A stretch of DNA of 44,187 nt from a virus. The notes under the pieces are model-generated. The model was given only the letters and a program-made list of their open reading frames with translations. It had not been told where the DNA came from and searched no databases. Below are positions 1 to 44,187 of this stretch, one piece after another. Positions within the stretch are counted from its first letter, which is position 1; each line of letters begins with the position of its first letter. The stretch covers positions 1-44,187 of IMG/VR virus record IMGVR_UViG_3300042876_000083. One strand, written 5' to 3'. The position numbers and the translations under genes are program-made.

Positions 1-456
1 AGGAAGGCTTCTAAGCCCGTTATATTCGCAGGATACGGGATTATATCAGGTAACGCAGAAAAACAGTTCTACGCGCTTCTGGATAGTCTCAAATGCCCCA
101 TCCTGACAACGTGGAAGTCATTAGGACTATTATCAGACAATAATCCGCTATATTGTGGCAGGCCGGGCGCTATCGGTCAGAGAGCAGCCAACAAGATACA
201 GCAGATGTGTGACTTCATCCTAGTACTCGGCACTAAACTAGACTTCGACCAGACCGCCTACCAGTTGTCAACCTTCGCACCGTTGGCAAAGAAGATCGTC
301 GTGGACATCGACCCGGCAGAGTTGGCGAAGTTTGACGACTCATGGGTGAAGGTAAACGCGGACGTAAAAGACTTCCTAATTGCGCTGAAAGTTGACGGCG
401 AGTACATGGCGTGGCTGAAAGAGTGCAAGGCAATGCAAAAGGAAAACGAATATTGA
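1..456 (+). CDS. TPP-dependent acetolactate synthase-like enzyme, N-terminal subunit (partial, left copy)
   Basis: The frame is open from base 1, so the 5' part is missing; 151 residues remain, ending in TGA at 454-456. It matches the C-terminal part of the 355-aa protein at 39218-40285 and covers the central (TPP-M, Rossmann-like) domain of the acetolactate synthase family, with the stretch GRPGAIGQRAANKIQ and a VVDIDPAELAKF segment typical of that domain. The gene stops where a single-chain family member would continue into its TPP-binding domain, which is encoded separately by the next gene (453-1067). The stop overlaps the TTG start of that gene by 3 nt, so the two chains are probably translationally coupled. 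Confidence 0.85.
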   Translation, partial: RKASKPVIFAGYGIISGNAEKQFYALLDSLKCPILTTWKSLGLLSDNNPLYCGRPGAIGQRAANKIQQMCDFILVLGTKLDFDQTAYQLSTFAPLAKKIVVDIDPAELAKFDDSWVKVNADVKDFLIALKVDGEYMAWLKECKAMQKENEY

Positions 457-1067
457 TAAACAACTACCGTCTAGTTGAAGTATTATCCGACCAATGCACA
501 AAGGATGACGTAATCTCACCGGGCATGTCGTCAACTTGTGCCAACCATATCTGGCAGGCATGGAAGGTCAAATACGGGCAGCGTTTTTCATACGCGGGCG
601 CTATGGGCGCTATGGGGACTGGACTTCCGGGCGCCATCGGCGCATGTCTAGGCTCTGGCAGGCGCAGGACTATTTGTGTCAATGGTGATGGCGGTTTCCA
701 GTTGAATATCCAAGAGCTAGAAGTCGTCAAAAGGTTGCAACTTCCAATCAAGTTTTTCGTACTGTCAAACGGCGGTTATGCCGCGATTATGAATACACAG
801 CGCAAGTATTTTGATAGCCACTATGTTGGGTGCAACGAGCCTGATTTCACCCTGCCTGATATTCGCAAGGTTGCCGAAGCATACGGCATAAAGACTTACT
901 TGATCGAGAATGACAACGAGATTGAGAAGGTCGTCAAACAGGCGCTATCGGATAACCTTCCCTGTCTGGTAGAGGTCATTGAATCAAACGAGCAGGAAAC
1001 GGCGATGAGGATTGGAACTAAGATGGTTGACGGGAAACCAGTCAGTATGAAATTCGAGGAAGTCTAA
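453..1067 (+). CDS. TPP-dependent acetolactate synthase-like enzyme, C-terminal subunit (left copy)
   Basis: The product is 204 aa. The TTG start at 453 is chosen because it overlaps the upstream TGA (TTGA), has AAAGGA at 438-443 about 9 nt upstream, and the second copy at 40494 starts with ATG at exactly this residue. The protein is the TPP-binding domain of the acetolactate synthase/decarboxylase superfamily: the motif GDG at residues 78-80 is followed 25 residues later by N106-G-G, which coordinate the Mg-diphosphate of TPP. It should work with the upstream chain; together they make about 559 residues, the usual length of a single-chain AHAS or YerE. It differs by one residue (Ile/Val in AMR-GTKM) from the second copy despite many synonymous changes, so purifying selection acts on it. 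Confidence 0.88.
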   Translation: MINNYRLVEVLSDQCTKDDVISPGMSSTCANHIWQAWKVKYGQRFSYAGAMGAMGTGLPGAIGACLGSGRRRTICVNGDGGFQLNIQELEVVKRLQLPIKFFVLSNGGYAAIMNTQRKYFDSHYVGCNEPDFTLPDIRKVAEAYGIKTYLIENDNEIEKVVKQALSDNLPCLVEVIESNEQETAMRIGTKMVDGKPVSMKFEEV

Positions 1068-2047
1068 TGCCAAAGCCTGAGACAATTGTGGATTTAGTCA
1101 AGGCGCTACGAGATGCCCTATCAAGAGCAGACGAAAAGGCGCTGAATCAGATCATCACCGCGTATGGCGATATGTATAAACGTCTCTTGCCGCGCATTGA
1201 CGCATTAGCCTTAGAAATATCTACCATTGAGAATCCTACTCGTTCACAGATTGCCAAACTCACAAGATACAAGACGCTTATCTCTGAGATACAACGTGAA
1301 CTAAACACGTTTAGCGGATACGCTGAAACGGTGATGAGACAGACAAGCACAACCGCTATCAAATACGGGATCGTGGACGCCAAGTCTATGGTGCTGGTAC
1401 AGAACCCTGGACTCGCTGCAACCTGGAAGACATTGAATCCACGCGCTATCGAAGCATTGATAGGATACATGCAAGAAGGTTCGCCACTGATGAAGCGGAT
1501 TGAGTTACTCGCGCCAACACGAGCGCAGGCTGTGGCTAATACCATCCTCGACCAGGTGGCCTTCGGAGCGAACCCAAAGACTATCGCCGGGATGATTACT
1601 AAAGAGTTGGGGATAGGCTTGACCGACTCGCTCCGCATGACGCGAACCGTTCAGATATACAGTTACCGTGAGGCGAACAGGGCTTCATACGTTGCCAATT
1701 CCGACGTTGTACAAGGCTGGATTTGGGTATCTGTTCTCGCTCCTGAGACCTGCGCGGCTTGCATGGCCTTACACGGCACAGAACACAGCAACGATGAAAC
1801 GCTAGACGACCATTACAACGGGGAATGCTACGCCGTTCCAAAGGTGATCGGCGGCGGGAATGATTACGCCGGACAAGGCGAGGTTTACTTCAATTCCCTG
1901 TCGGAGGCGGAGCAGAAGAACGTCGTCGGCAATAACACATGGGAGTTGTTGAATAACGGGGACATTAGTTTCAATCAGTTAGTCAACCATCGGGAAGATG
2001 AAGTATACGGCTCGATGGTATCAGTTACGCCATATAAGGATTTATGA
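1067..2047 (+). CDS. MuF/SPP1 gp7-like minor head protein (left copy)
   Basis: The product is 326 aa. Its start overlaps the preceding stop (TAATG). The long alpha-helical N-terminal half is followed by the hallmark C-terminal MuF motif: PETCAACMALHGTEH, then a DHYNGECYAVP segment with further Cys and His residues that probably bind metal. MuF-type proteins are minor capsid or morphogenesis proteins that associate with the portal and are usually encoded between portal and scaffold genes. Here the portal (31955-33274) is separated from it by the sugar module. It differs from the copy at 41108-42088 by only about four residues. Confidence 0.85.
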   Translation: MPKPETIVDLVKALRDALSRADEKALNQIITAYGDMYKRLLPRIDALALEISTIENPTRSQIAKLTRYKTLISEIQRELNTFSGYAETVMRQTSTTAIKYGIVDAKSMVLVQNPGLAATWKTLNPRAIEALIGYMQEGSPLMKRIELLAPTRAQAVANTILDQVAFGANPKTIAGMITKELGIGLTDSLRMTRTVQIYSYREANRASYVANSDVVQGWIWVSVLAPETCAACMALHGTEHSNDETLDDHYNGECYAVPKVIGGGNDYAGQGEVYFNSLSEAEQKNVVGNNTWELLNNGDISFNQLVNHREDEVYGSMVSVTPYKDL

Positions 2048-2048
2048 C

Positions 2049-2180
2049 ATGCCACTAGGAAAAGGCAAGAAGAACGTCGGTAAGAATATAGAGAAACTCG
2101 AAAAAGAGGGCAAGAGCCACGCGCAGGCCGTCGCAATCGCCCTCGATGTTGCCAAGAAGCCGAAGAAAAAGAAGCGCTAA
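2049..2180 (+). CDS. Small basic conserved phage protein (left copy)
   Basis: This 43-aa protein starts with MPLGKGKKNVGKNIEKLEKE and ends in a run of Lys and Arg. The ATG at 2049 is used because it lies 1 nt after the MuF stop and has AAGGA at 2036-2040. The pattern 'PL-KG-S/K-x-N-I-x-L-x-x-EG-K-x-x-QA-AIAL' is recognisable as a tiny protein family often found near phage head genes, but its function is unknown. A nucleic-acid-binding role would fit the basic tail; this is inference. The second copy is at 42090-42221. Confidence 0.75.
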   Translation: MPLGKGKKNVGKNIEKLEKEGKSHAQAVAIALDVAKKPKKKKR

Positions 2181-2201
2181 TATAACCTTTGTAGAACGTT
2201 T

Positions 2202-2211
2202 GTGGTATAAT
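2202..2211 (+). promoter_or_regulatory. Extended -10 promoter of the scaffold/capsid operon (left copy)
   Basis: TGTGGTATAAT contains a perfect TATAAT at 2206-2211 with an extended TGn element and no clear -35. It precedes the scaffold and capsid genes. The same GTGGTATAAT block recurs at 17351, 20299, 30025 and 42657. Confidence 0.75.
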
Positions 2212-2219
2212 CTATCTAG

Positions 2220-2294
2220 TGGCGTGACGCCATTCCAACGTAAATAGCCAACGCTAAATAAACGTATCAAACCAACCGCAAGGCTGGTATTTTG
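2220..2294 (+). promoter_or_regulatory. Structured leader of the scaffold mRNA with possible attenuator (left copy)
   Basis: Two hairpins are visible: TGGCG-TGA-CGCCA (2220-2232) and ACCAACC-GCAA-GGCTGGT (2271-2288), the latter followed by ATTTTG. The block between them (AAATAGCCAACGCTA, then ATAAACGTATCAAACCAA) is conserved in the second copy (about 42700-42755), where the second hairpin is retained with changed bases and is followed by ATTTTTG. A weak terminator/attenuator or an mRNA-stabilising structure is possible. The region 2181-2322 has no gene. Confidence 0.45.
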
Positions 2295-2322
2295 CATTTA
2301 AGTCAAGAAAGGGATAGCCGAG

Positions 2323-2820
2323 ATGGCAGAAGAAACCGAAAAGACCGAGATGGTCGAAGAATCAAAACCAGAGGAAAAGGTTGTTGAGACAACCCCTGAG
2401 ACGGTTGAATCGTTGAAGGCAAAACTGGCAGATGCAGAACGGAAAGCGCAAAACAAAACTGAGGAAGCGGAACGGCACTACAAGAAGTTATCGAAGTTCG
2501 AGGAAGAAGAAAAGAAACGGCAAGAAGCCGCCATGTCTGACCTTGAAAAAGCACAGAAGAAAGCCGCTGACTTGGAAGCCGAGAATCACAGGCTAAAAGT
2601 AGACTCGTTGAAACAATCCGTCGCTGTGAAAGTTGGTTTACCTGAATCGCTCGCTTTGCGCCTGCAAGGTGAAACCAAAGAAGAAATCGAAGCAGACGCA
2701 AAGGCAATACTGGAAACTTTACCGAAAAAGAACGCTCCGCAACTTGACGCCACTAATCCCAACGGTGGACAACAGCGAACCGAAACTGATGCTGAAAAGC
2801 GGAAAAGGTTGGGACTCTAA
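2323..2820 (+). CDS. Capsid scaffolding protein (left copy)
   Basis: The product is 165 aa and highly charged (Glu/Lys/Gln rich), with long heptad-rich helices from about residue 30 to 105, followed by a compact C-terminal segment (VGLPESLALRLQGETKEEIE) typical of DUF4355-like phage scaffolds. Scaffolds assemble the capsid shell and are then lost. Its position immediately before the major capsid gene fits. The N-terminal ~25 residues are unrelated to those of the copy at 42787-43293, whereas the rest is practically identical, which points to recombination inside the gene. Confidence 0.85.
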   Translation: MAEETEKTEMVEESKPEEKVVETTPETVESLKAKLADAERKAQNKTEEAERHYKKLSKFEEEEKKRQEAAMSDLEKAQKKAADLEAENHRLKVDSLKQSVAVKVGLPESLALRLQGETKEEIEADAKAILETLPKKNAPQLDATNPNGGQQRTETDAEKRKRLGL

Positions 2821-2830
2821 GGAGTAATAA

Positions 2831-3694
2831 ATGACTGCTGGATATAACGTTTGGAGTGATGTCTCAAGCATCGCCCAGCGCATCGAAGAAGACGCCCATT
2901 TCGTCGTCCGTGAAACCGCGACCATGCAAAACTTGGTCACGGTCTTCCGCGATCAGACCGGAATGAATGTGCGCCGTGGGTATAAGTACAATCAACTGAC
3001 CGCGGTTGAAGTGAGTGACGCTGACGAGATCACGTCAAGCACCTTCACCCCGTCGGCTGACCAGGACTTGACCCCCGCACAAATTGGTCTTGGCGCCTTC
3101 GTTTCCGATGCCCGCGCAGCCTCCATGCTGCCCGAAAATATCATCACCGATGTTGCGTCAGAACTCGGCCTCGCCGCGTCTGATAAGGTTGAAGGTGATC
3201 TGGTTGGTTTGTTCTCAAGCCTGACTGGTGGAACCGTTGGTACTGCCAACACCGCCATTACCTGGGCTTGGGTGGCCGCTGCAATCGCGCAGGCACGCAA
3301 CGCCAACAAAAACTCTCGTGTTCCTCTCGCTTGTGTGCTTCATGGTTATCAGTATGCAGTTCTGGCTAAGGCTGCATCTGTCGCTGGTTCCTCGCTTGCA
3401 CAGGCTCCGAGTTACACCGATGAAATGACCCGCAGCGGCTATGTCGCTAACTTCATGGGCGTTCCCATCTATCAGGTCTTCGCATCCCCTAATTCAACCG
3501 ATGACTTCTATGGTGGCGTGTTCCCGCGTAATGCTTTCGCGCTTGACTGGCGCCAGCCTATCCGCATCGAACCTGACCGCAATGTGAAACGCAGGGGTTA
3601 TGACTTCGTGATGTCTGCTATTTACGCCAAAGGCGTGTGGCGCCCTGAATTGGGTGTGCAGATTCTTGCTGATGCTACTGCGCCCGCTGGATAG
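2831..3694 (+). CDS. Major capsid protein (left copy)
   Basis: The product is 287 aa, with a GGAG ribosome site just upstream. Length, position after the scaffold and sequence features (helical N-terminal part, a TSSTFTPSADQDLTPAQIG segment, an Ala-rich spine-helix-like stretch, and a C-terminal block FPRNAFALDWRQPIRIEPDR) fit an HK97-fold coat protein of the type found in many environmental siphophages. It forms the icosahedral shell. It differs by about eleven residues from the copy at 43303-44166, clustered at the extreme N terminus and around residues 196-222 (a likely surface loop). Confidence 0.85.
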   Translation: MTAGYNVWSDVSSIAQRIEEDAHFVVRETATMQNLVTVFRDQTGMNVRRGYKYNQLTAVEVSDADEITSSTFTPSADQDLTPAQIGLGAFVSDARAASMLPENIITDVASELGLAASDKVEGDLVGLFSSLTGGTVGTANTAITWAWVAAAIAQARNANKNSRVPLACVLHGYQYAVLAKAASVAGSSLAQAPSYTDEMTRSGYVANFMGVPIYQVFASPNSTDDFYGGVFPRNAFALDWRQPIRIEPDRNVKRRGYDFVMSAIYAKGVWRPELGVQILADATAPAG

Positions 3695-3703
3695 GAGTAA
3701 ATA

Positions 3704-4093
3704 ATGGATCATATCAATAGCACCTACAAGTACGTCGGTACTATCGCAGTTGGTACTGCCATTCACCCGTTCTACAAAGCGCCCGCTGATGCAAAGGGTG
3801 GCGGCATTACCATTACCGAGGCGTTTGCAGTTTCAACTCTTGCACTCGCTGCTGGTTCTGCATGGAACTTTGAACTCGTCACCATGTCGAGTGGCGCACA
3901 GGCCGCGCTCAATGGAACCGTTGGCACTCTTGCCGCTGGCTCTGCGTGGACTGCCGGCACCGTCCGTTCAATCACCATCTCTGATGGCTGGGTGGATGGC
4001 GGCGAATATGTTGGAGCGCGTCTTATCGGAACCGCCGTCAACGGTGATTCTCACGGTCTGACTGTGTTCTTCAACGCTGTAATGGGTCGGTAG
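3704..4093 (+). CDS. Probable head decoration or auxiliary capsid protein
   Basis: This 129-aa protein is Ala/Gly/Thr-rich with an alternating beta pattern and no Cys. It directly follows the major capsid gene with a GGAG site 10 nt upstream, the usual place for capsid decoration proteins. It contains two imperfect internal repeats around LAAGSAWNFE and LAAGSAWTAG. No enzymatic motif is visible. A decoration or cement role is inferred from position and composition only. The start of the second copy is visible at the right edge. Confidence 0.55.
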   Translation: MDHINSTYKYVGTIAVGTAIHPFYKAPADAKGGGITITEAFAVSTLALAAGSAWNFELVTMSSGAQAALNGTVGTLAAGSAWTAGTVRSITISDGWVDGGEYVGARLIGTAVNGDSHGLTVFFNAVMGR

Positions 4094-4101
4094 AAATAAA
4101 A

Positions 4102-4155
4102 CTGGCTGGCTAGAGTCTAGACTCGAAAAGGGCATATCCCACCCCTGCCAGCCAG
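4102..4155 (+). other. Intergenic stem with internal 12-bp palindrome
   Basis: CTGGCTGGC (4102-4110) pairs with GCCAGCCAG (4147-4155), and the enclosed DNA holds the perfect palindrome GAGTCTAGACTC (4113-4124). No U-tract follows, so it is not a standard terminator. It may limit read-through or protect the 3' end of the abundant capsid mRNA before the glycosyltransferase genes. Confidence 0.5.
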
Positions 4156-4180
4156 CAACGGGATACATGAAAGGGAAATC

Positions 4181-5329
4181 ATGTCACTTAAGTTTTCTTG
4201 GCTCTCAAATTGTCCGTGGTGGTCGAGCGGATATGGTGTACAGACCAATATGTTTGTACCCAGGATGAAAGCAGACGGTCATGACCCAGCAATTATCGGA
4301 TACGCTGGACTGTCTGGGAACGTTATCAATTACAACGGGATTCCTGTATTTCCTGCCGGGCTTCACCCTTACGGACAGGATATATGGGGAGAACACACGA
4401 GAAGGTTTGGTGCGGACATTATGTTCTCGCTGACAGACTCGTGGGTAATAGAAACACAAACGATACCTTATGGGTTTCACTGGATTCCCTGGTATCCCGT
4501 AGACCACAACCCCATGCCACCTGCTGTGCGAGATCGTTTATCGCACGCATACCGCAGAATCGCAATGAGCAAGTATGGGGTACAAAAAACGCATGAAGCC
4601 GGATTGGATTGCTACTATATTCCTCATGGAGTAGATACAAAGCAATACCATCCGATAGACAAACAAGAAGCACGCGAATACCTAAAACTCCCAAAGGACG
4701 CATACATCATCGGCACGGTTGGCATGAACAAAGGCGCGAGTCCTTCTCGTAAAGCCTTTGTTGAAATGATTGAAGCCTTCACTCTTTTCAAGCAGACTCA
4801 CAAGAACGCGCTGTATTTGTTGCACACCTCGACAGGGGAGGGCATGGATGGTAGCGTGGTTCACTTCAAAGAGTTATGCGCTCAAAACGGATTGCAGATT
4901 GGCAAGGATGTTGTCTTCACAGACCCGTACTATGCCTTCGTTGGCGCACCGCCTGAGTTCATGGCGAACCTGTATTCTGCTATGGATGTTTTCTTACTAA
5001 CCTCGATGGGTGAGGGATTCGGGATTCCAATTCTCGAAGCGCAGGCGTGCGGTGTTCCTGTTATCGTTGGCGACTGGACGGCTATGAGTGAGTTGTGTTT
5101 TAGCGGTCACAAGATAGACGTTGCAGACACCCACCCGTTTTACACCGCGCAAGGTGCGTATCAATACTTCCCTGATGTCAAGGCAATCGAGCGCAAGTTG
5201 CAACTTGAAAAGGCGCACCCGTCCAGCAGAGAAAAGGCGCGTAAAGGCGCACTCGAATATGACGCCGATCTGGTTTATGAGCGCGATTGGAAGCCTGTAC
5301 TGAAAGACATCGAGGAGAGTTTGAAATGA
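4181..5329 (+). CDS. GT-B glycosyltransferase (GT4-like)
   Basis: The product is 382 aa, the usual size for family 4 glycosyltransferases. The N-terminal half has a Rossmann-like acceptor domain; the C-terminal half has the E-x7-E donor-binding signature in EGFGIPILEAQACGVPVI, preceded by MDVFLLTSMG. Such enzymes transfer a sugar from a nucleotide sugar with retention of configuration. It is cytoplasmic, with no signal or membrane segment. The gene sits between the capsid and head-tail connector genes, and its stop overlaps the next glycosyltransferase start. Inference: it is co-expressed with virion proteins and may glycosylate the virion, possibly with the sugar made by the 34-41 kb module. 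Host-surface modification is an alternative. Confidence 0.88.
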   Translation: MSLKFSWLSNCPWWSSGYGVQTNMFVPRMKADGHDPAIIGYAGLSGNVINYNGIPVFPAGLHPYGQDIWGEHTRRFGADIMFSLTDSWVIETQTIPYGFHWIPWYPVDHNPMPPAVRDRLSHAYRRIAMSKYGVQKTHEAGLDCYYIPHGVDTKQYHPIDKQEAREYLKLPKDAYIIGTVGMNKGASPSRKAFVEMIEAFTLFKQTHKNALYLLHTSTGEGMDGSVVHFKELCAQNGLQIGKDVVFTDPYYAFVGAPPEFMANLYSAMDVFLLTSMGEGFGIPILEAQACGVPVIVGDWTAMSELCFSGHKIDVADTHPFYTAQGAYQYFPDVKAIERKLQLEKAHPSSREKARKGALEYDADLVYERDWKPVLKDIEESLK

Positions 5330-5967
5330 GAAATGCAATTATTTTACAGCAGGCATACACGCCGGACACAGACGTTAGCGGTTTATTCTCGGACATGCTA
5401 CGACTGACCATGCAGAGACACGCCGCTTATTCCCGCGCACACGAAATGGATTACGTCGCTTATTTCGGTGACTACTGCAACGAGAAACCATTACAGACTG
5501 GCGGCTGGCACAAGATAAAAATGATCCTCGACTGTCTGGAAAAAGGTTATGAATATGTTTTCTGGATTGACACAGACGCCGCCGTGGTTGACTTCGAGGC
5601 AGATTTACGAGAAGCATTTACAGATAAGTTTATCGGTTGTTGTGAGCATAACGCCAATAACATCCCCGCCCACCTGAATGTTGGAGTTACTTTTGTAAAG
5701 AATGGCGATGGCGTCAAAGAGTTTATGCGTGAATGGTGGGATGCGTACCCCGGCGATAAAAGGTGGATGGAGCAGGGAGCGTTCAACGACCTTACAAAGA
5801 AGTATCCTGAGTTGGTTTTCAAAATGGACGACAGGTACAACGCAACCGTGAACGTGAATATGTGCAATAACCCCGTAATCATCGGATGGCATGGATTGAA
5901 CGCAAAGAACAGGATTGCCATGATGAAAAAGAAATTACTAGACGACCATATAAGGTTTAGAGTATGA
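5326..5967 (+). CDS. Putative GT-A glycosyltransferase (GT34/MNN10-like)
   Basis: The product is 213 aa. The ATG at 5326 overlaps the upstream stop (ATGA) and has GAGGAG about 10 nt before it. Features are HAAYSRAHEMDYVAYFG, then WHKIKMIL, then EYVFWIDTDAAVVD with a DxD-type metal/nucleotide-sugar site, and a late HGLN segment. This layout matches the galactosyl/mannosyltransferase GMA12/MNN10 fold seen in environmental phages and bacteria. Pairing with the preceding GT-B enzyme suggests sequential transfer onto one acceptor. Donor and acceptor are not deducible from sequence. Confidence 0.78.
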   Translation: MRNAIILQQAYTPDTDVSGLFSDMLRLTMQRHAAYSRAHEMDYVAYFGDYCNEKPLQTGGWHKIKMILDCLEKGYEYVFWIDTDAAVVDFEADLREAFTDKFIGCCEHNANNIPAHLNVGVTFVKNGDGVKEFMREWWDAYPGDKRWMEQGAFNDLTKKYPELVFKMDDRYNATVNVNMCNNPVIIGWHGLNAKNRIAMMKKKLLDDHIRFRV

Positions 5968-6524
5968 GCAGAACAGGAATGTCAGATTTAATAACGTCAT
6001 TGAGAACAATGACAGTAACTGGAACGGCTGATTATTCAATCGCCACGGTTACGTATTGGTCAGACGACCAACTGCAAACCGTTCTTGACAATCACAGAGC
6101 GGATGTGCAATTCTACCCGCTCACCGTCACCCCGTGGCAGATGGCTGGGTCTGTGACATACCGCGAGTATCATTCTGGATTACAGGACATCGAGCAAGGG
6201 ACTGTCACATATCTGCAAACATCGGCGGGGTCGTCTGTTGGTACGAGTGGCTATTCTGTGGATTACGCACGAGGAATTGTAACCTTCACCGCAAACCAGG
6301 TCGGCACGGCTTATTACATCACGACCAGAACGTATGACCTCTACGGGGCGGCTGCCGAAGTGTGGCAGAACAAGGCCGCGCAGGTAGCACAACGGTTCGA
6401 CTTCTCGACTGACAATCATTCAATCAAGGCCAGCCAACTTCGAGCGCAGTATATGGCGCAGGCGAATTATTACAACGGGCTAAAGCCTATCCAATCGGTC
6501 ACGATCTATCGCGGTGATACATGA
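5964..6524 (+). CDS. Head-tail connector (adaptor) protein
   Basis: The product is 186 aa and starts in a 4-nt overlap with the glycosyltransferase stop. The N-terminal helix (LITSLRTMT), a WSDDQLQTVLDNHRADV segment, a beta-rich middle and a C-terminal helix (EVWQNKAAQVAQRFDFSTDN) match the shape of phage adaptor proteins that sit under the portal. Position as first gene of the neck cluster supports the call; sequence alone does not prove it. Confidence 0.6.
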   Translation: MSRTGMSDLITSLRTMTVTGTADYSIATVTYWSDDQLQTVLDNHRADVQFYPLTVTPWQMAGSVTYREYHSGLQDIEQGTVTYLQTSAGSSVGTSGYSVDYARGIVTFTANQVGTAYYITTRTYDLYGAAAEVWQNKAAQVAQRFDFSTDNHSIKASQLRAQYMAQANYYNGLKPIQSVTIYRGDT

Positions 6525-6877
6525 GTTTACTTTCTGACAGCGATTTGACTTGGATGCGCGACACCCTGGAATTGACCATGCCGGGGACTTGCTACATTCT
6601 GTCTGGAACGAACACGTCAGACGGGCAAGGCGGATTCTCTACCTCATGGGGAACGGTAGGCACATCTATTTGTAGACTAGATATAAAAGGCGGCAAGGAA
6701 ATGCAGGCAGGAGGTGGTTATATCCCGTTTACACAAGTAATTCTTACCCTGCCTTATGACACAGTAATCACCACAAAGAATCAAGTCAAGTTTGATGATG
6801 ATACTTACAACGTGGTTACAGTCTACGACGATAGAAGTTGGCACGCCACTACTAGGTGCATGTTGGAGCGAGTGTGA
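6521..6877 (+). CDS. Head closure (stopper) protein
   Basis: This 118-aa, beta-rich protein resembles the head-tail joining/stopper family: a conserved run of strands (ILSGTNTSDGQGG, FTQVILTLPYDTVI, VKFDDDTYNVVTVYDD), and its length and order fit (adaptor, stopper, HK97 gp10-like, tail completion). It should close the portal channel after packaging. Starts overlap on both sides (ATGA and GTGA), indicating translational coupling through the neck operon. Confidence 0.62.
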   Translation: MSLLSDSDLTWMRDTLELTMPGTCYILSGTNTSDGQGGFSTSWGTVGTSICRLDIKGGKEMQAGGGYIPFTQVILTLPYDTVITTKNQVKFDDDTYNVVTVYDDRSWHATTRCMLERV

Positions 6878-7293
6878 ATCAAGTTAGATTAGACACCAGA
6901 GAGTGTGACAGAATAGCAGCCAAGTTGGGTACAAACGTGGATGCTGTGATTAGACGCGCCGCATTTCAGATTGAAGAACTCGCAAAGAATAAAGCACCGT
7001 GGGACACAACCGCACTCAAGAACTCGATCTACACCGCGACATCGAAAGAGGATGGTTATTCAAAGGCGGCTGGTGAAGCGAACAGCAAGCAACCAGGAGT
7101 GGAAACTGAACCGTTCCCAATTCCAGAGAAGGAAGGATATGCCAACGTGGGTGCGTGCGTGAATTATGCGGTCTATGTCGAATATCCTGGTGCCGTTAGG
7201 AAAGGTGGGGAGCGACCCTACCTAACCCCTGCTGCCGAGGAAGTTTCCAAACGATATAACTCCGGCAAGGAATGGGAGTCAATAATCTTATGA
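6874..7293 (+). CDS. HK97 gp10-like neck/tail protein
   Basis: The product is 139 aa. The GTG at 6874 overlaps the upstream TGA and has GGAG at 6865-6868; a GTG six codons upstream lacks a ribosome site. The sequence IEELAKNKAPWDTTALKNSIY is the family hallmark (I-E-x-A-K-x-x-A-P-x-D-T-G-x-L-x-x-S-I), followed by YAVYVEYPGAVRKGGERPYLTPA. These proteins act at the head-tail interface or in tail completion. Confidence 0.8.
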   Translation: MNQVRLDTRECDRIAAKLGTNVDAVIRRAAFQIEELAKNKAPWDTTALKNSIYTATSKEDGYSKAAGEANSKQPGVETEPFPIPEKEGYANVGACVNYAVYVEYPGAVRKGGERPYLTPAAEEVSKRYNSGKEWESIIL

Positions 7294-7697
7294 ACGCATT
7301 ATCAAGCGCCGTGTTTTCAAAACTATCGCAGGGTACGGCTCTCACCGCTTTACTAAATGGCACAGCGTCAGTCTATTTCAACATCGCGCCGGATGAAGCG
7401 ACCCTGCCTTATGTCGTGTTTAGTTATCAGTCGGCTATGGATGACAACCTAACTCCTCGCAGGTCTGTGAATGACCTCATGTATATCAGGGGGTACACAA
7501 ATGTAAGCGGGGCGGCTGCTGGCAACATAGCCACACAAATTGACAATCTATTTCAAGGAGCGACTATCACAGTAACCGGATGGACTAACTTTTGGAGCGC
7601 ACGGGAAACAGAGATTGAAAATACTGAAATAACCGCAAGCGGAAAACGGATTTACAACGCGGGCGGCGTATATCGAATTAGAGTATCAAAGGAGTAA
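7290..7697 (+). CDS. Tail completion protein (DUF3168-like)
   Basis: The product is 135 aa. The ATG at 7290 (ATGA overlap, GGGAG upstream) is preferred over the ATG at 7272, which has its purine tract too close. The pattern 'AVFSKLSQGTALTALLNGTASVYFN..P.....PYVVFSYQS' is typical of the DUF3168 tail completion/terminator family. Order after the gp10-like gene and before the tail tube gene agrees. Confidence 0.75.
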   Translation: MNALSSAVFSKLSQGTALTALLNGTASVYFNIAPDEATLPYVVFSYQSAMDDNLTPRRSVNDLMYIRGYTNVSGAAAGNIATQIDNLFQGATITVTGWTNFWSARETEIENTEITASGKRIYNAGGVYRIRVSKE

Positions 7698-7700
7698 TAA

Positions 7701-8117
7701 ATGGCTGACTTTTCTGGTAGTGCATTAGATGTCAAGTGGCAGTATGGAACCGGAACCTATACTCTCACCGGGGATCAGCGCACGTTTAGTTATACGCCGT
7801 CAATCGACCTGATCGAAACAACGGCTGGCGCTGATGCTAACAAGAATTACATTTCCGGGCCTAAAGATGGGCAGGCGCAGTTTGAAGCACTCATGCAGAC
7901 CGGGACGGCTTTGACCGGCACGGCTATGTATTCAACTTTGAACGAAGGAAACGCGGGTACGCTAGTCTGGAGTCCTGAAGGAACCGCCACGACCAAACCG
8001 AAATATACCATGCCCGCCATCTCTTTGGGCGTGAGTTACGGCTATCCGTATTCGGATGCTGTTACCACCTCGGTTTCATTCCAGCAGAACGGCGCACGCA
8101 CCGAAGGAACTAACTAA
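7701..8117 (+). CDS. Major tail (tube) protein
   Basis: The product is 138 aa, with AAGGAG upstream. It is beta-rich and immediately precedes the tail chaperone pair and tape measure, the position of the tail tube protein. The repeated Thr/Gly-rich strands (YTLTGDQRTFSYTPS, YPYSDAVTTSVSFQQNG) fit the tube-protein/Hcp-like beta-sandwich. It is shorter than many tube proteins. The stop overlaps the next start (TAATG). Confidence 0.7.
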   Translation: MADFSGSALDVKWQYGTGTYTLTGDQRTFSYTPSIDLIETTAGADANKNYISGPKDGQAQFEALMQTGTALTGTAMYSTLNEGNAGTLVWSPEGTATTKPKYTMPAISLGVSYGYPYSDAVTTSVSFQQNGARTEGTN

Positions 8118-8356
8118 TGGCTGACTTCACTCTGGCAAATGGGGATGAAATTACATTTGACCTGAATCAGATCACGGTGGAAGATTGGGAGAAGGTAAAG
8201 AACCCCGCCTTCTCCCAAAAAGGCGAGTTTGAAACGATTGGCAGGATTACTGGCCTCGACCCGGCTGAAATCAAAAAGATGAAAATGGGCGAGTACAAGA
8301 TGCTATTCAAGGCTCTAGTCCTAAAGATTGCCAATCCGCTCTCTGACCCAAACTGA
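8117..8356 (+). CDS. Tail assembly chaperone, short form (gpG-like)
   Basis: The 79-aa protein has a beta-hairpin N terminus (FTLANGDEITFDLNQITVEDW) followed by helices, as in the G-type tail chaperones that coat the tape measure. The gene ends with CCCAAACTGA: a canonical X-XXY-YYZ slippery heptamer (C-CCA-AAC, 8347-8353) immediately before the stop codon. A -1 shift extends the protein into the following frame (to 8562), as in lambda gpG/gpGT. Confidence 0.82.
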   Translation: MADFTLANGDEITFDLNQITVEDWEKVKNPAFSQKGEFETIGRITGLDPAEIKKMKMGEYKMLFKALVLKIANPLSDPN

Positions 8357-8562
8357 GTAAGCGGGTGTTCCAGTCATTTTATGGCGCACCCGCTCCTCAC
8401 GAATACTGGGAATGGTCAATGTGTGAACGCTTCGGGTGGACACTAAAAGATGTCCGCTCTCTAAGCATACAAGATTTGCACAACCATTTTCAGATAGACG
8501 ACGCCGTAAACAAGTATAAAGAATCGCACAAACCGCAGAGGCAGTCATGGCGACGAAGATAG
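8347..8562 (+). CDS. T-domain of the tail assembly chaperone, reached by -1 frameshift
   Basis: This frame is the -1 frame of the upstream gene and is open only from 8347, directly at the slippery site, to the TAG/TGA-free end at 8562. It reads PKLSKRVFQSFYGAPAPHEY and continues to a basic end, about 70 residues. A GTG at 8365 exists but has no convincing ribosome site, so expression as a fusion (about 149 aa in total) is more likely. The tape measure start at 8547 lies inside its end, which is also typical. Confidence 0.8.
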   Translation, partial: PKLSKRVFQSFYGAPAPHEYWEWSMCERFGWTLKDVRSLSIQDLHNHFQIDDAVNKYKESHKPQRQSWRRR

Positions 8563-10025
8563 GCTCTTTGTTCTACGAGATATTCGCGGATTCAAGCAAG
8601 CTCAATAAGGGTTTGACTGACTCTAAAACCGCGATGGGGCAATTCTCTGACAAGTTCAAGAAGGTCACGGGAATCTCTATTGACGCGGCTGGAGCATTCA
8701 TGCTTGCCGCTACTGCGGTAAAGAAATTCATTGACTATGTACGAAGTTCGGTAGACGCCACCGATGCTTATGTTTCATCCATGACCGATATGTCTAGGAT
8801 GACGGGCATCAACATTGAGGATATGTCGCGCCTGGCTCAAGCGGCTGACGATCTATTTATCTCACAAGAGCAACTGAATACCGCCTTGACCGCCGCAGGA
8901 CGCAAGGGCATTGATACGTCAATCGAAGGGTTGAAGGATTTATCCCGTCAGTATCTTTCACTTGGCACAGCCGCCGAGAAAGCAAAATTCCTCACCGAAA
9001 ACTTCGGGCGTTCTGGCATGGCGATGGGTAAACTGCTAGAAGTCGGCGCGGACGGGATTGACGCCGCAACCGCCGCGATTGCGGATAATCTCGTTGTAAC
9101 TAAAGAAGCACAACAAGTAACCTACGCTTACAAGCGGTCTGTGGATGCGGTAGAAGATTCTGTAAAGGGCATGGCCTACACAATGGGTCAAGACGCTATG
9201 CCCATCCTGACGGACTTCAACATCGTTCTGGCCTACATAACAGACCAAGCATCCAAAGCGGATGTAAATTTATTCAAGTTGGGAACAACCGCGCTAACTG
9301 GACTTGGCTTCAATCTCCTGTCTGAGTTGGTAAGTAAATTCGCCGATAAGATTATGGCATTGAATCCAGACCTGTTAGCAAACGTCGAAGCCACAAACGG
9401 ACTCGCAAGCGCAAACTCGGATGTATACACTTCCTATCAGGATTTACTTCCAACCGTCGAGCAATTCATGGACTTGCAGGGTAAGTCCGCTGATGCGGTT
9501 GAAGAAGCCACCCGAAGAATTGTTCTAAGTTTATTGGAAGAACGGCTGGCGGCTGATGGCAAATTAGACGAAAAAGAAACGGCCTATCTGCTTTCTCTTG
9601 GCGAGCAATGGGGCATTTATTCGGAAGCGGCTATCGCAAGTTCTAACGCCGTTCTGTCAGAGGTCGATGCGCTTATCTCTGCCTTTGGAAATATCCCATC
9701 GCAGATAACAACGACAATTAAAACGGTTTATAAAACAGAAGGAAGTCCATCTAAGCACGCAAGCACAGACTCATATTGGCAAGACGCAATGTCCGGACCA
9801 GTTATACCTGGTGCTAATGGCGCATCTGGCCTTGATATGGTCGTTCCCCCAGGATACCCGAATGATTCCTTCTTGATTGCGGCGTCGTCTGGTGAAAACG
9901 TGGACATCGGCAGGGGAGATAGCGGCGGAAGTCCAGAGGTCAAAGAGTTTATGGCTATGCTGACAACCCTTCCCGATCAGATTGCAAGGTCGGTCAGAGA
10001 CGCGGTTATACAGGGCAACGCATGA
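8547..10025 (+). CDS. Tail tape measure protein
   Basis: The product is 492 aa. N-terminal IGSLFYEIFADSSKLNKGL and a repeated Ala-rich helical body with hydrophobic stretches (AAGAFMLAATAVKKFIDYV) are characteristic of tape measure proteins, as is the position after the chaperone frameshift pair. Using about 1.5 angstrom per residue for a helical ruler, the expected tail is short, roughly 70-75 nm. A Gly/Pro/Ser-rich linker (around 400-445) precedes the C-terminal helix. The next gene overlaps by 4 nt. Confidence 0.85.
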   Translation: MATKIGSLFYEIFADSSKLNKGLTDSKTAMGQFSDKFKKVTGISIDAAGAFMLAATAVKKFIDYVRSSVDATDAYVSSMTDMSRMTGINIEDMSRLAQAADDLFISQEQLNTALTAAGRKGIDTSIEGLKDLSRQYLSLGTAAEKAKFLTENFGRSGMAMGKLLEVGADGIDAATAAIADNLVVTKEAQQVTYAYKRSVDAVEDSVKGMAYTMGQDAMPILTDFNIVLAYITDQASKADVNLFKLGTTALTGLGFNLLSELVSKFADKIMALNPDLLANVEATNGLASANSDVYTSYQDLLPTVEQFMDLQGKSADAVEEATRRIVLSLLEERLAADGKLDEKETAYLLSLGEQWGIYSEAAIASSNAVLSEVDALISAFGNIPSQITTTIKTVYKTEGSPSKHASTDSYWQDAMSGPVIPGANGASGLDMVVPPGYPNDSFLIAASSGENVDIGRGDSGGSPEVKEFMAMLTTLPDQIARSVRDAVIQGNA

Positions 10026-11680
10026 CAGTAGACTTCAACTCTATTACTATTTACGCCAAGTTGCAAGGAAACTTGGGAGAGTGGACTGATGTTTCTTCCG
10101 ACATCTGCCACTCTCATCCCATATCTTATACTTACGGAATCAGGGGAAATAGCGTAAACGATAGGGTTGCGGATACGGGGGAGATGACGTTGTGTTTTGA
10201 CAACTCCGAGAATAATTCTGCTGGCCTGGTTGGATACTACTCACCTGGAAATACGAATTGCCGTTCTGGATTCGCCGCAGGGCTGCAGATAAAACTCGTG
10301 GCGGTTTACGAAAATGACACTAAGACATTATTTTACGGCAGGATACCTCCTAATGGAATCAAGCCGCAACCCCTGAGATACGGGGAAAGAAAGACACTTG
10401 TAACCGTTCTGGATTGGATGGAACAAGCCGCCATCCACGAGATTGATCTGCCGGAATACACCACGAACAAGACGGCGGCAGAGGTTGGTACGCTGATTGT
10501 TGCCAACATGCCTATCGCTCCCATGGGTTACGAGTTATCAGATTGCGAGTTCACCTTCCCGTATGTGTTTGATACCTTGAAGGGCGGACACACTAAGGCC
10601 ATGTCGGAGTTCCAGAAAGCATCTGTTAGTGAGCAGGGAAGGGTCTATATTAAGCACGATAAATTCTCCGATGAAATTCTAGCCATCGAAGGAAAGAATA
10701 CCCGTTCCAACACCTTACCAACGGATGAAGTCGCAAAGCCAACAAACCTGTGCGGATTCCTGCTTATGGAAACGGGAGAATTTTTACTTCAAGAAACAGG
10801 CGACAAGATAATCCTCGACGAAACCATCCCGCTTGACCTTGAAGACGAAATGAAGACCGCCACCATCTCACACGGCGAGGAAATCATCACCACCGCGAAG
10901 TCAGTCTGCTATCCCAGAAAGATTGACGCGGCAGCGAACACAACTTTATTCAACCTTGACAAAGTTATCGAGATTGACGCAGGGGAAACGATTAGCGGAT
11001 TGCGCGGCAGATTCCGCGATCCCGACGGCGCGGCAACTTATGTTACGGGCCTAAACGTTGTAGCAACGGTAGGCACAACTCACTACCTTATGAACGCGGC
11101 AAGCGCAGGCACAGGTACGGACATGACAAGTCTACTGGCCTTGACGGTTGAAATCGGCTCCGACTCAATCAACTATGGAACAATTACCAACACGGGAACA
11201 GTAACTGGATACATAACAAAGTTATGTGCTATTGGCAAGGGTGTTTACACCTACGATCCCATTACCTACGTTGCAGAGAGCGATACGGCTAAGTCGAAAT
11301 ATGGTTCTTATGTTGTGTCTCTGGATATGAAATACCAGGATGACCCGACCTTCGCGGCGGCATTGACTAATATTATCGTTGCCAGAAAGTCCGACCCAAA
11401 AACGATGATAAACAGCGTCACATTCACCGCCAACAGATCATTCGGTCTGATGGGCGCGTTCATGTTGTGTGACATAGGCACTCGTGTACGCCTAACAGAA
11501 ACTGTATCCGGCGTGGATGAAGACTATTTCATCAACGGATTAGGCGCAAAGATTTACAACATGCGAGTCGCTGAATACACGTGGTATGTCTCTCGCGCGG
11601 CAGATGACATCTATCAATTCTGGGAACTGGAAACGGCGGGGCGCTCTGAGTTGGGCGTTACCACCTATTTGGGGTACTAA
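10022..11680 (+). CDS. Tail tip / baseplate protein (Dit-Tal-like region)
   Basis: This 552-aa protein follows the tape measure gene. Its N-terminal part is beta-rich (SITIYAKLQ..WTDVSSDI) and resembles distal tail/tail-hub proteins; the middle contains the near-repeat FLLMETGEFLLQETGDKIIL, a motif common in phage tail proteins, and the C-terminal half is again beta-rich. It probably forms or attaches to the distal tail hub. No peptidase or hydrolase motif was found. The exact role (Dit, Tal or a fusion) is unresolved. Confidence 0.68.
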   Translation: MTVDFNSITIYAKLQGNLGEWTDVSSDICHSHPISYTYGIRGNSVNDRVADTGEMTLCFDNSENNSAGLVGYYSPGNTNCRSGFAAGLQIKLVAVYENDTKTLFYGRIPPNGIKPQPLRYGERKTLVTVLDWMEQAAIHEIDLPEYTTNKTAAEVGTLIVANMPIAPMGYELSDCEFTFPYVFDTLKGGHTKAMSEFQKASVSEQGRVYIKHDKFSDEILAIEGKNTRSNTLPTDEVAKPTNLCGFLLMETGEFLLQETGDKIILDETIPLDLEDEMKTATISHGEEIITTAKSVCYPRKIDAAANTTLFNLDKVIEIDAGETISGLRGRFRDPDGAATYVTGLNVVATVGTTHYLMNAASAGTGTDMTSLLALTVEIGSDSINYGTITNTGTVTGYITKLCAIGKGVYTYDPITYVAESDTAKSKYGSYVVSLDMKYQDDPTFAAALTNIIVARKSDPKTMINSVTFTANRSFGLMGAFMLCDIGTRVRLTETVSGVDEDYFINGLGAKIYNMRVAEYTWYVSRAADDIYQFWELETAGRSELGVTTYLGY

Positions 11681-12231
11681 TGACATATACAGCACAGGCC
11701 GAACTAGAAACCAGCACGTTTATCACAGCGGATATGTATAACCAATTCCCTGAGAATATCGTTGACCATAACACAAGGTTGAACGCTCTGTACTCTGGTA
11801 ATGGCACAGTTGCCAACGTGACGATTGGGATGATATTCATGTTTTGGGGGAACGCAGGAACGCTGGAAGACAAGTGGCATCTATGCGATGGCATGGGTGG
11901 AACGCCAGACCTGCGAGATGTTTTTATCGTTGGGGCGGGGAGTACATATACACCAGCAACAACGGGCGGGTTGAATACGCATAATCACGAGATGGGTGAC
12001 ACAAGTACATCTAGCAGCCATAACCATTCTGCATCGTTTACGACCTCTTCGGCTTCTTCTTCAAATACCCAAGCACTTGGTTCAACCGCGATTTCACAGT
12101 CTCATAACCATTATGTAAATTCAAACGTCTCCAGTGGAGGCTCTCACGACCATTCTATACCAGATACAGGAAACGCAAACACAGGATTACCGCCCTATAA
12201 TGCGGTTAAGTTTATTATGAGGATAAAATGA
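11680..12231 (+). CDS. Tail collar-type fibre protein 1
   Basis: The product is 183 aa. It has a short N-terminal helix (VDHNTRLNAL), then a collar-domain core (VTIGMIFMFWG...W.LCDG....PDLRDVFIVGAG) as in the phage tail collar/microcystin-dependent family, then a Ser/Thr-rich region with four HNH or HDH triplets, and a terminal LPPYNAVKFIMRIK. His-x-His pairs in such fibres bind metal along a trimer axis in T4 gp12; the same is inferred here. It is paralogous to the next gene and overlaps it by 4 nt. Confidence 0.82.
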   Translation: MTYTAQAELETSTFITADMYNQFPENIVDHNTRLNALYSGNGTVANVTIGMIFMFWGNAGTLEDKWHLCDGMGGTPDLRDVFIVGAGSTYTPATTGGLNTHNHEMGDTSTSSSHNHSASFTTSSASSSNTQALGSTAISQSHNHYVNSNVSSGGSHDHSIPDTGNANTGLPPYNAVKFIMRIK

Positions 12232-12803
12232 CCTATACAGTTCCAACAGAAAGGGCTGTCGCATACGGAATCAAAGCCGATGCCGACTGGAATGTTTTAG
12301 TACAAGACCTGCAAGACCACGAAACGCGCATAGCAGCATTAGAGGCAACGGGCGGAACGATTATCAGTCCGACCAATGTTCCTATCGGCGTAATTACAAT
12401 GTGGTCTGGTGCAGAAGGCGATATACCAACGGGCTGGTCATTGTGTGATGGTGGAACAGTTGGAACAGTTGTTACTCCGAACCTACAAGATAAATTTGTG
12501 ATAGGTGCTGGGAATACTTATAATCCTGGCGATACTGGCGGTTCTGCAACGCACTCTCACTCTGTTGGTTCTACTGGTTCTGGCGGTTCGCATACACATT
12601 CATTTAGTGGAACAACAAGCGGCCCAAGCGCATCAACTACGGCGGCTAGCGGAATTAATGCGGCGGCATCGTCATCTCATACCCACACATATTCGGGGTC
12701 TACTGGATCGGCTGGCTCTCATACTCATTCGGTAGGAAACACGGCAAGTGCGTCTAGTCTACCGCCATATTATGCGCTCTGCTTTATTATGAGGACTAGT
12801 TAA
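12228..12803 (+). CDS. Tail collar-type fibre protein 2 (paralogue)
   Basis: The 191-aa product has the same architecture as the preceding gene: N-terminal DHETRIAALEATGG helix, collar core (IGVITMWSGAEGDIPTGWSL, CDGG, PNLQDKFVIGAG), a Ser/Gly/Thr-rich stretch with HSHS, HTHS and HTHT pairs, and the ending LPPYYALCFIMRTS. A tandem duplication followed by divergence of the His-rich zone is the simplest origin. Two collar fibres in series may give two receptor specificities or a heteromeric fibre. Confidence 0.82.
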   Translation: MTYTVPTERAVAYGIKADADWNVLVQDLQDHETRIAALEATGGTIISPTNVPIGVITMWSGAEGDIPTGWSLCDGGTVGTVVTPNLQDKFVIGAGNTYNPGDTGGSATHSHSVGSTGSGGSHTHSFSGTTSGPSASTTAASGINAAASSSHTHTYSGSTGSAGSHTHSVGNTASASSLPPYYALCFIMRTS

Positions 12804-13015
12804 TGGCAGACATAAATTGTGTAGGTAATAACGGAAACAGTTGTTTTATCGTCATATTTTACTTCTTGCTGCGTAGCGCTTTCTCCCCTTATTTCGGCCA
12901 ATTCGCCATTTTTACAAACGGGAACACGGAAAAAGAAATTTGACGACGAAAGCACAATATAAAAAACAACTAGGGTAGCCAATGTTGCCAATAGGATTCT
13001 AAAACTCTTTTTCAT
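12800..13015 (-). CDS. Small membrane protein on the reverse strand (moron candidate)
   Basis: The product is 71 aa, with an N-terminal positively charged start and one hydrophobic segment (about residues 7-23), then a soluble tail with two Cys. It is the first of only two convincing genes on the - strand, has its own AAGGAG site, and a TTGACT-17-TAAGAT promoter at 13041-13069. It is inserted between fibre genes. An isolated, oppositely oriented gene with its own promoter in the late region is the definition of a moron, often expressed independently of the lytic programme (for example surface exclusion). Function unknown. Confidence 0.72.
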   Translation of the reverse strand: MKKSFRILLATLATLVVFYIVLSSSNFFFRVPVCKNGELAEIRGESATQQEVKYDDKTTVSVITYTIYVCH

Positions 13016-13040
13016 TTGAACTCTCCTTTTCTATGCTTTT

Positions 13041-13069
13041 ATCTTAGCACAACGTATTACAGAAGTCAA
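13041..13069 (-). promoter_or_regulatory. Promoter of the reverse-strand small membrane gene, spacer-motif family
   Basis: On the - strand, TTGACT, a 17-nt spacer and TAAGAT. The spacer begins TCTGTAATACGT, matching the conserved spacer motif of the promoters at 17963 and 24340 (TTTGTAWTACAT). Confidence 0.75.
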
Positions 13070-13079
13070 GAGGTAAATT

Positions 13080-13715
13080 ATGGCAGACAGTAAAATCACA
13101 GCATTAACAGAACTAACCGCAATCGAGAATGATGATATTCTCGTAATCGTAGACGATCCCGGCGCGGCACCTATCACAAAGAAAGCAACCGTGCAGAATG
13201 TTGGTTTGGCGATATTCTCTGATAAGGGCAATATCGCAATCGGCACAGCGGCAAGCGGTGGCACGCTATTCCCTGTAAGCACAGACGGCAGGAAGTTGGT
13301 CTGTGATGCCAGTAGCAACGCGGGCGTTTCATGGATTGACGACGACTTCTCGTTCACCTACATTGTGTCTAACCCGACGGCTGCGGTATTGTATCCCGGC
13401 GTAGAGTTTGGATTCAATGCCACGCTTGAAGCGGTGAGGCTGTATTCTGGCACGGTGAATGGAAACGGCACGATTGACATTTACAAACAGACGTATGCTA
13501 ATCTCGGTTCATCTCCTGGTACTGCGGATTCAATTGTTGGCACAGCAACAAAACCAGCAATAGCAGGAACGAATAGATACGAGGGGACGGCATTTACTGG
13601 CTGGACGGCTACAACATTCTCGAAGGGTGACTGGTTCATTCCCTACGTGACAGGAGCGGGAACTATCGTCAACCTATCAATCGCAGTTAGCGGTAAAAAG
13701 ACGGCGGTGAGTTAA
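13080..13715 (+). CDS. Tail fibre / appendage protein
   Basis: This 211-aa protein starts with MADSKITALTELTAIENDDI and continues to LVIVDDP, an N-terminal module common in phage fibre proteins that probably anchors to the tail. The rest is a beta-rich, Gly/Thr/Ser-rich region. It lies between collar fibres and a LamG-like protein, so it likely forms part of the receptor-binding apparatus. The stop overlaps the next start (TAATG). Confidence 0.6.
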   Translation: MADSKITALTELTAIENDDILVIVDDPGAAPITKKATVQNVGLAIFSDKGNIAIGTAASGGTLFPVSTDGRKLVCDASSNAGVSWIDDDFSFTYIVSNPTAAVLYPGVEFGFNATLEAVRLYSGTVNGNGTIDIYKQTYANLGSSPGTADSIVGTATKPAIAGTNRYEGTAFTGWTATTFSKGDWFIPYVTGAGTIVNLSIAVSGKKTAVS

Positions 13716-14425
13716 TGGCAGTAGATGATTCTTATACCAAGTCACTATTACACTTCAACGGCGCGGATGGTGGGACTGTCTTTACTGACGAATCGTCGAA
13801 AGTCTGGACGGCAAAAGGTAACGCGCAACTTGATACCGCGCAAAGAAAATTAGGAGTTGCCAGCGGTTTGTTCGATGGTAGTGGGGATTACATCACTACA
13901 GCGGATCATGCTGATTGGTGGTTAGACGACGGTTCTGCATCGAACAAGTGGACTATTGACTTTTGGGTAAGATTCGCGGCAGACCCCAACGCTACCGCCA
14001 TGGGTATCGTAGAACAGTATCAATCATCAAGTGAATTTTGGGGTCTTTATTATGCGTCATCTCTTGATGATCTATATTTCCAGGTAAGGACTGGCGGCGC
14101 TAATATTGTTACCGCATATTCCAACAAGGCCGGAGGCATGGCGGTTGGTACTGGAATTTGGTATCATATGGCTGTGGTCAGGAATGGAACGGCTGGATAT
14201 GCGTTCTATCTGAACGGTTCAGCGTGGGGAACGGCGCTAGACGACAGTCCCATTCCAAACTTTACGGGTACTGTAAACATAGGACAATACGCAACGGGCA
14301 ACAACTTGAACGGCTGGCTGGATGAATTTAGACTTAGTAAGGGCGTTGCAAGGTGGACAACAAGTTTTACCCCTCCGAATAATGAATACGGCGTGGGCGG
14401 CAATCAGGTAGTTTGGTTCTCGTGA
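13715..14425 (+). CDS. LamG/concanavalin-like carbohydrate-binding protein
   Basis: The 236-aa product is a single LamG-type jelly-roll domain: LLHFNGADGGTVFTDESS, then GSGDYITTADHADW, WTIDFWVRF, WYHMAVVRNG, YLNGSAWG, WLDEFRLSKGVARW and a final FTPPNNEY segment are the classical LamG_3 succession. These domains bind glycans and occur in phage receptor-binding proteins. Position after fibre genes and before the endolysin supports a receptor-binding or adhesion role on the virion. Confidence 0.85.
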   Translation: MAVDDSYTKSLLHFNGADGGTVFTDESSKVWTAKGNAQLDTAQRKLGVASGLFDGSGDYITTADHADWWLDDGSASNKWTIDFWVRFAADPNATAMGIVEQYQSSSEFWGLYYASSLDDLYFQVRTGGANIVTAYSNKAGGMAVGTGIWYHMAVVRNGTAGYAFYLNGSAWGTALDDSPIPNFTGTVNIGQYATGNNLNGWLDEFRLSKGVARWTTSFTPPNNEYGVGGNQVVWFS

Positions 14426-14436
14426 CAGGAAAAGAC

Positions 14437-15177
14437 ATGCCAACATACGGAATAGACATCAGTTTGTGGCAAGGCAAAATGGACTGGCAGAAAGCCGTCA
14501 ATCAGGGTGTTCAATTCGCTATCCTGAAGGCAACTGATTGCACAGATGCCCATAAGTTATTTGTTGATCCGCGCTTCAAGGAAAACATTGAGTCGTGTCC
14601 GCTTATCTATCGCGGTTCGTACCATTTTCTTGACGCACTCAAAGATGGCGCGGAGCAATGCAGATTCTATCTGGATACCATCGGTGATTCATGTAACCTG
14701 ATAGGATGTCTGGATATTGAAGAACACGTCTGGCAGTATTTTGACAAGGCCGTTGCCAGAGCATGGGAGTTCGTACAAGAGTACAAGCGCCTGACTAACT
14801 TATGGCCGATGATATACACTAACAACGCGATTGCGGAACACATGCAATGGGATAACGAAACGCAGAAGTATAAGTTTTACTTCCGAAATTTTGTGAATTG
14901 TCCGTTGTGGATTACCAACTATGACAAACTTGAACGGCCAGAAACGGGGCCGTGGTTGCAAGAGTATATTCAACAATTAACAGATAAGGGAAATGGCAGA
15001 TTATATGGCACAACCGAAAGCCTGAGCATCGACCTTGACAAAGCCATCCAGCCGATTGATCTACTCTTGATAAATCCGCTAGTTGTACCCGAACCACCTA
15101 AGATTGCATGGCCTACAAAAACACCAGACGTTATTGTAAAACCCATTAGACATAGCAAGACATACCCAACGGAGTGA
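14437..15177 (+). CDS. Endolysin, glycoside hydrolase family 25 lysozyme
   Basis: The product is 246 aa. The ATG at 14437 is chosen over upstream TTG/GTG codons because AGGA lies 6 nt before it and YGIDIS follows. GH25 motifs are present: YGIDISLWQG..DW near the N terminus (catalytic-site Asp), FAILKATD, YHFLDA, and the LDIEE block (about residues 93-97) that carries the catalytic Asp and Glu. The enzyme cleaves the beta-1,4 bond of peptidoglycan. The Pro-rich C-terminal tail (PEPPKIAWPTKTP) lacks a recognised wall-binding domain. It is followed by holin-like genes. Confidence 0.9.
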   Translation: MPTYGIDISLWQGKMDWQKAVNQGVQFAILKATDCTDAHKLFVDPRFKENIESCPLIYRGSYHFLDALKDGAEQCRFYLDTIGDSCNLIGCLDIEEHVWQYFDKAVARAWEFVQEYKRLTNLWPMIYTNNAIAEHMQWDNETQKYKFYFRNFVNCPLWITNYDKLERPETGPWLQEYIQQLTDKGNGRLYGTTESLSIDLDKAIQPIDLLLINPLVVPEPPKIAWPTKTPDVIVKPIRHSKTYPTE

Positions 15178-15183
15178 GTCATT

Positions 15184-15465
15184 ATGAACGACATCCCAAG
15201 CCTAAGCCCGACATCAACAAAAGAATGGCTAATGCACCTTTCTGGAAAGATAGACAACCTGGAAGAGTCGCAGGCAGAATATACCGATACCCTGGCCGAC
15301 TTTATGAAAGAGGTCAGGGAGTGGAAGAAATGCAAGGATGAAAAGGACATCACCTATTACGAGCGCGTGGACAACATTGACAACCGGGTAAAGGGATTCA
15401 GTATAACCACCGTCATTGTCTCTGCCGTTGCCGCAATCATGGGATTCTTTGGCGTCGTCAAGTAG
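15184..15465 (+). CDS. Putative holin-like / XhlA-type membrane protein
   Basis: The product is 93 aa. A soluble coiled-coil-prone N-terminal part (about 1-70, rich in Glu and Lys) is followed by a single C-terminal transmembrane segment (ITTVIVSAVAAIMGFFGVV). This topology and its place directly after the endolysin fit XhlA-like hemolysin/holin accessory proteins. A separate LLH-type holin is encoded at 16925, so this one may assist it. Confidence 0.6.
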   Translation: MNDIPSLSPTSTKEWLMHLSGKIDNLEESQAEYTDTLADFMKEVREWKKCKDEKDITYYERVDNIDNRVKGFSITTVIVSAVAAIMGFFGVVK

Positions 15466-15467
15466 GG

Positions 15468-15496
15468 TTGAAATATCTCTTGTTATGTGCAATAAT
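15468..15496 (+). promoter_or_regulatory. Sigma70-like promoter before the phosphoesterase gene
   Basis: TTGAAA (15468-15473), 17-nt spacer and AATAAT (15491-15496), located 26 nt before the TTG start at 15522, in a 56-nt gap. Confidence 0.55.
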
Positions 15497-15521
15497 AACT
15501 ACATAGAGAACGGAGGAGATA

Positions 15522-16376
15522 TTGCAGAAAACATCCTATGACAATGTTGTAACTTTACGTTTTGACGACATCGCGGCGGGCTGGGAACAATGGGTGATGT
15601 TATCATCTGATGAACATTCCGATAGTCCATTTTGTAACTCGAAATTAGAAAAGCAACATCTGGAAGAGGCGCTTGACAAGAAGGCCATCATCCTAAAAGG
15701 CGGTGATCTATTTGACGCCATGCAGGGAAAGCGCGACCCAAGAGCATCATACCGCGAACTTCTACCGTTGTTGAAAGAAAACAACTACTTTGATTCCCTA
15801 ATCAACCTACTCTTTGACAAATACAAAAAGTACGCCAAGAACATGGTAATGATTGCGAAGGGCAATCACGAAATGTCTGTACTTCGCCACCACTCAACAG
15901 ACTTGATAGAAAGACTTGCTTATAAACTCAACCAAGAGTGCGGGTCAAATATCTCAGTGGGTGGATATGGCGGATGGGTAAAATTCAACTTTACGTGGAA
16001 TAAAACGAAGCGGTATACTGCGAACCTAAAATACTTCCACGGTGCTGGTGGCGGGTCGGCTCCTGTGACTCGCGGCGTTATCCAGACGAACCGACAGGCG
16101 GTGTACCTTCCTGATGCTACGATTGTCTGGAACGGCCACAATCACGAGGAGTATACCGTTCCTATCGCAAGGGAGCGCATATCAGACAAAGGCGTTATCT
16201 ACCAGGATTTACAATGGCACGTCCGAACCCCCGGATACAAGAACGGATACCAGAACGGATCTGAGGGGTTTGAAGTTGAAAGTGGCATGGCTCCAAAACC
16301 AAACGGTTGTATATGGCTGAAATTCTATTTACAGGATGACCGTATCAGGGTTACAGCCATTAGCGATATAATCTAG
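15522..16376 (+). CDS. Calcineurin-like metallophosphoesterase
   Basis: The product is 284 aa with a TTG start supported by GGAGGAG 6 nt upstream. All metal-binding blocks of the family are visible in order: SSDEHSD (D-x-H), KGGDLFD (GDxxD), AKGNHE (GNHE), a lone YFHGAGG His and WNGHNHEEY (GHxH). Such enzymes hydrolyse phosphomonoesters or diesters with two metal ions; the substrate is unknown. It sits in the lysis/late region with its own promoter. Roles in nucleotide or RNA turnover, or counter-defence against nucleotide signals, are possible but not shown. Confidence 0.85.
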   Translation: MQKTSYDNVVTLRFDDIAAGWEQWVMLSSDEHSDSPFCNSKLEKQHLEEALDKKAIILKGGDLFDAMQGKRDPRASYRELLPLLKENNYFDSLINLLFDKYKKYAKNMVMIAKGNHEMSVLRHHSTDLIERLAYKLNQECGSNISVGGYGGWVKFNFTWNKTKRYTANLKYFHGAGGGSAPVTRGVIQTNRQAVYLPDATIVWNGHNHEEYTVPIARERISDKGVIYQDLQWHVRTPGYKNGYQNGSEGFEVESGMAPKPNGCIWLKFYLQDDRIRVTAISDII

Positions 16377-16391
16377 TAGAGAGGAGGTAAT

Positions 16392-16664
16392 ATGGAGAGA
16401 AACGAAGTATACAAGTTGATAGATGGTGAGCGCGATTACCAAAACAATAAATGGCCACAAGGAAACGCGGAGGCTGGATGGCGACACTCAAAACCAGAGG
16501 AGTGGATTGTCTACATGGAGGATTATCTTCTTGAAGCAAAACATATCCTATCAAGAGAAGACAGGATCGTTGCGAATCCAAAGGCAATGGCAATCGTAAG
16601 GAAAATCGCGGCTATGTGCGTAAACGCAATGGAGCATATTGATACTCCGCCGCGTCAATTTTAG
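16392..16664 (+). CDS. Conserved small phage protein of unknown function
   Basis: The product is 90 aa, with a GAGGAGG site. ERDYQNNKW near the start, then EEWIVYMEDYLLEA, an Ala-rich helix with IVRKIAAMCVNAMEHIDTPPR at the end: this pattern is recurrent in small phage proteins, all-alpha and soluble. Function is unknown. It is the first of three closely spaced genes ending at a terminator. Confidence 0.65.
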   Translation: MERNEVYKLIDGERDYQNNKWPQGNAEAGWRHSKPEEWIVYMEDYLLEAKHILSREDRIVANPKAMAIVRKIAAMCVNAMEHIDTPPRQF

Positions 16665-16675
16665 AGAGGAGGCTT

Positions 16676-16915
16676 ATGAAGAAACGAGTGTATTCAGACA
16701 TCGACGCCGCGTTGCAGTTGGTAGAACCAGCAGACATCCGCGTTCCAATGGAGAAGCCGAAAGACGTTGCGCTTCGTATCCTGGCAAAGTACAATGAGTT
16801 GTTCGGCGAGCCGGATATGCGGATGGTCGCGAAGAAAGACAATGACCAACTTTCCGTGGCATTGAAGCAATATTACAACAAGCACGGTATGTTGGAAACC
16901 TATCAGTTTAGTTAA
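16676..16915 (+). CDS. Small hypothetical protein
   Basis: The product is 79 aa with a strong GAGAGGAGG site. It is predicted soluble and mainly helical, with a basic start and no Cys. I do not recognise a family. It lies between the small conserved gene and the LLH-type holin in what looks like one transcription unit. Confidence 0.6.
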   Translation: MKKRVYSDIDAALQLVEPADIRVPMEKPKDVALRILAKYNELFGEPDMRMVAKKDNDQLSVALKQYYNKHGMLETYQFS

Positions 16916-16924
16916 GGAGGATAT

Positions 16925-17305
16925 ATGGAAGTCTTGAAAGAGTTTGGAGTTACCTTTCTCAATCTGTTTTTGCAGTTAGTCTTGCCGCCCCTCGTGGCTG
17001 TTATCGTAGGATTTGTTATCAAGTGGGTGAAGAGCAAGATTGCCGCCGCCGAAGCCGTGCTGGATTCCAACACGCTTGACATCATCAAAAAGGCCGTTTC
17101 TTCAGCCGTGTTAGCCGCCGAACAGGTAGGGCTTGCCGACGCGCTTCTCGACAAGAAGGATTACGCTATCAACGCCGCCCAACAGTCTCTTGCTGGATGG
17201 GGACTTGCGATTGACATAGATGAATTGGATGTGTTGATCGAAGCCGCCGTTATGGAAGAGTTCAACCGCTATCGCGTACCAGAAGCGGAAGAAGTTATCG
17301 AGTAA
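16925..17305 (+). CDS. Holin, LLH family
   Basis: The product is 126 aa with TAAGGAGG upstream. One N-terminal transmembrane helix (about residues 10-34, FLNLFLQLVLPPLVAVIVG and on), followed by an Ala-rich amphipathic region (KKAVSSAVLAAEQVG) and an acidic C terminus with IEAAVMEEFN: the layout of LLH-type holins. It would time lysis by permeabilising the membrane for the GH25 endolysin. It ends the late operon; a strong terminator follows 17 nt downstream. Confidence 0.78.
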   Translation: MEVLKEFGVTFLNLFLQLVLPPLVAVIVGFVIKWVKSKIAAAEAVLDSNTLDIIKKAVSSAVLAAEQVGLADALLDKKDYAINAAQQSLAGWGLAIDIDELDVLIEAAVMEEFNRYRVPEAEEVIE

Positions 17306-17321
17306 CCTACATGACCAACAG

Positions 17322-17350
17322 ACCGCCCTCATTGTAGGGCGGTTTTGTTT
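17322..17350 (+). terminator. Intrinsic terminator ending the late operon
   Basis: 8-bp stem ACCGCCCT/AGGGCGGT with a 6-nt loop, followed by TTTTGTTT. It closes transcription after the holin gene and overlaps the -35 region of the next promoter. Confidence 0.88.
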
Positions 17351-17360
17351 GTGGTATAAT
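17332..17360 (+). promoter_or_regulatory. Promoter of the structured RNA 1
   Basis: TATAAT at 17355-17360 with an extended TGG element; a weak TTGTAG lies 17 nt upstream, inside the terminator. The block GTGGTATAATCAAA is the start of the 71-nt module shared with 30025-30095. Confidence 0.8.
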
Positions 17361-17365
17361 CAAAG

Positions 17366-17753
17366 CGTGGTCGAGAGGGCTGCATCAAGCGGTTCGTTTG
17401 CGTAGGCAACTTGGCTGCATAGTAAGTATCACGATGGTTGGACATGCCTAAAGTTTCGACTGACCGCTAATGCCAACCGAACTGCTCCGAGTGTCAAAGG
17501 CACGGAAGGCCTGGTAAACGGCGAAGTCGCAAGCGACTTTACCAACGGCAACGGGGTCGTATCCCTACCGGAGCAACTAAGTTGTGTGTTTGAGGAAAGT
17601 ACGGACGGGGCTGACATCCCCCAAAAAAATCCGTAGCCCTGTCAGTGGGTCACGATCCTCCTCTTGTCAAGGTTGGTTTGGCCGCCTAGCGACCAAAACC
17701 ATAAAACAACTGTCCACAACAAGCGAGACCGTCCTTCGGGGCGGTCTTTGCTT
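17366..17753 (+). ncRNA. Structured non-coding RNA 1, about 390 nt
   Basis: It has its own promoter and ends at a UUCG-capped terminator, with no credible ORF. Helices seen: closing stem CGTGGT/ATCACG (17366-17371 with 17428-17433) around a conserved core; GGTTGG/CCAACC; AGCGGT in the core complementary to ACCGCT (a possible long-range pairing); TGCTCCG/CGGAGCA enclosing AAGTCGC-AA-GCGACTT; ACGGA/TCCGT enclosing GGGG/CCCC whose loop CTGACA is complementary to a downstream TGTCAG (pseudoknot candidate); GAGGA/TCCTC; and GTTGTG/CACAAC closing the last domain. I do not recognise an Rfam class. The first 71 nt from the promoter recur at 30025-30095. Confidence 0.72.
17726..17753 (+). terminator. 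Intrinsic terminator of RNA 1
   Basis: 9-bp stem AGACCGTCC/GGGCGGTCT with a TTCG loop, then TTTGCTTT. Confidence 0.92.
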
Positions 17754-17764
17754 TAACTTAGCAT

Positions 17765-17796
17765 GATTGTAAAGTTATTACCACGGATTGTAAAGT
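17765..17796 (+). repeat. Two direct repeats spaced by two helical turns
   Basis: GATTGTAAAGT occurs at 17765-17775 and 17786-17796, start-to-start distance 21 bp. They lie in a gene-free stretch (17754-17962) that also has an AT-rich part (about 17830-17870) and the inverted repeat ATATTG-GT-CAATAT at 17943-17956. These are candidate protein-binding sites or part of a replication origin; nothing else is recognised here. Confidence 0.45.
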
Positions 17797-17962
17797 CAAG
17801 GGTCGCCCCTAGAAGCCACCAGAACGCCGTAAATTTTCTAAAGGTAAATATACTCAATTGATGATATTACGTCGTTTTCTCTATCTGCGCCAATCAATCG
17901 CTATGATAAACTATGCGCGTTTCTGAAGTCCACCAGGGGGTGATATTGGTCAATATTGCCTA

Positions 17963-17991
17963 TTGACATTTGTAATACATGTCTGTATAAT
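17963..17991 (+). promoter_or_regulatory. Consensus early promoter, spacer-motif family
   Basis: Perfect TTGACA (17963-17968), 17-nt spacer beginning TTTGTAATACAT, perfect TATAAT (17986-17991). It drives the first early operon. The same spacer motif is found at 24340, and on the - strand at 13041-13069 and 42593-42620. An inverted repeat (17943-17956) lies just upstream. Confidence 0.9.
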
Positions 17992-18018
17992 GAATTCAAG
18001 AAATGAGGAGATGACAAG

Positions 18019-18171
18019 ATGACACTAACAATCAACGGCAACAAATACGAAGTCAAACAGCGAAAACTCGAAAATGGAATTGTCTGGCTTTATTGCACCA
18101 GAGGTCGCCACGGATACGCAATCGCCGATTTGGGCAACGGGAAATACGGCAAGGTCAATCTTTTATTCTAA
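18019..18171 (+). CDS. Small early protein, 50 aa
   Basis: The ATG at 18019 has GAGGAG 12-17 nt upstream and is the first gene after the consensus promoter. The protein begins MTLTINGNKYEVKQRKLENG, a beta-rich, basic small protein without Cys clusters (one Cys). No family is recognised. As the first early gene it is a candidate host-takeover or regulatory peptide. Confidence 0.6.
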   Translation: MTLTINGNKYEVKQRKLENGIVWLYCTRGRHGYAIADLGNGKYGKVNLLF

Positions 18172-18223
18172 TCCACCAACCGGGGCGCGACGAGATACGC
18201 GCAATCTAATAGAGGAGAGACTT

Positions 18224-18424
18224 ATGGATAAACAAATAGCAAAAGAACGCATCAAATTGGCAATCAATAAAATAAAAGAAAACGCCGAAAACGATCTTGA
18301 TTTTGCAAGGCGCGTTGCTCAGTCTGGTAGGTATAGTGAGGCCTATGAGCGGTCATTCCGCGCAACAAATTTTAGCGAAGTTGCCAGTTGGTTAGAAATT
18401 CAATTTAAAGACATTTTAGATTAG
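18224..18424 (+). CDS. Small helical early protein
   Basis: The product is 66 aa. The ATG at 18224 is preceded by GAGGAGAG; upstream in-frame codons overlap the previous gene and lack a site. It is predicted all-helical (KQIAKERIKLAINKIKENAE), with an Arg-rich middle. No family is recognised. Confidence 0.6.
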   Translation: MDKQIAKERIKLAINKIKENAENDLDFARRVAQSGRYSEAYERSFRATNFSEVASWLEIQFKDILD

Positions 18425-18435
18425 AGGAGAGACTT

Positions 18436-18648
18436 ATGGCAGAAAATAACATCGTAACATTCCGCACCACCGATCTTGAACGGTCAATGCTTGATTACCT
18501 GATTTCAAAGGGTCACAAGCAATCGGATGTCATCAAGGCTGGTATCCAAGAAGTTTATCGGCAGGAAGTATTAGCCGAAAGACCAATCCCAGTCGTCGGT
18601 ACAATCAAGGACGGCGTTGTAGACTGGGCAGCAGAAAACGACAAGTGA
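18436..18648 (+). CDS. Ribbon-helix-helix-like DNA-binding protein
   Basis: The 70-aa product has an N-terminal beta strand (IVTFRTTD), helix A (LERSMLDYLISKG) and helix B (KQSDVIKAGIQEVYRQ), the Arc/MetJ/CopG fold order. Such proteins bind DNA as dimers through the paired strand. It is an early gene near several promoters with a shared palindromic spacer motif (TGTAWTACA), so it could be the regulator that reads that motif; this link is inference only. Confidence 0.62.
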   Translation: MAENNIVTFRTTDLERSMLDYLISKGHKQSDVIKAGIQEVYRQEVLAERPIPVVGTIKDGVVDWAAENDK

Positions 18649-18652
18649 GGTT

Positions 18653-18946
18653 ATGATGGTAGCACTAGCGATAGGCAGTTACACACGAGAACAACCGACC
18701 ACGCACGACTGGAAACCTGGTCGGTACACTCTCAAAGGTCAGCAGACGCCGCGCTATGTCACAGATGCGGCCTTAGCAGTTGAGCAAGCGTGGCGGGATT
18801 ACGACATGACCATCGACCTGCGAGAGGATCATCTTGCGGTCAACATGGAGGTGGACACCGCGCTCAACAGGGCATTGAAAGCCGAACAACACGAGCGCGA
18901 GATGAGGGAGCGATGGACACAAGAACTCCTGAATTCGGAGAGGTGA
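18653..18946 (+). CDS. Hypothetical early protein
   Basis: The product is about 97 aa; two adjacent ATG codons (18653, 18656) are possible and the second has better spacing to GTGAGG. It has a charged helical C-terminal part (LKAEQHEREMRERWTQELL) and a Trp/Tyr-rich N terminus. No family is recognised. Confidence 0.55.
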   Translation: MMVALAIGSYTREQPTTHDWKPGRYTLKGQQTPRYVTDAALAVEQAWRDYDMTIDLREDHLAVNMEVDTALNRALKAEQHEREMRERWTQELLNSER

Positions 18947-18950
18947 CAAA

Positions 18951-19241
18951 ATGACAGAATGGAATCAGGAATTTGAGGACAGCGTAGAACAAAAGTTCGT
19001 GAATGGCAAGACTATTTCAAATTATGAAATGGAAACCGCTATCAGTGAGATTCACCGCCTAAAGAAACTGGTCGGAGAGCTGGTTGAAGATACAGAGCGA
19101 TTGGCTAATGTCGCAGGACATTACGACGGTTGTCCTGCATGGGATTGCGAAGACGATGAATGTACTTGCGAAACAAGACCTACGCTTGATAAGCATTATG
19201 CCCTTCTCTCCCGCGAAAAGGTAGTGTTGTATGGCAGATGA
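18951..19241 (+). CDS. Hypothetical early protein with Cys-rich C-terminal part
   Basis: The product is 96 aa. MTEWNQEFEDSVEQKF is followed by a helix (MSEIHRLKKLVGELVED type) and a short Cys-rich stretch with four Cys in CPAWDCEDDECTC, which may bind zinc. The N-terminal part resembles the protein at 26819-27163 (MTEW, then an acidic helix and EIxxLKK/EIEKLQR), so the two are probably distant paralogues. Function unknown. Confidence 0.6.
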   Translation: MTEWNQEFEDSVEQKFVNGKTISNYEMETAISEIHRLKKLVGELVEDTERLANVAGHYDGCPAWDCEDDECTCETRPTLDKHYALLSREKVVLYGR

Positions 19242-19356
19242 ATTAGACGACAGCGCACAGGCCGAGTTAGACAGGCAGTTTGAGCGGATGTTCATCGAGG
19301 AAGAAACACAGCCGGATGAACATCTGGAAGAGGTCAAGGAATACTTAGAGAAGTGA
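19231..19356 (+). CDS. Small acidic protein, 41 aa
   Basis: The ATG at 19231 lies inside the end of the previous gene (11-nt overlap), with AAAGGTAG upstream. The peptide is very acidic (MADELDDSAQAELDRQFERM and then EEETQPDE). Such DNA-mimic-like composition is seen in some phage inhibitors, but there is no specific evidence for that here. Confidence 0.5.
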   Translation: MADELDDSAQAELDRQFERMFIEEETQPDEHLEEVKEYLEK

Positions 19357-19365
19357 GGAGAGAAT

Positions 19366-19947
19366 ATGCAAAGCGAAAAAATTGATCTGTTAGCATCAGC
19401 ACTTGTAAAGGCGCAGGCCGAAATGAAACCCGCCCCCATGAACGCGGTCAATCCATTCCTGCATAACAAGTATGCAGACTTGGGAACGCTGATTCAGACC
19501 GCCGAACCTGTCCTGGCGAAGAACGGGTTGGCTATCTCGCAGTTGCCCACCAATGAAGGCGGGCAACTCGGAGTGAGAACGATCCTTATGCACCAGTCGG
19601 GCCAGTTCATCGAATCCACCGTATCGCTGCCCCTGGGTGACGAAAAAGGAAAGTCGTTAGCGCAGGTCGCCGGGTCGGTCATCACCTACCTACGCCGCTA
19701 TTCATACTCCGCTATTTTGGGGATGTATAGCGACGAGGACACAGACGGCAACGATAACCACAAGCAGGAAAGACCAAAGCCAGAGAACATCGTTGTTCCC
19801 GACAAGACGACCCCAAACGATTACTGGAAACTTGTGCGCATTACCTTGAAGTGGGATGAAGCCAAGAGCAAGGCGCTGCTGGAGCGCTGCGGCGGTGACT
19901 TTGAGATGGCGTTTGTTGAAGCGAAAAAAGAAGCGGAGGCGAAATAA
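19366..19947 (+). CDS. erf: ERF-family single-strand annealing recombinase
   Basis: The product is 193 aa. Family blocks are clear: NPFLHNKYADLGTLIQTAEP, VLAKNGLAISQLP, VRTILMHQSGQFIES, and QVAGSVITYLRRYSYSAILG followed by the acidic SDEDTDGND. ERF proteins anneal complementary single strands in phage recombination and genome circularisation. The next gene encodes SSB with a 1-nt overlap, which supports a recombination/replication cassette. Confidence 0.9.
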   Translation: MQSEKIDLLASALVKAQAEMKPAPMNAVNPFLHNKYADLGTLIQTAEPVLAKNGLAISQLPTNEGGQLGVRTILMHQSGQFIESTVSLPLGDEKGKSLAQVAGSVITYLRRYSYSAILGMYSDEDTDGNDNHKQERPKPENIVVPDKTTPNDYWKLVRITLKWDEAKSKALLERCGGDFEMAFVEAKKEAEAK

Positions 19948-20279
19948 TGGACTCACCTGTAACTATCGTCGGTAATGCTGGGCGCGACGCGGAACTTCGT
20001 TTTACCCCCGAGGGCAAGGCTGTCGCCTCTGTGTCCGTTGCAACCTATTCAAGCGGTACTAAAGAAAACGATAATAAGGTATCCGTTTGGGTGCGCGTGT
20101 CATTTTGGGGTGAGGTTGCAGAACAGGCGAACTCGATTACCAAAGGCCAGAAGTTGATCGTGCGCGGGCGGTTCACGCCCGTCAGGATTTGGGAGAAAGA
20201 CGGCAAGACACAGGCCAATATTGAGATGACTGGCGACTCGTTTGAAGCGGTGCAGCGCCAAGAGACAACACCGTTTTGA
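19947..20279 (+). CDS. ssb: Single-stranded DNA-binding protein (OB fold)
   Basis: The product is 110 aa. OB-fold signatures: TIVGNAGRDAELRFTPEGKA at the N terminus, SVSVATY, VWVRVSFWGEVAEQA, KGQKLIVRGR and ANIEMTGDSFEAV. The protein is shorter than bacterial SSB and ends in TTPF, a reduced form of the acidic DDxPF tail that recruits partners. It probably protects single-stranded DNA for the ERF recombinase and the replication proteins next door. Confidence 0.9.
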   Translation: MDSPVTIVGNAGRDAELRFTPEGKAVASVSVATYSSGTKENDNKVSVWVRVSFWGEVAEQANSITKGQKLIVRGRFTPVRIWEKDGKTQANIEMTGDSFEAVQRQETTPF

Positions 20280-20298
20280 GTAGCTTGAAAATCGAGTT

Positions 20299-20308
20299 GT
20301 GGTATAAT
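20299..20308 (+). promoter_or_regulatory. Extended -10 promoter upstream of the HNH gene
   Basis: TGTGGTATAAT block with TATAAT at 20303-20308, just after the SSB stop. It starts transcription directly into the interleaved inverted repeats. Confidence 0.72.
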
Positions 20309-20311
20309 GAA

Positions 20312-20400
20312 TTTGCTTAGGACGGAATGATAACATACAACCAGCCGCTTTTCGTCATACGTCCTAAGCAAACGTTATCAGTGACGAGAGCGGCTGATTG
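20312..20400 (+). repeat. Three interleaved inverted repeats (A-B-C-A'-B'-C'), candidate RNA pseudoknot
   Basis: A: TTTGCTTAGGACG (20312-20324) pairs with CGTCCTAAGCAAA (20360-20372), 13 bp. B: TGATAAC (20328-20334) pairs with GTTATCA (20374-20380), 7 bp. C: 20338-20357 pairs with 20382-20400 (about 15 of 16 positions, core AGCCGC/GCGGCT). Each right arm is the reverse complement of its own left arm but the order is parallel, so the stems cannot all form as a nested fold. The element lies between a promoter and an HNH gene. Confidence 0.75.
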
Positions 20401-20418
20401 TTATCTAGGAGCGGAATT

Positions 20419-20739
20419 ATGGCCTACATACCAATTGAATTAAGAAAAAGAATTTACGAAAGGGATAAATACACTTGCCAGTATTGTGGGAAAATTGGAC
20501 AGCCGATAAGGCGTTATGGAAGACCATGTATAATAGAAAATCCAAAGAATGTAAATACTAAAACAGAACATGGTAGTTATAACGGTCTCGATGTTATACC
20601 TTTCGAGATAGACCACATCATTCCCGTTTGTTATGGGGGAGATACGGTTGAGGAAAATCTAGTTTTGGCTTGTGCTAAGTGTAACAGATCAAAGGGTTAT
20701 AGATTACTAGGAGTAAAATATGGCCGGGTATTGGCTTAA
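20419..20739 (+). CDS. HNH endonuclease
   Basis: The product is 106 aa; the ATG at 20419 has TAGGAGCGG upstream. Motifs: an N-terminal C-x2-C (YTCQYCGKIG), the HNH core IDHIIPVCYGGDTVEENLV, and the second C-x2-C in ACAKCNRSKG. HNH nucleases cut DNA with one metal ion. A free-standing gene in an early region, preceded by its own promoter and structured leader and splitting SSB from the replication initiator, looks like a homing-type insertion. The 3' end overlaps the next start by 20 nt. Confidence 0.88.
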   Translation: MAYIPIELRKRIYERDKYTCQYCGKIGQPIRRYGRPCIIENPKNVNTKTEHGSYNGLDVIPFEIDHIIPVCYGGDTVEENLVLACAKCNRSKGYRLLGVKYGRVLA

Positions 20740-21562
20740 ATTGTATACTGAAATTCTTGAAGACCCTAAGTATCACCGCTTATCTGACACGGCGAAATTA
20801 GGGATGATTGAATTGATGCTAGTTGCCAAAAAAGTTGACATGGACGGCGAGATACCTTCAATTGAAGATGTGTCATTTTATACCCGCAGGTCAGTTGAAT
20901 GGTGGAAACCAGTTTTTGAAGAGTTGTTGTCAATCGAATATCTTGTGACAAATGGAACCGAAACGATTATCAGAAAGTTTGCAGAACGTCAAGCGGCACT
21001 TGAACCAGCAGAACGACAAAGATTGTCACGAGAAATAAAACACAAAAAGGAGTTCCGTCACGAACCTGTCACGGATATGTCACAAAAGGTAACGGAGAGA
21101 AGAGAAGAAACAGAAACAGAAACAGATAAGAGTAGAGAAGAAGTAGAATCCGCTGCTTCTATCCCTCCCATAAATCCATTGACAGGCGAATACGAATCAA
21201 ATCCTCCCAACCAATACGAACCCGCCGATGATCTATTCTGTGACGACGCCTTTCTGAGAGTGACAGGATTCTACCCGACAGAACGAGTAAACGAAGTTAG
21301 GCGAACAATAAAGATGTTGTCCGAGAAACACAAGATAAATGACCGCGCAAAAATGGCCGACCATCTGAGGCCGTTCTACCTAGAGTCTATAAAGCGCAAG
21401 AATAAGCAGGGCCAGAATTACCAGAAGTCTAATACATTCTGGATACTCGAATGGGCGGCCACCGGCGAAATCCCCGCCGTGAAATCCAAAGACACTTTCA
21501 AGCAGCAATCCCAGGAAGAGATAAACAAACTTCGTGAGGAATTGAGGAAGGGGAATAAATGA
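20720..21562 (+). CDS. Phage replication initiator (winged-helix, DnaD/O-like)
   Basis: The product is 280 aa. The N-terminal ~85 residues (WLKLYTEILEDPKYHRLSD, then LGMIELMLVAKKVDMDGEIP and a WWKPVFEELLSIEYL helix) form a winged-helix of the type found in phage replisome organisers. A low-complexity Glu/Thr-rich linker (residues about 117-145) follows, then a helical C-terminal domain with NTFWILEWAATGEIP that probably contacts the helicase loader. It lies directly before a methyltransferase and the DnaC-like loader. Confidence 0.75.
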   Translation: MAGYWLKLYTEILEDPKYHRLSDTAKLGMIELMLVAKKVDMDGEIPSIEDVSFYTRRSVEWWKPVFEELLSIEYLVTNGTETIIRKFAERQAALEPAERQRLSREIKHKKEFRHEPVTDMSQKVTERREETETETDKSREEVESAASIPPINPLTGEYESNPPNQYEPADDLFCDDAFLRVTGFYPTERVNEVRRTIKMLSEKHKINDRAKMADHLRPFYLESIKRKNKQGQNYQKSNTFWILEWAATGEIPAVKSKDTFKQQSQEEINKLREELRKGNK

Positions 21563-22182
21563 CCGTCAAATTGATTTGTGGTGATTGTCTCGAAGTGATG
21601 AAGTCGATACCGGACAAGAGTATTGATGTGGTGATTACTGACCCGCCTTACGGGATAGGGAAGGATGGACAAAAAGAATCGTCTGGCGTTCATGGAGGGC
21701 GCAAGGGATATGAGTTTAAGGGATGGGATAGTATTAGACCAGATAAGCAGGTGTTTGATGAAATCCAAAGAGTTTCACAAAATCAAGTTATATGGGGCGG
21801 CAATTATTTTGCTGACTATTTGCCCGCAACTTCAAAATGGCTAGTTTGGGATAAAGGGCAAAGAATAAATCAATCCGATGGTGAATTAGCGTGGACATCT
21901 TTTTCAGGCGCACTAAGAATATACACATTAAATCGGGTGGCAATAATGACCGATGGCGCCATTCATCCTACTCAAAAACCAGCATCTCTTATGAGATGGG
22001 TAATTTTGAACAACACTCGCGAAGGTGATACCATCCTCGACCCCTTCATGGGTTCTGGCACAACAGGAGTAGCGTGTGTCCAGACAGGCAGAAACTTCAT
22101 CGGAATAGAGATTGACCCAGAATATTTCGCAATTGCTGAAAAGAGAATCAAGGATGCACAACAGCAGATGAGGCTATTCTAA
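21559..22182 (+). CDS. DNA methyltransferase 1 (beta-class N6-adenine/N4-cytosine type)
   Basis: The product is 207 aa. The catalytic motif DPPY (TDPPYGIG) lies near the N terminus and the SAM-binding motif DPFMGSGTT near the C terminus, an order typical of the beta class. HPTQKP, the usual motif X region, is present. It methylates bases in DNA, probably adenine, using SAM. It shares nearly identical ends with the second methyltransferase at 23064. Likely function is protecting phage DNA against host restriction. Confidence 0.9.
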   Translation: MTVKLICGDCLEVMKSIPDKSIDVVITDPPYGIGKDGQKESSGVHGGRKGYEFKGWDSIRPDKQVFDEIQRVSQNQVIWGGNYFADYLPATSKWLVWDKGQRINQSDGELAWTSFSGALRIYTLNRVAIMTDGAIHPTQKPASLMRWVILNNTREGDTILDPFMGSGTTGVACVQTGRNFIGIEIDPEYFAIAEKRIKDAQQQMRLF

Positions 22183-23015
22183 TGACCCAATACACTAACG
22201 CAACTCAAGAGATGATCCGCAGAAACGAAGCCGTCCCGCTTTACATCGAAGGGACAAACGAGTGTCCCAACTGTCGCGGCGCAAAGACGGTATTCGCTTA
22301 TAAGATTCAAGGCGGGCCGTATAGATCGCCAAACGGGAAATGTAAGTGGTTAGACTTCGATGACGTTTCAAAATCAGGGTGGTATTCCGGTGAGACTATC
22401 GTAGAAAATTGTCCAGCGTGTACGAAAGGACGCGTCATAGATTGGCTGAAATCCAATTGCGGGTTGACGGGCGCTTGTCTATCTAAGTCGCTTGAAAACT
22501 TCAACACCAATGGTGTGTTGTCAGAGAAGAAACCCGCCCTGGACGCCGCGAGACTTGTTCTAAGCGAAAACGAATCATGCAAGGGTATTCTGACATATCA
22601 CGGCTCTTTTGGTGTTGGGAAAACTCACCTGCTCATGTCGCTCGTGAATGGATTTACCAGCATCGGAGTTCGGGCGGTCTATTCCCTCGCGTCTGATATT
22701 CTTGACGACATTCGCTCTGGATACCAGAACAGGACAAACGACTTCTTGTCACAATATCAGAATATCCGAGTTTTGTGCATTGACGAGATTGACAAAGTAT
22801 CTTTGACCGATTGGGCGCTGCAGACATTTCACCAGTTGGTAGATCATCGGTACAGGAACAGCGAAAAGTATCTCACCGTATTTTCAAGCAACCTGAGTCC
22901 GTTTGAATATCCCGTGGAGTTGCACTATCTTTCTTCTCGGATGACAGGCGGAAAAGTTGTCAAAGTGTCTGGTGCTGACATGAGGCCGGTGGTAAGTGAT
23001 TACACGGATATTTAA
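22182..23015 (+). CDS. DnaC-like helicase loader (AAA+ ATPase)
   Basis: The 277-aa product has an N-terminal zinc module (CPNC ... CPAC, about residues 28-84) and a C-terminal AAA+ domain with Walker A GSFGVGKTHL and Walker B VLCIDEID. Sensor-like residues (VFSSNLSPFEYP) follow. DnaC-type loaders place the host replicative helicase on phage DNA, and it should work with the initiator two genes upstream. No phage helicase or polymerase is present, so host replication proteins are recruited. Confidence 0.88.
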   Translation: MTQYTNATQEMIRRNEAVPLYIEGTNECPNCRGAKTVFAYKIQGGPYRSPNGKCKWLDFDDVSKSGWYSGETIVENCPACTKGRVIDWLKSNCGLTGACLSKSLENFNTNGVLSEKKPALDAARLVLSENESCKGILTYHGSFGVGKTHLLMSLVNGFTSIGVRAVYSLASDILDDIRSGYQNRTNDFLSQYQNIRVLCIDEIDKVSLTDWALQTFHQLVDHRYRNSEKYLTVFSSNLSPFEYPVELHYLSSRMTGGKVVKVSGADMRPVVSDYTDI

Positions 23016-23063
23016 TCAATGGCAGCAGGGATTCCCGTATCTACAAGAGATTGCGAGGATGAT

Positions 23064-24023
23064 GTGAGCGTAGAATTGATATGCGGAGATTGTCTGGAAG
23101 TGATGAAGTCTATCCCTGACAAGAGTATTGACGTGGTGATTACTGACCCGCCGTACAACATCGGAAAAGCAGAATGGGACAAGATAGATAACTATATTGA
23201 GTGGTGCGGTTTGTGGATTACAGAATGCCAAAGGGCGCTAAAAGACAATGGCTCTTTTTATTTCTTCCATAACGACATGGAACAGATAGCCAATTTGATG
23301 TTATGGATTAGGAATAATACAAAGTTTGTTTTCAAACAGTTTATTGTCTGGAATAAGAGATTTGACGGTGCTAGTAACAAAGGTTTTCTTGATGGGTTTG
23401 TGGTTCCCGAAGGATTGCGAAATTATCAACAAATGGCAGAATATCTTTTGTTTTACACATTTCAAGACGAAACAGGGTTGACAACCGTCAAACTAGATGT
23501 GAATAACTTTCCTACGCTTCGCCAGTATTTCAAGGATTATCAAGAAGCGCTGGGGATGACAAAACTTGAAATACTCGAAAAGATAGGACAACAAGCAGAC
23601 CATTGTTTCAGATGGGGTTCAAGTCAATGGGATATGCCAACAAAAGAAACTTACGAAGCACTGGAAAAACTACCAGTAAAAAATGAGTTCGTGCGCCGTG
23701 AGTATGGGGACTTGCGCCGTGAGTATGAGGACTTGCGCTATACGTTTAATAACCAGAAAATGCATCATAGCGTTTGGAATTATGAAATAGCTCCACGATG
23801 CGAACACATTACACCAAAGCCAGTCGATTTACTTGAAAACATTATCAAGCATTCGAGTAATGAGAATTACACCATCCTTGACCCCTTCGTGGGTTCTGGC
23901 ACAACTGGCGTCGCATGTGTCCAGACAGGTAGAAACTTTGTCGGAATCGAGATTGACCCCGGATATTTCGCAATCGCTGAAAAGCGTATTCACGACGCCC
24001 AACAACAAATGAGGCTATTTTGA
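23064..24023 (+). CDS. DNA methyltransferase 2 (beta-class)
   Basis: The product is 319 aa. The GTG at 23064 (GAGGA upstream) aligns with the start of methyltransferase 1; the ATG at 23019 has no ribosome site. It has TDPPYNIG at the N-terminal end and DPFVGSGTT at the C-terminal end. The first ~30 and last ~55 residues are almost the same as in methyltransferase 1, while the ~230-residue centre is different and carries a 21-bp tandem repeat (RREYGDL/RREYEDL). A different target sequence is likely. Confidence 0.88.
   Translation: MSVELICGDCLEVMKSIPDKSIDVVITDPPYNIGKAEWDKIDNYIEWCGLWITECQRALKDNGSFYFFHNDMEQIANLMLWIRNNTKFVFKQFIVWNKRFDGASNKGFLDGFVVPEGLRNYQQMAEYLLFYTFQDETGLTTVKLDVNNFPTLRQYFKDYQEALGMTKLEILEKIGQQADHCFRWGSSQWDMPTKETYEALEKLPVKNEFVRREYGDLRREYEDLRYTFNNQKMHHSVWNYEIAPRCEHITPKPVDLLENIIKHSSNENYTILDPFVGSGTTGVACVQTGRNFVGIEIDPGYFAIAEKRIHDAQQQMRLF
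23693..23734 (+). repeat. 21-bp tandem repeat inside methyltransferase 2
   Basis: Two 21-bp units (23693-23713 and 23714-23734) differ by one base and encode RREYGDL and RREYEDL; a third partial unit follows. It preserves frame and would lengthen a coiled-coil-like heptad. Confidence 0.85.
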
Positions 24024-24343
24024 ACCCCGTATCTCACTTCCTTGCTCTACGTGGGTATGCGTGTGAGAACTGCGGTGCGCCGTTTTCATTTGACAATCCG
24101 CCTACCCGTCACCACTGCATAGAGCCTACGCAGAAGCATAAACATTTTCTAGACGCGGACATAAACATTGAGCTGGTAGGCTGGACGTGTTGCCATGAAT
24201 CAGGCAAGTTGGACACCACGGAACACGCCCTGGAGTTTGCAAGACGGCAGATCGAGCGAGGCTACGACGTGATAGGGTGGTATGAATCGCTCCCCTTGAA
24301 GGTCAAGCGGTTCCCTAATCTTAGGCAGGGAATGGGGTATTGA
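24020..24343 (+). CDS. HNH-like zinc-binding protein
   Basis: The product is 107 aa. The TTG at 24020 overlaps the upstream TGA (TTGA) and has GAGG at 24011-24014. The order Cys-x2-Cys (CENCG), HHC, then a NIELVGWTCCHESG block resembles a degenerate HNH fold (second half LVxxCxxCH replaced by TCCHESG). A nuclease or a DNA-binding remnant is possible. Confidence 0.62.
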   Translation: MNPVSHFLALRGYACENCGAPFSFDNPPTRHHCIEPTQKHKHFLDADINIELVGWTCCHESGKLDTTEHALEFARRQIERGYDVIGWYESLPLKVKRFPNLRQGMGY

Positions 24344-24368
24344 CCTTTGTATTACATCGTGATAAAAT
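24340..24368 (+). promoter_or_regulatory. Early promoter 2, spacer-motif family
   Basis: TTGACC (24340-24345), 17-nt spacer beginning TTTGTATTACAT, TAAAAT (24363-24368). It shares the spacer motif with the promoter at 17963 and drives the small-ORF cluster. Confidence 0.85.
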
Positions 24369-24411
24369 AGTTACTAGAGATTGGCAAAGTTTGCCAGAAA
24401 GAGGAGAGACT

Positions 24412-24618
24412 ATGGAACACGAGACCTGTAAAGTATGCGGATTCCCCCACGACGGGAGCGACCATTCAGACTGTGTATTTGCGCTGAAGCAGGAAGTTGA
24501 TCGACTGCGGGGAGACTTAAACGACCTTAGAAAACAATTTGAAGACCATTTAGTTGTCGTAGAAATTGATGATGGTTTTCTTGACGCACAGAACACCCGC
24601 GCAGAGATGATTCCATGA
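24412..24618 (+). CDS. Zinc-ribbon and coiled-coil small protein
   Basis: The product is 68 aa; the ATG at 24412 has GAGGAGAG. The N-terminal CKVCGFPHDGSDHSDC (C-x2-C ... H-x2-C) is a likely zinc site; a helical coiled-coil part (LKQEVDRLRGDLNDLRKQFED) follows. First gene after early promoter 2. Function unknown. Confidence 0.65.
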   Translation: MEHETCKVCGFPHDGSDHSDCVFALKQEVDRLRGDLNDLRKQFEDHLVVVEIDDGFLDAQNTRAEMIP

Positions 24619-24803
24619 CCATCATCGAAGTCAACCACACGAAGGACATCCCATCAAAGCCAATGAGAGCCTATGCGTTAGTTGGCAAGGAAACTATAGA
24701 TGACTGCGCCAGGATGTACGAGCGTTATTACGGCGTAAAGCCGACACAAGGTTACAAGTGGATGAATTATGTCTATTTTGAGTTACCAGAGACAGGAGGA
24801 TAA
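24615..24803 (+). CDS. Small hypothetical protein
   Basis: The product is 62 aa, translationally coupled to the upstream gene through an ATGA overlap. It is rich in aromatic residues (MYERYYGVKPTQGYKWMNYV and so on). No family is recognised. Confidence 0.55.
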   Translation: MTIIEVNHTKDIPSKPMRAYALVGKETIDDCARMYERYYGVKPTQGYKWMNYVYFELPETGG

Positions 24804-25010
24804 ATGTCAACATATAAATTTACGGATGAAATTCCAGACGACGAAAAGGCGCATGACTTCAAAGAGCCTGAGAATTGGGATGAAAGAGACGCGGAAAAGA
24901 ATAAGTTAGTTGCGTGCCACGATTGTAGGTTTTTTTCTGGTGGTGTGTGGACGTGTTCTGAGGCCGTTGGGATGTGGCATAAGCCGTGTAATGAATTTAA
25001 GTGGTGGTGA
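24804..25010 (+). CDS. Small Cys-rich protein
   Basis: The product is 68 aa with a GACAGGAGG site. It has CHDC near the middle and two further Cys (WTCSEA, KPCNEF), a four-Cys pattern that may bind zinc. Acidic N terminus. No family is recognised. Confidence 0.6.
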   Translation: MSTYKFTDEIPDDEKAHDFKEPENWDERDAEKNKLVACHDCRFFSGGVWTCSEAVGMWHKPCNEFKWW

Positions 25011-25021
25011 GGAGGCATAAC

Positions 25022-25423
25022 ATGAAACTCGAATCAAACAAATGGTATTCAGTAAGTGAGCACAAGTTGTTGGCAGAGGAGATTGAGGGGCGGATTGTAC
25101 TAAGCGTACACAACGATGGTGCCACCGTACAATTCCCGCAGGATTTCTCTGCAAAAGAGGTCGCCGAAAGAATAATGTATGTGCATAATCCGGCCACTCG
25201 CTACATTCTCCTCGACCTCCCCGAAGAACAACTGATGGATTTGGATGGGGTGAAGGGGAAGATTGAAGTTGGAATTAGGTGCTTAATCGTCAGGTACGAA
25301 AAACCATCGAAAGTAATGCCGGGATTTAATGAGTTTAATTTGAACCTATACAGTTACGACACGTCCCGCTCCGAAGCCATCCACGCCGCCAACGAGTTCA
25401 TCAGCCGTATAAAGGGAGGGTAA
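25022..25423 (+). CDS. Hypothetical early protein
   Basis: The product is 133 aa; the ATG at 25022 has TGAGGAGG upstream. It is an alpha/beta protein without recognised motifs. Confidence 0.6.
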   Translation: MKLESNKWYSVSEHKLLAEEIEGRIVLSVHNDGATVQFPQDFSAKEVAERIMYVHNPATRYILLDLPEEQLMDLDGVKGKIEVGIRCLIVRYEKPSKVMPGFNEFNLNLYSYDTSRSEAIHAANEFISRIKGG

Positions 25424-25424
25424 G

Positions 25425-25871
25425 ATGAGCGAACTCAAGAAATGCCCGCGCTGTGGGGGCGAAGCAAAATATCATCTCGGAGGCGTATGGAGCAAATATA
25501 AATACTCGGTCAGCGACAAGCATTACAACATCCAGTATGGAGGGAATGGAAGGATACACATTGTTGAATGTGTTACTCCAGGCTGCATGATTAATGCGCT
25601 AGGGGAAACTGAAAAAGAGGCTGTTGCGAAATGGAACACCCGCCCGCTGGAATCCTCCCTCGAATCACAGATAGCATCACAGGCAGAGGACATCCGAAAG
25701 TTGACAGAGGACGCGGAGAGGTTGGCGAGTAGACTGATTGAATATGCCAATTGCGATAGTATTTCTGCCGGGAATGGATATGGTTGCATGACTGACCCAG
25801 ATGAATTTATCAAGCGGCATATTGATCAACACAATGCTCTCATGTCCACCCTGAAAGGAGATGGGGAATGA
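25425..25871 (+). CDS. Lar-like restriction alleviation zinc protein
   Basis: The product is 148 aa. LKKCPRCGGEAKY at the N terminus, a second Cys pair (VECVTPGC) and the typical EAVAKWNTR motif form a Lar-type zinc ribbon. The C-terminal half is a coiled coil (LESQIASQAEDIRKLTEDAE). Lar relieves host type I restriction in Rac prophage, and many phages carry small Lar-like ribbons. The anti-restriction role is by family, not shown here. Confidence 0.72.
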   Translation: MSELKKCPRCGGEAKYHLGGVWSKYKYSVSDKHYNIQYGGNGRIHIVECVTPGCMINALGETEKEAVAKWNTRPLESSLESQIASQAEDIRKLTEDAERLASRLIEYANCDSISAGNGYGCMTDPDEFIKRHIDQHNALMSTLKGDGE

Positions 25872-26251
25872 GCGAGCGCGAAGCGATAAAATGTTGGGTT
25901 GAAAATGCGGGAATTGAGAACGTTGTATCTGTGGTTGTTGGGCAAAACGAGGCAATGCGAGGCCTTCAAAAAAATAACGACGCCTTTGTGAAAAGTTACC
26001 GCGAAGCGCTTGATGAGAAATACAAGTTGGAATCCGAACTCTCCCGCTACAAGGCTATGGTGGAGTGGATACCGTTTGACAAGAACGACAAATCAACTTG
26101 GCCGGAAATTGGCGTAAGTGTTCTCGTTTCACTTTATGGTGAACAAAGTTTAGTGGCTATATTGATGGACGACGGGCTCTTTTACGAGAACGGTTATGGA
26201 TGGGAAACTGTCTCCAAGTGGCTACCAATTCCTCCCGAAAGCGAGAAGTGA
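25868..26251 (+). CDS. DUF551-like protein
   Basis: The product is 127 aa, coupled by an ATGA overlap. An N-terminal helical/coiled-coil half leads into a C-terminal DUF551-like domain: WIPFDKNDKSTWPEIG, VLVSLYGE and WLPIPP. The domain is widespread in small phage proteins of unknown function. Confidence 0.68.
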   Translation: MSEREAIKCWVENAGIENVVSVVVGQNEAMRGLQKNNDAFVKSYREALDEKYKLESELSRYKAMVEWIPFDKNDKSTWPEIGVSVLVSLYGEQSLVAILMDDGLFYENGYGWETVSKWLPIPPESEK

Positions 26252-26571
26252 TGTCAGAACACGAGATCCAAACTGAAATACTTGAACTGATCCGCTTACG
26301 TGGCGGACTTCCGCTTCGTGTCAACTCTGGCAACGTATCTCATTATGTCAAGGGAGCGCCAAAAGGAACGGCAGACATAATCGCTTGCTATCACGGAAGG
26401 TTTCTGGCAATCGAGGTCAAAGACACAAATGGCAAACTTAGCCAGGCGCAGGTCAAGTTTAGTGTGGCGGTCATTCATGCTGGCGGTTTGTACATCGTAG
26501 CCAGGAGCGCAGAAGAAATGAATGAAAAGTTGGACGTGGTCGATTCTGTAAGAGACTTTCGGATTGTGTAG
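26251..26571 (+). CDS. VRR-NUC domain nuclease
   Basis: The product is 106 aa. The ATG at 26251 overlaps the upstream stop by 1 nt. Motifs: GTADIIACYHGRFLAIEVKDTNG (PD-(D/E)XK-type active site with D, E-x-K) then LSQAQVKFSVAVIHAGGLYIVA. These small nucleases probably resolve or trim branched DNA, as a partner for the ERF/SSB recombination genes. Confidence 0.85.
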   Translation: MSEHEIQTEILELIRLRGGLPLRVNSGNVSHYVKGAPKGTADIIACYHGRFLAIEVKDTNGKLSQAQVKFSVAVIHAGGLYIVARSAEEMNEKLDVVDSVRDFRIV

Positions 26572-26581
26572 GAGGTGAAGG

Positions 26582-26779
26582 ATGAGTCGATTTGATAGAT
26601 ACAAAAAGAAACGGAAGCCATTGGCGCAATCCAACAAAAGCCGTCTTCCACAAGTTGGCGATAGTTTGAAAATCGGTCATCTGGACGGGATTTGCGTAAA
26701 GCGAACCGCAACCACAGCGACCATTCTATGCTTGGACGGCGAACATGTTATCTCGGAGGTATTCTATGAACGACACTGA
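26582..26779 (+). CDS. Small basic protein
   Basis: The product is 65 aa with an AGGAGG site. The N terminus is very basic (SRFDRYKKKRKP); the remainder is a beta-rich domain (VGDSLKIGHLDGICVKRTAT). Possible nucleic-acid binder. No family is recognised. Confidence 0.55.
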   Translation: MSRFDRYKKKRKPLAQSNKSRLPQVGDSLKIGHLDGICVKRTATTATILCLDGEHVISEVFYERH

Positions 26780-26822
26780 ACTCTGTACCGCTATCAGCAC
26801 ATACTACGAGGTGATGAAATGA
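26766..26822 (+). CDS. Possible 18-aa leader peptide gene
   Basis: An ATG at 26766 has GGAGG at 26755-26759 and encodes 18 residues ending in an ATGA overlap with the next start. It may only serve to couple translation. Short, so tentative. Confidence 0.3.
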   Translation: MNDTELCTAISTYYEVMK

Positions 26823-27163
26823 CAGAATGGACTAAGGAACGGATTGAAAACGACAACGCAATGATTGACAAGTATATTGACCATAGGGTGTTCAACAACG
26901 AAATGAAGGCCGCCCTCACCGAGATAGAGAAGTTGCAAAGGGAACGACCTATACCATGTGGCGACGTTCTTGATGTTACGGCAATTATGAAAAGTAACGC
27001 CTCCCTCCGCGAACTGGTGGGGGATGCAGCAATACTATTTGAAAAGGTAAACATCGTTTTTGACGCCGTCCATGTTGATTGCGAGGAAAGCGCATTTGAT
27101 TTAGAACAGGCATCGTCAGACATTGGAGACTTTCTCTCCCGCGCAAAGGAGTGTTTGAAATGA
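26819..27163 (+). CDS. Hypothetical helical protein (paralogue of 18951-19241)
   Basis: The product is 114 aa. MTEWTKERIENDNAMIDKYI is followed by helices (MKAALTEIEKLQRERP) as in the protein at 18951. No catalytic motif. Function unknown. Confidence 0.58.
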   Translation: MTEWTKERIENDNAMIDKYIDHRVFNNEMKAALTEIEKLQRERPIPCGDVLDVTAIMKSNASLRELVGDAAILFEKVNIVFDAVHVDCEESAFDLEQASSDIGDFLSRAKECLK

Positions 27164-27378
27164 TAACTGGCTATCATGGTTTATACAGCATAAACGGAAA
27201 TAAGATTTATTCAAGTGGAATGAGCGGGATTCCAAAATGCCCACATTGCGGCGCAATTTTGGAGTGTACTGGGCATAAGTGCGAGAAAGATTACATCCAA
27301 ATTTTTATACCGGATTATTCAACAACAGCCACAAAACTAAAACTTGTTCATACCCATGAAGTTAGGAGAATTCAATGA
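27160..27378 (+). CDS. Small zinc-ribbon-like protein
   Basis: The product is 72 aa. The ATG at 27160 overlaps the upstream TGA and has AAAGGA. It carries PKCPHCGAILECTGHKCEKD, a Cys4-type ribbon. No function assigned. Confidence 0.58.
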   Translation: MITGYHGLYSINGNKIYSSGMSGIPKCPHCGAILECTGHKCEKDYIQIFIPDYSTTATKLKLVHTHEVRRIQ

Positions 27379-27794
27379 CCTCCCCACGACAGATGACCGA
27401 TTCAGAGTTACGGATAGCGGTGGCGAAGGGGGAGGGGTTGGAAGTTTGGGTTGCCAAAGACGGTGACTGGATAAACACATGGCGGGATTATGCCAATGGT
27501 GGGGAGTTGTTCTACTGGAGCGAGAAACGCGATAGTAATGGACAAGTTTCTAGTATGGCGCAGGCTATTGAAGTTCCCGACTACCCCAACGACATCAGAG
27601 AGGCATACAAGTTAGAGGATAGTGTGCCGGAAGGGGAGAGACAAGAGTATATCGACAATCTCATCAGGGTTATTGGTTGTGTGCCACCAGAAACAGACAA
27701 CTATTTTATGACAGCAGAGGGGGCGTTCAGATTGATTCACGCCACCGCCCGTCAAAAGACTGAGGCTTACGCGATCTGGAAGGGGGTCGAATGA
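27375..27794 (+). CDS. Phage protein with ABA-sandwich-like C-terminal part
   Basis: The product is 139 aa, coupled by ATGA. The N-terminal half is a small domain (LRIAVAKGEGLEVWVAKD); the second half has VPDYPNDIREAYKLEDSV, similar to the 'phage ABA sandwich' domain pattern (PxYSxDIxAAxxL). The function of that domain is unknown. Confidence 0.5.
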   Translation: MTSPRQMTDSELRIAVAKGEGLEVWVAKDGDWINTWRDYANGGELFYWSEKRDSNGQVSSMAQAIEVPDYPNDIREAYKLEDSVPEGERQEYIDNLIRVIGCVPPETDNYFMTAEGAFRLIHATARQKTEAYAIWKGVE

Positions 27795-28189
27795 CCATCG
27801 AGAATGATTCCAAAGACTTACAAGTGATTTGTGGTGATTCTGAAGGTGAGCACGGAAGGATTGCGGTTGTGTCTGATGAAGCCAAACTTGACTTCAAACG
27901 TCTCACCTACAACAAACGAGATATGGCGAGAATGAAGGTGCTGGAATCCCCGGCGCTGATGGAGATACTCAAACGGATGGAGGATGGTGACGAAATTAGA
28001 AAAATGGGTGCTACTCATTATCTTGTTCGTTTCGGTGGTTATGTTTGGCGCGGGGTTTCTGTCAGAAATATCAGGACGCTTGAATCAGCCGGATTGATCG
28101 CGCCGGAAGAGTTCGATGATTACATCGAATACCGTCTAACCTATTCTGGACACATAGAGGAGTTAGTGAGAGGAGGAAAGAATGAGTGA
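27791..28189 (+). CDS. Hypothetical early protein
   Basis: The product is 132 aa and coupled by ATGA. The C-terminal part (SVRNIRTLESAGLI followed by FDDYIEYRLT) resembles a winged-helix-like end, but the resemblance is weak. Function unknown. Confidence 0.5.
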   Translation: MTIENDSKDLQVICGDSEGEHGRIAVVSDEAKLDFKRLTYNKRDMARMKVLESPALMEILKRMEDGDEIRKMGATHYLVRFGGYVWRGVSVRNIRTLESAGLIAPEEFDDYIEYRLTYSGHIEELVRGGKNE

Positions 28190-28397
28190 GTGGGTAATTC
28201 TTGAACCAGTAATGCCAGACCAAACAGGGCTTGTTGTCATAGAAATTGATGGTTGCACACAACTTGCGTTTTACGACAGAACAAATAATCAATTTTGTTC
28301 TGTTACCCTGTCTGTTGGTGAAAATCCAGCTATATTCAACATCGCTAATATCAAACGCTGGAAAAAAGCAGAGATTGTAAATGATTTGGTCGAATAG
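28182..28397 (+). CDS. Small hypothetical protein
   Basis: The product is 71 aa with GAGGAGG upstream, overlapping the previous gene by 8 nt. It is a beta-rich small domain (VVIEIDGCTQLAFYDRT). No family is recognised. Confidence 0.55.
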   Translation: MSEWVILEPVMPDQTGLVVIEIDGCTQLAFYDRTNNQFCSVTLSVGENPAIFNIANIKRWKKAEIVNDLVE

Positions 28398-28408
28398 GAG
28401 TTAGTGAG

Positions 28409-28615
28409 ATGCCAAGAGTAAAGTGTGATGATTGCCCGTGCTTGATTCATCTTTCAACTGATATTGTTAGTCTGTGCGGTTTGGGCTATGACTCATTTCA
28501 AAACAAATCAGACTATGTTGAATACTCCGACTCCTGCCGTCTGATAAAGATAGTCACCAAGGATGGCGAGATATACCCGGAACCAGCAGAGGAGAGCCAT
28601 GATAACAATAAATGA
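28409..28615 (+). CDS. Small Cys-rich protein
   Basis: The product is 68 aa. It has CDDCPC near the N terminus and two further Cys, a likely metal site. Acidic C terminus. No family is recognised. Confidence 0.55.
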   Translation: MPRVKCDDCPCLIHLSTDIVSLCGLGYDSFQNKSDYVEYSDSCRLIKIVTKDGEIYPEPAEESHDNNK

Positions 28616-28808
28616 CGCAGCTGTTTCAGAAGAAGAAGCCAATAAAATTATTTTAGAAGCAATAACTCACGGGGATAGAATAGGTGTTGAATATGAGTGT
28701 ATGAGAAAACCCGAAAGCATATTTGCGCCTAGCGCGTACACGGAATACATAAGGACAGGAAATGTGTTTGTTTCTATCTATCCAGCAGAGGACTCATGCC
28801 AAAAGTGA
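28599..28808 (+). CDS. Small hypothetical protein
   Basis: The product is 69 aa. The ATG at 28599 has GAGGAG upstream and lies inside the end of the previous gene. Alpha/beta; no motif recognised. Confidence 0.5.
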   Translation: MITINDAAVSEEEANKIILEAITHGDRIGVEYECMRKPESIFAPSAYTEYIRTGNVFVSIYPAEDSCQK

Positions 28809-29218
28809 AGCAACAAGCCAAGTGGTACAGAGACAGAAACGACAGGATGGTTGCGTTGTCAAAAGAGGGCGCTCCTATCTGCTACCTGTCGCAGAGGTTC
28901 AATCTATCAGATGACACGATAGGCAGAATCATTCCAGATCGTGGCAAGGAACTCCCGCTATCAAAGATGCCGCCAAAGAGAGATTTATCCGACGGTGAAT
29001 TTATGGAAAAAGTAGGGCATCTTATAAGGGCTATGATAAACGACGCCGGGAGGTGTGTAAAATGCGGGACTAGAAACCAGCGTATCGAGGCGCTATATTT
29101 CCTAAAGCGCGGAGGCGTAGACGCGTGGGTACATGCCGGAGGCGCTGAAGTGGACACCCAATTACGTCGGATGATAAACGAAGCGGCTGATGGTTATTAC
29201 AAAGAGGAGGTGATATGA
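28796..29218 (+). CDS. Putative helix-turn-helix DNA-binding protein
   Basis: The product is 140 aa with a basic N terminus, then MVALSKEGAPICYLSQRFNL followed by SDDTIGRII, a trihelical HTH of the homeodomain-like/resolvase type. A C-x2-C (CVKCG) follows. It could be a regulator of late transcription or a small terminase-like protein; the gene is near the end of the early operon. Confidence 0.58.
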   Translation: MPKVKQQAKWYRDRNDRMVALSKEGAPICYLSQRFNLSDDTIGRIIPDRGKELPLSKMPPKRDLSDGEFMEKVGHLIRAMINDAGRCVKCGTRNQRIEALYFLKRGGVDAWVHAGGAEVDTQLRRMINEAADGYYKEEVI

Positions 29219-29325
29219 AACCAGATGATGAATTTGTGCGCCACGTTATGAAGGTTATCGCCGTTGTCTACGTTGCGCTGGCTGTCCTGATTCTATGGGG
29301 ATGGCTGGGAGGGGTTATCCCATGA
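29215..29325 (+). CDS. Small single-pass membrane protein, 36 aa
   Basis: The ATG at 29215 overlaps the upstream stop (ATGA) with a strong GAGGAGG site. The peptide has a charged start and one membrane segment (VIAVVYVALAVLILWGWLGG). Possible membrane-acting early peptide; function unknown. Confidence 0.62.
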   Translation: MKPDDEFVRHVMKVIAVVYVALAVLILWGWLGGVIP

Positions 29326-29507
29326 ATATATATCTCATAATCAGCTTGGCATTTCTTTTTGTGTCAGTTATCACCGCATATATCGGAGATGCGATAAATC
29401 AATTGAGGAAAGATGTTTTTGCGGGATGGGAATACACAAAAATAAGCATGATTACATGCGGTGGGTTTATAATATTTCTTGTTGTGTGGATAATGAGTAC
29501 TATATGA
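29322..29507 (+). CDS. Small two-pass membrane protein
   Basis: The product is 61 aa, ATGA-coupled to the previous membrane peptide. Two hydrophobic segments (IYLIISLAFLFVSVITAYI and ISMITCGGFIIFLVVWIM) with a short charged loop (NQLRKDVFAGWEY). The pair may act together at the membrane, for example in superinfection exclusion. Function unknown. Confidence 0.62.
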   Translation: MNIYLIISLAFLFVSVITAYIGDAINQLRKDVFAGWEYTKISMITCGGFIIFLVVWIMSTI

Positions 29508-29674
29508 ACACCATCATCCAACTACTACTGAAACTCTGCAAGGAAGTAAAGACGATAGACGACGAATCATGCGAGACTGTCGTTATGAAGCGATTACTCG
29601 GCAGGTGGTACGAGGTCAAGAGTTGCGTTACGAAAGTGGAGCCGGATACTAGATGGAACAAGTCTATTGATTAA
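29504..29674 (+). CDS. Small hypothetical protein, 56 aa
   Basis: The ATG at 29504 overlaps the previous TGA. Basic and helical, no family recognised. It is the last gene before a 29.68-29.72 kb hairpin and a new promoter. Confidence 0.5.
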   Translation: MNTIIQLLLKLCKEVKTIDDESCETVVMKRLLGRWYEVKSCVTKVEPDTRWNKSID

Positions 29675-29678
29675 CTCG

Positions 29679-29716
29679 TCGGCTCCCCGCCATTTTGATA
29701 TGCGACGGAGAGCCGA
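29679..29716 (+). other. Intergenic hairpin
   Basis: TCGGCTC (29679-29685) pairs with GAGCCGA (29710-29716). No U-tract follows, so termination is uncertain. It directly precedes the promoter at 29717. Confidence 0.4.
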
Positions 29717-29745
29717 TTGAGAGGAGAGATCACTTATAGTATACC
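29717..29745 (+). promoter_or_regulatory. Promoter before the 29786 gene
   Basis: TTGAGA (29717-29722), 17-nt spacer, TATACC (29740-29745). The spacer does not carry the TGTAWTAC motif. Confidence 0.5.
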
Positions 29746-29785
29746 ATAAACGACTTTTACGAGTTACAATAGGCAAGAGGTGAAT

Positions 29786-30010
29786 ATGAAATTATTTTGT
29801 TTTCAACCGAATGGACACGGAGAAGCGTCGTATTTTGTAGTTGCTAGAAACGAGGCAATTGCCAGAAAAAAAGTGACAAGTTTTATAAAACAACAGTCGG
29901 ATGGATATATGTATAATCTTAGTGCGTGGCTGGGTGATGGCGAAAACGACCCATATTACAGGTGTTCAGTATTCAAAATCGGAGAAGTTGCAGTAAATTC
30001 AAATGATTGA
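29786..30010 (+). CDS. Small hypothetical protein
   Basis: The product is 74 aa. The ATG at 29786 has AGAGG upstream; a GTG two codons earlier is also possible. The pattern YFVVARNEAIARKKVTSFI recalls small 'A-rich adaptor' phage proteins that accompany many early operons. Function unknown. Confidence 0.55.
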   Translation: MKLFCFQPNGHGEASYFVVARNEAIARKKVTSFIKQQSDGYMYNLSAWLGDGENDPYYRCSVFKIGEVAVNSND

Positions 30011-30034
30011 TTCTTAGAAATATCGTGGTATAAT
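30007..30034 (+). promoter_or_regulatory. Promoter of RNA 2
   Basis: TTGATT (30007-30012), 16-nt spacer, TATAAT (30029-30034) with extended TGG element. It is the start of the 71-nt module shared with 17351-17421. Confidence 0.78.
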
Positions 30035-30038
30035 CAAA

Positions 30039-30136
30039 TTGTGGTCGAGAGGGCTGCATCTAGCGGTTCGTTTGCGTAGGCAACTTGGCTGCATAAATAC
30101 CACAACGGGACTCCCCACATCGGGGAGTTTCTGTTT
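30039..30136 (+). ncRNA. Small structured RNA 2 (shares 5' module with RNA 1)
   Basis: Promoter, about 100 nt of non-coding leader and terminator. The 30025-30095 block matches 17351-17421 with three mismatches in 71 nt. The closing helix TTGTGGT/ACCACAA (30039-30045 with 30098-30104) replaces CGTGGT/ATCACG of RNA 1: the outer pair changes from C-G to T-A and a G-T becomes G-C, so base pairing is kept. The core contains TTGC-GTAG-GCAA. Unlike RNA 1 it stops right after the core. Confidence 0.75.
30109..30136 (+). terminator. Intrinsic terminator after RNA 2
   Basis: 7-bp stem ACTCCCC/GGGGAGT with ACATC loop, then TTCTGTTTGT. It lies between the RNA 2 promoter and the packaging/late genes. 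Confidence 0.85.
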
Positions 30137-30159
30137 GTATAACGTCTGTATAGTGTTTG

Positions 30160-30168
30160 TGTTATAAT
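30160..30168 (+). promoter_or_regulatory. Extended -10 promoter before the packaging genes
   Basis: TGTTATAAT (TGn plus TATAAT at 30163-30168), no good -35. It lies after the terminator and 46 nt before the 30214 start, so it could give basal expression of the packaging operon. Confidence 0.5.
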
Positions 30169-30213
30169 CTATGGTATGGATAAACATATCATTTGTGGGC
30201 CAGATACAAGCGG

Positions 30214-30483
30214 ATGACTGATAACGCAATCCGATTCTCCGCGCAAGTATTCAAGGTACAGACAACGATTGACGGAGGGATTCGTCTCACGCTCGATCTA
30301 AACACAGACCCGAATACGATGACGGCGCTTATTCAGGCGAAGCAGCCTGGAATAATGCTAGAGTGCGCCTGTCTTGCGGTCAATACAGAATTATTGCATA
30401 ACAACGAGGTATCAAATGCCGTTTCAAAAAGGTCGGAGTGGCAATCCAACGGGGAGACCCCCGAAAGAGAGAGCGCTAACTAA
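30214..30483 (+). CDS. Small conserved protein before terS
   Basis: The product is 89 aa; the ATG at 30214 has a weak site. The core FKVQTTIDGGIRLTLDLNTD, then TMTALIQAKQPGIMLECACL, is a small beta-rich module often found next to terS in environmental phages. Its end overlaps the terS start in another frame. Function unknown. Confidence 0.6.
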   Translation: MTDNAIRFSAQVFKVQTTIDGGIRLTLDLNTDPNTMTALIQAKQPGIMLECACLAVNTELLHNNEVSNAVSKRSEWQSNGETPERESAN

Positions 30484-30778
30484 CCTGCTCGAAAAGGCAG
30501 GGAAGAAAAAAGTGGTTGTTGGCGGAAAGGAAATTGCCCGCAATCAATTTCTCGCGGATGCTATCTGGCAAGCACTAACCGAGGCAAAGGTGACAATGCC
30601 TGACGGGATTACCGAAATGAAAGTTGGTTCTGATGACTGGTGGGATGCAGTCCAATTCTTATATAAGCACGTAGACGGCCCGCCCAAAAACGCTCTGGAT
30701 GATATTGCAGACAATGGATTGAGGGTGATTGTAGAATATGAAAACAGTCCGAGTTCAACTCCCAGCGTATCATCCTAG
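30416..30778 (+). CDS. terS: Terminase small subunit
   Basis: The product is 120 aa; the ATG at 30416 is preceded by GAGG. It begins MPFQKGRSGNPTGRPPKE, the common N-terminal signature of DUF5681-like/phage terminase small subunit proteins, followed by helical segments. It should recognise the phage pac site and recruit the large subunit. The next gene starts inside its end (41-nt overlap), coupling both subunits. Confidence 0.72.
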   Translation: MPFQKGRSGNPTGRPPKERALTNLLEKAGKKKVVVGGKEIARNQFLADAIWQALTEAKVTMPDGITEMKVGSDDWWDAVQFLYKHVDGPPKNALDDIADNGLRVIVEYENSPSSTPSVSS

Positions 30779-31946
30779 CCAAAAGGATATACATGACAAT
30801 CTCAATCGGTTTAATGTACTCGATAATGGCAGGCGGTGGGGCAAAGATATTATCCTCCGCAATTACGCCGTCGAGGGGATGCTTGCTGGCGAACCTGTAA
30901 GTTGGTATGAACCTAATTACAAATCCCTGGTTGAGAATTGGGATTGGTTGGTCAATGCGTTATCAGTAATTACAACGGACAAATCCGAACAAGAGAAACG
31001 ATTGCAGATCGCCACTGGCGGTAATTTAACCATGTGGTCGCTTGATGATAAAGATGCTTCTCGTGGTAAACATTACAAGAGGGCGATCATCAACGAAGCG
31101 GCTAAGATTCCACATCTTCAATACTCATGGGAATACGTTATCAGGGCGTCGCTTATGGACTTGCGCGGTGGGGCTATGATATGCTCGACCCCCAGGGGTT
31201 ATGACTTCTTTCATGCGCTGTATAAGCGCGGGCAAGACCCGCTCGAAAAGGACTGGTCGAGTTGGCAGAAGTCAACATGGGAAAACCCGTTCATACCCGT
31301 AGAGGAATTAGAAGAAGCGAAGCGCACCCTGCCAGAGATAACATACAGACAGGAGATCATGGCAGAGTTCATCACGTCTGACGGCATGGTATTCCGCAGG
31401 GTACAGGACGCGGCTGTTTTACAACCACTTGCAAAAAGGATTCCAGACCATCAATACATAGCAGGCGTGGACGTTGCATCAAGCGTGGACTTTACAGTTG
31501 TAACTGTGTTGGACGCACAGACCAAAGAAATGGTCTACATGGATAGGTTCAACCGCATCGATTACCTGATGCTTGAGGACAAGTTAGAGATTATCTATCA
31601 CAACTGGCACCTGGAAGCGATGATGATAGAGGCTAATTCGATTGGTCAAGGCGTGATAGATCACCTGCATTATAAGTCGATGAATGTGATTCCTTTTACT
31701 ACAACCAACGCAAGCAAGGACTTGATTATAAAACATCTGCAATCAGAGTTTGAGCATGGAAACATAAAGATATTAGATAACCCCATTCTTGTTGGGGAGT
31801 TATTGTCATTTGAAAGCAAGCGTACGCCTGGTGGATTGTACTCATATTCAGCGCCGGACGGACAACACGATGACTGCGTTATGAGTTTGGCGATTGCTCA
31901 CCATGCGATTGGTCGAGAAGTCGAGATAATTGACTTGGATTTATAG
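30738..31946 (+). CDS. terL: Terminase large subunit
   Basis: The product is 402 aa. An ATPase domain with a Walker A-like NGRRWGKDI (Asp where Ser/Thr is usual) and Walker B-like RAIINEAAKI (Asn where Asp is usual), the coupling CSTPRGYDFF motif, and a C-terminal RNase H-like nuclease: AGVDVASSVDFTVV (first Asp), MIEANSIG (Glu) and DGQHDDCVMSLAIA (Asp pair). It powers packaging and cuts concatemers. Slightly small for TerL. The Walker substitutions are unusual and deserve checking. Confidence 0.86.
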   Translation: MKTVRVQLPAYHPSQKDIHDNLNRFNVLDNGRRWGKDIILRNYAVEGMLAGEPVSWYEPNYKSLVENWDWLVNALSVITTDKSEQEKRLQIATGGNLTMWSLDDKDASRGKHYKRAIINEAAKIPHLQYSWEYVIRASLMDLRGGAMICSTPRGYDFFHALYKRGQDPLEKDWSSWQKSTWENPFIPVEELEEAKRTLPEITYRQEIMAEFITSDGMVFRRVQDAAVLQPLAKRIPDHQYIAGVDVASSVDFTVVTVLDAQTKEMVYMDRFNRIDYLMLEDKLEIIYHNWHLEAMMIEANSIGQGVIDHLHYKSMNVIPFTTTNASKDLIIKHLQSEFEHGNIKILDNPILVGELLSFESKRTPGGLYSYSAPDGQHDDCVMSLAIAHHAIGREVEIIDLDL

Positions 31947-31954
31947 GAGACACT

Positions 31955-33274
31955 ATGGGCTTACGTGAAATATTGCAAGGCTGGCTACTTCCGGCGGAAG
32001 TGTGGCATCAGGTCAAAGAGGTGACACAACAGCGCAATTATCGTACTGGAAAACAGAAGCGACAGTTAAAGATCGTTCCCTTCCAGCCGGACGATAATAT
32101 CGTGATGAACTTCACCGGGCTTGTCATCGACAGGTCTGTGTCTATGCTATTTGGTAAAGGGATTGATACACAATTCGACACAGAGACAGCTCAAGAGTAT
32201 ATCGACATGGTATTAGAGGCGAACCGTGAGGAGTTGCTTCTGCATAACATGGGGCTTACAGGTAGCGAGGCGGGTACGTTCTACGTCAAGATTGTCCCCG
32301 AAGGATTGATCTACAAGGGCGTTGTGTATCCGCGCCTGATTGTGCTAGACCCAATGCTGATGACGATTGAAACCCAGCCGAATGACAAAGAGAAGGTGAC
32401 TGCTTACCGCATTGTCTACATTGTCAAAGAGAATGGCAAAGAGGTCATCAGGCAGGAACTCACCAGACTAGACGGCGAGAAGTGGGTAATTGAATCAGGC
32501 ACAATCGAGAATGATAAATTCGCTATCGAGAAGACAACCGACTGGCTGTATCCATTCCCACCAATCATTCACGGTCAGAACCTGCCTAACATCGAAAGCG
32601 TCTACGGCGATCCCGACGTAACCCAGGATGTTGTAGAGTTGCAGGATAGACTAAACCTCACGTCGTCTAACATCTCAAAGATTCTACGCCTGCACGCTCA
32701 CCCTATCCTGATTGGCAAGGGAATGGCGGGCGGGTCTAATAATTCTGTGGACATTGAACCGGGTAAGTTACTAAAGACAACCGCAGAGCAGGATGTCCAT
32801 TCTGTCGAAATGCAGAGCGACTTGGCTTCATCCCAGCAGTATCTAACCACCATGCGCCAGGCGCTATTCGATGTTACCCGAACAGTCGATATATCTAGCA
32901 TGTCAGATAAACTAGGGGCGCTAACTAACTTCGGTTTGAAGGTCTTATATCAAGACGCTATCGCAAAGAACAACACTAAACAGGCGTTATATGGGGAGGT
33001 GCTGGAGGAGTTGTTTAGGAGATTGCTCATTCTCAATAACATGCCGGAAGAACACGGTGAAATTATCTGGCCTGATGTGCTGCCAGCCAATGATGTGGAA
33101 GAAATGAACTCGCTGAAGACAGAGCTGGAATTGGGTCTTGTGTCGAAGGAAACCGTTGCCACAGAACGCGGTAGAGACTTCGAGCAGGAACAAGAAAAGA
33201 TTGGCAATGAAAAATCACAGGGAGACAACATTGGGGAAATGTTGCTACAAAACTTTAACAGAGGTGGTCAATGA
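31955..33274 (+). CDS. Portal protein (SPP1 gp6-like)
   Basis: The product is 439 aa. FTGLVIDRSVSMLFGKGI and VELQDRLNLTSSNISKIL, with ALTNFGLKVLYQDAI near the C-terminal end, are typical of the SPP1-type portal family (phage_portal_SPP1). It forms the dodecameric ring for DNA entry and exit. It overlaps the next gene by 4 nt. In the usual order MuF follows; here the sugar module intervenes. Confidence 0.85.
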   Translation: MGLREILQGWLLPAEVWHQVKEVTQQRNYRTGKQKRQLKIVPFQPDDNIVMNFTGLVIDRSVSMLFGKGIDTQFDTETAQEYIDMVLEANREELLLHNMGLTGSEAGTFYVKIVPEGLIYKGVVYPRLIVLDPMLMTIETQPNDKEKVTAYRIVYIVKENGKEVIRQELTRLDGEKWVIESGTIENDKFAIEKTTDWLYPFPPIIHGQNLPNIESVYGDPDVTQDVVELQDRLNLTSSNISKILRLHAHPILIGKGMAGGSNNSVDIEPGKLLKTTAEQDVHSVEMQSDLASSQQYLTTMRQALFDVTRTVDISSMSDKLGALTNFGLKVLYQDAIAKNNTKQALYGEVLEELFRRLLILNNMPEEHGEIIWPDVLPANDVEEMNSLKTELELGLVSKETVATERGRDFEQEQEKIGNEKSQGDNIGEMLLQNFNRGGQ

Positions 33275-34140
33275 CAGACAACTTTCCACGGCAACAAATA
33301 GCGAGCGAGTGGATTGACCTTGACAATTTGAGTACCAGGATAACGGACAACGGCGGTACGGCTCAAGGCGTGAAATTTGTAGACGGTAAGCCACGTGTTT
33401 CTTCCATGCCATATACCTACGACATAGCGGAGGGGAATATCAGTGGACATGAATCATGGATGAAGATAGGCCATAATGGGGCAACCGGAACCGCAGAAGC
33501 GGACGTCTGGAGCAAAACGGGCGTTTATGTGTTTCCTGGAGCCGCGCAGCAGATGACATTCTTTTCAAGCGATAATACGAATGACAAGGCTGGTGGAAAT
33601 GGCGCTTTGACAGTAAAGATTTACTATCTTGATGATGCGTGGGCAGAACACACAGAAGTTGGCACGCTAAATGGTACGGCGCTGGTAAACACGGTTGCAA
33701 CTAACATCTACCGCGTCAATGGGTTTAGGGTAGAGTCAGCCGGAACGACAGGAAAGCCCGCCGGCAATCTTTCTCTTACCAACACGGCTGGCGCGGTGAC
33801 GTATTCATATATCTCTGCGGGATACACGAGAGCGAGAAACTCCGCTTATACTGTTCCCGCAGGAAAAACGCTTTACGTCACCCAGGCCACGTTTAGTTTC
33901 GGGTATGCTGCCAACCAAACATACTATGCGCGTCTTTACACTAGGGCAACACAGAACGACGGCGTAAGAACTCCTGGAATATTCTACCCTTATACAGAAG
34001 TGATCTGCGCCAACTCTGTTGCGCCCATTCACTTTGACGTGCCCACTAAACTTGTAGAGAAAGTGGATATAAAGGTTAGTGTGATTGCGGGGTTTACTGG
34101 CGCGGCATCCGTTTCCCTGCGAGGATGGCTAGAAACTTAG
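33271..34140 (+). CDS. Beta-rich structural protein (probable virion component)
   Basis: The product is 289 aa. After a short N-terminal segment it shows SYDIAEGNISGHESWMKIGH-like and WSKTGVYVFPGAAQQM blocks, then IYYLDDAWAEHTEVGTLNG, IYRVNGFRVESAGTTGKPAG, and a second beta domain (YTRARNSAYTVPAGKTLYVT). This double jelly-roll-like pattern is recurrent in environmental phage virion genes. It may decorate the capsid or neck. No enzymatic motif. It lies between the portal gene and the sugar module promoter. Confidence 0.6.
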   Translation: MTDNFPRQQIASEWIDLDNLSTRITDNGGTAQGVKFVDGKPRVSSMPYTYDIAEGNISGHESWMKIGHNGATGTAEADVWSKTGVYVFPGAAQQMTFFSSDNTNDKAGGNGALTVKIYYLDDAWAEHTEVGTLNGTALVNTVATNIYRVNGFRVESAGTTGKPAGNLSLTNTAGAVTYSYISAGYTRARNSAYTVPAGKTLYVTQATFSFGYAANQTYYARLYTRATQNDGVRTPGIFYPYTEVICANSVAPIHFDVPTKLVEKVDIKVSVIAGFTGAASVSLRGWLET

Positions 34141-34149
34141 TTTCCGTTA

Positions 34150-34158
34150 TGGTATACT
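34150..34158 (+). promoter_or_regulatory. Extended -10 promoter of the sugar module
   Basis: TGGTATACT (TGn plus TATACT at 34153-34158), no clear -35, 33 nt before the first sugar gene. A short GCGC...GCGC hairpin around 34172-34186 contains the GGGAGG ribosome site, which may be partly masked. Confidence 0.6.
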
Positions 34159-34190
34159 GATATGGGATAACGCGCTAGGGAGGCGCTTCT

Positions 34191-35141
34191 ATGTCTTATT
34201 GGACTGACCGCAACGTATTTGTCACGGGCGCTACTGGACTGGTTGGCTCTCACCTCGTCAAGAGATTGGTGGATGATGGCGCCGATGTCGTAGCGCTCGT
34301 GCGCGATTTTGTACCAAACTCCCATTTAGTTAGAAATGGTTACTATAATAAAATTCGGCGCGTCCTGGGTGACATCGTAGACCGCGACATTACAGAAAGA
34401 ATCGTCTGTGAATATGAGGTTGATACAGTATTTCACCTTGCCGCGCAGACACAGGTTTACGTTGCCAACAAATCCCCTTATGGAACATTGAATACCAACA
34501 TCATGGGGTCTGTGTCTGTCTTAGAAGCGTGCAGGAACGCGGGTGTCAGGCGCATGGTCGTGTCGTCAAGTGATAAGGCTTACGGCGATGCTGGCAAGAT
34601 TTACACAGAGGATATGGCGCTCAATGGGATTCATCCTTACGAAGTGTCAAAGTCTTGTGAGGACATGATAGGACGTTCTTATAGTAAGTCGTTTGATATG
34701 TCGATTGCAGTTGCTAGGTGTGGGAACATCTACGGCGCAGGCGATCTAAACTTCAGCAGACTGATTCCAAAGACCATCCGCAATATCATCAGGGGAAAGA
34801 AGCCTGAGATTTACGGTGACGGGGGCATGGTCAGAGATTACCTGTATATTGACGATTGTGTGGATGCTTATATGTTGCTGGGTGAATCAGGTAACGTGGG
34901 AGCGTATAACTTCAGCGGAGAAGAACCTACCAACGTCAGAAATACCGTTCAAATGATTTGCGATATTATGGGTATAGAATTTGATGCGGAGTTTCTAGGT
35001 ACTCGTAACGAGATCGATTCACAATGGCTTGACATTACGAAGGCAAAGAAAGAATTGGGATTCCTGCCAAAGTATAAACTGGCAGACGGATTGGTAAAGA
35101 CTATCGAGTGGTACAAGGGATTCTTATGCGAACAGGGATAA
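34191..35141 (+). CDS. CDP-glucose 4,6-dehydratase-like SDR (RfbG/DdhB-like)
   Basis: The product is 316 aa. Extended short-chain dehydrogenase: NAD site GATGLVG at residues 13-19, SSSDKAYG at 125-132 (the TSDK region of CDP-glucose dehydratases), catalytic Y150-x3-K154 in PYEVSK, and the late RCGNIYGAGDLNFSRLIP block typical of RfbG. The reaction would be dehydration of an NDP-hexose, giving the 4-keto-6-deoxy sugar. It is first in the sugar operon and starts downstream of its own promoter. No partner cytidylyltransferase is present, so activated glucose must come from the host. Confidence 0.86.
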   Translation: MSYWTDRNVFVTGATGLVGSHLVKRLVDDGADVVALVRDFVPNSHLVRNGYYNKIRRVLGDIVDRDITERIVCEYEVDTVFHLAAQTQVYVANKSPYGTLNTNIMGSVSVLEACRNAGVRRMVVSSSDKAYGDAGKIYTEDMALNGIHPYEVSKSCEDMIGRSYSKSFDMSIAVARCGNIYGAGDLNFSRLIPKTIRNIIRGKKPEIYGDGGMVRDYLYIDDCVDAYMLLGESGNVGAYNFSGEEPTNVRNTVQMICDIMGIEFDAEFLGTRNEIDSQWLDITKAKKELGFLPKYKLADGLVKTIEWYKGFLCEQG

Positions 35142-36235
35142 CGCTCAAAGTACCCGTAAGCGGGCAACTCGTAGACCACCGCGAGAAAGAAGCGGTAGCC
35201 AATGTGGATATGTTCGGGTCGTCTGTCGTGCCTGAGTTTGAACGCGCCTTCGCTAAGTTTATGGGGTACAAGTATGGCGTGTTCTTGAATAGCGGTTCGT
35301 CTGCAAACCTGCTACTATTGGGAAGCCGCGAGTTTGATTCGCCACCGTTGGTATCTGGTTGCTCATTTCCTACGACGATCAACCCACTTATTCAATCAGG
35401 ACACAGGCCGTATCTGGTTGATATTGAGTTGGGTACATACCTGCCAAAACAGGTAGACGTAGCCTGTCACTTCTTGGGTAATTTCTGCTATTCCGGCGAC
35501 GTGTTGGATTCTTGCGACGGGATGTTTCCAGGCAAGGATACCCGTTCCTGCTCATTCTCGTTCTACCCGGCTCACTTTATGACAACCTGCGAGGGCGGGA
35601 TGATTTGCACAAATAGTTCCAATGAGTACATGAAATATAAATCTCTGAGGGATTGGGGGCGTGCTTGCTGGTGCGAGCCTGGTGTGGATGATACCTGCGG
35701 GCATCGGTTCGACCACCAGGTAGACGGCATTGAATACGACCACAAATATACTTATGCGAGAATTGGCTACAACCTAAAGGCAACTGAGATGCAAGCGGCT
35801 ATGGGTTTAGTCCAGTTGTCTAAACTCCCCGCGTTCATAGAACAGCGTATTATCAACTTCAACTATCTCTATGCTGCATTGTTGAAACTGGAAGACTTCT
35901 TTATACTGCCAAAGTCTACGCGAGTAAATACGCCGTGGTTTGGATTCCCGCTTACCTTGCGTGACAATTGCGCATTCACGCGCAGGGAAATAACCATGTA
36001 CCTTGAATCGCAGGGGATAGCCACTAGACTTATGTTCGGCGGGAATATCACCAGACAACCAGCCTATCATGCGCTGAAACTCTACCATGACCCGCTCCCG
36101 AATTGTGACAAGGTGATGAAGGATGGTTTCTGGTTCGGGTGCTGGCACGGGTTGAATCAAGACCAATTGGATTACACAATCGAGACTATTTATGACTTTG
36201 TTAGCGGCAACCGAGAAACAGCACGTATTGAATAG
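35126..36235 (+). CDS. RfbH/DdhC-type PLP and [2Fe-2S] 3-dehydrase
   Basis: The product is 369 aa. The ATG at 35126 has AAGGGA upstream and overlaps the previous gene by 16 nt. It is of the DegT aminotransferase fold but with H150 in the position of the PLP-lysine (SFYPAHFMTTCEGG) and four cysteines C130, C181, C183, C191 (C-x50-C-x1-C-x7-C; family C-x57-C-x1-C-x7-C). The stretch RDWGRACWCEPGVDDTCGHR matches E1 (CDP-4-keto-6-deoxyglucose-3-dehydrase). It removes the C3 hydroxyl with a reductase partner (E3), which is absent here. Confidence 0.9.
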   Translation: MRTGITLKVPVSGQLVDHREKEAVANVDMFGSSVVPEFERAFAKFMGYKYGVFLNSGSSANLLLLGSREFDSPPLVSGCSFPTTINPLIQSGHRPYLVDIELGTYLPKQVDVACHFLGNFCYSGDVLDSCDGMFPGKDTRSCSFSFYPAHFMTTCEGGMICTNSSNEYMKYKSLRDWGRACWCEPGVDDTCGHRFDHQVDGIEYDHKYTYARIGYNLKATEMQAAMGLVQLSKLPAFIEQRIINFNYLYAALLKLEDFFILPKSTRVNTPWFGFPLTLRDNCAFTRREITMYLESQGIATRLMFGGNITRQPAYHALKLYHDPLPNCDKVMKDGFWFGCWHGLNQDQLDYTIETIYDFVSGNRETARIE

Positions 36236-36995
36236 CGTCAATCTATCCCGCTTCTTTGGCGCGGATGTTTTGATAACTGGAGCGACGGGATTCTTTGGAA
36301 GTTATATCAGAGAGATACTATCAGACGTGGCGAACCTCACGATCTGCAACAGCGAGACATATCAACTCGCGCTCAATAACAACTATGATATGATATTCCA
36401 CTTCGCACCAGTAGACGTTGCGCCTGTCATAGAGTGCGCCCGTAGGACTTACGCCAAGATTCTGTATACTTCGTCAGGCGCGGTTTATGGCGGGGTACAA
36501 CATCGCGTCAAAGAGACTGATGAATGTAATCCAAAAACCCTATATGGCGGGAATAAACTCGTTCAAGAAAACGCATTACAGAGAGATTATGACAACTTCG
36601 TGATTGCCCGCCCATTCGCATTTTGTGGCAGGGGATTGAGAAACTACTTTGCTATTACCCACTTCGTAGAAGCAGCGGTACACAATAAACCGTTGCAAGT
36701 ATTCAACAACGGCAAGGCGGTGAGGTCGTATCTATATGGAGTGGATGCGGCTATCTGGTTTCTTGGACTCATGGATAAAGGGACGGGTATCTACAACGTA
36801 GGTTCTGAGATACCAACTTCGATAAAATCTCTGGCGCGTCTTGTATCTGAGCAGACAGGTGCTAAAATAGAATATGTGAAAGATGATTTTGTCGAACCTG
36901 CGCCGTACTATCTGCCGAATTGCCAGAAGGCGCACGAGTTGGGACTAAAGCAAAACTACACACTAGAATACGGACTGAGGAGAATGATAGCGTGA
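36192..36995 (+). CDS. NAD-dependent epimerase/dehydratase family reductase (SDR)
   Basis: The product is 267 aa. The start at 36192 overlaps the upstream gene by 44 nt (a TTG at 36228 is an alternative). It has the NAD loop GATGFFG (about residues 30-36), SSGAVYGG, the YGGNK version of the YxxxK motif, and a late RPFAFCGRGLRNY block. It is the smallest of the SDR set and has the size expected for a keto-reductase or epimerase acting on an NDP-deoxysugar; a YerF-like terminal reductase role is inferred from context. Confidence 0.82.
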   Translation: MTLLAATEKQHVLNSVNLSRFFGADVLITGATGFFGSYIREILSDVANLTICNSETYQLALNNNYDMIFHFAPVDVAPVIECARRTYAKILYTSSGAVYGGVQHRVKETDECNPKTLYGGNKLVQENALQRDYDNFVIARPFAFCGRGLRNYFAITHFVEAAVHNKPLQVFNNGKAVRSYLYGVDAAIWFLGLMDKGTGIYNVGSEIPTSIKSLARLVSEQTGAKIEYVKDDFVEPAPYYLPNCQKAHELGLKQNYTLEYGLRRMIA

Positions 36996-37213
36996 CAGAA
37001 ATTGATACTAGAACAGAGCAAGAGAAATGTTTAGAGATTAAAGACATAGATGGACTTATATTGGCCTTGCAAATTCACCGAGAGAAGCACGGCAATATCC
37101 CTGTCTATATAGATTTAAGCGCAGGGCAAGAAGAGGGATGTTATGATATTGATGCCGTTCTTTATGCAACAGATGAATACGGCGAAGAATCTGTTGATTT
37201 GATTGTTTGGTAA
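36992..37213 (+). CDS. Small hypothetical protein in the sugar module
   Basis: The product is 73 aa. The GTG at 36992 overlaps the upstream TGA (GTGA) with GAGGAG before it. It contains IKDIDGLILALQIHREKHGN followed by IPVYIDLSAGQE, a small alpha/beta domain common as a separate phage protein. No function assigned; its position between sugar genes may be accidental. Confidence 0.55.
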   Translation: MTEIDTRTEQEKCLEIKDIDGLILALQIHREKHGNIPVYIDLSAGQEEGCYDIDAVLYATDEYGEESVDLIVW

Positions 37214-37227
37214 TTAGAGGAGGATAA

Positions 37228-38241
37228 ATGAGAAATTGCCCTGTATGCACTAGTTCAAAAAGAGAGTTATCGTTTACAAGTACGTTCAAAACACCCGACG
37301 GCTGGCCTCTGCCAACGCACATTGATTGGTATGTCTGCTCCGATTGCGGGATGCTCTACGGTGACGGCGACCTCACACAAGAAATGATGAACGAGTATTA
37401 TGTCAAGTATTATGGCTATGGGATCAACTCGAAAGACGTAGAAGAACGCCTGTCTGGAATCGCCGCACAGATTGGCGCACGTTTCCCAACGACTACCAGG
37501 TTTGTGGACTTTGGCGGATCTGGCGATGATGGTAAATCGCTCTGTGTTGAACGGCTAAAATCAATCGGCTTCACAGAAGCGTATAACTTGAACGCTGGCG
37601 AACCTATCCCGCCCTGTGACATCCTGCTGGCCTCACATGTGTTGGAGCATGTGTACTCGCTTGACGAAACCATGACAGAGATTACAGGGGCTTTGGCACA
37701 AGATGGCCTATTCATCGTAGACGGGCCGGATTCTACCGGGCTTGTCAATGAGTGGGGTATGCCGATGCTTGACTTCCATACGAAGCATCTCAACCACTTC
37801 CGGCTTCTTGATTATCTAAAACTCATGGATAGATACGGCTTTGAGTTGGTCGAGATCGTGACATATCGTGATATTCGCTCCTCGCATAAAGCGCCATGCT
37901 ATCGGATGTACTTCAGGCACCTGGATACCGCAAAGGCATCCATGCTACACGTGACTGTAAACATCGAGGAGCGAGTCGAGAAGCTGAAACAGATTACATT
38001 CCCCGTAAACATTTGGGGCATTGGCGATATTGCATGGGTGCTGTTATCGCAGGTCAAATTAGACATTCTGGATTACATTGACAACGACCCAGCCATGCGC
38101 GGTTCTACGTTTGACGGAAAGCCTATCGTTGAACTACCTACCAACGATGCACCTATCCTTATTGTTGCACAGGGTCAGCGCAGCAGGTTGATTGACCGGA
38201 TTCGTGGGCTGGGATTGACTAACGAGGTGATTGAGATATGA
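37228..38241 (+). CDS. Sugar C-methyltransferase-like protein
   Basis: The product is 337 aa with a GAGGAGG site. N-terminal zinc site C4-x2-C7 and C37-x2-C40, then a SAM-binding domain (RFVDFGGSGDDG motif I, LASHVLEHVYS), then a C-terminal Rossmann-like part (FPVNIWGIGDIAWVL, LDYIDNDPAMRGSTF), the three-part architecture of the NDP-keto-sugar C-methyltransferase family (TylCIII/NovU-like). It likely adds a methyl branch at C3 of an NDP-4-keto sugar. Confidence 0.82.
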   Translation: MRNCPVCTSSKRELSFTSTFKTPDGWPLPTHIDWYVCSDCGMLYGDGDLTQEMMNEYYVKYYGYGINSKDVEERLSGIAAQIGARFPTTTRFVDFGGSGDDGKSLCVERLKSIGFTEAYNLNAGEPIPPCDILLASHVLEHVYSLDETMTEITGALAQDGLFIVDGPDSTGLVNEWGMPMLDFHTKHLNHFRLLDYLKLMDRYGFELVEIVTYRDIRSSHKAPCYRMYFRHLDTAKASMLHVTVNIEERVEKLKQITFPVNIWGIGDIAWVLLSQVKLDILDYIDNDPAMRGSTFDGKPIVELPTNDAPILIVAQGQRSRLIDRIRGLGLTNEVIEI

Positions 38242-39221
38242 CCTTCCAAACCGACAAACCGCTCGCTTATGCAAAGATGCAGAAGTTTGATGACATGCTC
38301 AAAGAGGGCAAGTCAATCGCTATCATGCAGCTTCAATACAACTACCAATGCAACTTCTATTGCTCCCATTGTTCGATTGCTGGATTCAGAAAACAACGAG
38401 GTAGGGGATTAGACGTTGCTAAGGTCGCCGAGATTGCCAAACAAGCAGACGAATACGGACTCGCTCAATGGGGATTGTCCGGTGGCGAACCACTTACGTT
38501 CCCTGAGTTACCGCGTCTTATAGAAGCCATGATGCCGGATAGATTCCACATCCAACTTGACACAAACGGCTGGCTGATGACCAAACACACCGCGTTATGG
38601 CTGAAGGATTACGGCGTGGACAAGGTGCAGATCAGTATAGACGGCATGGATGCAGAACAGCACGACTCATTCAGGAATAAACCAGGGTCGCACGCAAGGG
38701 CTATACAGGCTATGGAATACGTAAGAAATGCTGGGATGCAGTTACAGATTGCGACGGTGGTAGACCATGAACGCGCCAACTCTGAGGAACTCGAAAGGTT
38801 CTTCCAATTCTGTGCTGACAACGGCGGCGCTCCAAGTGTGGTGTATGCCAAACCAGTCGGTGAGTGGGCTGGTCGCTACGATCTACTCTGTGCCGCCGAT
38901 GACATTGCGAGGGTGAAATTTCTGCTCGCAAAATACGGCGGGTATGACCACACTTCCATTCAGCACAACAGAGACTTGGGATGCCTTGCGGTGAAGCGCA
39001 TCATCAGCATAACCGGATTCGGTGACGTTCTTCCCTGTCCGTGGATGTATACATCGCTGGGTAACTTATATGACGAACCGCTATCTGTTATACTAGAAAG
39101 GGGCATGAGATACTTCGGAGAACGAAGCGCGGTATGCAGGATGTCAGAGGACAGAGAGTTTTCAGATACTTACGGGTCAAAGATGAATGACTTGTTGCCG
39201 AGGATTGAAGAGGTGATGTGA
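38238..39221 (+). CDS. Radical SAM enzyme
   Basis: The product is 327 aa and ATGA-coupled to the upstream gene. The [4Fe-4S] site C38-x3-C42-x2-C45 (CNFYCSHC) is followed by WGLSGGEPLTFPEL, QLDTNG, VQISIDGMDAEQHD and a later Cys-bearing part (LGCLAVKRI, DVLPCPWMYTSLGNLY) that resembles a SPASM-like auxiliary cluster. The substrate is unknown. In this cassette it may act on the NDP-sugar (dehydration, epimerisation or C-C chemistry); this is inference. Confidence 0.85.
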   Translation: MTFQTDKPLAYAKMQKFDDMLKEGKSIAIMQLQYNYQCNFYCSHCSIAGFRKQRGRGLDVAKVAEIAKQADEYGLAQWGLSGGEPLTFPELPRLIEAMMPDRFHIQLDTNGWLMTKHTALWLKDYGVDKVQISIDGMDAEQHDSFRNKPGSHARAIQAMEYVRNAGMQLQIATVVDHERANSEELERFFQFCADNGGAPSVVYAKPVGEWAGRYDLLCAADDIARVKFLLAKYGGYDHTSIQHNRDLGCLAVKRIISITGFGDVLPCPWMYTSLGNLYDEPLSVILERGMRYFGERSAVCRMSEDREFSDTYGSKMNDLLPRIEEVM

Positions 39222-40285
39222 AGTTATCCGACTTCGTAATCGAGTACATATCTCACTACACCAAGCGAGTGTTTCTCGTTGTTGGCGGAGGAAGTATGCA
39301 TTTGAACGACTCGCTGGGTAAATCCAAACTGGAATATACCTGCATGATGCACGAGCAGGGAGCGAGCCTAGCCGCGCAGGCATACGGGCATATCACTAAC
39401 CAGTTGGGCGTGTGCATGACAACAACGGGGCCTGGCGCAACCAATGCGATTACAGGATGTTTAGCGGCGTGGATGGATTCAACCCCCGTGTTATTCATAA
39501 GCGGGCAGGTACAGACTTCACAGATGATGGGTACATCAGGCAGACGCTACGTTGGTTCGCAGGAATGCGATATTATCTCAATGGTCGCTCCGATAACGAA
39601 GTACGCCGTGACCATAACAGATCCTCACAAGATAAAGATAATCCTGGGGGCGGCAATCTACTCGGCAACGTCTGGACGCAAAGGCCCGGCGTGGGTTGAT
39701 ATTCCACTCGATATTCAAGCCGCCAACATCGAACCGTCGCAGATTCCAGAGTTTACCCGTGTCGAGAATGAGTGGCAGACATACCAAAAGGAGGAGGCGG
39801 TAAAGTTTGGGTGCAACGCCGTAAAAGAAGCCATCAGGAAGGCTTCTAAGCCCGTTATATTCGCAGGATACGGGATTATATCAGGTAACGCAGAGAAGCA
39901 ATTTTATACCCTGCTTGATAATCTCAAATGCCCCGTTCTGACGACATGGAAGTCATTGGGACTGTTATCTGATAACAACCCGCTTTATTGTGGCAGGCCG
40001 GGCGGTATCGGTCAACGCGCAGCCAACAAGATACAGCAGATGTGCGACTTCATCCTGGTACTCGGTGCTAAACTCGACTTCGACCAAACAGCCTACCAGT
40101 TGGCAACCTTCGCGCCGTTGGCAAAGAAGATCGTCGTGGACATTGACCAGGCAGAGTTGGCAAAGTTTGATGACTCATGGGTGAAGGTGAACGTGGATGT
40201 AAAAGACTTCCTGCTTGCGCTGAAGGTTGACGGTGAATATATGGCGTGGCTGAAACAGTGTAAAGAGATGCAAAAGGAGAATTAA
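39218..40285 (+). CDS. TPP-dependent acetolactate synthase-like enzyme, N-terminal subunit (right copy)
   Basis: The product is 355 aa. The GTG at 39218 overlaps the upstream TGA with AGAGGTGA before it. It carries the PYR domain with the catalytic Glu (E46 in MMHEQGASLAAQAYG), TTGPGATNAITG, and the central domain, then stops. The TPP-binding domain is in a second gene (40494). Single-chain relatives include AHAS and the YerE enzyme that adds an acetyl branch from pyruvate to CDP-3,6-dideoxy-4-keto-glucose. Together with RfbG/RfbH-like genes this suggests two-carbon branching. The partial left copy is 1-456. Confidence 0.86.
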   Translation: MKLSDFVIEYISHYTKRVFLVVGGGSMHLNDSLGKSKLEYTCMMHEQGASLAAQAYGHITNQLGVCMTTTGPGATNAITGCLAAWMDSTPVLFISGQVQTSQMMGTSGRRYVGSQECDIISMVAPITKYAVTITDPHKIKIILGAAIYSATSGRKGPAWVDIPLDIQAANIEPSQIPEFTRVENEWQTYQKEEAVKFGCNAVKEAIRKASKPVIFAGYGIISGNAEKQFYTLLDNLKCPVLTTWKSLGLLSDNNPLYCGRPGGIGQRAANKIQQMCDFILVLGAKLDFDQTAYQLATFAPLAKKIVVDIDQAELAKFDDSWVKVNVDVKDFLLALKVDGEYMAWLKQCKEMQKEN

Positions 40286-40494
40286 TGGCTTTGACATTTG
40301 ATGTTTTTGGAAAACCGATATTCATTGAAAATACTTATGTTGCTCCACCGGGTCATAAATACGAGGGTCAACTATGTAAAAAGACTAGGAACGGAGAGTA
40401 TGTCCCCTACGGAGAAACGCGCGAAGAAGTGGAAGTGTTGTTGGGTAAAAAGAAAGTTGGAAATTTTACAATCGTTGCAAGAATAGAAGACTAA
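40285..40494 (+). CDS. 69-aa ORF between the TPP-enzyme halves (right copy only)
   Basis: The product is 69 aa with AAAGGAG upstream; it starts 1 nt before the end of the N-terminal subunit gene (overlap of one base) and is joined to the next start by ATGA. The sequence begins MALTFDVFGKPIFIENTYVA and is a small beta-rich, basic domain. It is absent from the left copy, where the two halves overlap by TTGA. No family is recognised. It could be an accessory subunit or a passive insertion. Confidence 0.65.
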   Translation: MALTFDVFGKPIFIENTYVAPPGHKYEGQLCKKTRNGEYVPYGETREEVEVLLGKKKVGNFTIVARIED

Positions 40495-41108
40495 TGATAA
40501 ACAACTACCGTCTAGTTGAAGTCCTATCCGATCAATGCACCAAAGACGACGTAATCTCACCGGGGATGTCGTCTACTTGCGCCAACCACATCTGGCAGGC
40601 GTGGAAGGTCAAATACGGTCAGCGCTTCAGTTACGCTGGCGCTATGGGCGCTATGGGAACTGGACTTCCTGGTGCCATCGGTGCTTGTCTAGGTTCTGGC
40701 AGACGTAGGACTATTTGCGTGAATGGCGACGGCGGTTTCCAGTTGAATATTCAGGAGTTGGAAGTCGTCAAACGTCTGCAACTTCCAATCAAGTTTTTCG
40801 TACTGTCAAACGGCGGTTATGCCGCGATTATGAACACACAAAGAAAGTATTTTGACAGCCATTACGTTGGATGCAACGAGCCGGATTTTACCCTTCCTGA
40901 TATTCGCAAGGTCGCCGAAGCATACGGCATAAAGACTTACTTGATCGAGAATGACAACGAGATTGAGAAAGTCGTCAAGCAGGCGCTATCAGATAATCTT
41001 CCTTGTCTGGTGGAAGTCATTGAATCCAATGAGCAGGAAACGGCTATGAGGGTTGGAACTAAGATGGTTGATGGGAAACCAGTTAGCATGAAATTCGAGG
41101 AAGTCTAA
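40494..41108 (+). CDS. TPP-dependent acetolactate synthase-like enzyme, C-terminal subunit (right copy)
   Basis: The product is 204 aa, ATG start. It has GDG at residues 78-80 and N106-G-G for TPP/Mg binding. It is almost identical in protein sequence to the left copy (453-1067) but with many synonymous base changes. The TAA overlaps the MuF start (TAATG), so the sugar module is directly fused to the head operon. Confidence 0.88.
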   Translation: MINNYRLVEVLSDQCTKDDVISPGMSSTCANHIWQAWKVKYGQRFSYAGAMGAMGTGLPGAIGACLGSGRRRTICVNGDGGFQLNIQELEVVKRLQLPIKFFVLSNGGYAAIMNTQRKYFDSHYVGCNEPDFTLPDIRKVAEAYGIKTYLIENDNEIEKVVKQALSDNLPCLVEVIESNEQETAMRVGTKMVDGKPVSMKFEEV

Positions 41109-42088
41109 TGCCAAAGCCTGAGACAATTGTGGATTTAGTCAAGGCGCTGCGAGATGCCCTATCAAGGGCAGACGAAAAGGCGCTGAATCAAATCATCACC
41201 GCTTATGGGGATATGTATAAGCGACTCTTGCCACGTATTGACGCGCTGGCGTTGGAAATATCGACCATCGAAAATCCTACTCGCGGGCAGATTGCCAAAC
41301 TTACAAGATACAAAACGCTTATCTCTGAGATACAGCGTGAACTAAACACGTTTAGCGGATACGCAGAAACTGTTATGCGACAGACCAGCACGACGGCTAT
41401 CAAATACGGGATCGTGGACGCCAAGTCTATGGTGCTGGTACAAAACCCTGGACTCGCTGCAACCTGGAAGACATTGAACCCACGCGCTATAGAAGCATTG
41501 ATAGGATACATGCAAGAAGGTTCGCCGCTGATGAAGCGGATTGAACTACTCGCGCCTACACGGGCGCAGGCTGTGGCGAATACCATCCTCGACCAGGTGG
41601 CCTTCGGAGCGAATCCGAAGACTATCGCCGGAATGATTACCAAAGAGTTAGGGATAGGATTAACCGACTCTTTACGCATGACCCGCACCGTTCAAATATA
41701 CAGTTACCGTGAGGCAAACAGGGCTTCATACGTTGCCAATTCAGACGTTGTACAAGGATGGATATGGGTATCCGTTCTCGCTCCTGAGACTTGCGCGGCC
41801 TGCATGGCTTTACACGGCACAGAACACAGCAACGATGAAACGATAGACGACCATTACAACGGGGAGTGCTACGCTGTTCCTAAAGTGATCGGCGGCGGGA
41901 ATGATTATGCTGGACAAGGCGAGGCTTATTTCAATTCCCTATCAGAAGCGGAGCAGAAGAACGTGGTCGGCAATAGCACATGGGAATTGTTGAATAACGG
42001 GGATATTAGTTTCAATCAGTTGGTCAACCATCGTGAGGATGAGGTATACGGTTCGATGGTATCGGTTACGCCATATAAGGACTTATGA
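41108..42088 (+). CDS. MuF/SPP1 gp7-like minor head protein (right copy)
   Basis: The product is 326 aa, differing from the left copy by about four residues (for example TRGQIAK versus TRSQIAK). It keeps PETCAACMALHG and the DHYNGECYAVP metal-binding block. Same role as in the left copy. Confidence 0.85.
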   Translation: MPKPETIVDLVKALRDALSRADEKALNQIITAYGDMYKRLLPRIDALALEISTIENPTRGQIAKLTRYKTLISEIQRELNTFSGYAETVMRQTSTTAIKYGIVDAKSMVLVQNPGLAATWKTLNPRAIEALIGYMQEGSPLMKRIELLAPTRAQAVANTILDQVAFGANPKTIAGMITKELGIGLTDSLRMTRTVQIYSYREANRASYVANSDVVQGWIWVSVLAPETCAACMALHGTEHSNDETIDDHYNGECYAVPKVIGGGNDYAGQGEAYFNSLSEAEQKNVVGNSTWELLNNGDISFNQLVNHREDEVYGSMVSVTPYKDL

Positions 42089-42089
42089 C

Positions 42090-42221
42090 ATGCCACTCAA
42101 AAAAGGTAAGAAGAACGTCGGTAGTAATATAGAAAAACTCGAAAAAGAGGGCAAGAGCCACGCGCAAGCCGTCGCAATCGCCCTCGATGTTTCCAAGAAG
42201 CCGAAGAAAAAGAAACGCTAA
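42090..42221 (+). CDS. Small basic conserved phage protein (right copy)
   Basis: The 43-aa product starts with MPLKKGKKNVGSNIEKLEKE and ends with PKKKKR. Its ATG is at 42090, just after the MuF stop. In this copy it is followed by the reverse-strand lipoprotein gene rather than by the capsid promoter. Confidence 0.75.
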   Translation: MPLKKGKKNVGSNIEKLEKEGKSHAQAVAIALDVSKKPKKKKR

Positions 42222-42559
42222 TGCGACCAGAAACTAAATTCGCACAATTCCTCTGGAACTTCATCGCCAACACTTATATTTTCATATGCCAGTTGGGTTA
42301 CATGAATATAATATCCATTTGGTGAATATTGATTTTCTCCAATCAATATTTGATACTCCTCAATTGTTCCAGAAGATGCCACGCAATAATAATTATCTTT
42401 TGCGGTCATCATCATGTCGCACGACGGATCGGCTGGAGTGGTGACGATTTCCTTTTGCAGAACAAAAGAATTTTCGCACCTTTCTTGTTGCCTTTCGGAA
42501 ATTCCGCAAGAACACAGGAAGGGTAAAAACAAAAAACAAATCACAATAATTTTTTTCAT
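42218..42559 (-). CDS. Reverse-strand lipoprotein, moron candidate (right copy only)
   Basis: The 113-aa product has a signal peptide and lipobox (ICFLFLPFLCSCG, with Cys18 as probable lipidated residue), then a short secreted domain with several Cys (RCENS, PSCDM, YYCVA). GAGAGGA lies upstream, with a TTGAAA-16-TATCAT promoter at 42593-42620. It is inserted between the small basic gene and the scaffold operon and is missing in the left copy. Phage lipoproteins of this type often block superinfection by inhibiting injection or receptors; the role here is inferred. Confidence 0.78.
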   Translation of the reverse strand: MKKIIVICFLFLPFLCSCGISERQQERCENSFVLQKEIVTTPADPSCDMMMTAKDNYYCVASSGTIEEYQILIGENQYSPNGYYIHVTQLAYENISVGDEVPEELCEFSFWSH

Positions 42560-42592
42560 ATATCATCCTCTCGAAAATGTTTATTCAATAAC

Positions 42593-42620
42593 ATGATAAC
42601 ACAAAGTAATAAAATTTCAA
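42593..42620 (-). promoter_or_regulatory. Promoter of the lipoprotein gene, spacer-motif family (divergent member)
   Basis: On the - strand, TTGAAA, a 16-nt spacer beginning TTTTATTACTTTGTG, TATCAT. The spacer retains TTT-x-TATTAC-like order and the TTTGTG end seen in the other members. Confidence 0.62.
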
Positions 42621-42656
42621 CATGGTTTATATTTGTAGAACCTTTGTTATAGGTTT

Positions 42657-42666
42657 GTGGTATAAT
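42657..42666 (+). promoter_or_regulatory. Extended -10 promoter of the scaffold/capsid operon (right copy)
   Basis: GTGGTATAAT with TATAAT at 42661-42666. The leader up to 42786 keeps the conserved block and hairpin ACCAATC-GCAA-GGTTGGT followed by ATTTTTG (42733-42756). 42667-42786 contains no other gene. Confidence 0.75.
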
Positions 42667-42786
42667 AAGAGCGTGCGTGAGACGCGCATAATTCCGTAAG
42701 TCTAAATAGCCAACGCTACATAAACGTATCAAACCAATCGCAAGGTTGGTATTTTTGTATTCCAAAGAAAGAAAGGGATAGCCGAG

Positions 42787-43293
42787 ATGGCAAACGATCA
42801 AGATGTTCCCGTGACGGGACAAGAACCAGAACCACAAGACCCAGTGGTAACTCCTGCTGTGCAGGAACCGGAAACGGTTGAATCGTTGAAGGCAAAACTG
42901 GCAGAGGCAGAACGGAAAGCGCAAAACAAAACTGAGGAAGCGGAACGGCACTACAAGAAGTTATCGAAGTTCGAGGAGGAAGAAAAGAAACGGCAAGAAG
43001 CCGCCATGTCTGACCTCGAAAAAGCACAGAAGAAAGCCGCTGACTTGGAAGCCGAGAATCACAGGCTAAAAGTAGACTCATTGAAACAATCCGTTGCTGT
43101 GAAAGTTGGTTTACCTGAATCGCTCGCTTTGCGCCTGCAAGGTGAAACCAAAGAAGAAATCGAAGCAGACGCAAAGGCAATACTAGAAACTTTACCGAAA
43201 AAGAACGCTCCGCAACTTGACGCCACTAATCCCAACGGTGGACAACAGCGAACCGAAACTGATGCTGAAAAGCGGAAAAGGTTGGGACTCTAA
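42787..43293 (+). CDS. Capsid scaffolding protein (right copy)
   Basis: The product is 168 aa. The first ~30 residues (MANDQDVPVTGQEPEPQDPV) are unrelated to the left copy; from ETVESLKAKLAEAERKAQ on it is practically the same. It is a coiled-coil-rich scaffold. The N-terminal swap indicates exchange at about 42865. Confidence 0.85.
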   Translation: MANDQDVPVTGQEPEPQDPVVTPAVQEPETVESLKAKLAEAERKAQNKTEEAERHYKKLSKFEEEEKKRQEAAMSDLEKAQKKAADLEAENHRLKVDSLKQSVAVKVGLPESLALRLQGETKEEIEADAKAILETLPKKNAPQLDATNPNGGQQRTETDAEKRKRLGL

Positions 43294-43302
43294 GGAGCAA
43301 TA

Positions 43303-44166
43303 ATGACTACTGGATATAACGTTTGGGCAAATGTATCAGACATCGCCCAGCGCATCGAAGAAGACGCCCATTTCGTCGTCCGTGAAACCGCGACCATGCA
43401 AAACTTGGTCACGGTCTTCCGCGATCAGACCGGAATGAATGTGCGCCGTGGGTACAAGTACAATCAACTGACTGCAGTAGAAGTGAGTGACGCTGATGAA
43501 ATCACGTCAAGCACCTTCACCCCGTCGGCTGACCAGGACTTGACCCCCGCACAAATTGGTCTTGGCGCCTTTGTCTCCGATGCCCGCGCAGCCTCCATGC
43601 TGCCCGAAAATATCATCACCGATGTCGCGTCAGAACTCGGCCTCGCCGCGTCTGACAAAGTGGAATCAGACCTCGTTGGTTTGTTCTCAAGCCTGACTGG
43701 TGGAACCGTTGGTACTGCCAACACCGCCATCACCTGGGCCTGGGTGGCTGCTGCAATCGCGCAGGCCCGCAACGCCAACAAGAACTCTCGCGTTCCTCTC
43801 GCTTGTGTGCTTCATGGTTATCAGTACGCAGTTTTGGCTAAGGCCGCATCTGTCGCTGGTTCCTCACTTGCACAGGCTCCGAGTTACACCGAAGAAATGA
43901 CCCGCAGTGGATACGTCGCCACCTTCATGGGCGTGCCGATGTATCAGGTATTCGCGTCTGCTAACTCCGATGCCGACTTCTACGGCGGCGTGTTCCCGCG
44001 TAACGCTTTCGCACTTGACTGGCGCCAGCCTATCCGCATCGAACCTGACCGCAATGTGAAGCGCCGGGGTTATGACTTCGTGATGTCTGCTATTTACGCC
44101 AAAGGCGTGTGGCGCCCTGAATTGGGTGTGCAGATTCTTGCTGATGCTACTGCGCCCGCTGGATAG
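43303..44166 (+). CDS. Major capsid protein (right copy)
   Basis: The product is 287 aa. Same protein as at 2831-3694 with about eleven substitutions, mainly in the N-terminal tip (MTTGYNVWANVSDI) and around residues 196-222 (VATFMGVPMYQVFASANSDA). Surface-exposed positions of this kind vary in many HK97-fold shells. Confidence 0.85.
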   Translation: MTTGYNVWANVSDIAQRIEEDAHFVVRETATMQNLVTVFRDQTGMNVRRGYKYNQLTAVEVSDADEITSSTFTPSADQDLTPAQIGLGAFVSDARAASMLPENIITDVASELGLAASDKVESDLVGLFSSLTGGTVGTANTAITWAWVAAAIAQARNANKNSRVPLACVLHGYQYAVLAKAASVAGSSLAQAPSYTEEMTRSGYVATFMGVPMYQVFASANSDADFYGGVFPRNAFALDWRQPIRIEPDRNVKRRGYDFVMSAIYAKGVWRPELGVQILADATAPAG

Positions 44167-44175
44167 GAGTAAATA

Positions 44176-44187
44176 ATGGATCATATC
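44176..44187 (+). CDS. Start of the decoration protein gene (right copy, cut by the window)
   Basis: Only MDHI is visible. The upstream GGAG and the following bases match the left copy start at 3704. Confidence 0.7.

Follow-up and report, generated by a model that had tools for sequence, protein, structure and literature searches.

The 44,187-nucleotide stretch of viral DNA analyzed here (the window) raises the question as to what sugar would be made by an operon lying among phage head genes, and where this sugar would be attached. On balance, we favor a YerE-type pathway giving an NDP-activated 4-C-branched deoxysugar, which would be used by the glycosyltransferases (GTs) encoded next to the phage major capsid protein (MCP) gene, most likely on the virion.

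Organization of the locus and structure of the contig

Seven intact, mostly overlapping open reading frames (ORFs) on the + strand at positions 34191-41108 form a sugar operon which, as originally predicted, is located between the portal and MuF genes.

31955-33274: portal, upstream flank of the operon
33271-34140: further ORF between portal and operon
34191-35141, + strand: SDR1, NDP-glucose 4,6-dehydratase-type extended SDR (Pfam GDP_Man_Dehyd, 1.7e-53)
35108-36235, + strand: RfbH/DdhC (E1)-type PMP-dependent sugar 3-dehydrase (PRK15407, 1.2e-96)
36192-36995, + strand: SDR2, extended SDR (Pfam Epimerase, 2.6e-20; motifs YGGNK, TGATGFFG)
36920-37213, + strand: small ORF between SDR2 and MT
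37228-38241, + strand: MT, sugar C-methyltransferase-fold protein (Methyltransf_23, 7.5e-12)
38238-39221, + strand: rSAM, radical SAM enzyme (Radical_SAM, 2.3e-23; CxxxCxxC and later cysteines)
39218-40285, + strand: TPP-N, PYR and TH3 domains (TPP_enzyme_N, 1.5e-28; TPP_enzyme_M, 1.8e-30)
40285-40494, + strand: 69-aa ORF between the TPP-N and TPP-C chains, only in this strain copy
40494-41108, + strand: TPP-C, PP domain of the same enzyme (TPP_enzyme_C, 2e-33)
41108-42088: MuF, downstream flank of the operon
43303-44166, + strand: MCP (phrog_544/phrog_267); second copy at 2831-3694
1-456, + strand: second strain copy, 3' part of TPP-N (88% DNA identity to 39836-40281)
453-1067, + strand: second strain copy, TPP-C (protein 99% identical; phrog_11199), overlapping TPP-N, without the 69-aa ORF

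Each enzyme class in the operon was backed by Pfam, NCBIfam, and PHROGs with E-values ranging from 1e-12 to 1e-97, which excludes chance matches, and these profile searches placed each protein in the class claimed for it in the original prediction. The latter gave the enzymes correctly but missed two small junction ORFs, the glycosyltransferases at 4181-5967, the capsid-gene setting, and the duplicated ends of the contig, which come from two strains. Since the order of the operon is identical in the sibling phage L003 (94-97% identity) and in phage L012, the proteins of which are 35-63% identical, the operon is not an assembly error. At its left end (1-3715, about 4 kb), the window carries a second copy, 88-92% identical, of the end of TPP-N, TPP-C, MuF, the scaffold, and the MCP. 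The contig therefore follows a unit of about 40 kb all the way round, starting in one strain of the phage and ending in the other, so that the window, with its overlapping ends, is a mosaic of two strains. No tRNAs were found in the window, and no prophage was found; the bacterial homologues of rSAM are spread over scattered phyla.

The ORF ending at 37213, which has no family in Pfam, NCBIfam, or PHROGs, probably starts with a GTG near 36992 and would then encode about 73 aa; positions 37005-37227 are missing from L003, and this ORF is a strain-specific insertion. The 69-aa ORF, likewise without any Pfam or PHROGs family, is missing from the left copy (where 446/448 correspond to 40281/40489) and from L003, and no relative was found in viral contigs.

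Predicted enzymes of sugar modification

SDR1 carries the motifs TGATGLVG, SSDKAY, and YEVSK. It scored 188 bits with TIGR01181 (the dTDP model) vs 170 bits with TIGR02622, both values being below the equivalog cut-off, and its SSDK-Y motif resembles that of the CDP-type enzymes. The best PDB matches of the RfbH-type protein were 3bcx/3bb8 (E1). Its H156, which occupies the position of the PLP-binding lysine (the Lys-to-His switch) and aligns with the E1 motif SFYPAHH, was invariant across six divergent phage homologues, as were C136, C187, C189, and C197 ([2Fe-2S], C-Xn-C-X1-C-X7-C); the first Fe-S cysteine spacing is 50 in the phage protein and 57 in E1. Since this protein is shortened and diverged and scored only 324 bits with the NCBIfam RfbH equivalog, below the cut-off of 423, it was named E1-type rather than RfbH. 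SDR2, the gene of which adjoins that of RfbH in most relatives, is a candidate ketoreductase for the keto sugar or its branch.

MT consists of an N-terminal zinc motif, a SAM-MT domain, and a C-terminal Rossmann domain. No solved relative was found by sequence, and it was placed by fold comparison only: the 18 best Foldseek PDB structures were the sugar C-3-methyltransferases KijD1, MtmC, and TcaB9 (E about 1e-13 to 1e-11, vs 1e-7 for the next class), the model having a pTM of 0.67 with uncertain domain packing. SAM motif I is unusual (FGGSGDDG), and the residue aligned by eye with E224 of TcaB9 is a lysine in the window clade (KH, vs EH in L063/L064), which makes methylation by MT uncertain. 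In rSAM, C38, C42, C45, C249, C267, and C300 were invariant in four phage homologues.

A ThDP-dependent enzyme in two chains

The best PDB match of both ThDP chains was JanthE (8rph), with 184 bits for TPP-N and 105 bits for TPP-C, vs 74.5 for the next match of the latter; the YerE-like assignment rests on JanthE, a characterized YerE-like enzyme. The ThDP residues are split over the chains, the HEQ glutamate being at residue 45 of TPP-N and the GDG...NG motif starting at residue 78 of TPP-C. The presence of two chains had been recognized previously, but not the domain-wise fission among relatives, where the enzyme is encoded by one to three ORFs broken differently at the domain boundaries, PYR, TH3, and PP being separate chains in L005/L070. 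A frame-shift error was rejected as the source of the split, since it recurs at domain linkers in both strain copies and in many contigs. The chains would be expected to assemble into an active enzyme. Sulfopyruvate decarboxylase is a two-subunit ThDP enzyme. In the KbDH-alpha/beta type, the PYR and PP domains are likewise carried by separate chains (PMC12247030), as in the phage enzyme. Unlike these two-subunit enzymes, the phage AHAS/YerE-type enzyme keeps TH3, and either or both linkers are cut among the relatives.

Putative pathway

The E1 residues, the matches with 3bcx/3bb8 and JanthE, and the C-3-methyltransferase folds support the originally predicted synthesis of a branched 6-deoxy or 3,6-dideoxy NDP-sugar by a YerE-like route, and a branched deoxysugar of YerE type is well supported as the class of the predicted product. 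Two supply genes, those of glucose-1-phosphate cytidylyltransferase and E3, had been said to be missing, and this was borne out: sugar-1-phosphate nucleotidyltransferase (PF00483, NTP_transferase) was absent from the window and from the records of 14 relatives, the control genomes being all positive, and no E3-type reductase (Fer2, PF00111) was present in the window.

As regards the substrates and the order of the reactions, all of which we infer, host-supplied NDP-glucose, most likely CDP-glucose, would be converted by SDR1 into a 4-keto-6-deoxy sugar, the C3 hydroxyl of which would be removed by the RfbH-type enzyme together with a host ferredoxin or flavin reductase. The two-chain ThDP enzyme would then decarboxylate a 2-keto acid and join the resulting acyl group to the ketone at C4, and SDR2 would reduce the branch ketone. 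MT and rSAM may modify the sugar further, and the GT34-type enzyme would transfer it onto a glycan started by the GT4 enzyme.

YerE-like sugar branching occurs in the yersiniose A pathway (DdhB, DdhC/E1, E3, YerE, YerF) and in the erwiniose, caryophyllose, and JanthE systems. The phage shares with yersiniose-type systems a 4,6-dehydratase, an E1-type 3-dehydrase, a YerE-like ThDP carboligase, and an extra SDR reductase. It differs from the yersiniose A system in that it is devoid of cytidylyltransferase and E3, adds radical SAM and C-methyltransferase-fold genes, has a ThDP enzyme in two chains, and carries these genes in a head operon.

Glycosyltransferases and distribution of the cassette

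Two glycosyltransferase genes are located near the MCP gene:

4181-5329, + strand: GT4-family glycosyltransferase, just downstream of MCP (phrog_2170, 9e-31; Glyco_trans_1_4, 2.2e-13)
5287-5967, + strand: GT34-type GT-A glycosyltransferase with DxD motif (Glyco_transf_34, PF05637, 3.2e-07)

The DxD motif of GT34 is DTDA at residue 95. The top Foldseek matches of its AF2 model (pLDDT 87.8) were 2p6w/2p73/2p72 of PBCV-1, 6bsu being also matched; the fold agrees with that of the PBCV-1 enzyme at an identity of only 16%. GT4 is present in nearly all the relatives, whether or not they bear the cassette. GT34, by contrast, was found in 16/16 cassette loci vs 0/10 loci without a cassette (26 relatives retrieved by the capsid gene; Fisher p 1.9e-7), with profiles trained on cassette-bearing loci, so that a very diverged GT34 elsewhere could be missed. 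On the MCP tree, GT34 and the cassette were concordant in all three supported independent contrasts (five in all), the sign test giving p 0.25 with three pairs, a number that cannot reach significance. Covariation with glycosyltransferases had been put forward as a test of the sugar hypothesis, and its outcome is favorable, with some GT34-only exceptions: in L173/L174/L191, L186, and L203, GT34 is present but no ThDP/RfbH cassette is visible. In L200, which has a different backbone, two GT34 genes directly adjoin MT and ThDP genes.

The cassette, which it had been suggested should be sought in related phages, occurs in relatives at the same head-gene position with diverged proteins. In other members, this slot is filled by NeuB, NeuC-like, Gfo/Idh/MocA plus SDR, and B12 radical SAM genes. 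At the DNA level, no match with the cassette was found in phage GenBank records, and viral scans in which single rSAM or TPP proteins served as queries gave only the sibling, so that alignment queries were needed. The gut sequence H4 (MT835525) gave a ThDP match with no cassette genes adjoining it in the stretch examined. No description of a ThDP-dependent pathway for branched sugars in a phage was found in the open-licence literature. A broader picture, which we propose only tentatively, is that of a whole phage lineage with a hypervariable sugar slot among the head genes, supplying different rare sugars (YerE-type branched dideoxy sugars here, nonulosonate-type modules elsewhere) to the capsid via paired GT4/GT34 enzymes, the ThDP enzyme being a heteromer of separate PYR, TH3, and PP domains.

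Possible targets of the sugar

The fact that the cassette lies among head genes and is accompanied by two glycosyltransferase genes next to that of the MCP suggests that these phages decorate their particles with a glycan of their own making, and the virion is the presumed target, although the head-gene location may reflect only a tolerance of insertions there. The sugar might instead be placed on surface glycans of the host (O-antigen, capsule, or S-layer), where a changed receptor would lead to superinfection exclusion or seroconversion. Seroconversion by phage glycosyltransferases is well known, which counts for this possibility, and homologous genes occur in bacterial polysaccharide loci (such as L092, with a Bac_transf sugar transferase). 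YerE-like enzymes are also known from LPS sugars (PMC12247030). However, the cassette and GTs are surrounded by head genes, the genes scanned included no integrase and the ORFs scanned no Gtr-type membrane transferase or flippase, and the closest GT34 fold is that of a virus-capsid glycosyltransferase; we regard a host-surface target as rather unlikely. It is very improbable that the sugar is added to phage DNA bases, giving hypermodified, glycosylated DNA that evades restriction: phages are known to use nucleotide sugars in this way, and the genome encodes DNA methyltransferases as well as a Lar-like anti-restriction protein, but hydroxymethylase and other base-priming genes are lacking among the ORFs scanned, which argues against hypermodification, and the cassette sits with head genes, not replication genes.

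The nearest NCBIfam models of the ThDP enzyme are named acetolactate synthase, and one might see in it an acetohydroxyacid synthase (AHAS) that helps to supply branched-chain amino acids and has no relation to the other genes. The scores are, however, far under the equivalog cut-offs (e.g., 246.8 vs 738 bits), JanthE outscores AHAS for both chains, and in most relatives the ThDP gene is accompanied by those of sugar enzymes; acetolactate synthase was rejected on score and synteny, and this explanation is scarcely credible. An assembly artefact or bacterial contamination, to which the overlapping ends joining two strains might point, has a practically negligible probability, as L003 and many independent phage contigs carry the cassette intact and unbroken between the portal and MCP genes. 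These contigs refute an artefact as regards the cassette; the join in the contig itself stands.

Comparison with other viral systems

The preferred reading, that of a virion glycan, has several parallels. The A064R domain of the chlorovirus PBCV-1 builds the major capsid glycan (PMC9614988); its GT34-type GT-A fold is the closest solved structure to the phage GT34, and both viruses encode glycan machinery including methylation (a candidate function in the phage). PBCV-1 differs in infecting a eukaryote, in the 16% identity, and in the donor sugar. In mycobacteriophages, according to Freeman et al. (2023, as cited in PMC12363180), phage GTs modify capsid and tail proteins; phage-encoded GTs would likewise be used here, where the sugar-making pathway is phage-encoded too and virion glycosylation is putative. 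The nucleotide-sugar cluster of the cyanophage Synechococcus phage S-H68 includes, as here, E1-like (annotated CDP-4-dehydro-6-deoxyglucose 3-dehydratase) and dehydratase genes, but its E1 is about 32% identical, no ThDP enzyme is annotated in the stretch examined, and the phage is of another type.

If our reading is correct, phages build rare branched sugars for their own particles, beyond borrowing those of the host, and a custom virion sugar could alter virion recognition, adsorption, or survival. These phages would also offer highly divergent YerE-like carboligases, a type of enzyme in demand for the preparation of chiral tertiary alcohols, and the one-, two-, and three-chain ThDP versions would form a natural series showing how much splitting an enzyme tolerates without loss of function. 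The question of the virion glycan can be tested now in a cultured relative, the Microcystis phage Mae-JY09, in which no cassette was seen; its MCP is about 39% identical, and the MCP-GT4 arrangement is shared.

The Virus Record

Judging from its gene content, the IMG/VR virus record (44,187 bases) belongs to a tailed phage, with head/packaging and tail genes (terminase, portal, MuF, scaffold, MCP, tape measure, and tail fibres) as well as endolysin, holin, Erf recombinase, DnaC loader, and DNA methyltransferase genes. The genes of interest here are:

34191-41108, plus strand: sugar cassette (SDR1, RfbH-like protein, SDR2, methyltransferase-like protein, radical SAM protein, and a two-chain ThDP enzyme)
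4181-5329, plus strand: GT4 glycosyltransferase gene
5287-5967, plus strand: GT34-type glycosyltransferase gene

Positions 1-3715 and 39836-44187 are two strain copies of the same genes (DNA identity 88-92%). The region at about 1-16 kb is mostly 95-99.5% identical to the sibling contig IMGVR_UViG_3300044712_000182, whereas that at 32-44 kb, from the portal through the cassette to the MCP, shows only 89-93% identity. Since the ends are duplicated and the identity to the sibling is unequal, the contig circles a unit of about 40 kb and joins two strains: the record is a two-strain join or tandem rather than a single clean genome. The cassette at 34-41 kb is that of the second strain, the first strain's being only partial (1-1067). 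The sibling carries a single MCP copy and the unbroken order portal, cassette, MuF, scaffold, MCP, small ORF, GT4, GT34. Short insertions found in one strain only (37005-37227 and 40282-40488) lie exactly at operon gene junctions and contain small ORFs of about 73 and 69 aa.

An insertion of about 480 bp between MuF and scaffold, missing in the left strain copy, contains an ORF with a lipoprotein-like signal (42218-42559, minus strand); it had no match in a PHROG search and is possibly a moron or superinfection-exclusion lipoprotein. The DnaC-like gene lies between two DNA methyltransferase genes of phrog_67 (21559-22182 and 23019-24023), which have a 92-bp stretch in common (87% identical), and the two copies of a 71-bp direct repeat (17351-17421 and 30025-30095, 96% identical) are 12.7 kb apart.

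Enzymes of the Cassette

SDR1 is an extended SDR of the 4,6-dehydratase type, the models not separating CDP from dTDP specificity; SDR2 is another extended SDR. The RfbH-like protein shows the diagnostic Lys-to-His change and 4/4 cluster cysteines, invariant across six phage homologues, and the E1 sugar 3-dehydrases (3bcx, 3bb8) score far above aminotransferases among PDB structures. A sequence search for solved relatives of the methyltransferase-like protein found none. The best 18 PDB matches of its AlphaFold model (pLDDT 83) are the sugar C-3-methyltransferases KijD1, MtmC, and TcaB9, which lead other methyltransferases by several orders of magnitude. Its activity is uncertain because, by eye, the alignment shows an odd SAM motif and a Lys at the position of the mutated TcaB9 E224. 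The radical SAM protein, with a CxxxCxxC motif and three further invariant cysteines, can be assigned to its class but not to a specific function.

No NTP_transferase nucleotidyltransferase was detected in the window or in the records of 14 relatives (up to 60 kb), the search being positive in 14/14 control genomes; since several of these records are fragments, this absence is not proof. Nor was a Fer2 reductase found in the window. Host NDP-glucose is presumably the starting point of the pathway, with electrons also borrowed from the host.

Neither the enzyme families nor the kind of chemistry is new. The new features are the occurrence in a phage, the link with glycosyltransferases on the MCP side, the presence of additional radical SAM and C-methyltransferase-fold genes, and a ThDP enzyme divided by domain; no comparable phage system was reported in the literature searched, the coverage of which was limited.

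Domain-Wise Splitting of the ThDP Enzyme

Both ThDP chains match JanthE (PDB 8rph), a characterised YerE-like enzyme (PMC12188165), better than any AHAS, and the full set of ThDP-binding residues is spread over both. In the window the enzyme is cut between the TH3 and PP domains, and other organizations occur among the relatives.

Organization of the ThDP enzyme (slashes separate ORFs)
One ORF: L048, L063, L064; bacterial L095, L096
PYR+TH3 / PP: window, L003 (sibling contig), L017, L019
PYR / TH3+PP: L004, L007, L008, L012, L024, L067, L072, L091, L185
PYR / TH3 / PP: L005/L006/L070

The split ORFs frequently overlap, and some are separated by gaps of up to about 1 kb; in the window, the chains overlap in the left strain copy and have the 69-aa ORF between them in the right one. 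Four changes of organization are needed on the concatenated-domain tree. Sequencing error was considered and rejected: the split is a repeated domain-wise fission across the relatives.

By eye, GIY-YIG-like homing endonuclease ORFs were noted in or beside the ThDP gene (L007:7585-8571; L017:3767-4357), a possible route to its splitting. NeuB-family synthases lie near or adjoin the ThDP enzyme in L091 (5703-6560), L048 (2-784), and L095 (5973-7484); as an idea, the carboligase could take its donors from the products of these synthases, 2-keto-3-deoxy acids.

Bacterial Counterparts

When GTDB genomes were scanned on the basis of the radical SAM protein, seven loci at 31-45% identity stood ahead of a long weaker tail. 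Several of the seven carry cassette parts in polysaccharide-type surroundings:

L092: radical SAM, GT2, SDR1, RfbH, sugar transferase
L095: SDR1, NeuB, single-chain ThDP enzyme, radical SAM, B12 radical SAM
L096: single-chain ThDP enzyme, C-methyltransferase, FkbM, radical SAM

The gene set thus has bacterial versions, and a source of this kind presumably supplied the phage genes.

Coupling to Glycosyltransferases and Possible Acceptor

Using MCP alignment, 79 related loci were retrieved from viral contigs, and their genes were mapped with profile models made from seed loci. In many of them the interval from portal or MuF to MCP holds a ThDP/RfbH cassette of variable content and order; NeuB is added in L091 and L048, and an Epimerase_2/NeuC-like gene and a B12 radical SAM gene in L063. 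While the GT4 gene downstream of the MCP is nearly universal, a GT34-type gene follows it in 16/16 cassette loci and 0/10 cassette-less ones (informative, de-duplicated loci). On the MCP tree, with five cassette changes, GT34 changes together with the cassette in every independent contrast, those on supported branches being three, a number too small for significance. Different sugar genes may come after GT4 in cassette-less phages; L039, for example, has one of the GT2 family. In a second sample, retrieved by GT34 and hence biased towards it, GT34 occurred with no ThDP/RfbH in view in L173/L174/L191, L186, and L203; in L186 the slot is occupied by a Gfo/Idh/MocA oxidoreductase together with an SDR. 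In L200, a phage built on another backbone, the methyltransferase and a ThDP enzyme in two chains (11631-12760), which has PYR and PP domains and no TH3, come immediately after a pair of GT34 genes. Most of this fits the rule that genes in the slot make a sugar which is transferred by the products of the genes after the MCP. An intein-like in-frame insertion in a GT4 gene (L012:17338-19359; first residue Cys, end His-Asn-Cys) was also noted by eye.

The sugar might modify either the virion or, as the main rival explanation holds, the host surface. Among solved structures, the one closest to the GT34 model (E 9e-12, against 1.9e-8 for the next family) is the first domain of PBCV-1 A064R, which adds a sugar to the PBCV-1 capsid glycan (PMC9614988), and virion glycosylation through phage-encoded glycosyltransferases is established in mycobacteriophages, according to work cited in PMC12363180. 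The position in the head operon, the MCP-adjacent glycosyltransferases, and the predicted GT34 fold all point the same way, suggesting that the virion may be the target in the present phage. The cultured Microcystis phage Mae-JY09 (PP395641) has the same MCP, small ORF, GT4, and SDR arrangement, with the cassette absent from that slot, and is a practical subject for testing virion glycosylation.
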